Shown here: piece by piece, positions 1 through 64,000 of the stretch
How positions within the stretch are numbered: the stretch's first letter is position 1
Layout: every line of letters begins with the position of its first letter
DNA from: Rudanella paleaurantiibacter
Lineage (GTDB): Bacteria > Bacteroidota > Bacteroidia > Cytophagales > Spirosomataceae
DNA: 64,000 nt
Assembly: GCF_009184635.1 (NCBI RefSeq)
Contig: NZ_WELI01000014.1
Span: forward strand, 62,001-126,000
Reading direction: 5' to 3'
Made by a program: the position numbers and the translations under genes
Notes under the pieces: model-generated
Databases searched by the model: none
Told to the model about the DNA's origin: nothing
The model's input: the letters and a program-made list of their open reading frames with translations, nothing else

Positions 1-381
1 GTCCGCACCGCCAGCCCCCTTACGGCCTGGAACTCCCCCGACTGGATGCGGCTGTTTATCAGCGTTCAAGACGGGTCAAAACCCGCCTGGGAAGGGTTTG
101 AGTTCATGGTGAACCGAACGCCCAAAAACGCCACGACCACCCTCGAACGCTCAAAGGGCGGTTGGAACTGGGAACCGCTGGCCGATGTGAGCTATCGCAC
201 CAATGGCAGCGAACTCGAAATTCGGCTTCCCAAAAAAGCACTCGGCATCACGGGCAACACATTCACGCTTGACTTCAAATGGGCCGACAATGCCCCCGCC
301 GATGGTGACCCGCTCCACTGGCTCGACAAAGGCGACGCGGCCCCCAACGCCCGGTTTCGGTACCGATACGATAAGCGTTAG
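1..381 (+). CDS. C-terminal part of a secreted carbohydrate-active or CBM9-like protein (5' end outside window)
   Basis: The reading frame is open from base 1, so the annotated protein is only the tail of a longer one that starts upstream. The last 110 residues have the look of a CBM9-like beta-sandwich, as found at the C-terminus of many Bacteroidetes glycoside hydrolases. The cues are the block reading roughly DFKWADN, a following DPLHW, and the ending GDAAPNARFRYRY. The catalytic part and any signal peptide are not visible. The family call comes from memory of such C-termini and could be wrong in detail. It is followed by a 570-base non-coding region with the replication origin. Confidence 0.5.
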   Translation, partial: VRTASPLTAWNSPDWMRLFISVQDGSKPAWEGFEFMVNRTPKNATTTLERSKGGWNWEPLADVSYRTNGSELEIRLPKKALGITGNTFTLDFKWADNAPADGDPLHWLDKGDAAPNARFRYRYDKR

Positions 382-507
382 TGCTTTCTGAACGAAAAGC
401 CAGAATGAAAATCAGGTGATTTGAGCCGTACACTTGACCTGCTGAAAAAGCCGTCCTTGGATTCAACAGGAGCTGTTTTTTATCAGACCGATTATTTCAT
501 TACTGCT

Positions 508-549
508 AACTACGACAAAATCCTCGTGAACTACGACAAAATCCTCGTG
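508..549 (+). repeat. two perfect tandem 21-bp iterons
   Basis: Two identical 21-base units lie head to tail at 508-528 and 529-549. The core is CTACGACAAAATCCTCGTG. The exact unit recurs in reverse complement inside a coding sequence at 31521-31541. Confidence 0.9.
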
Positions 550-764
550 AATAGGACGGCAACACTTACTATTTAGTATATTTCCCTTTTTGTTTTTTGT
601 TTTTTCTTTGTTTTCAGTATGGTAGAAGAACTATTGTTTTAGTTATGAGCATTGTTTTTTTAACCTTTAGAAGCCGTACTCACAAATTTTGGGAATTTTT
701 GGGTTTATTTACTATTTATGGTACTCCTTAACTCACTGATTGTCTGTAGTTTGTAAGTGTTAAA

Positions 765-910
765 TGCGACAGATTCCTCGTTTTATACGACAGATTCCTC
801 GCTGATTTACGACGGATTCCTCGTTTAATGCGACAGATTCCTCGTTGATCTACGACAAATTCCTCGTGAACTACGACAATATATTACGACTGTCGTTTTT
901 ATATGTCGTA
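765..910 (+). repeat. main iteron array of the origin
   Basis: Five copies matching TRCGACRRATTCCTCG start at 765, 786, 808, 829 and 851, spaced 21-22 bases apart, which is two helical turns. A partial copy begins at 872. The array ends in shorter TACGAC and TGTCGT units in both orientations (872-910). Such inverted half-iterons just before a rep gene often act as the Rep dimer operator, so rep is probably autorepressed here. Confidence 0.9.
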
Positions 911-952
911 GATGTGTATAACTTGCGTATGATTATAGAAACTATATGATAG

Positions 953-1840
953 ATGGATGGTAAGCTGATTGTTCAGGATAATGCGATTACCAGTGCCCGG
1001 TACGAGATGAATGCTTTGGAAAAGAACATTATCTATATGATGATGGCTCAGCTCCGTAAAGATGATCAGGCGGATACGATTTATTATATCTCGGTTCGGG
1101 AGTTAATGGATAAGACCGGAACCCGAAACTCCTATGACGACTTCAAGCGAGCTACTGAACAGTTGGTAGGTCGTGTACTCCAGATACACCGTCCCAACGG
1201 CAATTTGTTGCAGGTGGCCATGATCTCCTCGGCGGAGTACGTAGTTGGTCAGGGTATTATTGAGATTGGCCTTGATCCTAAGATACGCCCGTTCTTCTTT
1301 GACCTGAAACAGAATTTCACGGCCTTCCAGCTTCATATGGCTCTGAGTCTAGATAGTAAATATGCGAAACGGGTGTATGAGATGCTGGCTCAATATCGTA
1401 ACTTGGGTGAGCTGAAGGTTGATGTTATTGAGTTGAAACGACGGCTGTACCTCTACGATGATAAAACGGGAACTGAGCAGTATAAGAACTGGGCTGACTT
1501 TGAGCGAAGGATACTGATTGTAGCTCAGAAAGAAATCAATGAGAAGACAGACCTTCGTGTAACTTATACACCCGTTAAGATGGGACGACGGGTGGCTTCT
1601 CTTCATTTTATCATTAAAGCTGGTCCACAGCAGATGGTGATTGACTACAAAGATGAGAACACTGCTTTGTTCAGTCGATTAGTAAATGATTTCCGGCTCC
1701 GTAAAGAGCAGGCTCAGATGGTGATTGACCGGTTCAGTGCCGCCGACATTCAGAAGCGTCTTTATGATATTCAGATACTACGTTCTGATAACAAGATTCA
1801 GAACATAGGAGGCTATACGGCTAAATCCTTCGGTGTCTGA
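953..1840 (+). CDS. Rep_3-family replication initiator protein
   Basis: This is a 295-residue plasmid initiator of the Rep_3 (RepB / Initiator Rep) superfamily, which binds iterons and opens the origin. The N-terminal winged helix begins with the family pattern (residues 8-40: an N-A-I-T-S-A-R-Y-E-M stretch, then LEKNIIYMMMAQL). A second winged helix follows after about residue 130 (KYAKRVYEMLAQYRN and a later WADFERRIL). The length is typical. The gene sits 43 bases after the iteron and half-iteron array, which probably serves both as origin and operator. It converges with the DUF1016 gene, with one base between their stops. The family assignment is firm; the host range is unknown. Confidence 0.9.
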   Translation: MDGKLIVQDNAITSARYEMNALEKNIIYMMMAQLRKDDQADTIYYISVRELMDKTGTRNSYDDFKRATEQLVGRVLQIHRPNGNLLQVAMISSAEYVVGQGIIEIGLDPKIRPFFFDLKQNFTAFQLHMALSLDSKYAKRVYEMLAQYRNLGELKVDVIELKRRLYLYDDKTGTEQYKNWADFERRILIVAQKEINEKTDLRVTYTPVKMGRRVASLHFIIKAGPQQMVIDYKDENTALFSRLVNDFRLRKEQAQMVIDRFSAADIQKRLYDIQILRSDNKIQNIGGYTAKSFGV

Positions 1841-1841
1841 T

Positions 1842-2753
1842 TTATAATGACTTGGGTAACAGGCTTGTCTCAAAGTCCGAAAGGGGAGGAGTAGCCGAGG
1901 TCATAATAAGATGTATTTCGTTGTTACCTCTCAGTAACAGGGCCAGAGGGAAAGAAGAAGTTTCCGCAGGCTGATGCTGTTCCCATTCCGTAAGTTGATA
2001 CCGTATTTGCTCACTCAATGCAGGTGTAGCCTCACTTACCCACAGGCCAACGAAGCGGTGGAGCCGGTAGTGAAAAAAGAGTACGTCGGGTTTCAGTACC
2101 GACATGGGTAATTCTGACGCAACCCGGCTGACCAACGCCCAGCCTAACTGGTTTAGCAACGTTTGTCGGGCCTGGGCAACCCGGCTTCGTTGCGTTCCGG
2201 TTTTAGTGACCTTTTTTGGGGCCAGAGTAGTGGTGAGCAGTTGGTCCTCCCCTAAAGCGACCTGGTAATAGTACCGGGATTTAATCAGTCGGTTTAGGGT
2301 CCGGTACGACCAGCCCTCATCGGCTGCATTGTGCAGGTAGAAATGACGTTCCTGCTGGTTATCAATGGCTAACAATAAGCGGTAGTGTGTCCAGGTGAGT
2401 TCGGTACGCAGGTGCTGCCGGAGGTTACTGAATTCTCCACGCACTGCGTGGAGAATTGGAAATGCCATGTAGAACTGCCGAAACCACCATAGATTGGAGG
2501 TCTTGTACCCCTTTCCGTAATGGTGGGTAAGCTCCCGAGATAAACCTTCGATGAGTTGTACACCGTAATCAGCCCGATCCTGACCTTGTTGCTCGGTCTC
2601 GACGATGATACGGCCAATGTGCCAGTAAGCCTCCACGCGGGCAAAATCCGGCTCGCCCCGGATGGCTGCTTCATCGACTGATACAAGCTGCCGGAGAAAC
2701 TGGTGCAGCTCAAGTAAGGAATCTGGGTTCGGGAATAATTGCGGAGTCTCCAT
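1842..2753 (-). CDS. DUF1016 / YhcG-like protein with a degenerate nuclease end
   Basis: The N-terminal 170 residues fit DUF1016 (YhcG N-terminal domain): an AYWHIGRIIVE helix, YG..LIEGLSREL, and SNLWWFRQFYMAFP. YhcG proteins normally end in a PD-(D/E)XK nuclease whose core reads like D-L-L-F-Y-H-R-x-L followed by a strand with E-x-K. Here the first strand is kept (PDVLFFHYRLHRFVG), but the next strand reads LWVSE, so the E-x-K pair appears lost. The protein may bind DNA without cutting. A TTG 12 bases upstream could extend it by four residues, but I chose the ATG at 2753. It is the first gene of the accessory island, convergent with rep. Confidence 0.65.
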   Translation of the reverse strand: METPQLFPNPDSLLELHQFLRQLVSVDEAAIRGEPDFARVEAYWHIGRIIVETEQQGQDRADYGVQLIEGLSRELTHHYGKGYKTSNLWWFRQFYMAFPILHAVRGEFSNLRQHLRTELTWTHYRLLLAIDNQQERHFYLHNAADEGWSYRTLNRLIKSRYYYQVALGEDQLLTTTLAPKKVTKTGTQRSRVAQARQTLLNQLGWALVSRVASELPMSVLKPDVLFFHYRLHRFVGLWVSEATPALSEQIRYQLTEWEQHQPAETSSFPLALLLRGNNEIHLIMTSATPPLSDFETSLLPKSL

Positions 2754-2885
2754 AGATTGTCTCAAAAAAAGGATGTCGTTCTACTAAATGGCAACGAGGA
2801 TGGTTTTACTCAAAGTACCCCGCTCCCCTATCCCTGATTCTTCGACTTCCATAAACATTACATTACGGAAGTCGAAAATAGCATT

Positions 2886-3920
2886 TCAAAACACATCGTC
2901 CAACCGCTCCTCGCTGGCCCGCAGCAAACGCATCTGTTCCTCAACTGTGTGCGTGTAAATCTGCGTAGTGGCCGGTGATGCGTGCCGCAACACGCCCTGC
3001 GCTTCTTCGATTGTTCCGCCGTTGAGCAGAATGTTCACAGCCGTGCTGTGCCGAAACGAGTGCGCGGTGTATTCTGGACTGTCTATACCAATCTCGCGTA
3101 GCTGCTCCTTAGCCACCTGCCGAATCGTGCGCGTGGTCAGTCGTCCACCCCGGTTATTATTGGAGTGGGACACAAACAACGGCTCCTGAGGATCTGGTCG
3201 GGCCACGCTTGGTCGCTGACGAGGTTTGCGGCTGGTGGCGGCAGCCCGTTGTTTCAGATAAGTTGCAATAGGACTATATGCCTTATCGGTCAGGATAACG
3301 AAGTTGTCTTTCTCGTCGCGGCCTTTGCCCTGAATCTTCAGAATTCGTTTCCCGGCTTTCATCGCAATGTCGCCCACGTCGGCCCGGATCAGTTCGATAG
3401 TACGCAGCCCTGTTCGCAGCAGCAGGTTAGCGATGGCATGATCGCGCAACGTCAGTAGGTGTTCCTGATCGGCTACGGTATATTGTTCGGTTGACTCAAC
3501 AGTGGGCGCAGTGTTGGTCAGTAAATCTTTTCCCTGCTGCGCCGTGAGGGGCTGTCGGCGGAACTGCCGCTTCCGTCTGGGCGACTTCACGCCCCGCGCT
3601 ACGTTCGGATAGAGCTTGTTAGCCTCGGCCCACTCGTAGAACTTACGAACCGTCGTCAGGTACGAGCCAACCGTCAGGCCGCTCAGCCCCTTGGCCAGTC
3701 CATCCTCCTTGTACTGAATAATCACGGACCGATCTACCTGGCTTAACGCATACCCTTTTTCCCCAAGCCAGTTCATAAACAGCCGCAGGGTTCGCACGTA
3801 CAGCTCCCTCGACGATTCCACCACATCCTGATCCAGCGCGAACCGGTCAATCAGGACTTCGATTGACGGGTCATTAAAGGCTGGTGTAATGTTAGATGGC
3901 ACTACAGAAATTGTACGCAT
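2886..3920 (-). CDS. tyrosine recombinase (XerD / phage-integrase family)
   Basis: This is a site-specific recombinase of 344 residues, the usual length. A SAM-like core-binding domain covers about residues 20-120. The catalytic domain shows Arg173 (GLRTIEL), Lys199 (GKGRDEK), His287 and Arg290 (HSFRH), His313 (LRHAS) and the nucleophile Tyr322 (TQIYTH). All six active-site positions are present, so it should be active. It may resolve plasmid dimers or may have carried the neighbouring defence cassette. I found no clear attachment-site repeats. The gene is richer in GC than the Argonaute operon beside it. Confidence 0.9.
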   Translation of the reverse strand: MRTISVVPSNITPAFNDPSIEVLIDRFALDQDVVESSRELYVRTLRLFMNWLGEKGYALSQVDRSVIIQYKEDGLAKGLSGLTVGSYLTTVRKFYEWAEANKLYPNVARGVKSPRRKRQFRRQPLTAQQGKDLLTNTAPTVESTEQYTVADQEHLLTLRDHAIANLLLRTGLRTIELIRADVGDIAMKAGKRILKIQGKGRDEKDNFVILTDKAYSPIATYLKQRAAATSRKPRQRPSVARPDPQEPLFVSHSNNNRGGRLTTRTIRQVAKEQLREIGIDSPEYTAHSFRHSTAVNILLNGGTIEEAQGVLRHASPATTQIYTHTVEEQMRLLRASEERLDDVF

Positions 3921-4019
3921 ACTACTTAATGAGATTTTTTAGTCAAATTCAATAAGGTTGATAGACTACACAAATCTTTGGGAAAATAAATGAATTTTTC
4001 CAAAGATTTTTCAAATTTA

Positions 4020-5441
4020 TCACATATAAAAGCCATATTTTATTTGAGCTTTTTCATGAATATCGAGGTACTTCATCACCTCACCCACCTTCCTAGCGCA
4101 AACCATCGTGATTGGGTACTTGCCATCAAACTGTGTATTATTCCAATTCATTTTGGTTAAGGCTAAAATTTCCTCGCAGATGATATCAGGCGATACATCA
4201 CTTTCAACGACTCTAACTTCAAGGGGTTGAGGTATGTAAGGACCTGGGTAGGTGCGATAATACTCAACCGACCCTTTTGTGTACAACAGTCGAATATTTT
4301 TATCTAATTCAATGTGAGTCCCCCTCAAGGCAGGATACATACCATCCCGTAGCATTCTCACGTTTGAGTCCAGTATGGTGACAAAATCTACTTTACCGAT
4401 ACCCATTTCATAGACCGCATTGCGAAAACCATCTAATTCGTCTTCGTTATAATTAGATGACTTATGGATGACTAACCGGGCTGGAAACGTTTCCATAGCC
4501 AGATTGTATTCGCTTAAGGCACCTTTTAAGAGTTCAAATGCTTGCTCCGACTCTAAGTGTGGTTTACGGTCCCGCTCATCGATCTTAACGGGGGTTCCCC
4601 TTAAGATAACGCCATTACCTAATTCATCAAATATCTGAGCTAAACTGGTGTGGGTAACTTTCTTGTCCCGACTTTTATAGAAGCTGATACCGACAAAGCA
4701 GACGGACGGCCGATTGATGTTATGGGGTAGACGCCAAGGAATCTGATTCGCTTTGTAGTAAGCAGCCGTACTAAAATTCCATGCTTTCGTTGCTTCATCC
4801 TGTTGAAAACGGGAGGGACTTAACGACTGTTCACGTACCAACTGTAAAGGCTTACCCAGGTGCATCGTTTTTGCTTTTAAAGCACGCCGGAAGTTTAATT
4901 CATAATCAGAAGGTTCTTCTTCGTTTCCTTCAATCGTCTCTTCCTGATCCGTCTTGGGTTCCTTTGCAATGTAAGGAAACAACTCCGCCGGAATGACACA
5001 GGTAATTAGATCAACATTGCGGTGCTGGGCAACAAATTTTACTTTTTCGTAATACAAATCAATGGCCTCTGTGATGCGCTCATTATCGTTAGCAATCTTA
5101 ATGATTCGTTTAATGTCAGAATTGTTGATGTCTTTGGTTAACGCTTCCCCGTATTGCAGATTCGACTTAAACCCTGACGACAAATTAAATCCAGAGAACG
5201 CGGCATAGAGTCGAGGATGATTGTTGTCAGCTTTCTGAGGAATGAAGCGGCTGCATTTATCAATCCAGTCGGATAATTTACCCAAGTTGTCACTGGTTCC
5301 AACTCCTCCAACGTTGATTTCCTTCTTCCGATAGTCATTCTTCGATTCATAAGTATCGAAGGTACTGATTCCAGCTCGGGGACAAATATGTTTGTCCTGG
5401 GCAAACTCAAGTTCAGGTTCCTGAATATATTTCAGCTTCAT
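4020..5441 (-). CDS. short prokaryotic Argonaute (MID-PIWI), catalytically inactive
   Basis: This 473-residue protein has the layout of a short pAgo: MID and PIWI domains with no PAZ. Family landmarks are WNFSTAAYYKANQIPWRL (about 221-238), the first PIWI strand CFVGISFYKS (248-257), RLVIHKSSNY (322-331), FVTILDSN (353-360) and the C-terminal MNWNNTQF. The first catalytic Asp (GIDxS in slicing Argonautes) is Ser253 here, so target cleavage is not expected. Its start ATG overlaps the stop of the protease-APAZ gene as ATGA, which implies translational coupling and a one-to-one complex. In known short pAgo systems the APAZ partner carries the effector, and here that is a serine protease. The role is probably guide-directed sensing of foreign nucleic acid. 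The Argonaute call is firm; the activity is inferred. Confidence 0.9.
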   Translation of the reverse strand: MKLKYIQEPELEFAQDKHICPRAGISTFDTYESKNDYRKKEINVGGVGTSDNLGKLSDWIDKCSRFIPQKADNNHPRLYAAFSGFNLSSGFKSNLQYGEALTKDINNSDIKRIIKIANDNERITEAIDLYYEKVKFVAQHRNVDLITCVIPAELFPYIAKEPKTDQEETIEGNEEEPSDYELNFRRALKAKTMHLGKPLQLVREQSLSPSRFQQDEATKAWNFSTAAYYKANQIPWRLPHNINRPSVCFVGISFYKSRDKKVTHTSLAQIFDELGNGVILRGTPVKIDERDRKPHLESEQAFELLKGALSEYNLAMETFPARLVIHKSSNYNEDELDGFRNAVYEMGIGKVDFVTILDSNVRMLRDGMYPALRGTHIELDKNIRLLYTKGSVEYYRTYPGPYIPQPLEVRVVESDVSPDIICEEILALTKMNWNNTQFDGKYPITMVCARKVGEVMKYLDIHEKAQIKYGFYM

Positions 5442-6970
5442 AAAGACTTTTTTTCTTTTTTAATGTGCCAATAATCATCCGTCAGCTTGGGCGCGTTGTC
5501 AAAGCTCACTAATTCATCAAAGTTCAGGAAGAAGTCCTTGCTTTGGCTTAGGAAATAAGCCAGAAATCGAACGTGGGTAAATACTTCGCCGTTTCGCTCC
5601 TTTTTCTTTTTGTAAGTGGCTAATTCCTGCGTTTTCCAAAAGTGTTTCTTCTTGCCGTCGTGAGTGGCATAAGCATCAGGGCTGATATTTAAATACCACT
5701 CCTGACCGAATTGACGAAAACTACATTGGAAGGCGAAATGAGTACAGTGCCAAAGCTTGTCGGGCTCGTCAGGATTCGTTTTTGAATGCATTTTCGCTTC
5801 AAACACAGTCCGCTCAGTTCTCACCTTTCCCTTCCATCTAATCTGTCGTTTGGACAAGAGATCATCTTCCGGCGCAAAAATGTACGTTCTGTCCTCGTGT
5901 TTCCAAGCGATACCCATATGATGAAGCTTTCGGCTTAGGCATGTGTTCAACAGGCTCACGAATGTGCGCTGCTGATCGGCTACCGCACAGAATTCATCGA
6001 TACCAAACGATTCTACGGTTCCTGGTTCAACCAGATGGTGGAACGAGTTATCACTTTGGGTAAGATCATAAAACGTGATGATCTTATTATTGGAAACCGC
6101 AAAGTCACCACTCAGCTTAAGCCCTTTCATCTTCAATAGCTCATATACAAACTGCCGACTATCCAGCTTGTAGGGTATGAATTTTTCTTCCCTTCGGCCG
6201 TATTCGAAGAGTTCACTACGGGTGGTAGCGACTTCCCCAATGAACACTCGTTCCGGTAAACGGACCTTCAGAAGCGATGAATAAAGGGTTTCTGTCGTTT
6301 TGTCTTCCAGGCTTCCCTCAACATCCTCAAGCTTTAGCTCCGGCAGGCTATACCGATTGAAGAGCTGATTAACCATTGAAAAGTTACAACAATGAACTTG
6401 GTTAAATGATCCGGCTGAATTGCCTAATTGCGTGACTATTCCTACCAAAACGGGTTTGCCATCGGCTTCAACCACAACTCCACTGCCTGAGAACCCCGCA
6501 ACTGAACTGGCCGCCAGATCGCCCGACGAATCGCTGAGACTGGTATTCGTTCGTATCTTAAACACTTGTCCAGACGCTTCGATGAACCTAGCTTCAAGTT
6601 TAGTCGCTTCTCCTCCCAATGCCGCTGGATAACCTCTGAAATGAAATGTACCAGAATCATCGTTGACCCGACCAATTGTAATGGTCGGAATCGCGGACTC
6701 ACCTACTGGAAAATCAGATCGGTTGATTAGCAGTAACGCAAAATCATGCTTAGGATCGACAAAGAAGTTCTCTTTATCGACAACGATCTTCTTGAAACTA
6801 CCAACCTCCGGCTCGTACTCTACCAGACAAAAATTAGGATTTGGTTCAATACAATGATTAGCCGTGAAAACGTAGTAGTGTTGCGGGTCGTTGGGATGCG
6901 TAAAAAGGATACCACTTCCTTGCCGATTGATACGAATGGTTAGTTTTTGCAAAAGTTCAGATATAGTCAT
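5438..6970 (-). CDS. trypsin-like serine protease fused to an APAZ domain
   Basis: The predicted 510-residue protein starts at the ATG at 6970, two bases after the upstream stop (TAAGTATG). A longer start at 7003 would add 11 residues. Residues 10-200 are a chymotrypsin-fold protease with an intact triad: His39 (FTANHC), Asp76 (KHDFALL) and Ser161 (GFSGSG). Residues about 240-500 resemble APAZ, the partner domain of short Argonautes: IRWKGKVRTERTVFEAK, WHCTHFAFQCSF, EWYLNISP, then THDGKK and a TYKKKKERN block. There is no signal peptide, so it should act in the cytoplasm. Published APAZ fusions that I know carry TIR, SIR2 or nuclease domains, so a protease is unusual. It is translationally coupled to the pAgo. 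Protease confidence is high; APAZ rests on motif pattern and position. Confidence 0.85.
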   Translation of the reverse strand: MTISELLQKLTIRINRQGSGILFTHPNDPQHYYVFTANHCIEPNPNFCLVEYEPEVGSFKKIVVDKENFFVDPKHDFALLLINRSDFPVGESAIPTITIGRVNDDSGTFHFRGYPAALGGEATKLEARFIEASGQVFKIRTNTSLSDSSGDLAASSVAGFSGSGVVVEADGKPVLVGIVTQLGNSAGSFNQVHCCNFSMVNQLFNRYSLPELKLEDVEGSLEDKTTETLYSSLLKVRLPERVFIGEVATTRSELFEYGRREEKFIPYKLDSRQFVYELLKMKGLKLSGDFAVSNNKIITFYDLTQSDNSFHHLVEPGTVESFGIDEFCAVADQQRTFVSLLNTCLSRKLHHMGIAWKHEDRTYIFAPEDDLLSKRQIRWKGKVRTERTVFEAKMHSKTNPDEPDKLWHCTHFAFQCSFRQFGQEWYLNISPDAYATHDGKKKHFWKTQELATYKKKKERNGEVFTHVRFLAYFLSQSKDFFLNFDELVSFDNAPKLTDDYWHIKKEKKSL

Positions 6971-6972
6971 AC

Positions 6973-8034
6973 TTAGAAGACGATCTCGTTTTGAAACGAA
7001 CATTGGAAACCAAACGCTTGCATTTCTGAAGGCGAAAAGATTCCCTCAGTAATAGCATTGCGGTAATTAAAGATTAGCTCGGTTGGCTGACCTCGCTGGT
7101 AATTATGATAGATGATTCTTGCCAATGCTTCTTTATGGGGCAGACCGTGCGTGTTGCTCCCGTTTGTAGAGACAATAAATCGGTTGCAGTCGAGTAAGGC
7201 CAGTAGTGCTTCATTAGTATTATGTTTACTACCGTGGTGAGACACCTTTACGCAATCCACTTTGAGTTTATGAACGTCACTGTATCCTTGCTTCTGCAAG
7301 CTGGCTATGATTACCGAAGGATGTGCATCGGCCAGAAGTAACACTTGCTTTTCCCGATGAGTTGCCAGAAATGCGATACTGCTTCCGTTTGGCACTCCTC
7401 TGTCCTCATGAATGGGTCGTTCAATTAGCTCCTGAATACTGAGATGGTAATCTACTTGCCGACCAGCGAGTGGTACATTTTTTGAAGGCATGATTTCCGT
7501 TTGCCAATCCTTGCTGAGTCTTTGGAGAGACGGTTCGTCGGGCGAGATTACATTGATTGTAAGCCCGTCCAAATCATATTCTTGAATCGCAGCTATTGGC
7601 GTCTTATTAGTGGATATCTGCAAGCGTTCAAGAAATCGTTCAAGCGTATTGCCTTGTTTTGTACTAATCTGCTTATCGGTATGAGGCAACATGACATCGT
7701 GTTGATGCTCATCAATCCTATAAAAGTAGCGTGAAATGACACGGGCAGAGTTAAACCAACAGGCCGAAAGCAGTTTATCAGGCAACCGTCTCAGTTCCAT
7801 TTCATTAACCAGCCGAAGCACTCCCCCGATATGATCGGAATCAATATGGCTGAGTATTAGTAGGTCAATTACCTCCTTTCGCTCAAGCAAAAGCTGAATT
7901 TCATACTTTAGGGACTGGTTATATGTATTAGTAACACCTCCATCGATCAAGATATTACGATTTCGACCACTCGATCCTTGCCACTTTAATAATAAAGCGT
8001 CTCCACATGATGCCGGTAAAATATCTAAAATCAT
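6973..8034 (-). CDS. metallo-beta-lactamase fold hydrolase (ComEC-like, Avs1-type effector)
   Basis: This is a soluble MBL-fold protein of 353 residues from the ATG at 8034. A GTG at 8085 would add 17 residues. The metal site reads SHIDSDH (His63, Asp65, Asp67, His68). Further family landmarks are LLLADAHP (third ligand), VSHHGSKHN (fourth ligand) and the late STNGSNTHGLPHKEAL, typical of the ComEC/Rec2-type MBLs common in defence islands. It has no membrane segments, unlike true ComEC. It is the first gene of the operon, and its stop lies two bases before the protease-APAZ start. MBL plus trypsin-like protease is the effector pair of type 1 Avs systems. It is likely a nuclease, but the substrate is inferred. 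Confidence 0.85.
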   Translation of the reverse strand: MILDILPASCGDALLLKWQGSSGRNRNILIDGGVTNTYNQSLKYEIQLLLERKEVIDLLILSHIDSDHIGGVLRLVNEMELRRLPDKLLSACWFNSARVISRYFYRIDEHQHDVMLPHTDKQISTKQGNTLERFLERLQISTNKTPIAAIQEYDLDGLTINVISPDEPSLQRLSKDWQTEIMPSKNVPLAGRQVDYHLSIQELIERPIHEDRGVPNGSSIAFLATHREKQVLLLADAHPSVIIASLQKQGYSDVHKLKVDCVKVSHHGSKHNTNEALLALLDCNRFIVSTNGSNTHGLPHKEALARIIYHNYQRGQPTELIFNYRNAITEGIFSPSEMQAFGFQCSFQNEIVF

Positions 8035-8367
8035 ACTGTACAACTCAAATGTGGTAGCTCTCCGAGCAGCTACAGTGCCAAACACACCCAGTCAATGATA
8101 GTGCCGATTAGGGCAGTATGTCACGATGACATAGAATCTGTGTGGGTCAGCGAATTCGTCATGCGCTTGCTGCTGCGACAGTTGCTTTACAAAGTATATT
8201 ATTTGACAGAATGTCATACAACCCAAATTGGATTTGGCAAAAACCTGCTAAGTGCTTAAAAACTCTGCTGATTTTATCCGCTTCAGAATTTAACACAGCC
8301 TATTTAGGATTTTCCCAAAATACGGCACTTTTTCTTATATTTGCCAAAATATTGTAGTGAAGGACTC
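8035..8367. promoter_or_regulatory. divergent control region between the Argonaute operon and abiE
   Basis: This 333-base stretch is non-coding by my reading. It contains two inverted repeats built from the same half site: TATGTCA-CGA-TGACATA at 8117-8133 and TGACA-GAA-TGTCA at 8204-8216. A Bacteroidetes -7 box, TATATTTG, lies at 8336-8343, 24 bases before the abiEi ATG. No equally good -7 box is visible for the leftward operon; the nearest is TGTGTTTG on the minus strand near 8080. Confidence 0.5.
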
Positions 8368-9129
8368 ATGCAACACACCGGCATCCTACAGGCACTCGGG
8401 CCAAACAGTATGATACAGCGGTCGGCGTTACGCGCTGCACTCAAGCAAGCGCACCCGAACGCAGCGAGTACGACCTTGGACTGGTATATTCATACGTTGC
8501 TTGAAGCTGGCCAACTGATACGACGCGGACGAGGGCGTTATGAAGTAGCCGGGGAGCCACTGGCCCGAAAGTCATTTGTGCCGGGCCTGCCGGATGAACT
8601 GGTCAGCCTCGGCAGACACCTGAGCGAACAGTTTCCTCTCCTGACTACCTGTTTCTGGTCAACGGCTACCGTACACAGCTTTACGATTCAGCAGCCTTTT
8701 GTGGCGTACTGGCTGGTCGAGACGGAACGCGATGCCGTAGATGCTGTGCTGGATGCCATCCTGCGCCATCCTCGTGAAGGTATCCTCCAGATGGCCCCTG
8801 TTCTTCGGGCAGAAGACCTAAGACTGGCTCAACGCTACAACAGAGACTCGTCCATCTCCCTGCTGGTCAAGCCACTGGTCAGCGAAGCTCCGCTTCAGCA
8901 GGACGGTAACGGCCTGAACGTGCCGACCGCTGAGAAGATCCTGGTTGACCTGGTTGCCGACCGGAGGGTGTTTGATCTGTTTGCCGAGGAGCTTCCCAAC
9001 ATTTACATGGAGTTCAATAGCCGTTTCGCGCTGAATCTGGACCGGCTGCGACGCTATGCCCGCCGTCGGCATCAGCTTCCGAACGTAGAAAACTATTTGA
9101 GCCAGTTACCCACCGGATATGATTCTTAA
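8368..9129 (+). CDS. abiEi: AbiEi-type antitoxin / transcriptional regulator
   Basis: This is the first gene of an AbiE-type pair, 253 residues from the ATG at 8368. That start follows GAAGGAC and lies downstream of the -7 box; a longer frame opens at 8341. An N-terminal winged helix (about residues 10-60, SALRAALKQ to LIRRGRGRYEV) is the DNA-binding domain typical of AbiEi, which represses its own operon. The C-terminal half resembles AbiEi / DUF6577 proteins. It overlaps the next gene by 11 bases, the usual arrangement for type IV AbiE systems. Confidence 0.75.
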   Translation: MQHTGILQALGPNSMIQRSALRAALKQAHPNAASTTLDWYIHTLLEAGQLIRRGRGRYEVAGEPLARKSFVPGLPDELVSLGRHLSEQFPLLTTCFWSTATVHSFTIQQPFVAYWLVETERDAVDAVLDAILRHPREGILQMAPVLRAEDLRLAQRYNRDSSISLLVKPLVSEAPLQQDGNGLNVPTAEKILVDLVADRRVFDLFAEELPNIYMEFNSRFALNLDRLRRYARRRHQLPNVENYLSQLPTGYDS

Positions 9130-10171
9130 TGAAACCTTTACGGCCGGCTGGATTAAAACCATTGCCGGTCAGTTCACGAAGCCTGTTGATCTAAAGTTAC
9201 TGGAGAAGGTGTTGCGGGCGTTGAGCCTGCTGGAACAACTACGACTCGGGGGACTTACGTTCGTGTTCAAAGGGGGTACGTCGCTGGTCTTGCACTTCGA
9301 TCAGCCACGTCGGTTATCAATCGACATTGATATTGTGATGGTTGAGCGAAACGCTGCGCTGCCCGCGCTGTTCGATGCCATCGTAGAAACAGGCCTGTTT
9401 ACGCGGTGGAGCGACGATTCCGGGCGCAAGAGCCACCAACACGTACCTGTCGAGCACTACAAATTTTATTACGATAGCGTCATCGACGCGCAGGCTGGTT
9501 TCGGTCCTGAGCCTGTCCTGCTTGACATCCTGTATGCCGAACCTGACTATGAGATATTGGTAGAAAAGCCCCTGACTCATCCGTGGCTACAGACAGCCGC
9601 GCCGTACCCAATAGTGCAGCTCCCAGATGTGAACTGTCTTCTGGGCGATAAACTGACGGCCTTTGCCCCTAACACAACAGGAATTCTTTACAGCAAGAAG
9701 CGTCCGCTCGAAGTGGTGAAACAGTTATTCGACGTGGCTTTGCTCTTCGACTACATGACCGATATCGCGTCGGTTCGGACAACGTTTGAGCGGCTGGCCC
9801 GGCAGGAAATTGGATTCCGTGGGCTTTCCATCTCGCCGGACGACGTACTGGAAGATGTGTTCAACACGGCTGTGTTGCTTGCCCAGCGGGATACTAAACA
9901 GGCTCAGTTCCTGTTTCTACAGGATGGCATCAAGCGGATGAATAACTTCATCGTCAGCGATTTTCGCATCGAGGACGCGATTACAGCCGGTGCAAAAGCT
10001 GCATACCTGAGCCGCCTACTCCGAACCGGTGCCGAAGACCCACAACGTTATCGGGAAACAAACCAAGTAATTGACCTGCAAATCACTGACTTGACCTTTA
10101 ACCGGTTGAACAGATTGAAGAAGACCTCAGCAGAAGCCTTTTTTTATTGGTACTGTGCGACGTTAGGCTAA
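9119..10171 (+). CDS. abiEii: AbiEii / AbiGii-family nucleotidyltransferase toxin
   Basis: This 350-residue toxin is the partner of the upstream antitoxin. The nucleotidyltransferase signature FKGGTSLVLHF (about residues 50-60) is followed by the metal-binding Asp pair in LSIDIDIV (about 66-73), as in AbiEii/MenT toxins. A later LLGDKLTAFAPNT block is also typical, where the Lys and Asp contribute to the active site. MenT toxins add nucleotides to tRNA acceptor ends; whether this protein does so is inferred from the family. AbiE systems block phage growth and stabilise mobile elements. Confidence 0.85.
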   Translation: MILNETFTAGWIKTIAGQFTKPVDLKLLEKVLRALSLLEQLRLGGLTFVFKGGTSLVLHFDQPRRLSIDIDIVMVERNAALPALFDAIVETGLFTRWSDDSGRKSHQHVPVEHYKFYYDSVIDAQAGFGPEPVLLDILYAEPDYEILVEKPLTHPWLQTAAPYPIVQLPDVNCLLGDKLTAFAPNTTGILYSKKRPLEVVKQLFDVALLFDYMTDIASVRTTFERLARQEIGFRGLSISPDDVLEDVFNTAVLLAQRDTKQAQFLFLQDGIKRMNNFIVSDFRIEDAITAGAKAAYLSRLLRTGAEDPQRYRETNQVIDLQITDLTFNRLNRLKKTSAEAFFYWYCATLG

Positions 10172-10234
10172 TCATTATCGATCTCGCCCTGCCCTAGTAA
10201 AGCTTTAAGAATCAAAATATCCAGGTCGTCAGCG

Positions 10235-13200
10235 ATGGTAGCAACTTTTATCGAACGTCTAAAGCCAAATACAATTATCACTGGTGACCTGTTTCCAGAA
10301 CAGGTACACGTCATTGTAGCAATGCCGTTTGGCGATTCAGTACGAATTATTGGTCGGGGCGACAGTAACCAGTCGTATGATCGGGTTGTAGCACCAGAGC
10401 AATTCAACCGCTTGACGTTCGTAGAACAGGGTTCTTACGACGGAAACGCACAAAAATTTCGGCTGGCCGTCGAGGCCCATCGATTGGGACTCGCCTACGA
10501 ATACGATCCTTATTTTTCGTTATCTATTGCGAGGGTTGATCCACTTCCCCATCAGTTGGAAGCCGTCTACGACTACTTTCTGAAGATGCCCCGCATTCGA
10601 TTCTTACTGGCCGACGATCCGGGGGCTGGCAAGACGGTCATGGCGGGGCTACTCATCAAAGAACTAAAGGCGCGTGGACTGGCACGGCGAATACTTATTG
10701 TAACGCCCGCTAACTTGACATTTCAGTGGCAGCGCGAGATGAAAGACAAGTTTCGCGAACACTTCGAGGTCGTGCGGGGCGATGTCTTACGGGCAAATTA
10801 TGGTTCCAACCCCTGGCAGGAGAAAAGTCAGGTAGTAACGTCCGTATCGTGGGCCGCGCTCCAGGAAGATGCCAATCAAAGCCTCCTTCGGGCAACGTGG
10901 GATTTGGTCATTGTGGATGAGGCTCACAAAATGAGTGCTTCGACGGAAGATAATAAGACCTATGCATACCAATTAGGGGAATCCTTATCTGAACGTACCG
11001 ACCACTTTCTATTGATGACAGCAACGCCCCACAAAGGCGACAAAAAACAGTTTCAACTGTTCCTGAAACTACTCGACCGGGATGTGTATGCCGATGTGGC
11101 CAGTTTGGATGAAGCCATTCAACACAACGAAGCTCCATTTTACCTGCGCCGGGTGAAAGAAGCCTTAGTCTCATTTCCAGACCCGACAACCGGCAAAGCC
11201 ATGTCGCTTTTTACCCGGCGAAATGTGCAAACTATTGGCTTCCGCATTGAAGATGAAGAATGGGCTTTCTACAACGAACTGACCAAATACGTCGAAGATC
11301 AGTCAATTCGGGCCTCACAAGACAACACGGCGCGAGGACGGGCGGTCGGCTTCACAATGGCCATGCTCCAACGCCGATTCGCGTCGAGTCTGTTCGCAGT
11401 ACGTCGGAGTTTAGAGCGAATGAAAACACGTCGAGAAGAAATCCTGCGTGACCCCGAAGCCTACCGACAGCGGCAAATTATTAACCGTCTGCCTGATAAC
11501 TATGATGAGATGCCTGATGAGGACCAACAGACGTTACTGGAATCACTGGAAGCAGCTATTATTACATATAATCCTGCCGACTTGCGCTTAGATATTGAAG
11601 CCCTGCGTCGGCTAATAGGGCAGGCAAAAGAGCTTGAAGCACAGGAGGTTGAGAATAAGATAGTGGAGCTAAAAGACGTACTGACCAAACAGGGCGTTTT
11701 CTCAGACCCGAAAATGAAGCTGCTCATTTTTACAGAGCACAAAGACACGCTTGATTATCTGGTTGGCGATGGTAAGGAAGGCCGACCACTGGGTAAACTG
11801 GTCGAGTGGGGCTTGAAGACTACGCAAATCCACGGCGGCATGAAGATTGGCGACCGTAATACGCCCGGAACGCGCATCTGTGCTGAACGTGAGTTCAAAG
11901 AGTCAGCGCAGATCATGGTGGCCACCGAAGCCGCCGGCGAGGGGATAAACTTACAGTTCTGCTGGCTGATGATTAACTATGACATCCCCTGGAACCCAAT
12001 CCGGTTAGAGCAACGGATGGGTCGCGTCCATCGCTACGGGCAGGAGAAGGATTGTCTAATTCTGAACTTTGTTTCGACTAATACCCGCGAGGGGCGGGTG
12101 ATGCACAAACTATTTGAGCGCATCTCCCAGATTGAGGATGATCTGGACCCTGGCCACACAGGCAAAGTCTTCAACGTATTGGGTGATATTTTCCCCTCGA
12201 ACCTGCTGGAAAAAATGTTGCGGGAAATGTACGCTCGTAACTACGACAGCGAATTACCGATTGTCGAGCGGATTGTGCATGAAACCAATACTGAGCGATT
12301 CCGACAGATTACCAACTCAACACTGGAGGGTCTGGCTAAGCGTGAGCTGAACCTATCGGCTATTCTGGGGAAATCGGCGGAAGCGAAAGAACGGCGGTTA
12401 GTGCCCGAAGTCATTCAAGATTTCTTTCTACAAGCGGCTCCCTATCAGGGAATCACCCCCAGGGAGACCCGCAAACACAGTGGCGTGTTCACGGTCGGGC
12501 GGGTACCACGCAACCTGTGGCACCGGGGCGAGTTGAACGAGAAACGATATGGCATGCTGGGGCATGAGTACGGGCAGGTAGCGTTCTCCAAAGACATCAT
12601 TGCCAAAGACAGTACGCTTGACTGGATTACGCCCGGTAATCCGCTATTTGAGGTAGTGCGGGAAGAAACGGTTGAGCAATTCGGTTCTGAACTGAAAAAG
12701 GGGGCCGTGTTCTACGGACTTAATCTCGATCAGCCCTCCAAGCTGGATATTTTTTCGGCGGCCATCGTCGATGGCATGGGCCATGTACTACACCGCCGAC
12801 TGTTTGTGTTAGCTACCAGACTCGACGGAACCGTACAACTAAAGCAGCCCACGCTGTTTCTGGACATCGTGCCGACTACAGATGCCCCCGCTGTGCCGGA
12901 TTCTACCAATCTGCCCGACCAACAGCACCTGGAACAACACCTTGTTCAATACGCACTGCGCGATTATCTGGCCGAGGTGCAGGCCGAGCGGCAACGCGAG
13001 GTAGCGGTGGTGACGCGCCACGTTGAGTTGAGCCTGAACGAACTGCTGAACAAACAGAATTTGAAACTGGGCGAACTGATTGATCAGGAGATGGAAGCAC
13101 CACTACCCATCAATCTGCTTGGTCTTAAAACACAGATTGAGAATCGGATTCTGGAACTAAGCAACCGGCTTGACCACCGACGGCGCGAACTGGCCAAAGA

Positions 13201-13678
13201 GGGTCAATGCACGATTGCCTCAACACAGCACCTCGGCACAGCTTGGATGCTGCCCCACCCAGACCGTAACCAACCTGCCATGCAGCCAATGGTTAGTAAC
13301 GCCGAGATCGAGCAGATTGCGATTCGGGCCGTAATCGCTTACGAAGAGGCACGGGGCTACAGGGTAAACAGTGTCGAAAGCGAAAACAGAGGGTTTGACC
13401 TCATCAGTCGGCGGTTCCATTCAGAAGATCCCGCTACGGCCATCGACGTGCGATTTATTGAGGTAAAAGGACGGGCGGGCGTGGGCGAGATTGCGCTCTC
13501 GGCCAACGAATACCGCACGGCCCAGCGGCTCCAACAAGATTATTTTCTCTACGTGGTGTACGACTGTGCGACCAACCCAACCGTACACGTGATCCAAAAC
13601 CCGGCGTCGCTCAACTGGCAACCCGTAACCCGCGTAGAACAGTACATGGCTAAACCAGCCGACATTTTAGGAAAATGA
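10235..13678 (+). CDS. SNF2-like helicase with C-terminal DUF3883 (DrmD-like)
   Basis: This is an SF2 helicase of 1147 residues. Motif I is DDPGAGKTV (about 126-134), motif II is VIVDEAHK (about 225), motif III is TATPH, and motif VI is EQRMGRVHRYGQ. A C-terminal DUF3883 domain (about 1045-1115) keeps the nuclease-like core NRGFDLISR and FIEVKGRAG, so it may bind or cut DNA. The architecture matches DrmD of DISARM and helicases of the COG1743/COG1483 defence modules. It ends in an ATGA overlap with the DUF1156 methylase, so it opens a three-gene operon. Roles in phage DNA restriction are inferred. Confidence 0.85.
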   Translation: MVATFIERLKPNTIITGDLFPEQVHVIVAMPFGDSVRIIGRGDSNQSYDRVVAPEQFNRLTFVEQGSYDGNAQKFRLAVEAHRLGLAYEYDPYFSLSIARVDPLPHQLEAVYDYFLKMPRIRFLLADDPGAGKTVMAGLLIKELKARGLARRILIVTPANLTFQWQREMKDKFREHFEVVRGDVLRANYGSNPWQEKSQVVTSVSWAALQEDANQSLLRATWDLVIVDEAHKMSASTEDNKTYAYQLGESLSERTDHFLLMTATPHKGDKKQFQLFLKLLDRDVYADVASLDEAIQHNEAPFYLRRVKEALVSFPDPTTGKAMSLFTRRNVQTIGFRIEDEEWAFYNELTKYVEDQSIRASQDNTARGRAVGFTMAMLQRRFASSLFAVRRSLERMKTRREEILRDPEAYRQRQIINRLPDNYDEMPDEDQQTLLESLEAAIITYNPADLRLDIEALRRLIGQAKELEAQEVENKIVELKDVLTKQGVFSDPKMKLLIFTEHKDTLDYLVGDGKEGRPLGKLVEWGLKTTQIHGGMKIGDRNTPGTRICAEREFKESAQIMVATEAAGEGINLQFCWLMINYDIPWNPIRLEQRMGRVHRYGQEKDCLILNFVSTNTREGRVMHKLFERISQIEDDLDPGHTGKVFNVLGDIFPSNLLEKMLREMYARNYDSELPIVERIVHETNTERFRQITNSTLEGLAKRELNLSAILGKSAEAKERRLVPEVIQDFFLQAAPYQGITPRETRKHSGVFTVGRVPRNLWHRGELNEKRYGMLGHEYGQVAFSKDIIAKDSTLDWITPGNPLFEVVREETVEQFGSELKKGAVFYGLNLDQPSKLDIFSAAIVDGMGHVLHRRLFVLATRLDGTVQLKQPTLFLDIVPTTDAPAVPDSTNLPDQQHLEQHLVQYALRDYLAEVQAERQREVAVVTRHVELSLNELLNKQNLKLGELIDQEMEAPLPINLLGLKTQIENRILELSNRLDHRRRELAKEGQCTIASTQHLGTAWMLPHPDRNQPAMQPMVSNAEIEQIAIRAVIAYEEARGYRVNSVESENRGFDLISRRFHSEDPATAIDVRFIEVKGRAGVGEIALSANEYRTAQRLQQDYFLYVVYDCATNPTVHVIQNPASLNWQPVTRVEQYMAKPADILGK

Positions 13679-16600
13679 ACCACTACCCGAAGCGACTGAT
13701 CGAAGTTGATTTACCAATAAAACGAATCTCGGCCCATGCTCGGCGTGAGAAATCCATCCGGCATGGCCATATCAGTACATTGCATATCTGGTGGGCACGT
13801 CGGCCACTGGCGGCCTGCCGGGCGGTGCTATGCGCGGCTCTATGGCCCGATCCCGCCGACCCCAACTGCCCCGAAGCCTTTGCTCAGGCGGCAACGGAGC
13901 ATATGGCCCATTGGTGCCGGCACGAGAACGCGCGACTGCACTCCATTGAAAGCCATGACCACTTCGTTCGGGTACGTACTGAACCAGAATTTTTAGAAGA
14001 CCGGGCTTGTCTGCGAAATGTACTGCTCGATTTCATCGCCGATTTTGCTAACTGGGATAACGCTACCCATCCCGATTACTTAGCTACAGCTCAGGCCCTG
14101 ACCGTAGCCGCTCACGAGGCTCTTGGGGGCATACCCGGCACCCGCCCCTTGGTAGTTGATCCCTTCGCGGGTGGTGGGTCTATTCCTCTCGAAGCCCTGC
14201 GCGTAGGGGCCGATGCGTTTGCGTCAGACCTGAATCCTATTCCGGTGCTGATCAACAAAGTGCAATTGGAGTACATACCGAAGTATGGTAAGCAGTTGGC
14301 CGAGGAGGTACGGAAGTGGGGAACCTGGATGAAAGAGGAAGCGGCTAACGAACTGGCTCAGTTTTACCCCTCCCTATCCGAACCGACTCTCGACACCTAC
14401 GTACCTCAGGTGCCTGAAACGGTGAAACGGCAGGGGCGTGTCTGGAAGCTAAAGCGAATTGTGGCCGAAACGCCCATTGCTTACCTCTGGGCGCGAACCG
14501 TCGTTTGCGAAGGCCCTGGCTGTGGGGCCGAAATACCCCTGATGCGAAGTACGTACCTGGCGAAAAAGGGAAGTCGTTCCGTTGGTTTGCGGATGGTTCC
14601 CAACCGCACTGAGAAGCGTGTTGACATTGAATTAGTTAATGAGATACGAGCTGCCGATACAAATGGAAGTGTTAAGAAAGGAAACGCAATTTGCCCCTGC
14701 TGTGGATTTATAACACCAGTAGCGTCAGTTAGAAAACAACTACAAAAAAGGCAAGGTGGAGGTAATGATGCCCGCTTATTGACGGTGGTTACAACGTTAA
14801 AAACAGAGCGTCTCAATAGTGGAGCAAAGGAAACATTTTCTGAGAAAGGTAGATACTATCGTTTACCAGAAAAGATCGATCTCGAATCCATTGAGAAAGT
14901 ACAACAAACTCTGCAAGAGAATTTAAGAAATGGAACAATTGCTACGGTTCCAGATGAAAAGTTTACAGGTATTGAACCAAGGAGAATACCACTACCGCTA
15001 TATGGTATTAATTCATTTGGGGAGATTTTTACCGTTCGTCAACAGTATTCTCTTCTATTTCTGTGTAGGCTGATACATGAAAACAGCAATAGTTCTGAAT
15101 TAAGCAAGGACTTAATATTGGCTATAACTACATGTTTAGCTTTTCTTATTGACAAGATTGCTCAGTATAACTCGACACTTTGCCGATGGAAGTCGAGCGG
15201 GGAGAACGTTGTGGATACCTTTGGGAGGCAGGCATTACCAATGGTTTGGGATTTCGCAGAGGTTAACATTTTCGGAGACGCGAGTGGGGATGTAGGTGCG
15301 CTTTTAGATTGGCTTTGCGAGATGCTTGATTCTAACTCAGGTCAGTTTACTGCTGTATCTGGAAGTTCGGTTCAGTCATCCGCTGCATCTCATCCAATGC
15401 CAGATGATAGTATAGACGCTTTTGTAACAGACCCACCTTACTATTACTCTGTCCCATATTCTGACCTATCCGATTTCTTCTATGTGTGGTTGAAACGTTC
15501 ATTAGGCCCACTTTACCCAGACTTATTTACAGAGCAACTTACACCAAAAGGTGAAGAGTGCGTACAAAATCTTGCTCACTCAGCAGTTGCTCACCTTCAA
15601 AAAGACAAGCAATTTTATGAGTCTAAAATGCTTGATTGTTTGACTGAAGGGCGTAGAATAACCAAACCTAATTCTGTTAGCGTTTTAGTTTTCGCCCATA
15701 CGGAAACATCTGCCTGGGAAGCTCTTTTAACGGCTCTTATTTCGGCAGGTTGGTATGTTACTGCATCATGGCCAATTGATACAGAAATGGGGACACGCTT
15801 AGTTGCCCAAAGGCAAGTTACGCTTGCCTCATCCATTCACCTCGTTTGCCGCCCTCGTGAATGTGCCGACGGTACGTTAATTGAAGACGAAGTAGGTGAT
15901 TGGCGCGATGTGCTGCGGGCCTTACCCAAACGCATTCACGAGTGGATGCCCCGCCTGGCAGCCGAGGGCGTAGTAGGTGCCGATGCTATTTTCGCTTGCT
16001 TAGGCCCTGCGCTGGAGATTTTCAGCCAGTACAGCCGAGTCGAAAAACCCAACGGTGATGTCGTTCCGCTGCGGGAATATCTTGAGCAGGTCTGGGCGGC
16101 TGTCAGTCAGGAAGCGTTAAATCAGGTCTTCGCGGGTGGCGATGCCAAAGGCTTTGAGGAAGACGCTCGCCTAACGGCTATGTGGCTTTGGACGCTCTCG
16201 GCCAGTACGTCAGGCCCGGTCACTGACGAAGACAGCGACGAGGAGGGGGACGAAGAAGACGAGAACAATACCCCATCCAAGAAAAAACTTAGCGGCTTTG
16301 TCCTCGATTACGATACGGCCCGAAAAATTGCCCAGGGCTTAGGAGCTGATTTGGGCAAACAAGACGGCCTGATCGAAGTCAAGGGCGATAAAGCCCGACT
16401 ACTGCCCGTCTCGGAACGTACCCGACCCTTATTTGGTCAGGCGGGGCTGCGGGCGGCTCCGATTCGCAAGAAGCCAGTCGTGCAGTTAGCCTTAAACTTT
16501 GCGTCGGCCACGTTGGAAAGCGTAGCAGAGCCAGCAGTCGGCTATGAAATGCCAGAGTTAAAAGTAGAGGAAACGGGCAAAACCGTCTTGGATCGACTCC

Positions 16601-16791
16601 ATCAGGCTATGCTGCTGTTCGATAGTGGCCGCACCGAAGCGTTGAAACGGTTTCTGGTTGAAGACGGTGTTGGCCGCGACGAACGGTTCTGGAAGTTAGC
16701 ACAGGCCCTAAACGCGCTTTACCCTAAAGACACACCCGAACGCCGGTGGGTCGAAGCCGTTCAAACATTCAAAAAAAGTTTAGGATTATAA
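13675..16791 (+). CDS. DUF1156 adenine-specific DNA methyltransferase with zinc ribbon (mosaic gene)
   Basis: The 1038-residue protein begins with a DUF1156 domain (IKRISAHARREKSIRHGH, then HIWWARRPLAACRA). The SAM motif is VVDPFAGGGSIPLEAL near residue 160 and the catalytic motif is TDPPYYYSVPY near 585. A zinc-ribbon-like set of cysteines (CEGPGCG and CPCCG) lies between them. It belongs to COG1743. It overlaps the helicase by ATGA and is followed by the DUF499 ATPase. Bases about 14620-15840, which carry the catalytic motif, are clearly richer in A+T than both flanks and use different codons. This suggests the central cassette was swapped by recombination. It probably marks self DNA for the module. 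Confidence 0.88.
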   Translation: MNHYPKRLIEVDLPIKRISAHARREKSIRHGHISTLHIWWARRPLAACRAVLCAALWPDPADPNCPEAFAQAATEHMAHWCRHENARLHSIESHDHFVRVRTEPEFLEDRACLRNVLLDFIADFANWDNATHPDYLATAQALTVAAHEALGGIPGTRPLVVDPFAGGGSIPLEALRVGADAFASDLNPIPVLINKVQLEYIPKYGKQLAEEVRKWGTWMKEEAANELAQFYPSLSEPTLDTYVPQVPETVKRQGRVWKLKRIVAETPIAYLWARTVVCEGPGCGAEIPLMRSTYLAKKGSRSVGLRMVPNRTEKRVDIELVNEIRAADTNGSVKKGNAICPCCGFITPVASVRKQLQKRQGGGNDARLLTVVTTLKTERLNSGAKETFSEKGRYYRLPEKIDLESIEKVQQTLQENLRNGTIATVPDEKFTGIEPRRIPLPLYGINSFGEIFTVRQQYSLLFLCRLIHENSNSSELSKDLILAITTCLAFLIDKIAQYNSTLCRWKSSGENVVDTFGRQALPMVWDFAEVNIFGDASGDVGALLDWLCEMLDSNSGQFTAVSGSSVQSSAASHPMPDDSIDAFVTDPPYYYSVPYSDLSDFFYVWLKRSLGPLYPDLFTEQLTPKGEECVQNLAHSAVAHLQKDKQFYESKMLDCLTEGRRITKPNSVSVLVFAHTETSAWEALLTALISAGWYVTASWPIDTEMGTRLVAQRQVTLASSIHLVCRPRECADGTLIEDEVGDWRDVLRALPKRIHEWMPRLAAEGVVGADAIFACLGPALEIFSQYSRVEKPNGDVVPLREYLEQVWAAVSQEALNQVFAGGDAKGFEEDARLTAMWLWTLSASTSGPVTDEDSDEEGDEEDENNTPSKKKLSGFVLDYDTARKIAQGLGADLGKQDGLIEVKGDKARLLPVSERTRPLFGQAGLRAAPIRKKPVVQLALNFASATLESVAEPAVGYEMPELKVEETGKTVLDRLHQAMLLFDSGRTEALKRFLVEDGVGRDERFWKLAQALNALYPKDTPERRWVEAVQTFKKSLGL

Positions 16792-16800
16792 ACCATCCCG

Positions 16801-16835
16801 CATCGGCCCGTCCGGGGAGCCGGTACCGGCCGATG
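16801..16835. repeat. intergenic inverted repeat between methylase and DUF499 genes
   Basis: CATCGGCC at 16801-16808 is inverted as GGCCGATG at 16828-16835, with a 19-base GC-rich loop. It sits in the only gap of the three-gene operon. It has no T-run, so it looks more like a processing or attenuation element than a terminator. Confidence 0.4.
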
Positions 16836-16853
16836 CGGATACGCTATACACTG

Positions 16854-19817
16854 ATGGCATTGAAAGCCTGGCACCAGATTATTACTCCCCGCGAAGATTT
16901 ACGCGAAAACAAACCCTTAGACGCTTCGGAGTTCGCTGTTCACCTCGACCATGTTCGGGCCGGAACGGCCCCGGTCGATTACGTTGACCCAGAACGTTTT
17001 TTCCAACGTACCTATTTGACGCAAACGCTGCTGGACATGGCCGCGCAAACCGTTCGGCGGCTAAACGGCATTACGACGGAAACATCGCCCGTTTTTAACC
17101 TGACTACGCAGTTTGGTGGGGGTAAAACGCACTCGCTGACGATGCTCTACCACCTTGCCAAATGCGGAACAAAGGCCCTCGACTACCAGGGCATTGGCGA
17201 AGTGGTGCGTAAAGCAGGCGTGGCCGACATCCCCGTAGCCAAGGTGGGAATTTTTGTCGGTACGGAGTTTGGTTCGGTATCGGGTCGGGGCGATGGCATC
17301 AACGAACCCAACCGCAAAACGCCCTGGGGCGAACTGGCTTATCAGATTGGTGAAGCGGCTGGCTATGAATTGATACGCCAACATGACGAAAGCTTTACGC
17401 CCCCCTCTGGCGACGACCTCAAACAGCTTTTCGACCCTAATACACCTTACTTGTTGCTGTACGACGAGTTGCTTAACTACGTCAGTCGGCACCGTCATTA
17501 CAAAGACCTTGCGGCTCAATTTTACAATTTTCTGCAAACTCTGACAGAGTTTGTTCGTAGTCGGTCCAACATCGTGCTGGCCGTATCGATCCCGGCTTCG
17601 GAAATGGAAATGAACGCGGAAGACCAGGCTGACTATGACCGGTTTAAAAAAATGCTCGACCGTCTGGGTAAGCCCTTGTTTATGTCGGCGGGCAAAGAAA
17701 CCACCGAGATCATTCGCCGACGACTTTTCGAGTGGCAGGGATTACCCCCCGAAGCCAAACCGATCATCGGTCAATACGTCAACTGGGTACAGGAACACCG
17801 TTCTCAGTTGCCGGGTACGTTCAACGCCGATGCGGCCCGCGAACAGTTTGAAGCAACCTACCCGTTTCATCCACAGGTTTTGTCCTTGTTTGAGCGGAAA
17901 TGGCAATCGCTTCCCCGATTTCAACAAACGCGCGGTGTACTCCGATTGTTGGCCTTGTGGGTAGCACGTGCTTATAATGACGGCTACCAACGTGGGCTTA
18001 AAGACACGCTTATCTCGCTCGGTACGGCCCCCCTCGATGACCAGAATTTTCGGGCGGCTGTATTCGGACAGTTGGGTGAAGATCGACTGGAGGCAGCCGT
18101 AACAACTGATATTGCAGGCAAGGCCGACTCACATGCCATTCGGATGGATGCCGAAGCTATTGAAAGTGTTCGGAAGAGCCGACTCAATCGCAAATGTGCC
18201 ACCATCATCTTTTTTGAATCAAATGGTGGGCAAACCGGGCAGGTACAGGCAAGTATTCCCGAAATTAAATTCAACGTCGGCGAACCGGACCTCGACATCG
18301 GTCATGTGGATAGTGTGCTTCAAACGCTGTTGGACAACTGCTATTACCTCACTGGTAATAATAACAAGTTCAAGTTTTCGACGCAGGAGAACCTTATCAA
18401 ACGCTTCACAGACCGTAAAGCCAGCATTGCTGCTCCAGCTATCAACGAGTTGGTCGAAGCAGAAGTACGGAAGGTTTTTGAGAAAGGGGCGGGTATTGAG
18501 CGCATCTACTTTCCAGAGCGAAACAATCAGGTAACAGACCGACCCGCGCTCTCGCTGGTGGTCATGCACCCCTCAAAGAAGCTGAGCTACCCCGAAACAA
18601 AAGCCTTGTTGGAAGACATTGTTCGTAACAACAGTCAAACAACCCGTACTTTCAAAAGCGGCCTGCTGTTTTGTGTAGCCGACGATGATAGCCAATTGCG
18701 TGAGGATGCTCGTAAGAAGCTGGCGTGGGAAGCCATTCAGGACGATGCCGCCGATCTACGATTTGACGAGGAACAGCGGAAACAGATTGCAGCGAACATC
18801 AAACGGGCAGGAAACGATTTGGTAGAAAACGTATGGAAAAGCTACCGAACGTTGGTGTACTTGGATCGTGATAACGTGTTACAAGAAGAGAATTTGGGGT
18901 TAATACATAGTAGTCAGTCACGAAGTCTGCCTGACTACATGATCAGCCATTTACTCAGTAAAGGCGAAGTAGTCGAGGATTTGGCTCCTACTCTTCTGGT
19001 TCGCAATTGGCCCCCAGCGTTTGTCGATGGCTGGAGCATCCGCAACGTTCGCGATACGCTCTATGCTTCGCCTAAATTTCCCCGCCCGCTCAAGGCAGAT
19101 TCAATCAGACATACGATTGCTAAAGGCGTGTCAAACGGTCTTTTGGCCTACGTTGGGAAAGTGAACGGGCGCTATGAACCATTCCTGTTCAATCAACCGC
19201 TACAGGCTGCCGATGTCGAACTTTCTGACGACATGTACATCCTGACGGCTACTGAAGCGCAAAAGCACAAAGAACCTCGTCGGTTAGTAACATTAAAGGT
19301 TGTTCCCCCATCATACACAACGGAGCCGGGTCAAAGCTATACGTTTATGGCCCGAGGTTACGATCAGCATGGCGATGAAATTATAATTGATGATCTCACG
19401 TGGGAAACTACCTCCGGCACTATCGACCCGCAGACAGGCAAATTAACCGTTGGGCAGGACATAGGAACGTACCGAATAACCGCCCGCAGTGGATCAATCG
19501 TTGGTACCGCAACACTCACTGTAGAGAAGCGCGTCCAACCGGTGGTCGCTGAACCGGGAAATAGCGCTTCCGGCACACAGACCACTAACAATTCTGAAAA
19601 GCCTTCTTCTGCCACTAAGAAAGTGTCGTGGTCCAATCAAGTCGAACCTAAGAAGTGGAACGTACTCTATACGAAAGTCCTCGCAAAACTGGTTAATAAT
19701 CCAAACCTCAAGATTAAAGTCAGTTTCGAGGTAGAAGACGATACGCTTACCGATCAGAAAATCGAGGAAATACGTGCTGCTCTGAAAGAGATGGGCATGG
19801 ACGACGCTTTCAAATAG
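16854..19817 (+). CDS. DUF499 ATPase of the DUF1156/DUF499 defence module
   Basis: The frame is open from 16746, but I place the start at the ATG at 16854 (MALKAWHQI), which matches how DUF499 proteins begin and leaves the inverted repeat outside the gene. The P-loop is FGGGKTHSLT, about residue 85. The protein is 987 residues long, a normal size for COG1483. The last 200 residues include an Ig-like stretch (YTFMARGYDQHGDE to GTATLTVEK), a Ser/Thr/Asn-rich linker and a short C-terminal domain. It completes the helicase-methylase-ATPase operon. It is predicted to be a AAA+-like motor; its substrate is unknown. Confidence 0.85.
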   Translation: MALKAWHQIITPREDLRENKPLDASEFAVHLDHVRAGTAPVDYVDPERFFQRTYLTQTLLDMAAQTVRRLNGITTETSPVFNLTTQFGGGKTHSLTMLYHLAKCGTKALDYQGIGEVVRKAGVADIPVAKVGIFVGTEFGSVSGRGDGINEPNRKTPWGELAYQIGEAAGYELIRQHDESFTPPSGDDLKQLFDPNTPYLLLYDELLNYVSRHRHYKDLAAQFYNFLQTLTEFVRSRSNIVLAVSIPASEMEMNAEDQADYDRFKKMLDRLGKPLFMSAGKETTEIIRRRLFEWQGLPPEAKPIIGQYVNWVQEHRSQLPGTFNADAAREQFEATYPFHPQVLSLFERKWQSLPRFQQTRGVLRLLALWVARAYNDGYQRGLKDTLISLGTAPLDDQNFRAAVFGQLGEDRLEAAVTTDIAGKADSHAIRMDAEAIESVRKSRLNRKCATIIFFESNGGQTGQVQASIPEIKFNVGEPDLDIGHVDSVLQTLLDNCYYLTGNNNKFKFSTQENLIKRFTDRKASIAAPAINELVEAEVRKVFEKGAGIERIYFPERNNQVTDRPALSLVVMHPSKKLSYPETKALLEDIVRNNSQTTRTFKSGLLFCVADDDSQLREDARKKLAWEAIQDDAADLRFDEEQRKQIAANIKRAGNDLVENVWKSYRTLVYLDRDNVLQEENLGLIHSSQSRSLPDYMISHLLSKGEVVEDLAPTLLVRNWPPAFVDGWSIRNVRDTLYASPKFPRPLKADSIRHTIAKGVSNGLLAYVGKVNGRYEPFLFNQPLQAADVELSDDMYILTATEAQKHKEPRRLVTLKVVPPSYTTEPGQSYTFMARGYDQHGDEIIIDDLTWETTSGTIDPQTGKLTVGQDIGTYRITARSGSIVGTATLTVEKRVQPVVAEPGNSASGTQTTNNSEKPSSATKKVSWSNQVEPKKWNVLYTKVLAKLVNNPNLKIKVSFEVEDDTLTDQKIEEIRAALKEMGMDDAFK

Positions 19818-19845
19818 CCGAAATTTGGCTCAACTCAACGCATTT

Positions 19846-20349
19846 ATGAAAACCTTGTTAAGTATTAAATTCAGGCAAAAAGCTTACATTGGTTTGCTTG
19901 CATTAGCTATTCCCTTTAGCTGCTCCCGCAACAGCGACATATCACCGGCCAGCATTGCCGGACAATACAGAGTCAGCACGATCACGGCAGACCCCGGCTT
20001 TGCCTTGGGACCACCCTTTGGCACCGTTACCGACGTAGCCGCTTTCTACCAGCAACTTACCGGCACGACCTGCCTGCGCGACATTACACTGTCGCTGAAT
20101 GCGGATGGCTCAGCGGGGATTGATAACCCGGCAACGTGCCGGAGTGTGGGCGATGCCGGGCCGCTGGCTGGGTTTGGTGGGGCGCGGTGGGCCGTGAACG
20201 ATGGCAAACTGACGCTCACGGCCCCCAACGGTACCTCAACGGATTACGCGCTTACTCGTGATGAAACCACGTTACGGTTGACCCGTCAGCAACCTATTGC
20301 CGGTAGTTCGTCGTCATCAACCGTAACGACGGTGTTGAAACGGTCATAA
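19846..20349 (+). CDS. small lipoprotein of unknown function
   Basis: This is a 167-residue protein starting at the ATG at 19846 (MKTLLS). A basic N-terminus, a hydrophobic core (YIGLLALAIPF) and a lipobox ending in SC mark it as a lipoprotein. The mature part reads like a lipocalin-type small beta-barrel (IAGQYRVSTI, then alternating strands ending LRLTRQQ). Its 3' end overlaps the convergent gene at 20286-20690 by 64 bases. No specific function is recognised. It sits at the border between the defence island and the transfer region. Confidence 0.65.
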   Translation: MKTLLSIKFRQKAYIGLLALAIPFSCSRNSDISPASIAGQYRVSTITADPGFALGPPFGTVTDVAAFYQQLTGTTCLRDITLSLNADGSAGIDNPATCRSVGDAGPLAGFGGARWAVNDGKLTLTAPNGTSTDYALTRDETTLRLTRQQPIAGSSSSSTVTTVLKRS

Positions 20350-20690
20350 TGTGGGCCAACACCGACACCTTTGATTTTTGCCAGGACGGAGGGCGGCAGG
20401 TCGAAACGCTTTGGGTTTCGTAGCTCCGCGCCTTCGTCTAAGCAGAATTCTACCAGACTGGCATTCTCAAAAGGCGTTTCGGGGTAGCACCGTTCGATGA
20501 AAAACAGACCATGTGGGTTGAGGTCGAATTGGCGAACCACTTCGTTGGCGATGGTTTCGACATTCTCCGTTACCTCGATACCATCGGGGGTTTCTGTTGC
20601 AATTACCACATTCATCGTTCGACACACCTCAATCTGACACTGGCATACTTCAAAAGCAGCACTCCGATACTCCAAAATGTGGGATTCCAT
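20286..20690 (-). CDS. hypothetical acidic protein
   Basis: This gene encodes 134 residues from the ATG at 20690; the frame extends to 20720. The composition is that of a normal soluble acidic protein (many Glu, Asp and Val, with several Cys), with no membrane segment or recognised motif. It follows the primase gene in the same direction after about 70 bases, so it is probably the last gene of that leftward transcript. It overlaps the lipoprotein gene tail to tail. I do not recognise the family. Confidence 0.5.
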   Translation of the reverse strand: MESHILEYRSAAFEVCQCQIEVCRTMNVVIATETPDGIEVTENVETIANEVVRQFDLNPHGLFFIERCYPETPFENASLVEFCLDEGAELRNPKRFDLPPSVLAKIKGVGVGPHYDRFNTVVTVDDDELPAIGC

Positions 20691-20761
20691 GTTTAATAGT
20701 TGGTCGGCACGCCACAGCACCGGAACGCTACGGCGGTTGGGTTGAGTAACTTCTTATACGT

Positions 20762-22117
20762 TTACCGGCGCGGAAATGTTCGCTGATTTTCCCCTTCCGG
20801 CTTCGGGCTTACAGGAGGCTTTTGCATGGCCTTCAGCGATTCCTGCTGACTCTGTTTGAGCTGGTCGTTCCAGTCCTTTTCCATCGGTCGTTTGATGCCG
20901 ACAACCTGCGTTAATCCCCGGAAATCGGCCATCATTTTTTCGAGCCGGATCAGAAACGGGCGTTGTTTGGGCAGGTCGAGCCGTAGCTGAGTGATGGCCG
21001 AAGGCCCCCCTCCTACTACCTCCAGTTTTGCCCGCTGGTCGTTGGCCTCGTAACCTTTGTTTAGTATCGCTACGCCCTGCTGCCAATAACGGATATAAGC
21101 CTCCGTTTGGGGTGTTCCTGTTGGCAATCCATCGAACAGAACGGTGCATTTCCGCTCGCTGGCCAGCACCCGGCCCACCGGCCCAACGCCAACCGGTGTG
21201 CGGGCCGGATTCAGTTGGGCCAGCCACAGCGTATTGTAGTAGATGCCCATCGGGTCGTTGTCGTTTCCCAGCACGATACGTTCGGGCCGAAGTCGGCTGA
21301 CTAAGCGTTGCACCGTCAGCGGCTGCGTGTGCGAGGGCGTTCCGGCCAAAGAAATGTACATCCGTTCGTGCGGCTGCGCGGGCGGGCACAACTGGTGATA
21401 CGACAGCGCATCAATAGGGCTTTCACAGATAAACACCTCCTTTGGTGGCCGGGTTGGGTCAATGTTGCTTACCCAAACACCGTCTTCCTTGCTCCCCCGG
21501 ATTTTGTTGTAGCCATCGTTTCGGACGACGAGGCCCAGCATTCCGTTTTCGTTTTCGAGCGGAAACACGGTGTTAGTAACCCGGAACGTCTTTTCCTCGT
21601 TGGTAAACGTCTGGTTGAAGATTCGTTGGCCAAAGGGGAAAGAAGAAAGCGTTTCGGGCAGAATTCCCCGGCTTTCCAGGTAGCGCGTGTCCCGGAGCGG
21701 CTCCAGCTCAAAATACTGTGTAACCGCCCGGTTTCGTTTGACTTCTTCGCTTGGCTGCTGCTGCACGGTGTGCAGGTGGTGCGTGGGCCTGCCCAGGTAA
21801 TCGTTGAGGTAGTCGGCCACTTCGCGCCAGCCTTTTTTTGTGCTCAGGTCGTAATGCTTCTTACCGGCCACAAAGTCGATGATGGTGCCCTTGTCGAAGT
21901 CGTCGCTGGGGTTGTAGTACCGGTACTCGCCCGACTGCTTGCGGGAAACGATCAGGCAGCGGCCCGAATCCGGCTCTTCCATCGTTACCCATTTACTGTG
22001 CCGCGACCCTTTACTCGTTTTGACCCGAAACCCCTCCTGTTCCAAAAACGACACTAAATCAATCTCCCTTCGGTAATCGTCCAACGAGCGGTGGGCGTTC
22101 CCATGTGTATGCTGCAT
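20762..22117 (-). CDS. Toprim-domain DNA primase-like protein (TraP-like)
   Basis: This 451-residue protein has a CHC2-like N-terminal fold and a central Toprim domain. The cues are SLDDYRREIDLVSFLEQEGF at the start, RYYNPSDD and GTIIDFVAG near residues 65-85, then VFICESPIDALSYHQL (the Toprim Glu) and VLGNDNDPMG (the Toprim Asp pair). Proteins of this type (DUF3991/Toprim, TraP in Bacteroides elements) prime the complementary strand after conjugative transfer. It lies seven bases after the DUF3945 gene in one leftward operon. Confidence 0.8.
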   Translation of the reverse strand: MQHTHGNAHRSLDDYRREIDLVSFLEQEGFRVKTSKGSRHSKWVTMEEPDSGRCLIVSRKQSGEYRYYNPSDDFDKGTIIDFVAGKKHYDLSTKKGWREVADYLNDYLGRPTHHLHTVQQQPSEEVKRNRAVTQYFELEPLRDTRYLESRGILPETLSSFPFGQRIFNQTFTNEEKTFRVTNTVFPLENENGMLGLVVRNDGYNKIRGSKEDGVWVSNIDPTRPPKEVFICESPIDALSYHQLCPPAQPHERMYISLAGTPSHTQPLTVQRLVSRLRPERIVLGNDNDPMGIYYNTLWLAQLNPARTPVGVGPVGRVLASERKCTVLFDGLPTGTPQTEAYIRYWQQGVAILNKGYEANDQRAKLEVVGGGPSAITQLRLDLPKQRPFLIRLEKMMADFRGLTQVVGIKRPMEKDWNDQLKQSQQESLKAMQKPPVSPKPEGENQRTFPRR

Positions 22118-22124
22118 GGCTTCA

Positions 22125-23573
22125 TTAGCGTATCCGTACTCCTCGATTCATTTCCTCACGCATGGCGGGTTCTTTCGTAGGTGCCTGACGTTGCTTTGCC
22201 TTGTTATCCGTTTTAGCACTATGCCCCGACGTGGTGCCTTCGAGCCGGTCGCTGGGCCGTTTCAGATCGAGGGCGGTTTTCACATCGGTGGTTTTGCGGA
22301 CGGCGTTGGCTGGTATTGTCGATACGTTCAGCCCCTTCTTTGCCGCCGAAACCTGAACGTAGGCCGAAAACGTTTGCCCGTTCTCGCCCTTTAGCCCGTC
22401 GAGCCGAATCGCTTTCCCCTGCCCAATTAGCTCACGCTGAGTCTGCGTCAGTGGCACTCCGTTGATGGTCTTAGGCAGCTTGATCTGTTCAGGACGCGCT
22501 ACCACCACCTGACCGGTGCGGCTATCCGTGCCAACATACGCCTGGTAAGGTTTTTTAGTGGCCGGATCGGTGAGTTGTACCAAACGGCCCAGTTCACCAG
22601 TACGGATGAGGCTGGCGCGGTCGTCAGGCGTGATGGTGTAGCCGTGCACCTGTTTCGGAATGATCAACGCCCGGACAACCTTCTCGTCTTTTAAAGGCTG
22701 GAAACGAAGCCGGTACTGCCCGTTGACCTCCACAACCCGTAGCTTTCCCGTCATGGATACGTAGCGGTTGCTCAGTTTCTGATCGTAAGTCAGCGGACCC
22801 GTTTGCTGACCTGCCAGCAACTGCTTTAACTGTCCCGACTTTTCGAGCTGTTCGCGGGTGATGCCCAGCGCGGCTAGTTGCGGAGCCAACCGATCCCAAT
22901 CAAGGTTTTTCGGCTCCTGTTTCGGTTTGGTTCCGACAGATGATTGAGGAGCCTGAGCACTTGCCACCAACGCGGGCTTTAGCTCTACGGCTGGTTTTCG
23001 CTCTTCCTGCACTGTTGCCTGAACCGACGGCTTTTCTGCCGTAGCTTTTTCCCCCAAACTGGCTGTATTGGTCTGGCTCTGCCGCTCGTTGGCGGGGAGC
23101 TTCTCCACCCGTAGCTGCATATCCCGGTTCATCCGGTAGTTGTGCAGGAAGTTGGCCAGCAGGTTGCCGTTCACAACCACCACTTTGGGGATCGGTGTCG
23201 CATCGACCACCTGCTTACCCGGCTCCAGCTTCTGGGCCTGCCTCTGCTCAATCGTCAACCGGTACGTTGCCTTCGGGTCTATGCCCTCGGCAGGTAGCAG
23301 GTGTTTGACTTTTTGAACTGACTGATGCGTCTGCCACAGATGGCTTGTGAGGTCGTCGATTAGCTTTTTGTCGGTGGTAACGCCCGCCTGCCCGACCTTT
23401 TCCCGAAGTGCTTTTTTGGTGAGGGCATCGTCGTACAAAGCCCGGCAGATTTCTTCGTTCGACAACAGTCCATCATTGCCGAGGTATTGACGTAGATGCT
23501 CCGACTTAGCTGGCAGAAGTAACGAGTATTCTTCCGTCTCCAGTCGTTCGGCAATTGTTTGCGCTTTATTCAT
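22125..23573 (-). CDS. DUF3945-containing plasmid protein
   Basis: This 482-residue protein is common on Bacteroidetes conjugative elements. Its C-terminal third shows the DUF3945 repeat pattern: a GYTITPDDRASLIRTGELG block, then KKPYQAYVGTDSRTGQ, and a related second copy with LTQTQRELIGQGKAI and TFSAYVQVS. The middle is Lys/Gln/Pro-rich and probably disordered. There is no catalytic motif. DUF3945 proteins often travel next to topoisomerases or primases, and here the primase follows seven bases later. Its role is probably accessory DNA processing during transfer. The upstream region carries an inverted repeat shared with other transfer genes. Confidence 0.75.
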   Translation of the reverse strand: MNKAQTIAERLETEEYSLLLPAKSEHLRQYLGNDGLLSNEEICRALYDDALTKKALREKVGQAGVTTDKKLIDDLTSHLWQTHQSVQKVKHLLPAEGIDPKATYRLTIEQRQAQKLEPGKQVVDATPIPKVVVVNGNLLANFLHNYRMNRDMQLRVEKLPANERQSQTNTASLGEKATAEKPSVQATVQEERKPAVELKPALVASAQAPQSSVGTKPKQEPKNLDWDRLAPQLAALGITREQLEKSGQLKQLLAGQQTGPLTYDQKLSNRYVSMTGKLRVVEVNGQYRLRFQPLKDEKVVRALIIPKQVHGYTITPDDRASLIRTGELGRLVQLTDPATKKPYQAYVGTDSRTGQVVVARPEQIKLPKTINGVPLTQTQRELIGQGKAIRLDGLKGENGQTFSAYVQVSAAKKGLNVSTIPANAVRKTTDVKTALDLKRPSDRLEGTTSGHSAKTDNKAKQRQAPTKEPAMREEMNRGVRIR

Positions 23574-23578
23574 ACGGT

Positions 23579-23597
23579 TGATTTACAAGAAAAATCA
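23579..23597. promoter_or_regulatory. candidate operator, TGATTT-N7-AAATCA
   Basis: A six-base inverted repeat lies six bases upstream of the DUF3945 start and in the divergent gap before the M23 peptidase gene. Related sites occur at 27479-27497 and 30459-30479, so it may bind a shared regulator. Confidence 0.35.
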
Positions 23598-23651
23598 TTT
23601 TTCTACATTTACTATAGTAAAGATAGATTTTCTGACTATATATCTCAACGT

Positions 23652-24383
23652 ATGAAATGCCTCTTTTTCTGGCTTTTTATTGTCAAAACCACCATTTCTG
23701 AAATGCCTTTAATGGCTCAAGTCATTTTTCGGTCGAAATCAGCCGCACCTGAATCGTTAAGAATCAGCCATTTCAATGACACAGTTCGATTTACCAAACC
23801 AATCAGTAATTTCCCAAAGAGGAGCGAAAAAGTGCAGCGTAAGGATACAGGTCTGATTGTATCTTCCCACTACCCTACTCAACCGGTATTATCCTCTGAC
23901 CGGGAAAAACCTTCGGTTCTGGCTGACCGATGGCAAAACGTACCGTCCATTCCTCCCCTGCGCGTACTGAGCCGCAAGCAGTACCGTATCAGCAGTCACT
24001 TCGGGGTACGTTGCCATCCGATAACCGGACAACGCCATCTGCACAATGGCATAGATTTCCCGCAACCAGCCGGAACCCCAGTGTATGCCACCGCCGACGG
24101 GTACGTTCGGCACGTCGGCCTAAAACCAGACGGTTTGGGATTGTCGGTACGAATTGAACACTCCAGTGGGTACGTTACCACATACGGGCATCTGAGCCGA
24201 TACGAGGTTCAGCCCGGCCAATGGATACGACGCGGGCAACCAATTGGTCGGGTCGGGCAAACCGGCACGGCGACTGGGCCACACCTGCATTATATTGTGC
24301 AGCTCAGGGGGCGAAATGTTGACCCGATGCGGTATTGTTTTTTGGCAGTTATCGGAGACAGCCATTTTATTCAATACAAATAG
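23652..24383 (+). CDS. secreted M23 (LytM) peptidoglycan endopeptidase
   Basis: The predicted 243-residue protein starts at the ATG at 23652 (MKCLFFWLF), which gives a plausible signal peptide. The in-frame upstream codons have no such feature. The C-terminal LytM domain has the metal ligands in HLHNGID (His and Asp) and GPHLHY, preceded by ISSHFGVRCHPITG and GTPVYATADGYV. All four zinc ligands are present, so it should be active. Transfer regions often carry such an enzyme to open the cell wall for the mating channel. It is divergent from the DUF3945-primase operon. Confidence 0.85.
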   Translation: MKCLFFWLFIVKTTISEMPLMAQVIFRSKSAAPESLRISHFNDTVRFTKPISNFPKRSEKVQRKDTGLIVSSHYPTQPVLSSDREKPSVLADRWQNVPSIPPLRVLSRKQYRISSHFGVRCHPITGQRHLHNGIDFPQPAGTPVYATADGYVRHVGLKPDGLGLSVRIEHSSGYVTTYGHLSRYEVQPGQWIRRGQPIGRVGQTGTATGPHLHYIVQLRGRNVDPMRYCFLAVIGDSHFIQYK

Positions 24384-24420
24384 ATAATTAATTATGTTAA
24401 ATAAAATAAATAGATAACTA
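24378..24420 (+). repeat. direct repeats and palindrome upstream of an HTH gene
   Basis: AAATAGATAATTA (24378-24390) recurs as AAATAGATAACTA (24408-24420), 30 bases apart. The first copy overlaps a perfect palindrome, ATAATTAATTAT (24384-24395). The position, just before the small HTH gene at 24465, suggests an operator, perhaps for autoregulation. Confidence 0.4.
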
Positions 24421-24464
24421 TCGCGTTGGTGAATAAGTATGATTAAGCAAATTGAAACACGTCT

Positions 24465-24719
24465 ATGGATCAGTCAGTAAAACCGCTTTATGAGGATATT
24501 CTTGAACTGATTGAATTTCGGGGGATCAAACAGGGAAAGATTGCCGAGGTAATGCAGATGTCCTACAACAACTGGTATAAATCAAGGCAAAAGCACCTTC
24601 GTAATGTAAGCATCCACGAGATAAGCGAACTGGCAGCATTCTTAGACCTCCCCGTTGAACAGATATTTAGCCTTTGCCACGCCGTTTACAAACAAGGTAG
24701 CTTGCAGTCGTCAGACTAA
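24465..24719 (+). CDS. small XRE-like helix-turn-helix protein
   Basis: This 84-residue protein is almost all one helix-turn-helix domain: IKQGKIAEVMQMSYNNWYKSR forms the two central helices, then ISELAAFLDLPVEQIF. This is the XRE/Cro pattern. It ends convergent with another XRE gene, overlapping by nine bases. It is probably a regulator of the transfer region, with the repeats just upstream as likely targets. Confidence 0.7.
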   Translation: MDQSVKPLYEDILELIEFRGIKQGKIAEVMQMSYNNWYKSRQKHLRNVSIHEISELAAFLDLPVEQIFSLCHAVYKQGSLQSSD

Positions 24720-25046
24720 CTCCGCCACCCGCATTTCCTCCACCATCTTATCAAAAATCACCACCTTCCTCCGATTCCGTATAGCCTGTTCGTTCTGCTG
24801 CGGCAGGTCGGAATTGTCAGGGTTAAATAGCCAGTCTGGGTTGATCTGGTGTTCCTGCACGTAGAAAAGGGCCAGCTTAAGCAGGGCTTCCACGCTTACG
24901 TTCAGGTCGCCCTCGGCCCGGAAGATGATATTCTGCCCTAATCCCAGCGTTTCCTGGAAGTCGCGTTGGGAGTGGCCAAACTGTGTTCTCAATTGCCCGA
25001 GCCGACGGGCCAGTTCTGTACGATAAGGGTCTATGTCAACGGTCAT
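24711..25046 (-). CDS. XRE-family transcriptional regulator
   Basis: This 111-residue protein has an N-terminal XRE HTH (residues 10-65: LARRLGQLRTQFGHSQRDFQ, then IIFRAEGDLNVSVEALLKLA) and a short charged C-terminal tail. It lies just 26 bases after the coupling-protein gene in the same direction, so the two are probably co-transcribed. It likely tunes transfer gene expression. No ligand domain is visible. Confidence 0.75.
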   Translation of the reverse strand: MTVDIDPYRTELARRLGQLRTQFGHSQRDFQETLGLGQNIIFRAEGDLNVSVEALLKLALFYVQEHQINPDWLFNPDNSDLPQQNEQAIRNRRKVVIFDKMVEEMRVAELV

Positions 25047-25072
25047 CTCATTGGTTGGTGGTGCCGGGGCCG

Positions 25073-27073
25073 CTACGAGCCTGCCAGCAAATGGCTGAGT
25101 TCCGGGTCCTGCTCAATTCGGTCAAGCTCATCTGCCAGCAATGTATCAATGTCGGTTTTCACCTGTCGATAGTTCTGCTCCAGCAGCGTAGCCAGTGCGT
25201 CGTCGGATAACTGCTCCCGACTCGTCAGTTCTGGTATCGGGCCGAACGTCTGCATGTCCCGTTGCGTCGGTTCATCTACGATTAACTGCCCGTGAAAGAT
25301 TTTCTGACTGATCGTCTCGGCAAAATTATCGGCTACCGCCCCCACAAAAAAGCCCTGCGACAGATTACTTAGTTTAGACTCAGGAATCAGCGAATCAAGT
25401 TGGGTCGAAATGCTCGTCGTCGTGTCCCGGTCGCTAATGGTGTAGGACTGCCGACGCTGCACAATTTTCCCGAACCGGGCCGACAGTGTCTTGGCTGTTT
25501 CCCCCACTACCTGCCCCGAAAACACGTTGCCAACGGTGTTGAAAATCACGGTGGCCTCCTTGTCGCCATAGTCTCGCTTCAACTGGCTGAGGTCCTGCAA
25601 GCCCAAGCAGGTGGACACTTTATTGCTCCGCGCCGTGGCAATGAGGTTGTCAAGCCCCCGGAAATAGATCGTCGGTAGCTCGTCGATGATGATTGACGAT
25701 TTGAGCCGCCCTTTGCGATTGACCAAGCGAACGAGCCGGGCGTTATACAGACCCAGAGCCGCCCCATACACTTCCTGCCGGGTTGGGTTGTTCCCCACGC
25801 ACAGAATCTTAGGGGCCTTCGGGTCGTTGATCTCCAGCGTGAAGTCGTTACCCGTCATCACCCAGTAGAGCGCGGGCGATGCCAGCCGGGCGAGCGGAAT
25901 ACGAGCCGACGCAATCTGCCCCTCCAACTGCTCGAACGCCCGTTTCTTCAACGCACTCGCAAACGGGATGGTGTAGTTCTCGACATCGCGCTCTGACAGC
26001 AGCACCGGGAAAATTTTGTCGTACTCCCGGTTGGCAAACTCAATGACGTGGGGGAACGTACAAAAGCGGCCATTCTGGTACTTTTTCAGAAACCATATGC
26101 AGGCCGTCAGGAAGTTCATCGGCGATTCTACGAAGAAATCACCCTGCCGCTGAATCCACGTTTTGTTCAGATTGAGCAGTATGGTCCGGGCGGCTTCCTG
26201 CGCGTCCACGATGTCGGTCATGCCTTCGGGCGAAAGCGGATTGCAACGATGCGACCGGCGCGGATCGTCAAAGTTGATAACGTAGAATTTGGGACGTACC
26301 TCATAGCTGCGGTGGTGTTTCAGCAGGTAATTGTAGGCAATGGTCGAGAGGTCGGGGAATTTGAAATCGTAGATGTACATGGCGAACCCCTTCTCGATGT
26401 GCTGCCGGATGTAGTTGTTCACCACGGCAAACGACTTCCCGGAGCCGGGCGTACCCAGCACCATCGCGGCCCGGAACGGGTTCACGACATTAACCCAGCC
26501 CCGCCGATTCCGGTTTTTGTAGTAGTACTCCGTGGGAATGTTGATGGAGTACTCATTGCTGACCAGGTCTTCTTCCTGCGGAAATGATTCATTTTCCTCG
26601 TTGAAGAGGTCCTTATCCACCCGGATGTTGATGATGCGGTTAGCATCGCTGCCCGCCCTGATCAGCACCAGAAAGCCCGTGACGGTCGTAAGGGCGTAGC
26701 CGATGGCCCGCGAGTCAGCCGATAGCCAGCCGAGTTTGAATAGCACTGAGTTGCCGAAATACAACAGCAGCCCAACTCCCAGGCCCGTCAATACCCTGCG
26801 CCACGTAATCGTCAGCGTTTTGCGGGGTTTGTTTCCGAAGGTGTACACGGCCAACGGAATCAATGCTACCAGTTTGCTAACCGTTAGGCTATCGAACAGA
26901 TGCAGGTTCTGGTTGAGGTTGATTAGAAACTGATCGAGCACCGGCAGCGTCAGACCCCTGCGGTGCCAGGTATCGTACCCAACGTAATACAAGTGGGCGG
27001 CAATGACGGCAAATGCCAGATAAAGTATCACCGACAGTATGCCTCGATACTCCTTCTCCTGTTCTGAACTCAT
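25073..27073 (-). CDS. type IV secretion coupling protein (VirD4/TraG-type ATPase)
   Basis: This 666-residue protein links the relaxosome to the mating channel. The N-terminus has three to four membrane segments (about 12-32, 68-82, 95-112, 124-140). The Walker A is GTPGSGKS (207-214) and the Walker B lies in SSIIIDELPTIY. Later motifs, LGLQDLSQLKRDYG and TVIFNTVGNVFSGQ, are those of T4CPs of Bacteroidetes mobilisation modules. It is downstream of the relaxase gene, separated by 468 bases that carry iterons and a palindrome. All ATPase motifs are intact. Confidence 0.9.
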   Translation of the reverse strand: MSSEQEKEYRGILSVILYLAFAVIAAHLYYVGYDTWHRRGLTLPVLDQFLINLNQNLHLFDSLTVSKLVALIPLAVYTFGNKPRKTLTITWRRVLTGLGVGLLLYFGNSVLFKLGWLSADSRAIGYALTTVTGFLVLIRAGSDANRIINIRVDKDLFNEENESFPQEEDLVSNEYSINIPTEYYYKNRNRRGWVNVVNPFRAAMVLGTPGSGKSFAVVNNYIRQHIEKGFAMYIYDFKFPDLSTIAYNYLLKHHRSYEVRPKFYVINFDDPRRSHRCNPLSPEGMTDIVDAQEAARTILLNLNKTWIQRQGDFFVESPMNFLTACIWFLKKYQNGRFCTFPHVIEFANREYDKIFPVLLSERDVENYTIPFASALKKRAFEQLEGQIASARIPLARLASPALYWVMTGNDFTLEINDPKAPKILCVGNNPTRQEVYGAALGLYNARLVRLVNRKGRLKSSIIIDELPTIYFRGLDNLIATARSNKVSTCLGLQDLSQLKRDYGDKEATVIFNTVGNVFSGQVVGETAKTLSARFGKIVQRRQSYTISDRDTTTSISTQLDSLIPESKLSNLSQGFFVGAVADNFAETISQKIFHGQLIVDEPTQRDMQTFGPIPELTSREQLSDDALATLLEQNYRQVKTDIDTLLADELDRIEQDPELSHLLAGS

Positions 27074-27121
27074 AGTGAAACCTGCCCCGCTCCTACCCTA
27101 CTTCACGTACCTGGGTCCGTG

Positions 27122-27238
27122 AACTGCGACAAAAACCTCGTGGGCGGCACTCCGTCGGGCCACGTTCGGCTTGTCCGTTGAACTACGACAGATTCCTCGC
27201 GGAGTGCATGGCAATCCAACTACGACAAAATCCTCGCG
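27122..27238 (+). repeat. three dispersed copies of the origin iteron
   Basis: Copies lie at 27122-27142 (two or three mismatches), 27181-27201 and 27218-27238. The last is identical over 21 bases to the reverse complement of 31392-31412 and differs from the 508-528 origin iteron in the penultimate base only. Spacings of 59 and 37 bases are unlike the 21-22 base rhythm of the origin array. Confidence 0.85.
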
Positions 27239-27478
27239 GTCCGACGCTTCGGTCGCTACCTGAATGTTAACCGCCCGGAGGCCCGCTAAATCGTTGTCGT
27301 TTGCTTCACGGCCCCAACTTACTCCACGTAGTCAATGGCCTGATTCTTCTTCCAGCCAGCCGTTTTGAGGGGCTTTGTGGCCGGGTAATCCGGGGCTATT
27401 TTATCGTTAGTAATAGCTGAATTGAACCTGCGATGCGCTGCTTTGGCAGCAAGTTCGACACAAAAGAAATAGGTCAAA

Positions 27479-27497
27479 ATTGATTTATCAAATCAAT
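27479..27497. promoter_or_regulatory. perfect palindrome, candidate operator
   Basis: ATTGATTT-ATC-AAATCAAT forms eight-base arms around three bases. It lies 45 bases beyond the relaxase stop and shares the TTGATTTA half site with 30459-30479 and, in part, with 23579-23597. Confidence 0.4.
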
Positions 27498-27541
27498 CAT
27501 ATAAAATCCTGCCCCTTCCTTTCGCTGATTGCCCCAATACA

Positions 27542-28930
27542 TCATCGAATCCGGTGACTAATGACCGTATCTTCTGTCTTTAGGCCCTCGTTTCTGTTCG
27601 ACAGATTGGGTTGCTGAGGTTGCTCCAATGTTATTGGTTTACCTAATAGCTCACTGGCTCTGATCTGTGGCAACTGGCTCTGTTTGTATTCTTCAAACTG
27701 TCGGACAGTCAGAACAGCCTGTTCGAGCGGTATCCCTTCGCCCCGTAGCCTCTGAACTAACTCAGTAAACGGAAACTCCCCAACAAGCTCACTTTCCGCT
27801 TTGCCTGCCTGTTGTCTGTACTGTTCAAAAAGCCGGGAAATCTGCTGACCCAACTGCTTCCCGGTCTCCGGGCCGATATCTGTACGTACCTTCGCAGTGG
27901 CGTTCCCAAACTTTTTACTGAGCCGGTCATAGCTCCACGCCCCGCCTAATTCGGTCTCGTGCCAGACGTTCCCCCGGCTGTGATCGACGTACAGGTACGT
28001 TCCGTCTGTCTCGACAACCTGTACACCTGCACTACGAACTACGTTGTAGAAGTCGGCTTCGGTTAGTGACTGGTAGCCGGAAAGCTGTCGCCGGAGCGTG
28101 TTCAGCAGTTGTGGTTTCCGGTCAACCTTGCGCTCCTGGCCTTCTTTGAACAGTTCCTGCAATCGGTCAAACGTTGGTTTGCATTCCAGCTTGCTGGCCT
28201 TAATGGCTACAGAAATAGGCTTCGTGCCATCCGTCAGGCGGAACACGACACCCGTAATAGGCCGACCGCTGACCTTGTGATGAACCGTGCGGGCATCAAT
28301 ATGGTACGTGGACAGTAGCCGTTTCAGATCGTCGAAACTGCTGCTACTGTACCGGCTGGTTACACGTTCGAGCGTTGCTTCAATGGCGGCTTTTGTCTCC
28401 CGCTGGCCGAGTCGGCTCCGGGCCTGCCCCTCCCCTACCCCATCTTGTAATGCTGGCTTCTCCCCTTCGGCTTCGATAAGTCCGAACTTTCTTTCGAGTT
28501 GTTGCCGGATGGTGTTCATCCGGTTTCGGATAAACGTGTCCGAAATTTTTTGCCCCTTCCGGTCAACGCACACCGTTACGACGTGGACGTGCGGGTGCGC
28601 TGTATCGTGATGTCGGTAGAGCAGATACGGCTGCTTTCCGTACCCGGCCTCGTCAAGAAACTCTTGTGAAATACGTCGTAACAGGTCATTACCCATCCGC
28701 TCAGTCGGGTGGAATGCCAGCGACAGATGTACGGTCGGTTTCTCGACGCGGGGGTTGCCACTGGCCAGGAACTCCAGCATTTCCCGCTTCGCCAGCCACG
28801 AAGCCAGGGCCGTCTTCGGGTCGGGAAAGTTGCCAGCGGCCAGCCGTTCGGCATCGCCTTCCCGGACCTTCTGCTCATTGTAGAACAGGGCACCCGCTAT
28901 ATTTTTTCCGGTGAGCAGTCGTACAACCAT
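27542..28930 (-). CDS. MOBP-type relaxase
   Basis: This 462-residue relaxase/mobilisation nuclease nicks oriT and pilots the strand. The N-terminal 200 residues carry the family motifs: GKNIAGALFYNEQKV, HLSLAFHP, and the metal-binding histidines in YRHHDTAHPHVHVV (about residues 114-127). A Tyr suited as nucleophile lies near residue 18 (LFYNEQK). The C-terminal half is a helical region with no recognised domain. It overlaps the upstream accessory gene by 34 bases, as usual for mobBA-like pairs in Bacteroidetes. All metal ligands are present. Confidence 0.9.
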   Translation of the reverse strand: MVVRLLTGKNIAGALFYNEQKVREGDAERLAAGNFPDPKTALASWLAKREMLEFLASGNPRVEKPTVHLSLAFHPTERMGNDLLRRISQEFLDEAGYGKQPYLLYRHHDTAHPHVHVVTVCVDRKGQKISDTFIRNRMNTIRQQLERKFGLIEAEGEKPALQDGVGEGQARSRLGQRETKAAIEATLERVTSRYSSSSFDDLKRLLSTYHIDARTVHHKVSGRPITGVVFRLTDGTKPISVAIKASKLECKPTFDRLQELFKEGQERKVDRKPQLLNTLRRQLSGYQSLTEADFYNVVRSAGVQVVETDGTYLYVDHSRGNVWHETELGGAWSYDRLSKKFGNATAKVRTDIGPETGKQLGQQISRLFEQYRQQAGKAESELVGEFPFTELVQRLRGEGIPLEQAVLTVRQFEEYKQSQLPQIRASELLGKPITLEQPQQPNLSNRNEGLKTEDTVISHRIR

Positions 28931-29346
28931 TGTGAAATCTGCTTGATTGTTGCTTCAACACAGTCAAGGTTTTGAGCGAGCCTAAGCTGTAACTGCTCCT
29001 TTTCACTATCAGTTTCTGAACCACCATCAGGATCTGATTCGGGCAATGTAAGACCTTCCTGTTGCCTGATCTTACCCAGAATCTGGCCCAACTGACTGCC
29101 TATCTCGGCAAGTTCAAGCTGAATGGATAGCAATTTAGACCGCTCCTCGTTACCGCTTTTCGGGTCGGACTTTGCCAGTAATTGCTGACGGATGTACTCC
29201 GCGAAACTTATTTTCTGGCCAGTTGTCTGCTGTTTGTAGGCTCGTTGAAGTCCCTCTAGGTCTGTTTTGGTTAGGGTTGTTTTAACTACCTGAGTGAGTT
29301 GCTGTTCCTCACTTTTTTCTTTTCTTCCTCCTTTTCCTGTCGCCAC
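28897..29346 (-). CDS. relaxosome accessory / mobilisation protein
   Basis: This 149-residue protein is basic at the N-terminus (GKGGRKEKSEEQQ), followed by a ribbon-helix-helix-like stretch (VVKTTLTKTDLEGLQ to ISFAEYIRQQLL). A helical C-terminal half resembles MobA/MobC accessory proteins of Bacteroides elements. It probably binds oriT and recruits the relaxase. It is the first gene of the leftward mob operon and overlaps the relaxase start. Confidence 0.75.
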   Translation of the reverse strand: MATGKGGRKEKSEEQQLTQVVKTTLTKTDLEGLQRAYKQQTTGQKISFAEYIRQQLLAKSDPKSGNEERSKLLSIQLELAEIGSQLGQILGKIRQQEGLTLPESDPDGGSETDSEKEQLQLRLAQNLDCVEATIKQISQWLYDCSPEKI

Positions 29347-29813
29347 GTTTTACGCACTTTTTTCCCTTTTTCTGATAAGTATAGCCATTTTTTGGAGAAT
29401 TCCGTACCAGAAAACACATCTTGCTTTTTTCGGGATGGCGTCTGTTAGAGGAGAGTGAGCTATTGCAACAATACTAAAAAGCAGTAATACTAAATTTTAG
29501 TGTTTTATTAAACCTGTCCTTTGGTTGTCTCTCCCTGGTATCAACTGCCGCCCTCCTTCAGTATTTTATAAACACTGCAACACTGTAATCTTACAATACT
29601 GTCATACTAAAATTTAGTCTCAGGCCCTCCACAATCTTTATACTGTTTGCAGTTTTTTAGTATTTTATGATTACTGTAATAATTTTAGTATTTTATAATA
29701 ACTGTCATGCTTTTAAGCAGTAAGTCATACAGTCAGCATAGCAGTCATTATGGTATACAGTATGTATGACTGACAGAAAGTCTTTATGTTTGTCATAAAT
29801 AATACACTACTAT
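29347..29813. promoter_or_regulatory. AT-rich repeat-bearing region upstream of mob and parA (candidate oriT or centromere)
   Basis: This 467-base divergent non-coding region is full of related A/T motifs. Two near-identical palindromes read ACTAAA-N-TTTAGT, at 29489-29501 and 29606-29618. AGTRTTTTAT-type direct repeats recur at about 29500, 29570, 29660 and 29690. An inverted pair AGTCATAC / GTATGACT lies at 29723-29730 and 29764-29771. This density next to parA suggests a partition centromere, and its place beside the mob operon would also suit oriT. Confidence 0.55.
29785..29792 (+). promoter_or_regulatory. -7 box of the parA promoter (TATGTTTG)
   Basis: The sequence matches the Bacteroidetes -7 consensus TAnnTTTG and lies 21 bases before the parA ATG. 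No clear -33 TTTG is present, so the promoter may depend on an activator or be weak. Confidence 0.5.
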
Positions 29814-30497
29814 ATGGCAGTATTCATTTCTATCTGTACGCAGAAGGGGGGCACCGGCAAGACGACCCTGACTATGCACATGGCGACCTACTTCCACGCA
29901 GTGGAGAAAAAGAACGTGATTGTGCTGGATGCCGACTTCCCGCAGCACTCGTTCTTTAACGAGCGGGCGCTTGAAATCACCAAGCTCCGGCAGGATACCG
30001 AACTCCTTGCCGACCTTCAGAAACAGGGCCGCGCCCCCTACGACGTAAGGAAAGTGTCGATGACCGATGCACCGGCTATGCTCGACAGTCTCGCCGATCA
30101 GCCCGATACGCTGGTATTTCTGGATATGCCCGGCACCATCAACATTGCGGGCTACGATCAGGTCGTCAAACGGCTGGACTACGTTATTCTGCCCATGGAA
30201 GCCGACAAGCTCACATTCGCAGCCGGCATGATGACTCTGGACGCTTTCAGTAAAATTGGGCGGACAAAAGGGAAGCCTCTAAAAAGCTATCTGCTTTGGA
30301 ACAAGTACAAGTCGAGCGAGCGGCAGGCTATCTACGAATCCATCGAGAGCATGGCCGCGCAGCGGGGTGACCTGACCATCCTGGAGACCCGGATTAAAGA
30401 TTCGGTGATTTGGAAAAACAACCGGTCAACGTTGTTTCCCCATCCCGAAATTAAAAGATTGATTTACGAGATAAATCAAAAATTTGCTTTGAATTAA
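29814..30497 (+). CDS. parA: ParA-family ATPase (TraA-like)
   Basis: This 227-residue ATPase has the deviant Walker A KGGTGKTT (residues 10-17), the Walker A' VLDADFPQHS and the Walker B TLVFLDMPGTI. The length is that of small, HTH-less ParA proteins (type Ib), which is also how TraA of Bacteroides conjugative transposons looks. It heads the rightward tra operon, followed after 17 bases by the DUF3408 protein, which may be its DNA-binding partner. It may serve in partition, in placing the transfer machinery, or both. The final codons overlap an inverted repeat. Confidence 0.9.
   Translation: MAVFISICTQKGGTGKTTLTMHMATYFHAVEKKNVIVLDADFPQHSFFNERALEITKLRQDTELLADLQKQGRAPYDVRKVSMTDAPAMLDSLADQPDTLVFLDMPGTINIAGYDQVVKRLDYVILPMEADKLTFAAGMMTLDAFSKIGRTKGKPLKSYLLWNKYKSSERQAIYESIESMAAQRGDLTILETRIKDSVIWKNNRSTLFPHPEIKRLIYEINQKFALN
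30459..30479. promoter_or_regulatory. inverted repeat at the end of parA
   Basis: TTGATTTA-CGAGA-TAAATCAA has perfect eight-base arms inside the last parA codons, about 36 bases before the next gene. The half site equals that of the 27479-27497 palindrome, so it may be an operator for the downstream tra genes. Confidence 0.4.
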
Positions 30498-30514
30498 AAT
30501 ACAGACGTACCTTT

Positions 30515-31078
30515 ATGGCAAAAAAATCGAACAAGGGAGCAGCCGACGACATCGCGCTGATGGCAACCTCAGGCATCTCAGGCATTGGCTCTGACCTCGA
30601 CTCGTGGTTGTCGAAACAGGGCATCGGCGAGAGTCCGGCAGTAACTACTCCAGCGGCAATCGAAGTGCCGAAGGGAGCCGAGGAGCAGGAGCCGAAAGCC
30701 GTTCAACCACAGGCTAAGGCCCAGGTCACGCCGGTGGAAGCGGAAAAACAGGAGGAAAACGTCGTAGTTGCTCCCCGACAGGAGGAGAGCGTGAAGCAGG
30801 AGCCTGCTTCGGGAAAGCCAGGGAAGCAGCGGGAACGCTACGAAGCCCAGTTTTTCAAACGGATCGAAGGCTTTAAAAAGCCGACGAACATGATGTATAT
30901 GAGCGAGAAGACGTATCGGTTATTAACGTTTTTGCTCCGTAGTTCGAAAGAGAGCAATACGAAGATAACGATGCCGGAAATCTTAGAAAATATTGTCGCT
31001 CAACACATTAAGGACAATGAAAGTGTACTGAACCAGATGCAGAAAGAGCATCTGGAACGATTATCTAAAGGATTTTAG
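30515..31078 (+). CDS. DUF3408 (TraB-like) DNA-binding protein
   Basis: This 187-residue protein has a Gln/Glu/Ala-rich disordered middle (about 50-105). Its C-terminal domain (about 110-187) fits DUF3408: YEAQFFKRI, then MMYMSEKTYRLLTFLLR and ITMPEILENIVAQHI. DUF3408 folds as a ribbon-helix-helix-like unit and follows ParA in Bacteroides conjugative elements (TraB). It likely binds centromere-like repeats and works with the ParA ATPase. Its stop is five bases before the next start. Confidence 0.75.
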   Translation: MAKKSNKGAADDIALMATSGISGIGSDLDSWLSKQGIGESPAVTTPAAIEVPKGAEEQEPKAVQPQAKAQVTPVEAEKQEENVVVAPRQEESVKQEPASGKPGKQRERYEAQFFKRIEGFKKPTNMMYMSEKTYRLLTFLLRSSKESNTKITMPEILENIVAQHIKDNESVLNQMQKEHLERLSKGF

Positions 31079-31082
31079 CGTA

Positions 31083-31946
31083 ATGCCGGGTCGCGCCGGT
31101 CTTCGCATGTTATTGTGGATATCGGCGGCTGGCCTGGCTGGCGCAGGATGGTTTGGATGGCTGGTTTACCGGGACTACGATTGGACGGCATTCGGCTGGA
31201 ACAGTGTACGTTCCGCATCTAACAGCCGTAGTATGCCTTATACAAAGGCAAATACGGATACATATCAGAAAGACAGTCAGGCAGTTGCAATCGATGAGAA
31301 CGACCTGCTTGGCCAGACCAATACCCGGTGGGATGGGGTACATGATCTCACAAGTTTGTACCCGGCTGGGCAGACTCAGCCGGACGCGGCCCGCGAGGAT
31401 TTTGTCGTAGTTGACCCGTCGATGCCTGTCCAGCCGGAAGCTCAGGGGCTTGATTTTGACATGAATCCCTCCACTGAACCGGACGCGGCTCGACGGAGTG
31501 TCGCCCAACCGGATGCGACCCACGAGGATTTTGTCGTAGTTCAGCCTGCACAGCCCGAAATAGGCGTAAGCCCTTTCTTAGCTACGACAGACGAGGATTT
31601 TGTCGTAGTTCCTGATTCCGATCAGGAAGGCGAATCAGTGGAGTTACCCGAAGTGGACCTCACCGATTACGTCGATAGCTGGACGCCCATTGTTCCCAAG
31701 ATTGCCGCCCTCATCAGTCACGAGTTGTGGCCGCAACTCCGGTCTTATCTCGAATCGCTTCCACAGTTTGGAGATACCAACCTGGAGCGGGTTGTCAATG
31801 CTGTGGCCGAAGATGTCGGTGTCGGCGCGGCAAACCCCGATGGGGTAGGGGAGGGTCATGCGGGAGACCGACACACCGAAGGCTTCGCATTTTATGCCAG
31901 TCTCTTCGACGAAATGGCCCACGAGTCGGAATTAGCTGAGGTCTGA
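31083..31946 (+). CDS. membrane-anchored acidic protein with embedded origin iterons
   Basis: This is a 287-residue protein of unrecognised family in the tra operon. An N-terminal membrane segment (about 9-28, LLWISAAGLAGAGWFGWLVY) precedes a long acidic, Pro-rich, probably extended region. The last third may fold (LPEVDLTDYVDSW to DEMAHESEL). Residues 105-110, 148-153 and 171-176 each read EDFVVV, using the same six codons (GAG GAT TTT GTC GTA GTT). These codons are the reverse complement of the plasmid iteron. The surrounding QPDA(A/T) is also partly repeated. It occupies the traC/traD position of Bacteroides elements, but I see no similarity. Confidence 0.7.
   Translation: MPGRAGLRMLLWISAAGLAGAGWFGWLVYRDYDWTAFGWNSVRSASNSRSMPYTKANTDTYQKDSQAVAIDENDLLGQTNTRWDGVHDLTSLYPAGQTQPDAAREDFVVVDPSMPVQPEAQGLDFDMNPSTEPDAARRSVAQPDATHEDFVVVQPAQPEIGVSPFLATTDEDFVVVPDSDQEGESVELPEVDLTDYVDSWTPIVPKIAALISHELWPQLRSYLESLPQFGDTNLERVVNAVAEDVGVGAANPDGVGEGHAGDRHTEGFAFYASLFDEMAHESELAEV
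31392..31610 (-). repeat. three origin iterons inside a coding sequence
   Basis: Reverse-complement iterons lie at 31392-31412, 31521-31541 and 31590-31610. The first is identical to 27218-27238 over 21 bases, the second is identical to 508-528, and the third differs in one base. All are in the same reading frame. An opposed half site, CTACGACA (31582-31589), makes an inverted pair with the third copy. Confidence 0.9.
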
Positions 31947-32005
31947 AAGTCCGTCTCAATCGTGCAGCAACCAATAATTTCAATACCTAATAGTCAACAA
32001 GTACC

Positions 32006-32308
32006 ATGAAAAAGCCAAACGTGTGGTTGATGGCAGCGATACTGCTGCTGGTTTGTGTGGTGGGCGTTCACGCCGGCCCGATTGATTCGGGGTTAGAAAA
32101 GGCCGCTTCGGAGGTGAAGGGTACGTTCAAGTCCCTCACGAAGCTCATGTTTTACGTCTGCGCGGCCATCGGGGTAGTCAGTGCCATTCAGGTGTTTTCC
32201 AAGATGTCGAGTGGTGACCCGGATACCCGCAAGTCGGCTGGCTCCTGGGTAGGTGCGTTGATTTTTGCGGCTGTCTCGGTGGTGGTGCTCGAAGCGGTTT
32301 TTATGTAA
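32006..32308 (+). CDS. traE: TraE, DUF4134 conjugation membrane protein
   Basis: This 100-residue protein has a signal-like N-terminus (VWLMAAILLLVCVVGVHA) and two membrane segments (about 45-65 and 80-100), with the DUF4134 pattern (SKMSSGDPDTRKSAGSWVGA). It is comparable to VirB2 pilin-type proteins. Its last base is shared with the start of traF. Confidence 0.88.
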   Translation: MKKPNVWLMAAILLLVCVVGVHAGPIDSGLEKAASEVKGTFKSLTKLMFYVCAAIGVVSAIQVFSKMSSGDPDTRKSAGSWVGALIFAAVSVVVLEAVFM

Positions 32309-32640
32309 TGTTCAAGGTCAACAAAGGCATTGACCGGCCACCCGAAGTACTGGGCATCCGGGGAATGGATTTCATCTACTACCTGGCTGGAGCCGCCGTG
32401 GGCCTGCTTTTAGTGACCTGCGTGCTGATGTTCCTGTTCGGCATTCCAGCCAAGATTGCGTTTGGAGGCTACATCCTCGTGCTGCTGGTTCTGTACACCC
32501 TTTTCGCCAGGCTGTCGCAGCAATACGGAGAGCGGGGCATTAATAAACAGCGGGGCCGGAAACAACAGCCGGGCGTGGTGCTGGTACGGGACTCAGCGGT
32601 TTATCGGCAACTCAGGAAGACAACCGCCCGTCGGGCGTAA
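32308..32640 (+). CDS. traF: TraF, DUF4133 VirB3-like protein
   Basis: This 110-residue protein begins FKVNKGIDRPPEVLGIRGMD, the DUF4133 signature, followed by a membrane hairpin (about 22-45 and 48-66) and a basic tail (RGINKQRGRKQ). It is the VirB3-like inner-membrane partner of the TraG ATPase, whose gene follows after 15 bases. Confidence 0.9.
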   Translation: MFKVNKGIDRPPEVLGIRGMDFIYYLAGAAVGLLLVTCVLMFLFGIPAKIAFGGYILVLLVLYTLFARLSQQYGERGINKQRGRKQQPGVVLVRDSAVYRQLRKTTARRA

Positions 32641-32655
32641 CGAAAACTCAACGGT

Positions 32656-35172
32656 ATGAAAGTTCGCATGAAAGACATCCGGTCGGTGTTTCCGATTGGT
32701 GCTATTGAAAACGACTGCCTGCTCTCCAAGCATGGCGACATCACCGTTGCCTTTGCCCTGACGCTGCCCGAAATCTTCACGTTGAACGTGCAGTACGATG
32801 AGCGGGTCGAGCTGGGCGATTACCGGGAGTTATGCGAAGCCTGGACGAAAGCCATCGGCGTATTGCCTGTGCATACGATTGTCCATAAGCAGGATTGGTT
32901 CGTGGAGGAAAGCTACGCGCCCAGTGGTCAGGTGGCCAACTTCCTCGACAAGGCCAGTGAGCGGCACTTCAACGAACGTCCATTCCTGCACCACGCCTGC
33001 TACCTGTACATTACGAAAACGTATGCCGACCGGCACAATGCCTCGTCGGTACAAACCACGCTCTCTAAAGGTCGGCTGCTGCCGAGGGAATTCAGCGATA
33101 AACGCAAGATTGATGAGTTTCTGAATTCAATTGAGCAGTTCAAGGCAATTCTGGAAAGTACCCGGCGCATCACACTCCGGCGGCTAACCAACGAAGACCT
33201 GGCCGGGCGCGATGCTGATCGGAAAACCGGGAAAGCGGCTACGCCTGGACTGCTGGAACGGTATATGAGTTTGTCGCTGCGCGATGAAGTCGTTACGCTG
33301 GCCGACATTGAAATGGGGGAAGAGCTACGAGTAGGAGGCAAATACTCGAAGTTCTACACGATCTCGGACGTAGAAGACCTGCCCGAACAGCTTGGCACCA
33401 ACAACCGGTTGGAGAACCTGTCGTCGGAGAATTCCAACGTATCGGTGGGCTACGCGACGCCGGTGAGCCTGATGCTGAATTGCAACCACCTCTACAATCA
33501 ATACATCTTCGTCGAGGATCGGCAGCAGGTGTTTCCGCAACTGGAGCAGCGGGCCACGCAGATGCGGTCACTGTCGAACTTCTCGACCAACAACGAAGTG
33601 AATTCAAGGCTGATTGACCAGTTTCTGAATTATGCCGCCGAAACGGGCTATTCACCGGTGCGGGTGCATTACAACGTGCAGATCTGGACGGAGGACAAAG
33701 CTAAACTACCGGTGCTACGTAATCAGGTTACGTCGGCCATTGCGAAGATGGGCGTTCGGCCCCGTGAGAACAGTCTGGATGCGGCTACACTGTACTGGGC
33801 GGGTATTCCCGGCAATGCTGCCGATTTGCCCCGCGAAGACAAATTCTGGTCGTTCGTGCCCCAGGCGGTGTGTTTCTTCAATCACGAAACGAACTATCAG
33901 GACTCAGCCAGTACGCATGGGCTGAAACTGGTGGAACGGTTGTCGGGCAAGCCGATTCTGGTGGACCTCTCTGATGAGCCGATGGACAAAGGTTGGGTGA
34001 CCAACCGGAACAAGTTCATTATTGGGCCTTCGGGGAGTGGCAAGTCGTTCTTTACAAACCATGCGCTTCGGTCGTACCACACGCAGGGTAGCCACACCGT
34101 CATTGTCGACGTGGGGCATTCGTATCAGGGGCTATGCGCTCTGCTGGGTGGTCGGTATCTGACGTACTCCGAAGAATCGCCGATCAGCTTCAACCCGTTT
34201 TATATTGAGGGTCGTCATTACCCGGATGTCGAAAAGCGGGAAGCTCTGAAAGTACTGCTCCAGACGCTCTGGAAACGGAGCGACGAGCGGCAGACGATGG
34301 CTGAGTACACGGCACTGTCGGCTGCGATTACTGGCTACTACGAGCATCTGGCCCAGAACCGGGATGTTTTTCCGGGCTTCGACAGCTTCTACGAGTTTAT
34401 GGCGGAGGAGTTCAGGACCTACATCGCTGAACACAAACTGCGGGATGACTACTTCAACTACGACAATTTCATGTACGTGCTGAAGCCGTTTTACCGGGGT
34501 GGCGAGTACGCCTACCTGCTCAACAGCCGGGAAACGCTAGACCTGCTCCACGAAAGATTCATCGTCTTCGAGCTGGATAACATTAAAGACCACCCGATTC
34601 TGTACCCGGTTGTGACCATCATTATCATGGACACGTTTATCTCGAAGATGCGGAAGCTGGGCGGGGTACGTAAGATTATCCTGATCGAGGAAGCCTGGAA
34701 AGCGATCATGAAAGACGGCATGGCGGAGTACATCAAGTATCTGTACAAAACCGTGCGGAAATTCTACGGGGAGGCATGGATTGTAACGCAGGAAGTGGAC
34801 GACATCATCGGCTCGCCGATTGTGAAGGAATCCATCATCAACAACGCTGACACAAAGATTTTGCTCGATCAGCGGAAGTATCAGAACAAGTTCAAACAGG
34901 TGATGGACCTGCTGGCCCTGACGGTGAAAGAAAAGGACCTGTGCCTCTCGCTGAACCGCGACCTCGATCCGCGCCGGAAGTACAAGGAGGTGTTTATCTC
35001 ATGGGGCGGTCAGATGGCTAAGGTTTACGGGGTTGAGGTATCGCTGGAGGAGTATCTGGCGTTTTCTACCGAACAAACCGAAAAACTGCGGCTTCAGAAG
35101 AAAGTGTACGACAATGGAGGCAGCTACGACGTGGCCCTCCGCGAATACGCCGACGAAATCCGCTACGCATAA
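32656..35172 (+). CDS. traG: TraG, VirB4-family conjugation ATPase
   Basis: This 838-residue ATPase powers the mating channel. The N-terminal half holds the VirB4 domain of Bacteroidetes TraG proteins. The Walker A is IIGPSGSGKSFFTNH (near residue 455) and the Walker B is IILIEEAWKA (near 672), followed by VTQEVDDIIGSP and LLDQRKY. All motifs are intact and the length is normal. It is the largest and best-defined gene of the operon. An origin-like string at 34456-34469 inside it is a chance match. Confidence 0.95.
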   Translation: MKVRMKDIRSVFPIGAIENDCLLSKHGDITVAFALTLPEIFTLNVQYDERVELGDYRELCEAWTKAIGVLPVHTIVHKQDWFVEESYAPSGQVANFLDKASERHFNERPFLHHACYLYITKTYADRHNASSVQTTLSKGRLLPREFSDKRKIDEFLNSIEQFKAILESTRRITLRRLTNEDLAGRDADRKTGKAATPGLLERYMSLSLRDEVVTLADIEMGEELRVGGKYSKFYTISDVEDLPEQLGTNNRLENLSSENSNVSVGYATPVSLMLNCNHLYNQYIFVEDRQQVFPQLEQRATQMRSLSNFSTNNEVNSRLIDQFLNYAAETGYSPVRVHYNVQIWTEDKAKLPVLRNQVTSAIAKMGVRPRENSLDAATLYWAGIPGNAADLPREDKFWSFVPQAVCFFNHETNYQDSASTHGLKLVERLSGKPILVDLSDEPMDKGWVTNRNKFIIGPSGSGKSFFTNHALRSYHTQGSHTVIVDVGHSYQGLCALLGGRYLTYSEESPISFNPFYIEGRHYPDVEKREALKVLLQTLWKRSDERQTMAEYTALSAAITGYYEHLAQNRDVFPGFDSFYEFMAEEFRTYIAEHKLRDDYFNYDNFMYVLKPFYRGGEYAYLLNSRETLDLLHERFIVFELDNIKDHPILYPVVTIIIMDTFISKMRKLGGVRKIILIEEAWKAIMKDGMAEYIKYLYKTVRKFYGEAWIVTQEVDDIIGSPIVKESIINNADTKILLDQRKYQNKFKQVMDLLALTVKEKDLCLSLNRDLDPRRKYKEVFISWGGQMAKVYGVEVSLEEYLAFSTEQTEKLRLQKKVYDNGGSYDVALREYADEIRYA

Positions 35173-35173
35173 G

Positions 35174-35653
35174 ATGAGAAAGCAACGGATACTTCTATTC
35201 CTGTGGGCCGGACTGACGGCCTGCTCCGGTAACACCGGCTCTTCGGAGACCGGTGCCAGTTCAGCGACAAAGGACGTACCCGAATCATTCGTCGGGGCCT
35301 GGGTGAATGATGTGCCGGCACGAACACCGCCCGACCCTCAGCCGGACCATTATGACCGAACCGAGTATGTCATTCAGAAAAGCGGTGGTATAACCACGCT
35401 GACCAAGTACGCAGCCGCGGTCGACCTGAAAACCGGCAAAGAATGGTTTCGGAACCTGTCGGCTGGCCCGCTAACCTGCACGTATATACAAGATCGTGCG
35501 TGTCTGGCCTGTGGTGCTGATCAGCAGCCCGTAAAGGACAGTTTGTTTGTGAAATCGGGTAAGCTGGTCAATCAAAGCCCGCTTGCCTCTAACCGGACGG
35601 CAGCAGGTCGTGGCCCGCTCGTGCTCACCCGCAAGCCTGACAATAAACCCTAA
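35174..35653 (+). CDS. tra-operon lipoprotein, possible exclusion factor
   Basis: This 159-residue protein starts at the ATG at 35174, one base after the traG stop. The N-terminus (MRKQRILLFLWAGLTAC) is a lipoprotein signal with cleavage before Cys17. The mature domain starts with SFVGAWVND and ends with LVLTRKP, like a small lipocalin. Lipoproteins inside tra operons often prevent transfer into cells already carrying the element, but that role here is inferred from position only. Confidence 0.65.
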   Translation: MRKQRILLFLWAGLTACSGNTGSSETGASSATKDVPESFVGAWVNDVPARTPPDPQPDHYDRTEYVIQKSGGITTLTKYAAAVDLKTGKEWFRNLSAGPLTCTYIQDRACLACGADQQPVKDSLFVKSGKLVNQSPLASNRTAAGRGPLVLTRKPDNKP

Positions 35654-35668
35654 TGCAACGAAGTGCGG

Positions 35669-36421
35669 ATGAAATGTAAGTGGATTGGTACGGCCCTGTT
35701 AGCCTTCTTCCTGAACGCTGAGACTCACGCGCAGGCTATTCTGCCTGGTGATCGGATGGAGAGAGGTATGGAGGATGACATTACCCGGCAGATTGAGGAT
35801 ATTCTGGGCGAAGCTGAACGGGACATCATGCAGGGCATCAAGGACGAGCTGATGAACATCCTGGGTGATCTGTTGAACGTATCGCCGACGAGCGAGGTGG
35901 CCCGGCTGCGGAAGATGATGAAGGAAGGCTTCTCCCGGCAACAGAAGATTGAGTATCAGGACTACAAGGTCAATTACGAATGGAAGAAAGCGCACACGGA
36001 GCTTTCGCCTACGTTCGTAAAGTTTTATGACCAGCTCAACCTGAAGTCGGACTTCACGCAGGTTGGCAACGTAGCGACCCCGATACGGTCGCTGCTCAAC
36101 AAGGGTGTCTTTGCGCCGGGCGAGGCAACCGCCTACCGGAAAATCGTCGATCAGTTGGCCAACACCGATGACCTGGCCATGGAGGTGCGCTTCACAGTCA
36201 ATCTGGGCCAGAAAGCGGTATGGATGTCGGAGGGCGAACGGGTGAAAATACTGGAGAACGTACAGCAGGAGCTGGCCGACCGGCAGCGGGCCTTACGGGC
36301 CGTTCATGGCGAACTGCAACGGGCGTATGCTTACCGCGCCAAACAGACCTACGAGACGGCTGCGGCAAGGGCATTTTATAAAGACAAATCGAGTCTGAAC
36401 CGGTACGTCGGCAGCAAATAG
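35669..36421 (+). CDS. DUF4141-like periplasmic transfer protein, copy 1
   Basis: This 250-residue protein starts at the ATG at 35669 (a GTG two codons earlier is also open) and has a signal peptide (MKCKWIGTALLAFFL, ending near HAQA). The mature part is almost all helical (ITRQIEDILGEAERDIMQGIKDEL, then long Arg/Glu helices near the end). Its place between traG and traJ is that of TraI/DUF4141, a VirB5-like component. It resembles the next gene in layout, so the two may be diverged tandem duplicates. Confidence 0.6.
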   Translation: MKCKWIGTALLAFFLNAETHAQAILPGDRMERGMEDDITRQIEDILGEAERDIMQGIKDELMNILGDLLNVSPTSEVARLRKMMKEGFSRQQKIEYQDYKVNYEWKKAHTELSPTFVKFYDQLNLKSDFTQVGNVATPIRSLLNKGVFAPGEATAYRKIVDQLANTDDLAMEVRFTVNLGQKAVWMSEGERVKILENVQQELADRQRALRAVHGELQRAYAYRAKQTYETAAARAFYKDKSSLNRYVGSK

Positions 36422-36453
36422 CCAGCCTGACGCATCCGAAAACCTGTATTCTT

Positions 36454-37323
36454 ATGAAACGACTATTACGAGTCGGGCTGTGCTGCCTGACGGGTTGGGG
36501 TTTCTTTGCGCTGTCAGGAGCGCAGGCCCAACAATACGTACCCGGCGCGAGCGATCTACGCAACGGCCCGGCCTCCCAACGCGAACTGGAACAGGCCATT
36601 GATCAGCTACTCGGCGAGAACGAGCAGGCGATTATGAGCGGTCTGACCGATCCGGGCCTCGACTGGGGCAGCATCATTGCCGAGAAGGTACTGGATGAGG
36701 TGTACAAGGGACTTGCCGAGAGCACGGTGTTTTCCGTACCCGCCGTCACCATCATGCAGATGCGCTACAAGCAGAAGCAGCAGGCCCTCGCCGAAGAGCT
36801 ACGCAAACTGACCGCGCTGATGAAGGATGGGATGGGCCGTACCAACAAACTGCGGTATCAGAATCTGAAACTGCGGGTGGCCTATCAGAAAGCGATGAAC
36901 GAACTCCCGACAGGGTGGGAGCAGAATGGCCGGATGCCTAACGCGCAGAAGGTCATGAAAGACCTCTACGGCAACACGGTGAATCTGATCAACGACTACT
37001 ACGGCAAAGCCGACATCGAAAAACTGCTGAAAGACGAGTACCCCGGCGAAGTGGGGTATGCTCTGTTCGCTACGTCGGCGGGTGGGCTGGCCGATACTAA
37101 AGTGCTGGAAGCGAAGCTGGCCCTGGCAAAAAAGGGCGGGCGGCTAACGTACCTGTCTCCCTACGAGCGGCTGGAACTCATCCGGCAAACCCGGCAGGAG
37201 GCCCTGCGTCGGCAGAATGGTTTGATTCGGATGCGGCAGGATGTGAACTCGGCCATCAAATACCAGCAGAAACAACGAACCGAACGGCAGCTACGGCAGA
37301 AGCTCGGTACTACTACCTACTAA
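36454..37323 (+). CDS. DUF4141-like periplasmic transfer protein, copy 2
   Basis: This 289-residue protein has a signal peptide (MKRLLRVGLCCLTGWGFFAL, ending near AQAQ). The helical mature part resembles its neighbour: an early ELEQAIDQLLGENEQAIMSGL matches the other's IEDILGEAERDIMQGI, and both have LRKLTALMKDG / LRKMMKEG followed by an NLKLRVAYQKA / DYKVNYEWKKA helix. It is longer, with an extra LIRQTRQEALRRQNG tail helix. It probably works with TraJ, which follows after 12 bases. Confidence 0.6.
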   Translation: MKRLLRVGLCCLTGWGFFALSGAQAQQYVPGASDLRNGPASQRELEQAIDQLLGENEQAIMSGLTDPGLDWGSIIAEKVLDEVYKGLAESTVFSVPAVTIMQMRYKQKQQALAEELRKLTALMKDGMGRTNKLRYQNLKLRVAYQKAMNELPTGWEQNGRMPNAQKVMKDLYGNTVNLINDYYGKADIEKLLKDEYPGEVGYALFATSAGGLADTKVLEAKLALAKKGGRLTYLSPYERLELIRQTRQEALRRQNGLIRMRQDVNSAIKYQQKQRTERQLRQKLGTTTY

Positions 37324-37335
37324 CGCTTTATCAGG

Positions 37336-38364
37336 ATGCTATCGACAATTCTTTTACAGGCACCGGTAGCCTCATCGGTGGAGGTGGCCACTGAGCAACT
37401 GTTCGCTACAATGCGGCCCCACTTCGGCGATTTCATCTCGCTGGGGCAGGCCGTGGGCGGGCTGGGTGCCGTTTGCTACGTCTTCTATCGAATCTGGAGC
37501 GACTGGTCTCGCGGACAACCGATTGATGTTTTTCCACTGCTGCGGCCTATTGCGCTGGCCCTGGCCCTCATTGCTTACCCCTTTCTCGTCGATGGGCTGA
37601 CCGGCATTGGTAACGCACTGGATAGCGGCACCTCGACACTGGTGAACGACAGTCGGCAGGAGGTGAAGATTCTCAATGCTCAGAAAGATGCCCTGCTCAA
37701 GAAAAAGTGGGAACAGACCAATACTGAAATCATCACCGGCGAGGGTAGCGACTGGTGGTCGACGGCTCAGAAAGTGATTCCGGGGGTGGCCCTGGGTCGG
37801 CTGGCGGCCAATGCCATGCAGTACGGCATGAGCGTCTGGTTTGACGAAATGATCCGGTGGGTATCGGAGATGCTGTACACGGCTGCGGCAACTGGGCTCA
37901 AAGTGATTCAGACGTTCTTTCTGCTCATTCTCTTCATCGTGGGGCCACTGACGTTCGGGCTGGCCTGCTTCGACTGGTTCTATGGATCGCTGGCCACCTG
38001 GCTGGCGCGGGTCATCCACGTGATGCTGTGGATTCCGGTGGCCAACATTTTCGGCGGTATCATAGAGCAGGTACACATCACCATGCTCCGCATCGACATT
38101 GCCCAGTTGCAGAACACGGCTCCCGAAGCCACCGTCGGTACCGACTTCACGATGATTGTCTTTTATGTCATCGGTACCATCGGCTACCTGCTCGTGCCGA
38201 AAGTTACCGGCTGGATACTGGAATCGGCCGGGGTGGGCAGCGGGGCTTCGTCAGCCATTCAACCAATTGCCTCGGCAGGCAAAACAACGGTAAACGTCGG
38301 CAGTGCCGGGGCGGGTGCGCTGGCGGGTAGTGCGTCAGGACGGTTTCAACGGGCTATTCGCTAA
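37336..38364 (+). CDS. traJ: TraJ, VirB6-like polytopic channel protein
   Basis: This 342-residue inner-membrane protein has about seven hydrophobic segments: near 40-55, 68-85, 180-195, 198-220, 232-250, 270-290, and a Gly/Ala/Ser-rich tail. This is the layout of TraJ in Bacteroides elements. The conserved stretch FDWFYGSLATWLARVIHVMLW is typical. It probably forms the inner-membrane channel with TraG and TraK. Confidence 0.88.
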   Translation: MLSTILLQAPVASSVEVATEQLFATMRPHFGDFISLGQAVGGLGAVCYVFYRIWSDWSRGQPIDVFPLLRPIALALALIAYPFLVDGLTGIGNALDSGTSTLVNDSRQEVKILNAQKDALLKKKWEQTNTEIITGEGSDWWSTAQKVIPGVALGRLAANAMQYGMSVWFDEMIRWVSEMLYTAAATGLKVIQTFFLLILFIVGPLTFGLACFDWFYGSLATWLARVIHVMLWIPVANIFGGIIEQVHITMLRIDIAQLQNTAPEATVGTDFTMIVFYVIGTIGYLLVPKVTGWILESAGVGSGASSAIQPIASAGKTTVNVGSAGAGALAGSASGRFQRAIR

Positions 38365-38376
38365 TTCAACTACGTT

Positions 38377-39009
38377 ATGAACACTAATTTCAGATACCTG
38401 ACCAATTTGGAAAGCTCCTTTCGGCTGGTGCGGCTGGTAGCCATCGGCGCGATTGTACTCTCGCTGGCCTTTGCTGCGGTCGTTGCCTTCTGGGCGTTGG
38501 ACACGGTCGAGAAGAGCCGGGAGAAAATCTACGTGCTTGACAATGGTAAGTCGCTGACGCTGGCTCTCGCGCAGGATATGAACGTGAACCGGTCTGCCGA
38601 AGCAAAAGACCATGTCCGGGCGTTTCACCGGCTGTTTTTCAACCTCGACCCCGACGAAACGGCCATCGACACCCACATCCGCGAAGCGGCATACTACGGC
38701 GATGCATCGATCATGCGGCTCTACACGGACCTCAGGGAAAAAGGGTATTTCACCCAGCTTATTCAGGGCAACGTGATTCAGAAAGTGGAAGTTGATTCGA
38801 TTGCGTTGACAGGAAACCAGTCGCCTTTTTCGGTACGTACCTACGCCCGGCAATTGTTGGTGCGGGCCAACACCATCACCACGCGCCGACTCATAACTGA
38901 GTGCAACCTGATCGACATCGACCGGTCCGACAACAATTCGCACGGCTTCATGATTGAGCGGCTGAAAGTACTGGAAAACGGTGATCTCGAAACCATCAAC
39001 CGTGATTGA
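38377..39009 (+). CDS. traK: TraK, VirB8-like bitopic protein
   Basis: This 210-residue protein has one N-terminal membrane segment (about 22-45, LVAIGAIVLSLAFAAVVAFWAL) and a periplasmic domain, as in VirB8 proteins. The motifs LESSFRLVRLVAI and MNVNRSAEAKDHVRAFHRLFFN are those of Bacteroides TraK. Its stop overlaps the GTG start of the small membrane protein that follows. Confidence 0.9.
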   Translation: MNTNFRYLTNLESSFRLVRLVAIGAIVLSLAFAAVVAFWALDTVEKSREKIYVLDNGKSLTLALAQDMNVNRSAEAKDHVRAFHRLFFNLDPDETAIDTHIREAAYYGDASIMRLYTDLREKGYFTQLIQGNVIQKVEVDSIALTGNQSPFSVRTYARQLLVRANTITTRRLITECNLIDIDRSDNNSHGFMIERLKVLENGDLETINRD

Positions 39010-39289
39010 CCTACGCCCGAACCCCAATCCACTACGCCAATTACTCAGGCGGCTGTGGTGGGTATCGGCCCGGTACCTGCTGCGGCAGGTACGTGGCTGG
39101 GAAAGGCATCCACTACAACTACGGCGACTGGCCCTCCTGACAGCGTTTGCCGGTGTGCTATGCCTACTGGCTCTGAGCGTCCTTTATGGCCGCCAGCATC
39201 TGTTTAAAAACACGCATTCCCAAAACTCGACAAATACTCTGTATGGCAACTCTGACACAAACCGGACAGCACAAGCGCGACGTCCGTGA
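39002..39289 (+). CDS. small TraL-like membrane protein
   Basis: The frame opens at 38981, inside traK. I favour the GTG at 39002, which overlaps the traK stop and gives 95 residues (VIDLRPNPN...). One hydrophobic helix (LRRLALLTAFAGVLCLLALSV) follows a very basic N-terminal part. It holds the traL position but shows no clear sequence match. Its 3' end overlaps the traM start by 47 bases. Confidence 0.55.
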   Translation: MIDLRPNPNPLRQLLRRLWWVSARYLLRQVRGWERHPLQLRRLALLTAFAGVLCLLALSVLYGRQHLFKNTHSQNSTNTLYGNSDTNRTAQARRP

Positions 39290-40571
39290 ACTCCTTGCCG
39301 ATGGGCGGTTTCGGCTGGCCCTCGGCCTGTTGCTCCTGTCTATCTCCGCTTTTGTAGTTCACCAGGTGAAGAACCGCGAACCTGAACTACTTGAAGCCAA
39401 TAACCTCAACACGACCGTACCCTCTGCCCTCGTCGATTCTACATCGAAATCGAAATTAGACCTGATGGCACAGGCGCACGAGTCGGTGCCGATGGCTCTG
39501 CCCGGTGCAGACAGTCAGGCATCGCTTACAGCTACCGGTGCAGGGATGCAGCCGCTCGGCGCTCCGACGGTCGGCGTTCCAACGGTTAGCCCCTCGTCAC
39601 CGGCTGTGTCGCCTTCGATGGCGTTGCCTGGCATGACTGGTGCAGCAAGTGGGGGAGGGGTAGCTGCTGCGCCCGGCGCGTCCGTTCCGGGTTCGCTCGA
39701 CCGGTATATGTACCGCCGAAACGTCCCCACCGATGAGGAGTTCAAAACGCTCAGCGACTACTACGAAACGCCTGCTGAATCGGCACCGAACCGGTCCTCA
39801 GCCCGTCCTCGTACTGTGGCACACAACGACGATGAGGATGATAATGATGATAAACCCCAGGCATCGCCCGCCGTGCAATACAAAAAAGCCCAGGACCTCA
39901 ACCGGCTGAAATCCCTGCTCGAAGAATACAAGCGCGACAAGGACGCTAAGGCGGTGGCCCGTCAGGAAGCTGAATTAAAGCCCCAAAAGCTGGCGAAGTC
40001 GGATGTGGTGAGCGGTCTGGATGGCCTCGACCGGTCGCGGAACAGTTTCTATGGACTTTTCTCGCAGGAATCCCGTCAGGAGAGCGAAAGCCGCGATGAG
40101 GCCATTAATGGTACCTTCCGTGCTGTTATCAACCAGAATCAGACGGTTGTGAACGGGGGGCGCGTTCAACTGCGGCTGCTGGAAGACATGACGATTCAGG
40201 ACGTGGTCATCCCTCGCGGAACACTGCTCTACGGCGTGGGCAACTTTGGCGCAGAGCGGGTAGGGGTGCAGATCACATCGGTGCAGCTTCAAAACCGCAT
40301 TTACCCGATTCGGCTATCGGTGTATGACATGGATGGATTACCCGGCATCTACGTACCCAACGTGATTGCGGTGCAGGAAGGACGGCTGGCAACCGCGCAG
40401 GCCATTGGCGGGGTGAACATCAATACGCCAACCAGCGGCAGCAACATTGGTCAGGCAGCGGCTGCTTCAGCGGCTCAGGCAGGGGTACGTGGGGTGCAGA
40501 ACCTATTCCAGCGCAAAGCCCGATTACAGAAAGCCGCCCTGAAGAGCAATTACTACGTATTGCTGCGATAG
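39243..40571 (+). CDS. traM: TraM, VirB10-like transfer protein
   Basis: This 442-residue protein starts at the ATG at 39243 (MATLTQTGQHKRDV), which fits TraM proteins better than the longer frame from 39186. One membrane segment near 30-48 is followed by a Pro/Ala/Gly/Ser-rich spacer (90-165), an acidic low-complexity run (DDEDDNDD), a coiled coil and a C-terminal beta domain with IPRGTLLYGVG and the VQITSV strand. This is the TraM/VirB10-like bridge between the membranes. Confidence 0.9.
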   Translation: MATLTQTGQHKRDVRELLADGRFRLALGLLLLSISAFVVHQVKNREPELLEANNLNTTVPSALVDSTSKSKLDLMAQAHESVPMALPGADSQASLTATGAGMQPLGAPTVGVPTVSPSSPAVSPSMALPGMTGAASGGGVAAAPGASVPGSLDRYMYRRNVPTDEEFKTLSDYYETPAESAPNRSSARPRTVAHNDDEDDNDDKPQASPAVQYKKAQDLNRLKSLLEEYKRDKDAKAVARQEAELKPQKLAKSDVVSGLDGLDRSRNSFYGLFSQESRQESESRDEAINGTFRAVINQNQTVVNGGRVQLRLLEDMTIQDVVIPRGTLLYGVGNFGAERVGVQITSVQLQNRIYPIRLSVYDMDGLPGIYVPNVIAVQEGRLATAQAIGGVNINTPTSGSNIGQAAAASAAQAGVRGVQNLFQRKARLQKAALKSNYYVLLR

Positions 40572-40593
40572 ACAGTAACACTATAAAACTGTA

Positions 40594-40610
40594 TTACTAA
40601 TTTTTAGTAA
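40594..40610. promoter_or_regulatory. palindrome upstream of traN
   Basis: TTACTAA-TTT-TTAGTAA lies 10 bases before the traN start. It shares the ACTAA / TTAGT half sites of the two palindromes in the mob-parA region (29489-29501 and 29606-29618), so it may belong to the same regulon. Confidence 0.45.
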
Positions 40611-40620
40611 AACTGAAATC

Positions 40621-41703
40621 ATGAAAAAGATTGTCTGTTTCCTGCTGATTGGAAGCACATCACTGACGAGCGTTTACGCCCAAAAGAAAGCAATTCCCGC
40701 ATCGTATAAACGCCGGGCTGTGTCCTCGACCTCTACGGCGCTGGCTACGTCGGCGAAAGGTCCGGTGAACGTACCCGCTTCGCTCGGCTCTGACACAGCC
40801 CCAGCAATGCCGGCAGCTCCGGCGAATACGGCGGCTACTCCAACGGCCCTGTTACCGGAAATGGCCGCGCCGACTGCGCAGGTTATTCGGTCGTACCCGG
40901 TTGAGCTGGCCTATAACAAAACGGTGAGCATCATTTTTCCGGCTCCGGTGCGCTCCGTTGATCTGGGGAGCCGCGACATCATCGCCGATAAAGCCGCCGA
41001 CGTCGAGAACGTTCTAAAAGTAAAGGCTAATCAAATCGGGTTCAACGAAACAAACTTCTCGGTCATCACGGCCGATGGAAAGTTCTACAGTTTCGTAGTC
41101 AGCTACAACGAAAGCCCGGCTGCCCTGGCCATGAATCTGGTGGGCGACCAGGTCAATCTGAAAGCTCGCACACAACCGCTCGGCGGAACGGAATCGCAGG
41201 CTGGTCAATCCAGACCGGGGCAATCCAGCCCGGGTTCCGTGCATTTCGCCAATGTAGCGGCCTCTCAGTCTGATCTGGCTCTGGCCAGCGACCGCGTGCT
41301 GCACAAAGCCCGCCGAATCCGGCGCATCGGTGATGATCGCAGTAAGATGGCCGTGAAGCTGAAAGGCGTTTTTGTGAAAGAAAACGTCCTGTATTACCGC
41401 GTGGCGTTCCGCAACCGCTCAAACCTCAACTACGACCTCGATTACGTCCGCTTCTTTATCGTTGATAAGACCGTTGCCAAAGAAGCCTCCCATCAGGAAA
41501 TCGAGGTACGCCCGATCTACATCCATAACGGCCCCATTCGCACCGTGAAAGGCCATTCGCAGGTCGAGAAAGTTTACGCTTTCCAGCGGTTCACCATCCC
41601 CGCCGACAAGGTCTTGCAGGTCCAGACCGGCGAACACAACGGCGGGCGGCAACTGGCATTTTCGGTGAATAATCGGGTGATTATGAAGGCGAAGCCGTTG
41701 TAA
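40621..41703 (+). CDS. traN: TraN, VirB9-like transfer protein (DUF4138)
   Basis: This 360-residue protein has a signal peptide (MKKIVCFLLIGSTSLTSVYA). It has a Pro/Ala-rich linker (about 40-85) and the DUF4138 domain, whose landmarks are YPVELAYNKTVSIIFPAPVRSVDLGSRDI, VLKVKANQIGFNETNFSVI and LNYDLDYVRFFIVDK. It is an outer-membrane-associated channel protein. It is the last gene of the operon and is followed by a strong terminator. The traO-traQ genes of Bacteroides elements are not seen after it. Confidence 0.92.
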   Translation: MKKIVCFLLIGSTSLTSVYAQKKAIPASYKRRAVSSTSTALATSAKGPVNVPASLGSDTAPAMPAAPANTAATPTALLPEMAAPTAQVIRSYPVELAYNKTVSIIFPAPVRSVDLGSRDIIADKAADVENVLKVKANQIGFNETNFSVITADGKFYSFVVSYNESPAALAMNLVGDQVNLKARTQPLGGTESQAGQSRPGQSSPGSVHFANVAASQSDLALASDRVLHKARRIRRIGDDRSKMAVKLKGVFVKENVLYYRVAFRNRSNLNYDLDYVRFFIVDKTVAKEASHQEIEVRPIYIHNGPIRTVKGHSQVEKVYAFQRFTIPADKVLQVQTGEHNGGRQLAFSVNNRVIMKAKPL

Positions 41704-41724
41704 AAATCTCTATTCGATGTTACT

Positions 41725-41752
41725 GCCGCTGATTTAATCAGCGGCTTTTTTT
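41725..41752 (+). terminator. rho-independent terminator of the tra operon
   Basis: GCCGCTGAT-TTA-ATCAGCGGC gives a perfect nine-base stem, followed at once by seven T. It lies 22 bases after the traN stop, in the gap to a convergent gene. Confidence 0.92.
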
Positions 41753-41758
41753 GTACTC

Positions 41759-43456
41759 CTAATATTCTTGCTTAGCCTCAGTGAGGTACTTTTTTACTCG
41801 CGGCTCGAGTTCATCAACATCCAGGTCATTGGGCAAAACGATGATCGTCCTATGACGAGCGCGGCTGGTTGCCACATTAAATCGGTTCGGGTTGAGCGAA
41901 AAATTAAGCCCATTGTTTGGGATGAGTAAGATACAAACATCTACCGTCAACCCCTGAATGCGGTCAATAGTCTCCACGGTTACCCGCTCTGAGTAGCCAA
42001 GATCAGCATAAATACGCTGTTGAAGCTCTTTGACCGTAACAACATAAAACGACAAAACGGCAATCGTAGCTTTCAGATTCAATCGGTGCAACTCCCCTGT
42101 CAGTTGAGTAACCTGGGCAATGGCATTCTGGGGAGCCTTTACACCTGCCGCCATGAGCAATTCAATGAGGTGAACGCTCTTTTCTGGAACCGGAAAGGCA
42201 GGCGGATAGTGAAGAGGTTTGAGTTGAGGTTGTACCGACTGCAAACGCCCGCCGTAGAACGCATTGGTCAGGTACGTGCTGTAAGGGGGTAGCCGGAACG
42301 TTTGCTGAAGAATAAATTTTGAAGTAGTAAGTTCACTGTCGGCCAGGGTGGACAGGCCGTTAAAGGCTTTTTTGAGTGAAGGATGCTCGATGTCGCCGTC
42401 GGTAGTGGCCCGAATAGGTTGTAACTGCATCTGGTCGCCAACGATAACGCATTGTTCGCCGAGATGCCGGGCTGCTCCAATCGTAGCCAGGAACGCCTGG
42501 CTGGCCTCCTCAACAATGACCAAATCAAATTGTGCGCCTGTTGCCAGCCGTGTTTTTTCGCTCAGTTTATAGTAACTGCATAGGAGCAATGTGCCTGGTA
42601 AATGTGCATAGTCGGCACCCTCTCTCAGTTTTGGTAGTCGCTTGGACTCATCGGTCGAAAGGCTGGTTTTATACACGCTTCCTAACTGTAAAAAATCAGT
42701 CAGACCATCCTTCTCAGCTAACTCCATCAGAGCGGTGTTAGTCAAGGCCGTGACCAGTACTTTTTTCCCCTGTCGTAAAAAGTCGGCACATAGATTAGCA
42801 ATGAGGAACGATTTGCCCGTGCCCGGTGGCCCCTGAATAATTATATCCCGGTGAAGCGCTAACTGGGCCGACAGCAGTAGGGACGTGGTGCTATCGTTCG
42901 TCAGTGGTTCGGGGTTCCAGGTTTTGCCCGATACATCAATACTGACGGTATCCTGAAAGCGCGGGTACAGGTGAGCATCCTGGAGTAACGAAATCAGATT
43001 TTCGAGGTAGGCAGTTGGTGGTTCCTGGGGGCCAAGTATAAGGGCAGTACCAGGCGGCAAGTCAGCGAGGAAATTGGCGGTCGCTCCGCGAAAGCCGATG
43101 ACAAGCCGGTCATTTTCCTCAAAGCGATACCAGACTGCCACCAACTCACAAAAACGCTGTGCTTTGGCCTGAATGGTACGGTATGTGGTGTGCTGCCATC
43201 TGGACGGGTCGTTGTGTTCTCTGGCAGCAACAATGGCTGTTATATGCTCATTGCGCCGGGGAAACGGACGTTTGCTGCTGAACCGAAGTATAACGTTTCC
43301 GCGCAACTCGTCAATGCCAGCCAGCATTGCCACGTATAACTTGCCAGCCGCCCGAAGGTTAATTGCCGACTCATTCAGAATCCTGGCGTGTTCGTCTTCC
43401 TGTAACTTATGCTCCCGAATGAGCAGTCGTTCGTGTTGTTTGATAGTTATTTGCAT
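41759..43456 (-). CDS. SF1 helicase (UPF1/Dna2-like) paired with the giant GHKL ATPase
   Basis: This is a 565-residue superfamily 1 helicase. Motif I is IIIQGPPGTGKSFL near residue 207, motif II is DLVIVEEASQA, motif III is CVIVGDQMQLQPI, and the late motifs include VETIDRIQGLTVD and RFNVATSRARH, as in the UPF1-like group. The N-terminal 190 residues have no recognised domain. Its ATG overlaps the stop of the preceding giant gene (TGATG), so the two are translationally coupled and probably act together. It is a candidate effector or translocase of a defence system. Confidence 0.85.
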   Translation of the reverse strand: MQITIKQHERLLIREHKLQEDEHARILNESAINLRAAGKLYVAMLAGIDELRGNVILRFSSKRPFPRRNEHITAIVAAREHNDPSRWQHTTYRTIQAKAQRFCELVAVWYRFEENDRLVIGFRGATANFLADLPPGTALILGPQEPPTAYLENLISLLQDAHLYPRFQDTVSIDVSGKTWNPEPLTNDSTTSLLLSAQLALHRDIIIQGPPGTGKSFLIANLCADFLRQGKKVLVTALTNTALMELAEKDGLTDFLQLGSVYKTSLSTDESKRLPKLREGADYAHLPGTLLLCSYYKLSEKTRLATGAQFDLVIVEEASQAFLATIGAARHLGEQCVIVGDQMQLQPIRATTDGDIEHPSLKKAFNGLSTLADSELTTSKFILQQTFRLPPYSTYLTNAFYGGRLQSVQPQLKPLHYPPAFPVPEKSVHLIELLMAAGVKAPQNAIAQVTQLTGELHRLNLKATIAVLSFYVVTVKELQQRIYADLGYSERVTVETIDRIQGLTVDVCILLIPNNGLNFSLNPNRFNVATSRARHRTIIVLPNDLDVDELEPRVKKYLTEAKQEY

Positions 43457-46400
43457 CAGTCGAGAATATCATCTTCGGCGGGGGTAACATCTACGGGGCC
43501 GGTATCACTCTGGGGTCGTCGTGTTCGGGGAGTGCTGTAATATTCGTCTGTGGGATCGTAGAACATAAACTGCCACGTTTGAGAATACTGTGTCTGTTCA
43601 GCAACGGCAGTCAGGTCTTCCAGTACAGGTGCAGCATTGTTATGCACCCGAAGTAGGGTACGGCTATACCGATCAAGCAGTTCTTGCTGGTCGCTCAATA
43701 TTTCGACATGGTCGTTAATCACCAACGCCCAGCGCGTGTTTGGTTTCCCGAACTCAAGCCATCGGGCGGGCCAAACGTACAGCGTTCCCTTAACCACACT
43801 GCTGATAAAGAAGGTCAGGGTTTTTCCAGTCGCCCGCCCCCGCACGTTTGCTATCTGGTAGTCGTCTGATTCGGCATCCGAACAGTCATATTCTGGATGA
43901 GCATTAAGCCAGTTCAATAGTACATTTTTAGCTTCCTGGTTGCGTTGCTTCTGTTCTTCGGGGCTTAGGCCAACGGATATAGCTGCTTTTTTGGCGAGGG
44001 TGTCAATTGGGGTAACTGTCTGCTCCGATTCAGACTCATCTTCCTGTTCAGATGACCCTACCGGATTATCTCCAGGCTGAGAGATCCCAACCGACGTTTG
44101 AGATGTTGTAAGTTGAACGGGCTGATTTACAACAGGTGATTTGGGTCGCCATTCTTCAGGGACAGGTAGGTTGCGCTGGTCAAAAAGGTCAATTATTTTC
44201 TTCTCGGTACCAAACAGAAAATCATTAAACTGTTTCTGTGAAGTTTTTTCAAGGCTCAGTTTCCGATAAAGGAATTCGATGAGTTTTCCAGCACGTGGCT
44301 CATTCCAGGAGCCGAGATAGTATATTTCTGTTCCGTTTTCATAGAAATCTCTTTCTGTACTTTTCAGGTCGGCCACCTTTTTGCACACAAAGAGAATTTC
44401 ATCAGTCTGATAGAAGGTGAAACTGTTTATGCGTTGGCGGTATTCCTGTTCAAGATTTTGCCAACGGGTGTTATCTTCAGCAAAGGCTATGAATTTCAAG
44501 CGTTTAATGATTTCATATCTCAACTTCCAGTCCTGATGCGGCTTTTCAGATGCAAACTCAAAATCGGCTTCTGTTAAGGTAGTAACGCCAAGTTTTTCGG
44601 CCAGTTTGACTAAATCTTTGTGGATAAGCTGTTTCCATTTACCAATACCCAATTTGAAGCCATCGATGATGACGTAGAGGTCCTTCACGGGTCGCCAATC
44701 GCCCAACTGGTTGGGCAAAGTGCCATTGGCCTTAAAATCGTCAAGGTCGGTCTTGTCGGCTTCTTCGAGAACTGGCGATGGCTTTTTTAGAATGTCAGCT
44801 ACCTTATCCCAGATACCTGCTTCTTTGAGCGAATAAAGATCATGCACTTGGCTGATTCGGCGGAGGTAATAGCGTAACGGAACCGACTGCCGGATGCCCA
44901 GCCATTCTTCCAGTACCTTGTTTTCAACCTCAATGCTGCTCAAGTCAATGGCTGGGGTAAGTGCGGGGTCGTCAATCAGGTCTTTATGCTGGATTGAGTA
45001 CAAGGCCGATGCCGTGACGTATTCACCTGCGAGGTTTGGAATAACTCTCGCTGTCTGAAGCGTAAAGGCTATATAGTTTTTAAATGTGTAATTATTGTAC
45101 CTACAGCTATAGGTCACATTTGCGAGATGTTTGACCAAGGGCCATTTCGTACTCAATACTTTATCCCAAAAGTAGGCCGCTATCTGAGGGCTGGATAGGT
45201 AAGACTGATAGTTAATTAAACTCCAAGGGCTTATGCTGTGTTGAGACGCATAAAGTTTAGCATTGTCAGGTATGTAGTTATGTGTAGTATCCGCATACTT
45301 GCGATACTCATCCGGTAATTCATCCCGACCAACAGACCCTTTATAAATGAACCTTAAATCAGTCTGAACCCCAATAGTAATCAGGAAGTCTTTAAGTTCT
45401 AACTGATCCTCCTGTCTAACGATGTAGTCAGGCGTTACGAAAATCTTGGGTCTAACCTCCTGTGGCAAGAGTTGTTCCAGATCGAGGGCTGGTTTCAAAA
45501 CGCTCGGCAGATGGCACCGGCTGACCGCCAACATTGTGCCTTCATCGGAGCTAACTAACAACCAGAGTTCTGCTAACTTTTTGAGATGAACTTCTGTCAG
45601 CTTTTCCTGCTGGTGCAGGATCAGTAATTCGCCAACCAGTGAAACGGTTGTTTCGGGCGTGTTATAGGTTGACTGATTCGCCAGTAGTTGATCTATCTTA
45701 CGGCTGATAATGTCCTGCTCGGTGGGTACTATAGCTCCAAGTGCTTTGAAGAACTCAACCCATTTCGCCTTGCCGGACCCGGACGTAGCATATTCGTCAG
45801 AAATTTGGTTGGGCAGCTCTACTGATGGCAGTATCGAGTTAATCAGTGTATTCTCTTCATAGTAAGAACCAAGTAAAGCATCCCGCATAGGTACGAGATT
45901 ACCCTCGGCTGTTTTGCATTTGAGGTGATTTATTAGCTCAGCAATGGCTGCTGAGTCAGCTTTAAGGTTGGTGTACTCGCTGATTATCAGCCCGGTAAAA
46001 GAAACGATTTTCTGGGCATCTGACAGGTTTTTAAGACTCGGTAGGACATGCTTCCTAACTGCATCAGAGGTATCGGTGTCAACGCCACAATCCCCAAACA
46101 ACTTTCTCCAATTAACCCCCGTTTGGTCTTGATAAACGTCCGAGACGAAATGAATATCGGTTAAGGAATATTCCTTCACGAGCTGCTTGATGGCATCACT
46201 ACCAGTGTAGCTTTCTGGCAAGTAGCAATCTTTCAGTGGTTTGGGTTGGCCTTCATTAGCTGTGAAAACGACAAGCGTGCTCAACTTTCGCTGAGTACTC
46301 TTCAGCTCATTGGCAGAGATAGTAGGTAGGCTGTCATTTATAGATTGCCATACGCTAATACTGCCTTGCTGAAGCTGTAGATATTCCTCTGATGCCTCGT

Positions 46401-48936
46401 CATCAAAAGCCGTGTACTTGCCGAAGTGGGCGTTTAGCTTAGAAATTTGGTCCAGAATTTCATCCTTTAGAAATGAGGCCGCAGAATATAAGTTGACGTT
46501 GAACCGTTGCCAGAATTTATCCCATTCTGGTTGTTGGTTGGGCGTTTCTGCAAACTCGGAGGAGAGGAGACAGAAATGACCTTTCGGAAACGCTTGGCTT
46601 TCTAACAGGCGGTTTAGTTTAGAATGATGAGCGTACAAACTCAGGTCATTCTGAAAGCTGATAATATGCTCTTCATCGTCTTGCTTACCCCATACTTTGA
46701 ACCAGAATAGTTTGTCCTTACTAAGATGGTCGGTGGTGAGCTTATTGCGATGTTTGAACAGGTATCGATAAAAGCTGAGGTTGTTGGCTTTTTGGCCGAG
46801 TAGGTCATTAACAGCCTGCTTGTTCTGCAAAATGGCCTCCGCAATGAATTCAATGGGATTGTATGACTCAACAGGAACTTTGAACTGACTGGTTTGCTGG
46901 CGTACTTCCGGATGAAGGTAAGCCACTGGCATCCAGTCGAGCAGGGGCTGGTCATCGCCGAGGTCAAGCCAAAGGCCGTTGGCAGTCTGCAACTCATTGT
47001 GCTGGTTGAGGAAAATAGCCTGGTCTTTAAATCCAGCAAGCCAGCGTTTTTCGTGGAGGAGTTGGAGGAAATTGGCGTTGTTGGTGGGGTGTTTTAGCCA
47101 GTCCTGAAATGTGGATTCATCGGTTAGCGACAGTAACTCTTCCCTGCCAAATACCTGGCCTAACCCTGTGGTTGTGCAGAGTCTTTCGATAGGTCGAGTC
47201 TCGGCCTTATCACTGATTGGCTGTTTACTCTGTCCAGTGATTGAAGCAAAGTCATCCTGTAATAATTGGCTCAAACCCGCTTTATCAATCAGCGTATCAT
47301 CGAGACATTGGAGTGTTCCTGATTGGTTGAGAATAAATGGAATTTCCCGGATGGCTTTATCAAACCCTTCCTGAAACGCCTGGCAAACTAAGGTGTCTTG
47401 AGCAGGAGGTTCTGGAATCAGCCGATAGGCAGACGCAACTCGCTCTGGATTCGTCTCAATAATATGCTTGATCCAGACAAATACGTTGTAGCCGATTTCT
47501 TTGAAGACCAGTTCGTTCCATTTATTGTCTGGCGGAATTTGCTCCCGGTTAGCAGTCATCACAAAGTCTGCATTAACCAGAAAAGGAAATCCATAGGTCT
47601 TATCCTCAGTGGGCAGATAAGTGAATAGAACTGTATCAGGTTCTGGAACAATATTCCCATCCTCCAACAGCCCTGCGAAGGTTAGGTTAAGGTAAGGATA
47701 ATCAATTAGTTTTTTTGGTACGTTACCAATCGCAATTAATTCACTACTGTGATCGGAAAAATCAACCTGCGGTGTTTGGTAGATGATGTACGTTTTAGGA
47801 TTTTGATTACCGAGCAGAGTAATCATGTCTCCGTCCACAGACCGTTCTACAAAAAGACGGTTTGCTCCTTCTCCTTCAGTATAAGAAATTCTGTTTATGT
47901 TTTTGAGAAACAGTAGAAAGCGCGGCTCCCCGAAAAACTTCAAGGCTTTGTTTTTGAAGTCTTTACTGTTCGTCTCACCAAACTCAAGGCAGAAAGAAAC
48001 ATTTTCTCTGAAAAAATCTTCGCGGGTTCTTACCTCACGTGGGAACAGGTATTTTTCTCGCCAGATAGGCTTAATCTGCCAGGGTACGTTGTCTGAACCA
48101 ATGTAAGTTTGCTGTTCTGCTAAAAACTCTGATTCGGCTCTGGGGTACATCTTGCCAAAGTCTGAATAGACAGAGTACTCTTTGTCGAAGCAAAATGTAT
48201 ATCCACCTGATGAAATAAACACCCGTTTCGACTGGGTAAACACCGATTTGAAGCCAATACCCTTGTAGCCCGTTGCAGATGCAGTCTGTGACTTAGCACT
48301 GTCTCCTATACTACAAATTGACCTGACATCCCTTTCATCGAACGAGCGGCCGTTATGCTGAATCAAAATGTTTTCATCCAAAGCCGCAAAGTTTACCTGA
48401 ACGGGGCGGTTGTCTACCGGGAAATCGTCAGCATTTTGTAGAATCTCAAATATGAACCGTTCGGTTCGGGTATATAACTCCAACTGGAAGTTTTTCAAGG
48501 ATCTGGCTAAGTCCTTTGCGTCCTTAGGCGATGCTCCCGTTTGACGAAAAATCTTTTTTATAAACTCCTCTTTTTCCATCCTCTTTTGAACCAGATTTGA
48601 TACTTTACCAAAAGGCTGAGGGGGAGCAAAAAGGGGGTTTCTTTTAATCTCTCTTTCATTTTGATTGATCTGGGCATTAAACTGATAATACTCGCCTTCA
48701 GCCAGTTTTGGGTTTGCAAATACGAAGGCGAAGGCTCTCCCTGTCTTTAAACCAATAGCCTCATTATTAGGCGGAAAAAACAATGCGTCTCCTGACATGG
48801 AGCGTAGGTCTGCAAACTTAGCCTTCTTACCATCAGGGTCTGCTACATAACGGCCTATAAATCGCAGTTCGGGTATTTGCCAGTATCGTTTAAGAAGTAT
48901 TTCTAATGAGAATGCCTCTGTAGATGAGTTATTCAT
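43456..48936 (-). CDS. giant sacsin-like GHKL ATPase (1826 residues)
   Basis: I start this gene at the ATG at 48936; a TTG three codons earlier is also open. Residues about 110-330 form a sacsin N-terminal-like Hsp90-type ATP-binding domain: FEILQNADDFP (N box), IQHNGRSFDERDVRSICSIG and GYKGIGFKSVF (G2 box). The next 1400 residues are largely unrecognised, with no Cys-rich or membrane segments. A Ser/Gln/Glu-rich linker near 1640-1690 precedes a C-terminal domain (YDCSDAESDDYQI to RWALVINDHVEIL) that may be a remote nuclease-like (DUF3883-type) fold lacking clear catalytic residues. It is coupled to the SF1 helicase. It is AT-richer than the tra operon, which suggests separate acquisition. 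Confidence 0.8.
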   Translation of the reverse strand: MNNSSTEAFSLEILLKRYWQIPELRFIGRYVADPDGKKAKFADLRSMSGDALFFPPNNEAIGLKTGRAFAFVFANPKLAEGEYYQFNAQINQNEREIKRNPLFAPPQPFGKVSNLVQKRMEKEEFIKKIFRQTGASPKDAKDLARSLKNFQLELYTRTERFIFEILQNADDFPVDNRPVQVNFAALDENILIQHNGRSFDERDVRSICSIGDSAKSQTASATGYKGIGFKSVFTQSKRVFISSGGYTFCFDKEYSVYSDFGKMYPRAESEFLAEQQTYIGSDNVPWQIKPIWREKYLFPREVRTREDFFRENVSFCLEFGETNSKDFKNKALKFFGEPRFLLFLKNINRISYTEGEGANRLFVERSVDGDMITLLGNQNPKTYIIYQTPQVDFSDHSSELIAIGNVPKKLIDYPYLNLTFAGLLEDGNIVPEPDTVLFTYLPTEDKTYGFPFLVNADFVMTANREQIPPDNKWNELVFKEIGYNVFVWIKHIIETNPERVASAYRLIPEPPAQDTLVCQAFQEGFDKAIREIPFILNQSGTLQCLDDTLIDKAGLSQLLQDDFASITGQSKQPISDKAETRPIERLCTTTGLGQVFGREELLSLTDESTFQDWLKHPTNNANFLQLLHEKRWLAGFKDQAIFLNQHNELQTANGLWLDLGDDQPLLDWMPVAYLHPEVRQQTSQFKVPVESYNPIEFIAEAILQNKQAVNDLLGQKANNLSFYRYLFKHRNKLTTDHLSKDKLFWFKVWGKQDDEEHIISFQNDLSLYAHHSKLNRLLESQAFPKGHFCLLSSEFAETPNQQPEWDKFWQRFNVNLYSAASFLKDEILDQISKLNAHFGKYTAFDDEASEEYLQLQQGSISVWQSINDSLPTISANELKSTQRKLSTLVVFTANEGQPKPLKDCYLPESYTGSDAIKQLVKEYSLTDIHFVSDVYQDQTGVNWRKLFGDCGVDTDTSDAVRKHVLPSLKNLSDAQKIVSFTGLIISEYTNLKADSAAIAELINHLKCKTAEGNLVPMRDALLGSYYEENTLINSILPSVELPNQISDEYATSGSGKAKWVEFFKALGAIVPTEQDIISRKIDQLLANQSTYNTPETTVSLVGELLILHQQEKLTEVHLKKLAELWLLVSSDEGTMLAVSRCHLPSVLKPALDLEQLLPQEVRPKIFVTPDYIVRQEDQLELKDFLITIGVQTDLRFIYKGSVGRDELPDEYRKYADTTHNYIPDNAKLYASQHSISPWSLINYQSYLSSPQIAAYFWDKVLSTKWPLVKHLANVTYSCRYNNYTFKNYIAFTLQTARVIPNLAGEYVTASALYSIQHKDLIDDPALTPAIDLSSIEVENKVLEEWLGIRQSVPLRYYLRRISQVHDLYSLKEAGIWDKVADILKKPSPVLEEADKTDLDDFKANGTLPNQLGDWRPVKDLYVIIDGFKLGIGKWKQLIHKDLVKLAEKLGVTTLTEADFEFASEKPHQDWKLRYEIIKRLKFIAFAEDNTRWQNLEQEYRQRINSFTFYQTDEILFVCKKVADLKSTERDFYENGTEIYYLGSWNEPRAGKLIEFLYRKLSLEKTSQKQFNDFLFGTEKKIIDLFDQRNLPVPEEWRPKSPVVNQPVQLTTSQTSVGISQPGDNPVGSSEQEDESESEQTVTPIDTLAKKAAISVGLSPEEQKQRNQEAKNVLLNWLNAHPEYDCSDAESDDYQIANVRGRATGKTLTFFISSVVKGTLYVWPARWLEFGKPNTRWALVINDHVEILSDQQELLDRYSRTLLRVHNNAAPVLEDLTAVAEQTQYSQTWQFMFYDPTDEYYSTPRTRRPQSDTGPVDVTPAEDDILD

Positions 48937-48986
48937 TGGGATCAAAATTTGACTGAAACATAAATATTATTAGACATCTTACAAAA

Positions 48987-49016
48987 ACACCCCGTCAGCA
49001 GCCGCCGACGGGGTGT
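48987..49016 (-). terminator. terminator of the leftward small-gene cluster
   Basis: Read on the minus strand, ACACCCCGTC pairs with GACGGGGTGT around a ten-base loop and is followed by TTTTTG. It lies just past the RecE-like gene stop (49072) and before the giant ATPase gene, so it separates the two leftward transcripts. Confidence 0.85.
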
Positions 49017-49071
49017 CGAGTAATCAATGATAATAAAGCTGGATACCAGCCCGGCGCAAAGGTACGCTTCT

Positions 49072-49689
49072 TTAGCCGCCCCACGATGAGGGTCTGAAAC
49101 CCGTTTCCTGCCAGGAGCGGAGCAGTCGGTGGTACTTCCTTCGGCCACCGTCCATAAAAATGCTGTCGGCCAGCACCTCCACTACGTACAGGTTATGGGG
49201 TTTGTGTTTTTGAATGCCCAGCAGGATGAAGCGGTCGGCGCACTCTCCGGCTTGTCGGCAGCCGTCGAGGTAAAAGGCGGCTTGCCGGTCGTATTCGTAG
49301 CGGTAGCAATTTGATTCAAACTCGCGCTGACTACGGGCCGAGGTCGTTTTTACATCAACAATCAACCCTTCACCGGGCAGGCGAATATCTAAGCGCGCCT
49401 TACAGGGCAAGCCGGTCTGCTCGTCGTTCCAGAACTGTGGGGTTTCTATTTCAGCTTCGGGCAGGAGCCGGGCGAAGAACGCATCGGCCCGCACTACGTC
49501 CAGCATTCGCCGGGTCGCGGTGGCTCCTTTCCCGCTCGGTACGGTGTCGCTGTCGAGCAGCAGGTAGTCATGAAAGCGGGTGCCAAACTCCTGCGCCTGA
49601 CTGGTGTTGCGCTGCGGCAGACCAAAAATGTGATTTTTCAGTTCGGTCAGGTCACTGTTGGCAATTCGGTTTAATTGTCGGTAATCCAT
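49072..49689 (-). CDS. PD-(D/E)XK nuclease, RecE/DUF3799-like
   Basis: The predicted 205-residue protein starts at the ATG at 49689 (MDYRQLNRIANSDL). The longer frame to 49782 adds a Pro-rich, implausible stretch. The nuclease core is GLPCKARLDIRLPGEGLIVDVKTTSA (about residues 95-120): the first Asp, then Asp-x-Lys. FGTRFHDYLLL supplies the upstream helix and YDRQAAFYLDG the Gln helix, as in phage RecE-type exonucleases. It is likely a recombination or DNA-processing exonuclease on the plasmid. It is the last gene of a leftward cluster of small genes. Confidence 0.75.
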   Translation of the reverse strand: MDYRQLNRIANSDLTELKNHIFGLPQRNTSQAQEFGTRFHDYLLLDSDTVPSGKGATATRRMLDVVRADAFFARLLPEAEIETPQFWNDEQTGLPCKARLDIRLPGEGLIVDVKTTSARSQREFESNCYRYEYDRQAAFYLDGCRQAGECADRFILLGIQKHKPHNLYVVEVLADSIFMDGGRRKYHRLLRSWQETGFRPSSWGG

Positions 49690-49797
49690 AGATTTTGATT
49701 TTGGGCCACAGGGGAAGAAAGACCAGCAGGGTGGGTAGTGCCTGGAACGGCGGGGGTGCAGGGGGGAAGTACCCCCTGCCACCTTCCCTCGGCCATA

Positions 49798-50175
49798 TTA
49801 CGGCCAGTCGAAAGACACCACCATCAAAAACGGCTCTGTATATACGTCGCCAATAAACTTTACCTTCTGCCGGATTTCTTCGACCGTCGATGCTGGTGCA
49901 ATGGTGTTGCCCTCGTCGTCGCAACCCGTTACGATAGCGATGCCGTGAATGCGCCCGTAATACCCGTCAAACTGGAAGGCGGGCGGCTGCGGCTCCACTA
50001 ACAGGGCCTCGTCGTCCACCGTCAGCGCGTCGCCGTTCGGTTGCCGACAAACGATGTCGATGCACTGACAGCCGATGTGGTCGTAAACCGCTCTCAGGCT
50101 ATTGTTTTTCAGTTCAATTTCTTCGACTACCCGGCGCGTCGGGTCAATGCTGATTACTTTGAAAGGCTTGCTCAT
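49798..50175 (-). CDS. DUF3846-like small protein
   Basis: This 125-residue protein starts at the ATG at 50175; an ATG two codons earlier is equally possible. It resembles DUF3846 proteins of plasmids and phages: LRAVYDHIGCQCIDIVCR near the start, ALTVDDEALLVEPQPP in the middle and IHGIAIVTGCDDEGNTI later. The function of this family is unknown. It precedes the RecE-like gene by about 110 bases in the same direction. Confidence 0.6.
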   Translation of the reverse strand: MSKPFKVISIDPTRRVVEEIELKNNSLRAVYDHIGCQCIDIVCRQPNGDALTVDDEALLVEPQPPAFQFDGYYGRIHGIAIVTGCDDEGNTIAPASTVEEIRQKVKFIGDVYTEPFLMVVSFDWP

Positions 50176-50279
50176 TATCATTGATGAAATTAAAAAGTTT
50201 TGAAATGGATGGAGAGGGGGCCGGACGTTCAGCCGTTACGCTGCAACCTGTGGGGCGAAACGCCCGGCCATATTCCTGC

Positions 50280-50981
50280 TTAATTTGTCAGTAATGCCGG
50301 TTCTTCGTCGCCGTTGCCGTTGAACGGGTTAAAGAAGTTGTACGCCGTTTTCACGTCGGCCACGTCGGTAAGGGTCTCCTGCCGGAAAAACTTACGGCCC
50401 TCGGCGTATGCCTTTAACTCGCGGGTACGTTCGGGGTCGCCAAACTGATATTTGAAGCTGGCAATGTGGTAAATGCCCTTTGGCTGAATCTTGGTGTTTT
50501 CCTTCTTCTCAGCGGTAGCCGTTATCACCACGTCGGCAAGCGTCATGTCGTCGTAGTAAAGCGGCTCAATCAGCCGGAAAATATTGTCCACAGAATACCC
50601 GTGAAAGAGTACCGCCGAAACGCAATCCTGCGCGTCGATGAAGAAAATTTCCGCCCAGTTTTTCGTACCCATTTTCAGGATATTATCCGTGAAGATGCGC
50701 CACGCAAGGGGCTGAAACGTGAGCGTTTGACCGATTTTATCCACGCCGTTTATATTAAACTGGCCCTCTTTGGCATCAAACCGGTATTGCTTGGGGTGGC
50801 CCTCCAAATACTTATACTTGGGGACTACTTCACCCGTCAGGGGGTGTACTCTCTCCCAAATTTTGAGGGAGGGAGCGGCTACTAATTCCGTTGAAACGTC
50901 GGGGTTCTGGATGGCTTCCATGTGTTCGGTTGTGTTGTTGTTTACTGTTGCTGAGGGGGTTACTTTGCCGTTTGCTTTCAT
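50280..50981 (-). CDS. hypothetical plasmid protein
   Basis: This 233-residue soluble protein is of unrecognised family. It has an N-terminal Asn/Thr-rich region, then a globular body (IWERVHPLTGEVVPKYKYLEG, LAWRIFTDNIL, NWAEIFFIDAQDCVSAVLFHGYSVDNI) and an acidic tail. The body, with alternating strands and helices, reminds me of proteins found beside RecE/RecT-like genes on phages and plasmids, but I cannot name it. It lies in the same leftward cluster as the nuclease. Confidence 0.6.
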   Translation of the reverse strand: MKANGKVTPSATVNNNTTEHMEAIQNPDVSTELVAAPSLKIWERVHPLTGEVVPKYKYLEGHPKQYRFDAKEGQFNINGVDKIGQTLTFQPLAWRIFTDNILKMGTKNWAEIFFIDAQDCVSAVLFHGYSVDNIFRLIEPLYYDDMTLADVVITATAEKKENTKIQPKGIYHIASFKYQFGDPERTRELKAYAEGRKFFRQETLTDVADVKTAYNFFNPFNGNGDEEPALLTN

Positions 50982-51044
50982 GGCGTTGAGGGGTTAAAAA
51001 GTTGGTTAGTGGCCCGGTGGTTGCCCATCCGGGCCGTTAGTTGA

Positions 51045-51272
51045 TTAGTTGTATTCGGGTTCAAATTCTTCGGCTTCACAAAGCGCGGCTTCTTCGATGG
51101 CTTGCTGGTCGTCGGCACTAAAGGCACTTAGCGGTATCAGGTGGTTTCCTAATCTCACCGCCTTTATATCGACCTCGGCGGGGTCTCCGGGATACCAGTA
51201 ATCGGCAGGTGTTCCGGGCGTATGGCTGAATTCAACTTCGAGTTCGATTTCAAGCGTTACTGTCGTCGTCAT
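51045..51272 (-). CDS. hypothetical small acidic protein
   Basis: This 75-residue protein is rich in Glu, Ala and Pro, with no recognised motif. The spacing (two bases after the next upstream gene), the common strand and its normal composition make it a likely real gene of the leftward small-gene cluster. Confidence 0.5.
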   Translation of the reverse strand: MTTTVTLEIELEVEFSHTPGTPADYWYPGDPAEVDIKAVRLGNHLIPLSAFSADDQQAIEEAALCEAEEFEPEYN

Positions 51273-51274
51273 GG

Positions 51275-51454
51275 TCAGTAGATTTCGGTGAAAAATTCCT
51301 CGACGGATGGCATATACAAGGCTTGAATCGTGCTATTGAGCGTTCCCCGTTCCTCGAAACTGTGATAGTTGGGGCGGCTCTCCGATAGGCTGACCATTTC
51401 GCGGTTTACGTCCGTCGTCGGCTGCTCGGTTTGTGGTTGGTTGGTCGTTTTCAT
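51275..51454 (-). CDS. hypothetical short protein
   Basis: This gene encodes 59 residues from the ATG at 51454 (MKTTNQPQ); a longer frame to 51496 is open. It is hydrophilic, Thr/Gln/Glu-rich and unrecognised. It heads the leftward cluster and sits opposite a well-formed rightward promoter. Confidence 0.4.
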   Translation of the reverse strand: MKTTNQPQTEQPTTDVNREMVSLSESRPNYHSFEERGTLNSTIQALYMPSVEEFFTEIY

Positions 51455-51496
51455 GTGCTTTTCTGTATCATTGATTACTCTGTAAAGATAATACAC

Positions 51497-51823
51497 AGCA
51501 CTAATAAATACAATGCACTATAATTATTTTTGCACCCTTATTTTAACAACTCCGGTCTTTGTTTCCCTTAGGCCCTAATAGCAACCGGATGGCTTTTTCT
51601 CTGAATACAAATAGCTGATTTTCAGCAACTAATACCACTAAGCAACGAGAAACCAGACAGCACGGGTGAGGTACGAACCTGTGCTTTTTAGGCCCGAACA
51701 CGGATCGAAACTGACGTAGGAAGTGCCGATTAGTGTCCGGGCCAGCGACAGGCTGCAATTGCTATACTCAAACAAATAGCTACCTTTGCAACTTGTGCAT
51801 AATAATTAAAAATACACAGTAAT
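51497..51823. promoter_or_regulatory. divergent non-coding region
   Basis: This 327-base stretch lies between the leftward small-gene cluster and the rightward UmuDC-side genes. Apart from the promoter at 51759-51788, I see no repeats, RNA genes or supported frames. Confidence 0.5.
51759..51788 (+). promoter_or_regulatory. Bacteroidetes-type promoter
   Basis: A -33 TTG at 51759-51761 and a -7 TACCTTTG at 51781-51788 are 19 bases apart, the spacing expected for the Bacteroidetes sigma factor. Transcription would start near 51795, about 29 bases before the gene at 51824. Confidence 0.65.
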
Positions 51824-52069
51824 ATGGAAGAGCAGGCGGCAACTGAAAACAAGGGACCTGGGCGTCCGAAATCTAAGATCAGGCGCGAAGAGAAAGCCAA
51901 TCCCAACGAGTACAAGACGATGCTGATTGAGCCCTACATGCATCGCGACCTGAAGAAGGTGTCGGCCCTGCTGGGCAAGAATATGCGGGAATTTCTGGAA
52001 GAAGTTTTCTACGCCAACGAAGAGGTGGCGAAGACCCTGGAGAAAATAAAAAAACTGGAAGAAGCCTGA
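51824..52069 (+). CDS. small basic, coiled-coil protein with AT-hook-like start
   Basis: This 81-residue protein has an early GPGRPKSKIRR (AT-hook-like, minor-groove binding), then EYKTMLIEPYMHRDLKKVSALLGKNMREFLEEVFY and a charged C-terminal helix. The second half resembles ribbon-helix-helix partition or copy-control proteins, but the identity is uncertain. It follows a good promoter by about 29 bases, so it is likely expressed. It is probably DNA-binding. Confidence 0.6.
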   Translation: MEEQAATENKGPGRPKSKIRREEKANPNEYKTMLIEPYMHRDLKKVSALLGKNMREFLEEVFYANEEVAKTLEKIKKLEEA

Positions 52070-52094
52070 TCAAAACTCCTGACTCAACAGACTT

Positions 52095-52385
52095 ATGAAA
52101 CGTACCCGATTTAGTGCCGACTACACCTACACAGTCGAGGGCAGCGTAATTGCCATCGTCGATCTTGATTTAGGAAATCGGAGCGTGACGAACGACATGG
52201 AGCTTGTTCTGAATGAAATTCGCGCAGAACTCGGCGACCTGGCTGGTTACTCGGTGATCTATCGGGACAGTATGGGTCGTTGGGATGGTGTCCGGCTGGT
52301 CAACGGTGTAGTCTGTTTCTATGGTCTCGGCGAAGCCGACAAGGAAAGTGCTCTGAATCGGCTGTTGCACCTTGTCGAGTCCTAA
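52095..52385 (+). CDS. hypothetical protein
   Basis: This is a 96-residue protein of mixed alpha/beta composition, with no recognised motif (YTYTVEGSVIAIVDLDLGNRS, then VLNEIRAELGDL). It lies 25 bases after the preceding gene and is probably co-transcribed with it. Confidence 0.5.
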   Translation: MKRTRFSADYTYTVEGSVIAIVDLDLGNRSVTNDMELVLNEIRAELGDLAGYSVIYRDSMGRWDGVRLVNGVVCFYGLGEADKESALNRLLHLVES

Positions 52386-52429
52386 CCACCCCCGTCAACC
52401 GGTCAACATTTGGAGAAACCATAACAAAA

Positions 52430-52466
52430 GTATAACATAGCGGCTTATTGTATATTTTAGTTATAC
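52430..52466. promoter_or_regulatory. inverted repeat upstream of umuD
   Basis: GTATAAC (52430-52436) is inverted as GTTATAC (52460-52466), nine bases before the umuD start. This probably marks the operator or promoter of the error-prone polymerase operon. Confidence 0.4.
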
Positions 52467-52475
52467 ACTAAGCCT

Positions 52476-52925
52476 ATGATACCCTGTAGCGAACAGTTAT
52501 TGCCGGGCGAGTTGGTGAAGGCAAAGCGCACAACTCGGTATTTGATTCCTTTCTTTAGTTCCAGAGTGCAGGCCGGTTTTCCTTCGCCGGCCACCGACTA
52601 CATTGAGCGGGTTTGTGACCTGAACGATCTGTGCATCACCAATCCCGAAGCTACTTACTTTGTGCGAGCTGCGGGGGATTCAATGATTGGCGACCGCATC
52701 GAACCGGGCGACATTCTCATTGTCGATAGCTCCTTCGATCACGTTGATGGTCGCATTGCCGTGGTCAGTCTTAACGGTGATAATCTGGTCAAGCGCGTGC
52801 GGCTGGCGGGGGAAATGATTGTGCTGCTCTCATCGAACGACGAGTACGATCCCATCTACGTCCACAAAGGCGAAAACTTTCGGGTATTTGGCGTGGTCAC
52901 GTGGGTTATTCAAAAACCGCGCTGA
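52476..52925 (+). CDS. umuD: UmuD-like S24 peptidase
   Basis: This 149-residue LexA/UmuD-type protein has its catalytic Ser69 in AGDSM and Lys106 in GDNLVKRV. The self-cleavage site is Ala33-Gly34 (QAGFPSP). No DNA-binding domain is present, which separates UmuD from LexA. Cleaved UmuD is the partner of the UmuC polymerase, whose gene starts five bases later. It should be activated by RecA filaments in the SOS response. Plasmid-borne umuDC genes are common and help tolerate DNA damage. Confidence 0.92.
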
Positions 52926-52930
52926 CGACC

Positions 52931-54211
52931 ATGCTGGGGCTTCTCGACGTGAACAATATGTATGTTTCCTGTGAACGGAGCTTCGACCACTCCCTCGAAG
53001 GGAAAGCCGTTGTGGTGCTCTCCAACAACGACGGCTGCGTCATTGCCCGCTCCAACGAAGCCAAGGCCCTCGGCATCAAAATGGGTACGCCTTTTTTTCA
53101 ACTGGAGGAGCTACGACAACAGCACAACGTTCAGGTACGTAGCAGTAACTACACCCTCTACGGGGATATGTCGGCCCGCATCATGGCCACCATCGGCCGC
53201 TTCGTTGAGGAGGTTGAGGTCTATTCCATCGACGAGGCTTTTCTAAATCTAAACGATTACGAAACTATCTACCCGGACTTATCTCTGTTTGCCCGGCAAC
53301 TCAGACAAACCATTGCCCAGTGGCAGCGCATCCCGGTGAGCATTGGCTTGGCACCGACGAAATCACTCTGCAAGGTGGCCAACTATTTCGCCAAACGGGT
53401 AGGAGAGTATGAGGGCGTATTGCTCCTCGACTCAGCCATCCTGATTGACCAGGTACTTCAGGAATTCGACGTTACCGAATTGTGGGGGATTGGCAGCCGG
53501 TACGCTACCCTGCTCCGGCGAAACGGCATTCGCACGGCCGCGCAGTTTCGCGACCTGCCCGACGACTGGATCAGCCAGCACCTGACCGTTAATGGCCTTC
53601 GGCTCGCCTATGAACTCCGCGGTACGCCCTGCAAACTTCTGGAAGTGGAGACACCGGCGAAAAAAGCCATCTGCTCGGCTCCGAGTTTCGGGCACCTCGT
53701 GCCCGAGTATGATACAATTGTTCAGGGATTGACAACGCACCTGGCCCGCGCGACTCAGAAGCTTCGCCGACAACACTCCGCTGCCGGCACCCTGACGGTA
53801 TTTCTGCACACGAATCGGTTCCGGCGTTCGCCAAACGGAGAACTGGCCAAACAGTATTACGGGAGTCGCACTGTACAGTTGCCACATCCGACGTCGAGCA
53901 ACGCCGAACTGGTTCCCTACGCCCTAACCGCTCTGAAGTCTATCTATCAGTTCGGTTATCAGTATCAGAAGGCGGGTATCATACTTTCTAATCTGGTGCC
54001 TGACACACACCGTCAGGCATCCTTTTTTTGCGACACACCCGACGAACGGCATATCAAACTGCATCAGGTAGTGGATCGGCTCAACCACCGTCACGGCCGC
54101 GACAAGGTTCGACTTGCCGTGCAGGGGTATGATGCGACCTGGCATCACAAGCAGCAGTGGGTATCACCCTGCTATACAACCCGCTGGAAAGACATTCTGG
54201 TTGTCAAATGA
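52931..54211 (+). CDS. umuC: UmuC, Y-family DNA polymerase V
   Basis: This 426-residue protein starts at the ATG at 52931 ([18 protein letters not shown]). Family motifs are [12 protein letters not shown] (metal-binding Asp), [18 protein letters not shown], and YSIDEAF near residue 98 with the second Asp-Glu pair. The little finger and C-terminal UmuC extension are present. With UmuD it forms an error-prone translesion polymerase. The frame is intact. Confidence 0.95.
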
Positions 54212-54293
54212 ATGCTACGATTCAACATAAATTATCGCTTACTTTGAATGTAGTGGCAAATCCTTTTCTAAACCACATACTCTGACACAACCA

Positions 54294-54726
54294 ATGGAAG
54301 TAACAACGGATCAATTACCTGGTCTACTGCAAAAGATGGTTGAGGATATTAAGGACCCCAACTGCTTCTACTGGATTTAATTCGGGCTATTTTGATATAC
54401 AACCGCCAACGGAACGTACCCTGACTCGCTGGCGTAACATCCCTCTTTTCATCAATTATGATGCGCTCTGGAATGCTGAATTTGTGCAGGATGGTATGCT
54501 CTTTGATGTCATTCTGAAGAATCAACTGCCTGCCGAAAAGGAACGTATTAAGTTGGAATACGACCAAATCAGGCTGGTCAAACGCACCAATACGAGCGAA
54601 CTTCGGCGAAGTGAAACCGACCCTAATGTGTTTTACCAGAGCGAAGAAGACAGTATCATCTATCGAAACCCGAAAGGTAGAGGTTTATTTAGCGATACCG
54701 ACGAGGTTGAAGAAAACGATGTGTGA
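54294..54726 (+). pseudogene. possibly frameshifted hypothetical gene
   Basis: An ATG at 54294 opens a frame (MEVTTDQLPGLLQ...) that stops after 28 residues at 54380. A different frame runs on to 54726 with coherent coding character (FDIQPPTERTLTRWRNIPLF, then IKLEYDQIRLVKRTNTSEL). The second frame alone has only a TTG at 54340 as start. Either the gene is broken by a one-base shift near 54360, or the short first frame is not coding. No family is recognised. It precedes the gene at 54729 by two bases. Confidence 0.45.
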
Positions 54727-54728
54727 CA

Positions 54729-55187
54729 ATGCGCCATCCCATCGAGAAATACAATCAGATACAGGCCGAGCAATTGGCCAACTTTGCTCCAGAAGAGCGC
54801 GAGTTCTGGGCACGTCAGTTTCGGATCGGCAACGCTGCCTACTGTTACCAGCATCAATTCAACGACGTAGCTGGCCTGACGAATCATGAAACCGCCAACG
54901 TACCGGAAGATCTGGTTGAATGGCTCGAACAACACTTAGCGAGTAAACAGGAAAATAGGTCAGCCAACGAATTGTTGCATATTTACTTCGAGGAGTACCT
55001 GGACGGCCTACCGAACGAACAGGTTCGGGAAGGCGAACGTACCAGAGGACTCGAAGCGGCTAAACGAAGCTGGCCGTTCCGTCGCTACGTACTGGAGCGC
55101 AACGATTTCGGGATGGATGAATTTATGCGGCTCAACCTGAGTGAATCGGATTACGCTTTCTACAAGTGGTCGAGCGAACCGCTTTGA
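54729..55187 (+). CDS. hypothetical helical protein
   Basis: This 152-residue, mainly helical, acidic protein has motifs such as FAPEEREFWARQFRIGNAAY, LLHIYFEEYLDGL and RYVLERNDFGMDEFMRLNLS. I do not recognise the family. It follows the preceding frame by two bases and precedes the GIY-YIG fusion gene by 86 bases. Confidence 0.5.
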   Translation: MRHPIEKYNQIQAEQLANFAPEEREFWARQFRIGNAAYCYQHQFNDVAGLTNHETANVPEDLVEWLEQHLASKQENRSANELLHIYFEEYLDGLPNEQVREGERTRGLEAAKRSWPFRRYVLERNDFGMDEFMRLNLSESDYAFYKWSSEPL

Positions 55188-55273
55188 GCCTTCATCGAAG
55201 TTGAGCCAATAGAGCTGTCTCAAAAATACCTTGCTTTTTCCCCTTCCATTCGTAACTTGTATCAAAAAAAGGA

Positions 55274-56926
55274 ATGGCTTGGCTATTGTACGGCCAATTG
55301 GCCGACGGGGAGTTGCTGCACATCAGCGAAGCGGCACGGGACGATGCCTGCGGCTGCTTTTGTCCACATTGCGGGACACCGTTGGCCGCCAAGAAGGGCA
55401 AAGTCAAGGTGCACCATTTCGCGCATCTGGGTCAAACCTGCGCCTACGTATCGGTTTATGATTTCCTCCACATCGAACACTACGTCGATACGACGCTGAG
55501 CCTGACCGAATGGGCCAGATGGAAGGAAAACGATATGACGCAGACCGGTATTCGGTTACAGGCTGAACAGGTGCAACATCAGGAGGAAATGACCAAACTG
55601 CGGGCCGACATCGACCAGGCTCGTGAGAGGCTTTTTGAAATTAGCCAGCCCCATCCGAATCGAAAACAGCGAAGCAAAGTCCGGCAGACCAACTTTGAGG
55701 TGTTGACGCAGTGGGATGCCTACGTCGCCGATCACAACGCCGAACTACCCGACCTCGAACGAGTGCGCGATCTGGAAAGCGTCGAGTATAAAGAACTGTA
55801 CTACATTTCGGAGGGTCGATGGAATGGCCGCTATGCCAAAGGGTTGGAAGCCTGGCCAAACCAACTTTGGCACGAGGAAAATAAGAAACTCAATTGGATA
55901 CCCCACTGGTTGTCGCGGGGTGGATTGGCATTACTCAACGACTACGGGCCCTTGCGTCGAAAACTGGCAACGGCGCAACTTCACTTGGAAGCCTTCCAGG
56001 CCGAGAGAGAGCGATTCGAGCGATTCCATCTGTACTTCCTACTGATCGAGTTCGAGAGCCGCCCTCCGCTCTTCAAAATCGGCATCACCAGCCGCACGAA
56101 CTTAGCCGAGCGAATGGCTGAGATTCGGCAGGACCTGCACACGTACCACGTGACGAACGTGGGCATTCTGACTGAGCTAACGGGCCACGCCTATTTAGAA
56201 AGCTATTTCAAACATAAATACGCCCAGCAGCAAACCAAGTTAGGCAAGTTGACCGAGTACTTTTCGTTCGACGACGATCAGCTAACCATCATCCTGGATC
56301 AACTGGCTTCGCTGGCCCCTTCACCCACAAAAAAGGGTGCCAGCCGTGGCGAGTCGATCAAAACAGGCATGGCACAGGCCCGGCAGCAGGGCGTTCACGT
56401 GGGTCGCCCACAAGGGCTTGAAGCCAATGAGCGGTTCTTACAAAAGCCGAAGTCGCAACAGGTAGCTGCCCTCATCGCCGGGCACCCTGACTGGTCGTTG
56501 CGTGAGATTGCGCGGCAAAGTGGCGTTGCGATCAACACCGTGTGTAAAGTAGCCAAACTGTTGGGCGCATCGTCGGAGCAGCTACCGGCAGAAGAGATGT
56601 TGGAGCAGGTTGACCGGAACGAACCTGCGTTAGCGATTCCGAGCTTACCCCGGACTGTTGGGTACACCGACGAAACGGATGAGCGACGGGCAAAAGTGAT
56701 CGAAGAATTAAGAGCCGCCGACGACTACATGGTCATTACGGTCATGAAACGGGACGATTTAGGCCGACAACCGATAGGCATGCGTATGTCACGGATGAAT
56801 AAAGTTGGGCCTGCCCTGGCCAGCCTCATCAATCAGGATCACGACTTTTGTGAAGCGTTGGGCGAGATGATCGAAGAAGCCCGCCGAAGAAGGCTCGGGC
56901 TTCCGCCACGTCAGCTATTTCCATAG
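55274..56926 (+). CDS. CoiA-like / GIY-YIG (T5orf172) / resolvase-HTH fusion
   Basis: This 550-residue protein has three recognisable parts. Residues 1-75 carry a CoiA-type zinc motif (C-P-H-C at 30-33, HHFAHL near 47-52). Residues about 100-130 form a coiled coil. Residues about 250-335 form a GIY-YIG/T5orf172-like nuclease (FHLYFLLIEFESRPPLFKIGI, then SRTNLAERM and YLESYFKHKYA). Residues about 360-435 look like the hinge and HTH of serine resolvases (KTGMAQARQQGVHVGRPQG and SLREIARQSGVAINTVCKVAKLLG), without a resolvase catalytic domain. The catalytic Arg and Glu of GIY-YIG appear present. It may be a DNA-nicking or mobilising protein that targets a specific site. Confidence 0.75.
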   Translation: MAWLLYGQLADGELLHISEAARDDACGCFCPHCGTPLAAKKGKVKVHHFAHLGQTCAYVSVYDFLHIEHYVDTTLSLTEWARWKENDMTQTGIRLQAEQVQHQEEMTKLRADIDQARERLFEISQPHPNRKQRSKVRQTNFEVLTQWDAYVADHNAELPDLERVRDLESVEYKELYYISEGRWNGRYAKGLEAWPNQLWHEENKKLNWIPHWLSRGGLALLNDYGPLRRKLATAQLHLEAFQAERERFERFHLYFLLIEFESRPPLFKIGITSRTNLAERMAEIRQDLHTYHVTNVGILTELTGHAYLESYFKHKYAQQQTKLGKLTEYFSFDDDQLTIILDQLASLAPSPTKKGASRGESIKTGMAQARQQGVHVGRPQGLEANERFLQKPKSQQVAALIAGHPDWSLREIARQSGVAINTVCKVAKLLGASSEQLPAEEMLEQVDRNEPALAIPSLPRTVGYTDETDERRAKVIEELRAADDYMVITVMKRDDLGRQPIGMRMSRMNKVGPALASLINQDHDFCEALGEMIEEARRRRLGLPPRQLFP

Positions 56927-57009
56927 AAACCTGTTAAACAATGCGTCAAAGGGGATATCGTGCTTACATAATCACTCGGTTTTTTCAGGACGAGACACAG
57001 GAAATCGGC

Positions 57010-57369
57010 CTAATAAAACTTCCCTGGCTGGCTAATGCACAGGGCTTGTTGCTTCACTTGCATCATGAAGGCACTGGGCGACAGGCCCGTGTAAAACTGA
57101 AAGTCTCGAATTAAGTGGGGTTGATCGTGGTAACCGTAGTTGAGAACCAAGTCAGACCAGTCGGGTGGGGCCGCAGGGTTTTCCAGCAGGTGAGCGACTA
57201 CTTTCTTGAACCGCACAAATCGCATCATCGCCTTGGCCGAATAACCTAACTGCTGCTGAAAGCGAAGTTGCACGGTGCGGGGTGAAATGGTATGGGCCTG
57301 AGCCACCGCCTTGACCGGATCGACAAGGGTGTGGCGAAAATGCGAAACTGTATCCAGTCCTGATTTGGG
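57010..57369 (-). pseudogene. remnant of an AraC-family regulator (C-terminal half)
   Basis: Only the C-terminal HTH half of an AraC protein remains: SPRTVQLRFQQQLGYSAKAMMRFVRFKK, then NYGYHDQPHLIRDFQFYTGLSPSAF. The reading frame can be followed back to about 57369, where it meets a stop and then unrelated sequence. The N-terminal ligand-binding half is missing. It abuts the NmrA-like remnant in the same direction, so a deletion most likely joined the two. Confidence 0.75.
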
Positions 57370-57530
57370 TTACGGACCATCGCCCGGAAGGCGATGCCGC
57401 GCTGGGCAAGCAGTTTGCTTAATTCGCTGCCGATGTTGCCCGTCGCACCGGTGACAAGGATAGTTGGGGTGGGCTGATTGGCTGAAACTACGGTCGTATT
57501 CATGTGTTTACGAGTTGTTGACTGGTTCAT
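57366..57530 (-). pseudogene. remnant of an NmrA-like NAD(P)-binding protein (N-terminal part)
   Basis: The first 45 residues are a Rossmann start: TILVTGATGNIGSELSKLLA, then RGIAFRAMVRNP. The frame is then broken and runs into sequence that in another frame belongs to the AraC remnant. Beyond the -7 box on the minus strand (CAAAGGTA at 57539-57546) its promoter is intact, so the truncated message may still be made. Confidence 0.75.
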
Positions 57531-57726
57531 TTACAAAGCAAAGGTAGGGGTATCCCGTCGGTCAGAATTGTACGAAAACGAAAGCCAGCCAGCCTCCTGC
57601 TCAGTTGCGTAGTATTTCGAGGGAGAAACCGCGGAGGATCGTACGTATCAAGAGTAGATGAACAAGGCTGGATAACTTAAACGACGTGATATCGTAAGTG
57701 TCAGCTTAGCTACCCGTTACAGCTCC

Positions 57727-58599
57727 ATGCGACCGCATTATCATAAAGTACCCGCCAATACGCAGGACGCGTTCACGGCCCGGCACGATGCCACGCGGAC
57801 TCTGAGTTCGATCTGGCACTACCACCCTCAATTAGAATTACACTGTGTGGTTCGGGGGGAGGGAGTGCGATTTATCGGGGATCACATCGCCAACTTTTCG
57901 CCGGGGGAGATCATTTTACTGGGCGAGAACCTGCCGCACAACTGGCAATGCAGTGAACGCTATTTTCAGAGCGACCCCAACGCTCATTTTGAGGCCCTTG
58001 TCATCCATTTTCTGCCAGCTTGGCTGGGGGAGGGTTTTTTACACTTATCGGAGGCTGTTCCAATCGCCAAACTCTACGAACAGGCCAAACGGGGGCTGTT
58101 GATTCGGGGCGAATTAGCCGAGCGAATCCGGCCTCTGATGCACAACACCGTCGGAGCGGCCCCCCTAAATCGGGTGGCCCTGTTGCTCACCATGCTGACC
58201 CAACTGGCTCAATCCGACTCGATGGAAACCCTTTCTTCAGCCTATGCCTTCCACCAGTCGAACGAACTGGAAACCGTTCGGCTGAATACGGTCTGTGAAT
58301 TTACACTGGCTAATTATACCCGCGACATTACGTTGGAAGAGATCGCAGGCATTGCAAACCTGAGCGTCACGTCGTTTTGCCGGTATTTCAAACTAATGAC
58401 GCGCAAAACATACAGTCAGTTTCTGGTTGAAGTTCGCATCAGTTACGCCTGTCGCGCTTTGATCGACAATCGGCAGTCGATCGAGGTAATCTGTTATAAT
58501 ACTGGATTCAATAACCTGTCTAATTTTTATCGGCAGTTCAAAAAAGTGCAGGGTATTTCGCCGTTGGCGTATAAAAGAAAGTATTTGAAAACTTGTTAA
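57727..58599 (+). CDS. AraC-family regulator with cupin sensor
   Basis: This 290-residue protein has an N-terminal cupin (about residues 15-90: YHPQLELHCVVRGEG, FSPGEIILLGENLPHNW) and a C-terminal double HTH (about 190-285). The HTH runs ITLEEIAGIANLSVTSFCRYFK, then QSIEVICYNTGFNNLSNFYRQFKK and GISPLAYKRKY. This is the GlxA/MmsR-like layout of regulators that sense sugars. It immediately precedes a symporter and catabolic genes and is probably their activator. Confidence 0.88.
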   Translation: MRPHYHKVPANTQDAFTARHDATRTLSSIWHYHPQLELHCVVRGEGVRFIGDHIANFSPGEIILLGENLPHNWQCSERYFQSDPNAHFEALVIHFLPAWLGEGFLHLSEAVPIAKLYEQAKRGLLIRGELAERIRPLMHNTVGAAPLNRVALLLTMLTQLAQSDSMETLSSAYAFHQSNELETVRLNTVCEFTLANYTRDITLEEIAGIANLSVTSFCRYFKLMTRKTYSQFLVEVRISYACRALIDNRQSIEVICYNTGFNNLSNFYRQFKKVQGISPLAYKRKYLKTC

Positions 58600-58722
58600 G
58601 CCAGTTGAATGATAAGATAATTCAGTACAATGTTGGCCCGGTAAAAGGCAATTATTTTGTGGTATAGTTTAAATGGCTCCACAAATCAGGGTTTTATCGA
58701 AATATCGTTTGTACTATTCTAC

Positions 58723-60318
58723 ATGAAGACATTGCCTATTATCGACCTGCTGGTAATCGTTGCCTACTTATTGAGCATGGTGGGTGTGGGCGTGTATTTC
58801 TCCCGCAAGACAAGCAACGCCGATCAGTTCACGACCGCGTCGGGCCGGATACCGGGCTGGGCGATCGGTATGTCGATTTACGCGACGTTTCTGAGCAGCA
58901 ACACGTTTCTGGGCGTACCCGGCAAAGCGTTTGGGTCCAACTGGAACTCGTTCGTATTTAGTATGTCGATGCCCCTCGCGGCCTGGGTTGCGGCCCGGCA
59001 TTTCGTTCCGTTTTACCGGCACACGGGCGAGGTGTCGGCCTATACGCACCTCGAAAAACGCTTCGGGCCCTGGGCCAGAACCTACGCCGTGGTTTGCTTT
59101 CTGCTGACTCAACTGGCGCGGATGGGGTCTATTTTCTTTGGTATCGCCCTCAGCTTGCAGGCCCTGACGGGCTACCCGATGGCCACGATTATGGTTGTCG
59201 TGGGGAGTTGTATTATTGTCTACACAGTGCTGGGGGGTATGGAGGCCGTTATCTGGACCGAGGTGGTGCAGGGCGTGGTGAAAACCGCCGGAGCCGTCAT
59301 TATTCTGTGGTTGGTAATCGATGGACTACCCGGTGGCATAGGGCGCATTTTGACCGTTGGACAGACCAACCAAAAATTCAGCCTGGGGAGTTTCGCGCCC
59401 GATTTCACCCAATCGACGTTCTGGGTGGTGCTGCTGTACGGTTTTTTCATGAACCTGAACAACTTTGGCATGGATCAGAACTACGTGCAGCGGTATCACA
59501 CAACCACCTCCGTTCGCGAGGCCACCCGCTCAATCTGGCTGTGCGTGTATCTCTACGTGCCGATTTCGTTGATGTTCTTTTTTATCGGTTCTGCCCTGTA
59601 TGCCTACTACCAGAACAACCCCGACCTGCTGAACGCCGTTCGTCTGAGCGTGGCTGCCGAACGCCTACCCGGTGGCAGTCAGGCAGCTATTGCTCAGTTG
59701 GCCGCAACCCTCGGTCCGGCAGACATTGGCGACAAAGTGATGCCGCATTTTATGGTCAACAACGTACCGGCGGGTCTGGTGGGCCTGATTGTAGCGGCTA
59801 TCATGTCGGCAGCCATGAGCACGATCAGTTCGGGGATGAATGCCTCGGCAACGGTGTTCTCGGTCGATGTGTACGGGCGATACGTGAACCGCAACCTGAC
59901 TGGTAAACAGTCGTTGCGGCTGCTGTACGTGGCAACCACCGGTTTTGGTCTGCTGGGGATGCTGACGGGCATTGCCATGATCGGTATCAAAAGCGTGCTG
60001 GACATCTGGTGGCTGCTGTCGGGAATTTTTGCGGGCGGCATGCTGGGCCTGTTCCTGCTGGGTATCATCTCCCGCTCTACTCGTAATGCCGAGGCCCTAA
60101 CGGCCACGATCATCGGGGTGCTGGTGATCGTCTGGATGACGTTTTCGGGCCGACTGCCCGACGAGTATGCGTTCCTCCGCAACCCGCTCCACCCGAACAT
60201 GATTATGGTGGTCGGCACGCTCACTATTTTCCTAATCGGGGTGCTGCTGACCCGCTTGCGATCCACCCCTGAATCAGTCGATCGGGCAACCACCCCGCCC
60301 CAGCCCGAATACAACTGA
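58723..60318 (+). CDS. sodium:solute symporter (SSS family)
   Basis: This 531-residue protein starts at the ATG at 58723 (MKTLPIIDLLVIV). It is a multi-pass inner-membrane transporter of about 13 segments with SSS landmarks: YFSRKTSNADQFTTASGRIPGWAIG, VYTVLGGMEAVIWTEVVQG and the AAIMSAAMSTISSGMNASATVF sodium-site helix. The full length is intact. In Bacteroidetes, SSS genes next to DapA/NanA-like aldolases often import sialic acids or sugar acids; here the substrate is inferred. The next gene follows after 39 bases. Confidence 0.9.
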   Translation: MKTLPIIDLLVIVAYLLSMVGVGVYFSRKTSNADQFTTASGRIPGWAIGMSIYATFLSSNTFLGVPGKAFGSNWNSFVFSMSMPLAAWVAARHFVPFYRHTGEVSAYTHLEKRFGPWARTYAVVCFLLTQLARMGSIFFGIALSLQALTGYPMATIMVVVGSCIIVYTVLGGMEAVIWTEVVQGVVKTAGAVIILWLVIDGLPGGIGRILTVGQTNQKFSLGSFAPDFTQSTFWVVLLYGFFMNLNNFGMDQNYVQRYHTTTSVREATRSIWLCVYLYVPISLMFFFIGSALYAYYQNNPDLLNAVRLSVAAERLPGGSQAAIAQLAATLGPADIGDKVMPHFMVNNVPAGLVGLIVAAIMSAAMSTISSGMNASATVFSVDVYGRYVNRNLTGKQSLRLLYVATTGFGLLGMLTGIAMIGIKSVLDIWWLLSGIFAGGMLGLFLLGIISRSTRNAEALTATIIGVLVIVWMTFSGRLPDEYAFLRNPLHPNMIMVVGTLTIFLIGVLLTRLRSTPESVDRATTPPQPEYN

Positions 60319-60357
60319 GTGCTTCTCGCGTACAAACCGTCCAACCTGTTCACTGTT

Positions 60358-61329
60358 ATGTCCTTACTCAACAACGCCCGTACCCCCTTACCACGGGGCT
60401 TTATTCCCGTTATGCTTACCCCGTTTCGCGAATCGGGGGCCATTGACACGCCGGGGCTGGCCCACCTGACCGATTTCTACCTGGAATCGGGGGCTGCCGG
60501 GCTGTTTGCCAATTGTCTGTCGAGCGAAATGTACGAACTGACCGACTCGGAGCGGCTTTCGGTCACTCGTCAGGTGGTCAGTCAGGTGGCGGGTCGGGTT
60601 CCGGTGGTGGCGACTGGCACGCTGGGGGGGTCGATGGAGCAGCAGACTGATTTTGTCAGACGAATATACGATACCGGTGTTCAGGCGGTCATCGTGATTA
60701 CGAGTCAGTTGGTAATGCCTGACGAAAGCGATGCCGTTTTTCTGGACCGAATGCACCAGTTAATGGACCTGACCGGGGCCATTCCGTTGGGGCTTTACGA
60801 ATGTCCAGTTCCCTACAAGCGGCTCATCAATAGCACTATTTTAGCCGACCTGCTGTCCACGGGGCGACTCATTTACCACAAAGACACGAGTTTGGATGCC
60901 GACGAAGTAGCCCGACGCTTGCGGGTGGCCGAAGGCTACGAGTTTGGCCTGTACGATGCCTACATGGTCAACGCGGTGTCGTCGCTACGGGCAGGGGCGG
61001 CTGGGCTGTCGTGCATTCAGGGCAATCATTTCCCGGAGTTAATCGTCTGGTTATGCCGACATTACGATGATCCATCGCGCTGGGAGCAGGCTGCTCGGGT
61101 ACAGCAGTTTCTAACCGATTGCATGGCCTTGGTGCATACGGCTTACCCTATCATTGCCAAATACAGCCTGCAAAAACGTGGCCTGCCCATCTCGCTCCAC
61201 ACCCGCCGAACCGTTGACCCCTTCACGCCTTCGGTGCGGAACGACATGGACGCGCTCCTGTCCAAAGTCGAGCGGCTGTACGAGGAACTTGGTATTGAAT
61301 CGGTTCAACCCCAGCTTTTTCCATTATGA
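60358..61329 (+). CDS. DapA/NanA-family aldolase
   Basis: This 323-residue protein starts at the ATG at 60358 (MSLLNNARTPLPRGFIPVMLTPF). It is a TIM-barrel lyase of the dihydrodipicolinate synthase / N-acetylneuraminate lyase family. The Schiff-base lysine lies in LIYHKDTS, and the catalytic Tyr is in PLGLYECPVPY. The usual GxxGE loop is replaced by NCLSSEMYELT, which is typical of the sugar-acid aldolase branch rather than lysine synthesis. It sits between a symporter and a BNR-repeat protein, which points to sialic acid or another 2-keto sugar acid. Confidence 0.88.
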   Translation: MSLLNNARTPLPRGFIPVMLTPFRESGAIDTPGLAHLTDFYLESGAAGLFANCLSSEMYELTDSERLSVTRQVVSQVAGRVPVVATGTLGGSMEQQTDFVRRIYDTGVQAVIVITSQLVMPDESDAVFLDRMHQLMDLTGAIPLGLYECPVPYKRLINSTILADLLSTGRLIYHKDTSLDADEVARRLRVAEGYEFGLYDAYMVNAVSSLRAGAAGLSCIQGNHFPELIVWLCRHYDDPSRWEQAARVQQFLTDCMALVHTAYPIIAKYSLQKRGLPISLHTRRTVDPFTPSVRNDMDALLSKVERLYEELGIESVQPQLFPL

Positions 61330-61361
61330 ATGACTACAGGTCACTTTTCCGCTCAACCATC

Positions 61362-62549
61362 ATGAAACGACTTCTTCACATTGGTCTGATTTGCCTCCTA
61401 ACCATGCCCTTCGCCGGGGCACAAAGCTTCCCGAACGTGCCGGGTGTGGTGATTGACCACCTGCCCAAATCGTCTGGTAACTATTTGGGGTCGCCCAGCA
61501 TCGTGATCCTACCCGATGGCAAGTATGTGGCCTCGCACGATATTTTCGGAAAAGGACCAACCCCGCAGCACACCCATGTATTTGGGTCGTCGGACCGGGG
61601 GAAAAGCTGGCAGAAAATCGCTGAATTGGATAGCCTGTGGTGGGCCACGTTGTTTGTCAACAAGGGGGACTTGTACCTGTTCGGCACAACGAAAGAGTAC
61701 GGGCGGATGTCGATTCGTCGCTCCACCGACGGAGGCCGCAACTGGAGTAGCGTGGACGAGGGCTACCTGAGTACGGAGCAGGGTTTCCATTGCGCGTCGG
61801 TGCCGGTACAGGTGTTCAAGGGGCGAGTCTGGAAAGGCATGGAACGCAATGTGCCGGTGACGAGTTGGGGCAATTTCCAGAGTTTTGTGGCCTCCGCCCC
61901 CGTCGATGCAGACCTGCTCGATCCCAAAAGCTGGTCGTTTACGCAACGTCTGACTTATCACAAAGCCGAGTGGAAACCGGGCAATGCGTGGCTGGAAGGC
62001 AACATAGTCATGAATCCGAAAGGCGAAACCTGGAACATCCTGCGGGTCAATAATTTAGAAGACGATCAGGCGGTGATGTACCGGGTGAGCGACGATGGGC
62101 GTACTGCCGATTCAACGACGGTCAAATTCATCAAGCTGCCGGGGGCCTGCAAGAAGTTTAACATCCGATTCGACCCGAAAACCGAGTTATACTACACCTT
62201 CACCAATTACGCACTCCCCAAACACCGCGTTTACAAGCGCGAACGTGCCCGGAACTCGCAGGTGATGCTGTCGTCGCCCGATCTGGAAAACTGGACCATT
62301 CGCGGAATCGTCTTATACAACCCGGATGTCGAAAAGCACGGGTTTCAGTATGTAGACTGGCAGTTCGATGGGAAGGACATTGTTATTGCTTCGCGTACCG
62401 CTTTCGAGGATGGCATGGGCGGGGCCGATAATCAGCACAACTCTAATTTTCTGACGTTCCACCGCGTCAAAAACTTCCGCAAATACCGCACCCCCGACGA
62501 ATGGAAATCCCTGCTGGAGGGCGTTAGCGACTTCGTCGTATTGAAATAA
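61362..62549 (+). CDS. secreted BNR-repeat (sialidase-like) beta-propeller protein
   Basis: This 395-residue protein starts at the ATG at 61362 (MKRLLHIGLICLLTMPFAGAQ, a signal peptide). Asp-box motifs SSDRGKSW and STDGGRNW mark a sialidase-type propeller. Later strands carry YTFTNYALPKHRVYK and WTIRGIVLYN. I do not see a full sialidase Arg triad, so it may be a hydrolase of another glycan or a binding protein. It follows the aldolase after 32 bases. The product is probably periplasmic. Confidence 0.8.
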   Translation: MKRLLHIGLICLLTMPFAGAQSFPNVPGVVIDHLPKSSGNYLGSPSIVILPDGKYVASHDIFGKGPTPQHTHVFGSSDRGKSWQKIAELDSLWWATLFVNKGDLYLFGTTKEYGRMSIRRSTDGGRNWSSVDEGYLSTEQGFHCASVPVQVFKGRVWKGMERNVPVTSWGNFQSFVASAPVDADLLDPKSWSFTQRLTYHKAEWKPGNAWLEGNIVMNPKGETWNILRVNNLEDDQAVMYRVSDDGRTADSTTVKFIKLPGACKKFNIRFDPKTELYYTFTNYALPKHRVYKRERARNSQVMLSSPDLENWTIRGIVLYNPDVEKHGFQYVDWQFDGKDIVIASRTAFEDGMGGADNQHNSNFLTFHRVKNFRKYRTPDEWKSLLEGVSDFVVLK

Positions 62550-62575
62550 ATCCATTTCACAAACCACGTTCAATC

Positions 62576-64000
62576 ATGAAAAACAAACTACTCCTGATTG
62601 CGCTGTTTCTGTTACTTGGCCTCCGGGTCATGGCGCAGGAACGGACCATCACCGGCTCCGTTCGCGATGCGGGCGGCAATCCGCTGGTGGGGGCGAGTGT
62701 GCTGGTGAAAGGCACCACGCGCGGGGCCACCTCCGATTTGGATGGCCTTTTTAAACTAACCGTTCCCAATGGCGCGGGCAACGCCCTGATCGTTTCCATC
62801 ATTGGATTCGTCACGCAGGAAGTGCCGCTTACACCCGCCCAAACGAACGTGTCGGTGGTACTCAACGAAGACAATAAAGCTCTCGATGAGGTGGTTGTTG
62901 TAGGCTACGGCACCCAGAAAAAGATTAACTTGACGGGGGCCGTGGGCAGTATTGACACAAAACAGATTGAGAACCGCCCGGTAACCAATGCGAGTCAGGC
63001 GTTGCAGGGGCGGATTCCGGGGTTGTTAGTTACCCAAACCGGCGGGCAACCCGGCAACGAGAACATTGGCCTGCGGATTCGGGGCATCAGCACGCTCAAT
63101 AGCAACGAGGTGCTGGTGATTGTGGACGGTATTGCCATGTCGATGAAGAACCTGAATCCCAACGACATCGAGAGTATTTCGGTGCTGAAAGATGCGGCCT
63201 CGGCGGCTATTTACGGGGCGAGGGCTTCGGGGGGCGTTATTCTGGTAACGACCAAAAAAGGCAAGTCGGGCAAAACGCGGGTGACGTACGACGGCTACGT
63301 GGGGACGCAAAGCCCCACCCGCTTACCCACAATGGCCAACGCTTACGAACACGCGCTGCTGTTTAAGGAAGGGGAGCGCAACGACAATCCTAACCAAACC
63401 AACTTTACCTTCACGGATGCCGACATCGAGAAGTACCGCACCGGGGCATTGCCCAGTGCCGACAAGCTGGGGTTTCTGTTTCGGTCCGCCCCGCAGACCG
63501 GACACAACGTCGGTATTTCGGGCGGGGGCGAAAACTCGAATTATTACATTTCGCTGGGTTATCTTAAGCAGGACGGTATTATGCGGAACACGGGCTACGA
63601 ACGAATTAACATCCGCACCAACAACAATTTTACGGTGGGCAAGCGGCTCGATGTGGGCATTATGACTCAGTTTGCGCCATCGCTGCAAAAAGCCCCTTCC
63701 GAAGCCTCGTACCCCAACGGACCAACCCGCACGATCAACGACATTATTTTTGAAGCCTACCGGCGCGGGTCGGTTTACCCAATTTTTACCTCCGACGGGC
63801 AGTGGGCTTCGGTGACGGCCTTTGCCAATCGGCTTGGGCTGGCCTCCGAAGATGGTGGGTTTGCACGCGAGCGGCTCAACCGGCTGACGGGGGCCGTTAC
63901 GTTGAACTACCGCATCCTCGACGGCCTGTCGATTGGGGGGATGTACAGCGGAAAATTCGATCAGACGCGCCGGGTAGATTACAGTAAACGCATGAAATTC
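62576..64000 (+). CDS. SusC/RagA-family TonB-linked outer-membrane receptor (3' end outside window)
   Basis: The frame opens at the ATG at 62576 and is still open at base 64000, so the protein is cut by the window end (475 residues seen; the family is about 1000). A signal peptide (MKNKLLLIALFLLLGLRVMA) is followed by the carboxypeptidase-regulatory-like domain (TITGSVRDAGGNPLVGASV, residues about 25-100). The TonB-box/plug start is ALDEVVVVGYGTQKK, and the plug contains IYGARASGGVILVTTKKG. It imports glycan fragments with a SusD partner, expected just downstream. It heads the outer-membrane part of the AraC-regulated locus. Confidence 0.95.
   Translation, partial: MKNKLLLIALFLLLGLRVMAQERTITGSVRDAGGNPLVGASVLVKGTTRGATSDLDGLFKLTVPNGAGNALIVSIIGFVTQEVPLTPAQTNVSVVLNEDNKALDEVVVVGYGTQKKINLTGAVGSIDTKQIENRPVTNASQALQGRIPGLLVTQTGGQPGNENIGLRIRGISTLNSNEVLVIVDGIAMSMKNLNPNDIESISVLKDAASAAIYGARASGGVILVTTKKGKSGKTRVTYDGYVGTQSPTRLPTMANAYEHALLFKEGERNDNPNQTNFTFTDADIEKYRTGALPSADKLGFLFRSAPQTGHNVGISGGGENSNYYISLGYLKQDGIMRNTGYERINIRTNNNFTVGKRLDVGIMTQFAPSLQKAPSEASYPNGPTRTINDIIFEAYRRGSVYPIFTSDGQWASVTAFANRLGLASEDGGFARERLNRLTGAVTLNYRILDGLSIGGMYSGKFDQTRRVDYSKRMKF

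Follow-up and report, generated by a model that had tools for sequence, protein, structure and literature searches.

Genes and iterons of the transfer region

The window is a stretch of 64,000 nucleotides from Rudanella paleaurantiibacter (G000:C3:62001-126000), within an assembly of 6.72 Mb. It contains rep, the gene for a Rep_3 replication initiator, and two transfer operons (Table 1). Rep has both the WH1 and the WH2 domains of Rep_3 initiators. Tandem direct repeats of 20-22 bases, the origin iterons, lie 5' of rep in two blocks, and arrays like this one are also observed in nine other replicons of the same Rep family.

The genes from 29814 onward follow the order known from Bacteroidota transfer operons, with ParA-like, DUF3408, traX, DUF4134, DUF4133, and TraG ATPase. 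The name traX is coined here for the third gene. Its probable start is 31107 (M of RMLLWIS, conserved in orthologues), not 31083 as given by the ORF finder. TraX has a hydrophobic stretch at the N-terminus, a variable middle, and a conserved C-terminal half, and it matches no Pfam family at E 0.001. The later tra genes, up to TraN, were named by their position relative to annotated plasmids. The XRE-like gene was named by likeness and by the annotated XRE gene at the same place in pSLIN01. Scans for sigma-70 promoters and for terminators gave matches at the shuffle level only, and no promoter was identified; the Bacteroidota promoter consensus had no match either.

Table 1. Coordinates of the genes and iterons in the window.
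Feature	Position	Strand	Remark
Origin iterons, two perfect tandem copies	508..548	+	repeat scan
Origin iterons, tandem, more degenerate	762..867	+	just upstream of rep
rep, Rep_3 initiator (WH1 + WH2)	953..1840	+	Pfam PF01051 4e-33, PF21205 3.7e-17
XRE-like gene	24711-25046		next to the coupling-protein gene
Coupling protein (T4CP, YWFCY/TraG-D)	25073..27073	-	starts about 50 bases from the mob-gap iteron cluster
Mob-gap cluster, 3 iterons	27122..27237	+	27122-27141, 27181-27200, 27218-27237; in the gap separating the relaxase gene from the coupling-protein gene
Relaxase (MobA/VirD2-like)	27542..28930	-	PF03432 7e-28
ParA-like gene	29814..30497	+	tra operon gene 1; Pfam
DUF3408 gene	30515..31078	+	tra operon gene 2
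traX	31107..31946	+	third tra operon gene; start chosen from orthologues
traX iteron copy 1	31393..31412	-	GCGAGGATTTTGTCGTAGTT on the + strand; encodes EDFVVV; conserved in orthologues
traX iteron copy 2	31522..31541	-	exact match to origin iterons; encodes EDFVVV
traX iteron copy 3	31591..31610	-	encodes EDFVVV
tra genes 3' of traX	32006..41703	+	DUF4134, DUF4133, TraG ATPase, then to TraN
TraG ATPase	32656-35172	+	

traX contains the Rep_3 origin iteron three times, as in-frame copies of 20 bases. The 18-mer GAGGATTTTGTCGTAGTT is found at 31395-31412, 31524-31541, and 31593-31610, always in the single frame that gives EDFVVV. The initial annotation had described three reverse-complement iterons in one frame, each encoding EDFVVV with the same codons (GAG GAT TTT GTC GTA GTT), and this description was confirmed. 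The two identities over 21 bases also hold: positions 508-528, with the tandem repeat at 529, are identical to 31521-31541 when reverse-complemented, and 27218-27238 matches 31392-31412.

The 21-mer CTACGACAAAATCCTCGTGAA occurs at seven places in the window with up to three mismatches, against a mean of 0 in 30 simulated sequences with the dinucleotide frequencies of the window, and a chance origin of these matches was therefore rejected. A possible fourth copy in the DUF3408 gene (30750-30769, EENVVV, five mismatches) is treated as chance, and neither orthologue conserves it. In the whole assembly, the 18-mer at up to two mismatches has 11 matches, eight on the contig of the window and three on two other contigs. 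All eight fall at the origin, in the mob gap, or in traX. Apart from the origin, the mob-gap and traX clusters account for every iteron found on this contig. The replicon thus has additional origin-type iterons at 27122-27237 and 31393-31610, as expected of control iterons. They are not placed beside the origin or rep like a control-iteron locus, but at distances of 26 and 31 kb.

The same contig has another Rep_3 gene, a distant one, outside the window (G000:C3:5649-6080, in a frame of 407 aa). The 18-mer scan of the assembly showed no copy of the window iteron near it.

Conservation of the traX iterons at the DNA level

traX is present in three of the 222 genomes of the family, its own genome included. 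The other two replicons are scaffold 14 of Spirosoma sordidisoli TY50 (G226, C6; 105,845 bases) and contig 3 of Fibrella rubiginis HMF5335 (G010, C23; 587,459 bases). The orthologues in S. sordidisoli and F. rubiginis are 55% identical to traX of the window. The Rep proteins encoded on the same contigs are 95% (Fibrella) and 91% (S. sordidisoli) identical to that of the window, and the origin iterons are the same. Each traX orthologue has exactly three copies of EDFV(V/A)V.

The mob-gap cluster is also observed in all three replicons, with three iterons in the window and five in each relative when degenerate copies are counted. Its iterons have the same orientation relative to the coupling-protein gene as the traX iterons have relative to traX. 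The accessory sites of S. sordidisoli and Fibrella, too, are not beside the origin or rep but about 12 to 23 kb from it along the contig. With the 16-base core at up to one mismatch, sites in G010 and G226 are found at the origin, in the mob gap, and in traX; the remaining matches are single hits on other contigs, one and two in number. The bare 16-mer core at one mismatch is unspecific, with matches in 62 of the 222 family genomes, many of them single; single hits within long ORFs or on other contigs (for example, in G197, G215, and G225) were taken as chance.

In S. sordidisoli and Fibrella, the first degenerate mob-gap copy encodes the last codons of the relaxase (RGIRRN), and the stop codon straddles its end. 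The open frames of these relaxases (746 and 756 codons) extend into the iteron cluster. The relaxase frame of the window has at most 470 codons, and its C-terminus seems to be shortened.

The wider distribution of traX was searched in several collections. A profile search of 390 genomes of the order found traX in two (its own and Fibrella), plus two weak hits. One weak hit is in the accessory-site region of G220 and has two stops; the other is an 80-residue C-terminal match within a frame of 1042 aa. PLSDB gave no traX match at E 1e-5. The peptide scan of genome contigs gave no traX match, though the set includes the S. sordidisoli and Fibrella contigs carrying traX. The exact 18-mer was found in 40 stretches among 84,980 genomes. 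Except on the Rep-family or origin-like contigs found in Spirosoma, Fibrella, Runella, and Telluribacter, these stretches stand alone, and no locus has more than one additional site at two mismatches. IMG/VR contains three isolated 18-mer matches.

The motif is encoded by GAG GAT TTT GTC G[T/C]A GTT in nine of the nine copies across the three orthologues. At residues shared between orthologues, the codons are identical in 52 of 52 cases inside the motif versus 152 of 345 outside it. The three pairwise comparisons give 17/17, 18/18, and 17/17 inside, and 44/109, 49/117, and 59/119 outside. For the pair of the window and Fibrella, (49/117)^18 is about 1.6e-7, on the simplifying assumption that codons are independent. 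The exact codon string has a probability of about 7e-4 per copy, based on the codon usage of ten tra-operon genes including traX.

The conserved block extends from -2 to +17 around GAG, which is the iteron itself. Beyond this block, no column is common to more than seven of the nine copies in the 42 bases viewed. Column counts come from the coding copies alone, since four rows in the table of non-coding copies are shifted by three bases. The bases at -2 and -1 are constantly AC (GC once), while the residue varies among R, H, D, or N. The sole variant inside the motif, GTA to GCA, replaces V with A, and the same base change is seen in the mob-gap iteron at 27122-27141. By these comparisons, selection acts on the DNA and not on the peptide alone, as is established in three genera, since codon identity at every shared residue is seen only inside the motif, the two preceding bases are kept while residues change, and the variant changes the residue. 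The initial annotation had claimed from the window that conservation is at the level of bases rather than of protein alone; the homologues bear this out, with no synonymous change in the motif.

The same gene order, by annotation or by position, is found in S. linguale pSLIN01 and in plasmids of S. oryzicola and Fibrella, whose TraG is 72-73% identical. EDFVVV is absent from the 225-codon positional counterpart of traX in these three related operons. Their repeats are short and in two copies only, including one of 20 bases inside the traX counterpart of S. oryzicola; this search was limited to the operons. No 20-base two-copy repeat was reported in the traX counterpart of S. linguale.

It could be argued that the EDFVVV peptide itself matters, for example as a docking motif in a disordered region, and that the identity of the DNA is incidental or due to recent duplication. 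The presence of three copies in one frame in each of the three orthologues is consistent with it. This explanation is nevertheless very improbable. Against it are the restriction of complete codon identity to the motif and the two bases kept ahead of a changing residue. The same DNA is also kept in the mob gap and, without a covering ORF of at least 60 aa, in G001 and G220. The codon test and these copies outside genes ruled out the peptide motif as the selected unit. As to whether the peptide is a by-product or has its own role, which had been left undecided at first, the by-product is favoured by the three related operons, whose counterparts do without EDFVVV.

The Rep family and the candidate binder

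Among 14 genomes examined, ten replicons encode a Rep 65-100% identical to that of the window (G000, G010, G001, G226, G220, G193, G194, G190, G017, and G242). The same iteron, with zero to three core mismatches, is located upstream of rep in all ten. The iteron thus co-occurs with one type of Rep. Six Hymenobacter plasmids with a diverged Rep (39-43% identical) have quite different origin repeats. Taken with the patchy occurrence of DUF3408 and XRE-like genes described below, this makes Rep the likely binder of the traX and mob-gap iterons.

Binding by another protein, either the ParA/DUF3408 pair or an XRE-like regulator, would make the repeats partition or regulatory sites. The ParA-like and DUF3408 genes directly adjoin traX, an XRE-like gene is present at 24711-25046, and the sites on G000:C2 and G001:C2 are upstream of another such gene. 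However, a DUF3408 gene was found in four of the ten iteron-bearing genomes and not in the other six, and an XRE-like gene in five of the ten, so neither is a general binder. The iterons do not co-occur with partition genes as parS sites do, being present in six genomes without a DUF3408 hit (the search was for DUF3408 only), and DUF3408 was rejected as the binder for this reason. In addition, the repeats form an array 5' of rep in all ten replicons of the Rep family. A binder other than Rep is thus quite unlikely.

Accessory iterons in the seven other members of the Rep family are beside the origin in three, beside a mobility module and tra remnants in one, and absent in three. The two Telluribacter replicons (G017 and G242) have ten accessory iterons each, located upstream of the origin as a long array with irregular spacing of 52-93 bases (up to two mismatches; those of G242 were taken from a separate scan of its region). 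No ORF longer than 105 aa covers these arrays. In S. oryzicola NZ_CP089545 (G220), three accessory iterons precede the origin. None was seen in the three Runella plasmids, whose Rep is 67-70% identical, either in the whole genome at one mismatch or in the fetched stretches at three. It follows that not every member of the Rep family needs accessory iterons.

The fourth case, G001, is from the same genus as the window and its Rep is 92% identical. It has five sites on C2, beside TraJ/M/N remnants and an XRE-like gene, and there is no TraG match on this contig. Part of this array, together with the XRE-like gene, is homologous to a stretch of G000:C2 (71% over 1165 bases). The idea that the G001:C2 sites are traX sites that outlasted their gene was dropped because of this homology. 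The array may come from a second mobility module. On G000:C2 (L125, 143000-159715), two iterons with one mismatch, at 150759 and 151269, lie upstream of an XRE-like gene. Genes for ParA, a DUF3408-like protein, and a relaxase are close by, and the one Rep_3 match on G000:C2 is distant.

The six Hymenobacter plasmids were chosen for carrying both a related Rep (39-43%) and the TraG operon. In five of them, three to eight accessory copies of the plasmid's own iteron lie near the origin; the exception is NZ_CP110137, with none at two mismatches. In the transfer genes scanned, a copy of their own iteron was found in none of the six, apart from one two-mismatch match at chance level in the TraG gene of NZ_CP095066. 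These scans covered two plasmids whole and four over the rep and tra stretches, with the gap between the relaxase and coupling-protein genes surely covered in four. At 5917-10211 of NZ_CP095066 (L114), two replication initiator genes follow one another, each with a distinct repeat array ahead of it; the annotation splits the first of them into two pieces.

Proposed role and comparison with known systems

The in-frame copies in traX are probably accessory (control) iterons, serving the Rep_3 initiator of the same plasmid and selected as DNA. Together with the mob-gap cluster, they would constitute a control locus bound by this Rep. Rep bound at the accessory iterons would most likely titrate Rep and/or handcuff with origin-bound Rep, and the copy number would be held down, like by incC in F. 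From the sequence of the iterons in the transfer region, we infer both the binding of Rep and the handcuffing. Control of copy number is the most economical role.

The placement of the clusters in both transfer operons, before the coupling-protein and mating-pore genes, suggests that bound Rep would probably also hinder transcription into these genes. Transfer would thereby be linked to the level of Rep. As far as position only can tell, a roadblock of Rep on transfer is plausible, and the link to transfer is speculative. It is a tentative possibility that Rep doubles as a transfer regulator, its level gating transcription of the coupling-protein and mating-pore genes, with the copy number setting horizontal transfer.

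A stronger version is that the sites serve mainly for transfer control, where Rep would either repress both transfer operons or act as a roadblock to elongation within them. The two clusters are at similar places in the operons (after the relaxase gene and in the third tra gene) and in one orientation relative to transcription, in three of the three traX replicons. Beyond the origin array, no accessory sites were seen near those three origins, and the accessory sites of G001 are beside a mobility module and tra remnants. All this is consistent with transfer control. However, the three replicons share ancestry, and their location within transfer operons represents one evolutionary event from a single shared ancestor. 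G017, G242, and G220 keep accessory iterons without this transfer system on the contig, and in the six Hymenobacter plasmids, whose operons are laid out in the same way, the scanned transfer genes contain no clear copy of the plasmid's own iteron. Transfer control as the main function is thus rather unlikely. It is equally doubtful that plentiful Rep shuts transfer down and that scarce Rep, as might follow arrival in a new cell, lets it open. By themselves, the three traX replicons are compatible with control of copy number as well as with control of transfer. Among the relatives whose contig lacks this transfer system, three keep accessory iterons beside the origin, one beside tra remnants, and three have none; replication control is therefore likely to be the basic role, and the coupling with transfer an extra.

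The balance between the copying of a plasmid within a cell and its transfer to other cells is a long-standing question. The traX iterons may imply that copying and transfer are under joint control; if this is true, the vertical copy number would directly set horizontal transfer. Here, selection has maintained a presumed Rep-binding signal within a transfer gene of three genera. It is a clean natural case of a DNA signal overlapping with protein code. Synonymous recoding could remove the signal and leave the protein untouched, so the question is directly testable.

Control iterons are known from several replicons. The incA locus of P1 consists of accessory (control) iterons, and both F incC and P1 incA lie next to rep or the origin. 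The FIA replicon of F is stated to be controlled by handcuffing of oriV with incC; handcuffing is also predicted for FIB, which has iterons both upstream and downstream of rep (PMC11983097). The iterons reported here resemble F incC, the FIB downstream iterons, and P1 incA in that the origin iteron recurs elsewhere on the same replicon. They differ from the control iterons of F, FIB, and P1 in their distance (26 and 31 kb), in their location in two transfer operons, and in that three of them are inside a protein-coding gene. Among the papers listed in searches of the open PMC literature, no title or opening of an abstract mentions iterons within transfer genes.

Sites for RctB outside the origin of Vibrio cholerae chromosome II inhibit or enhance replication (PMC3937223). 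They are similar in being initiator sites away from the origin, with binding in the present case predicted from sequence, while the RctB system differs in acting on chromosome replication and in being unconnected with conjugation. Coding sequences of initiator genes that contain iterons or origins are known from prgW/repA of pCF10/pAD1 and from the RepABC origin in repC. As in prgW/repA and repC, replication signals in traX double as protein code, but the gene that hosts them is a transfer gene, not an initiator gene.
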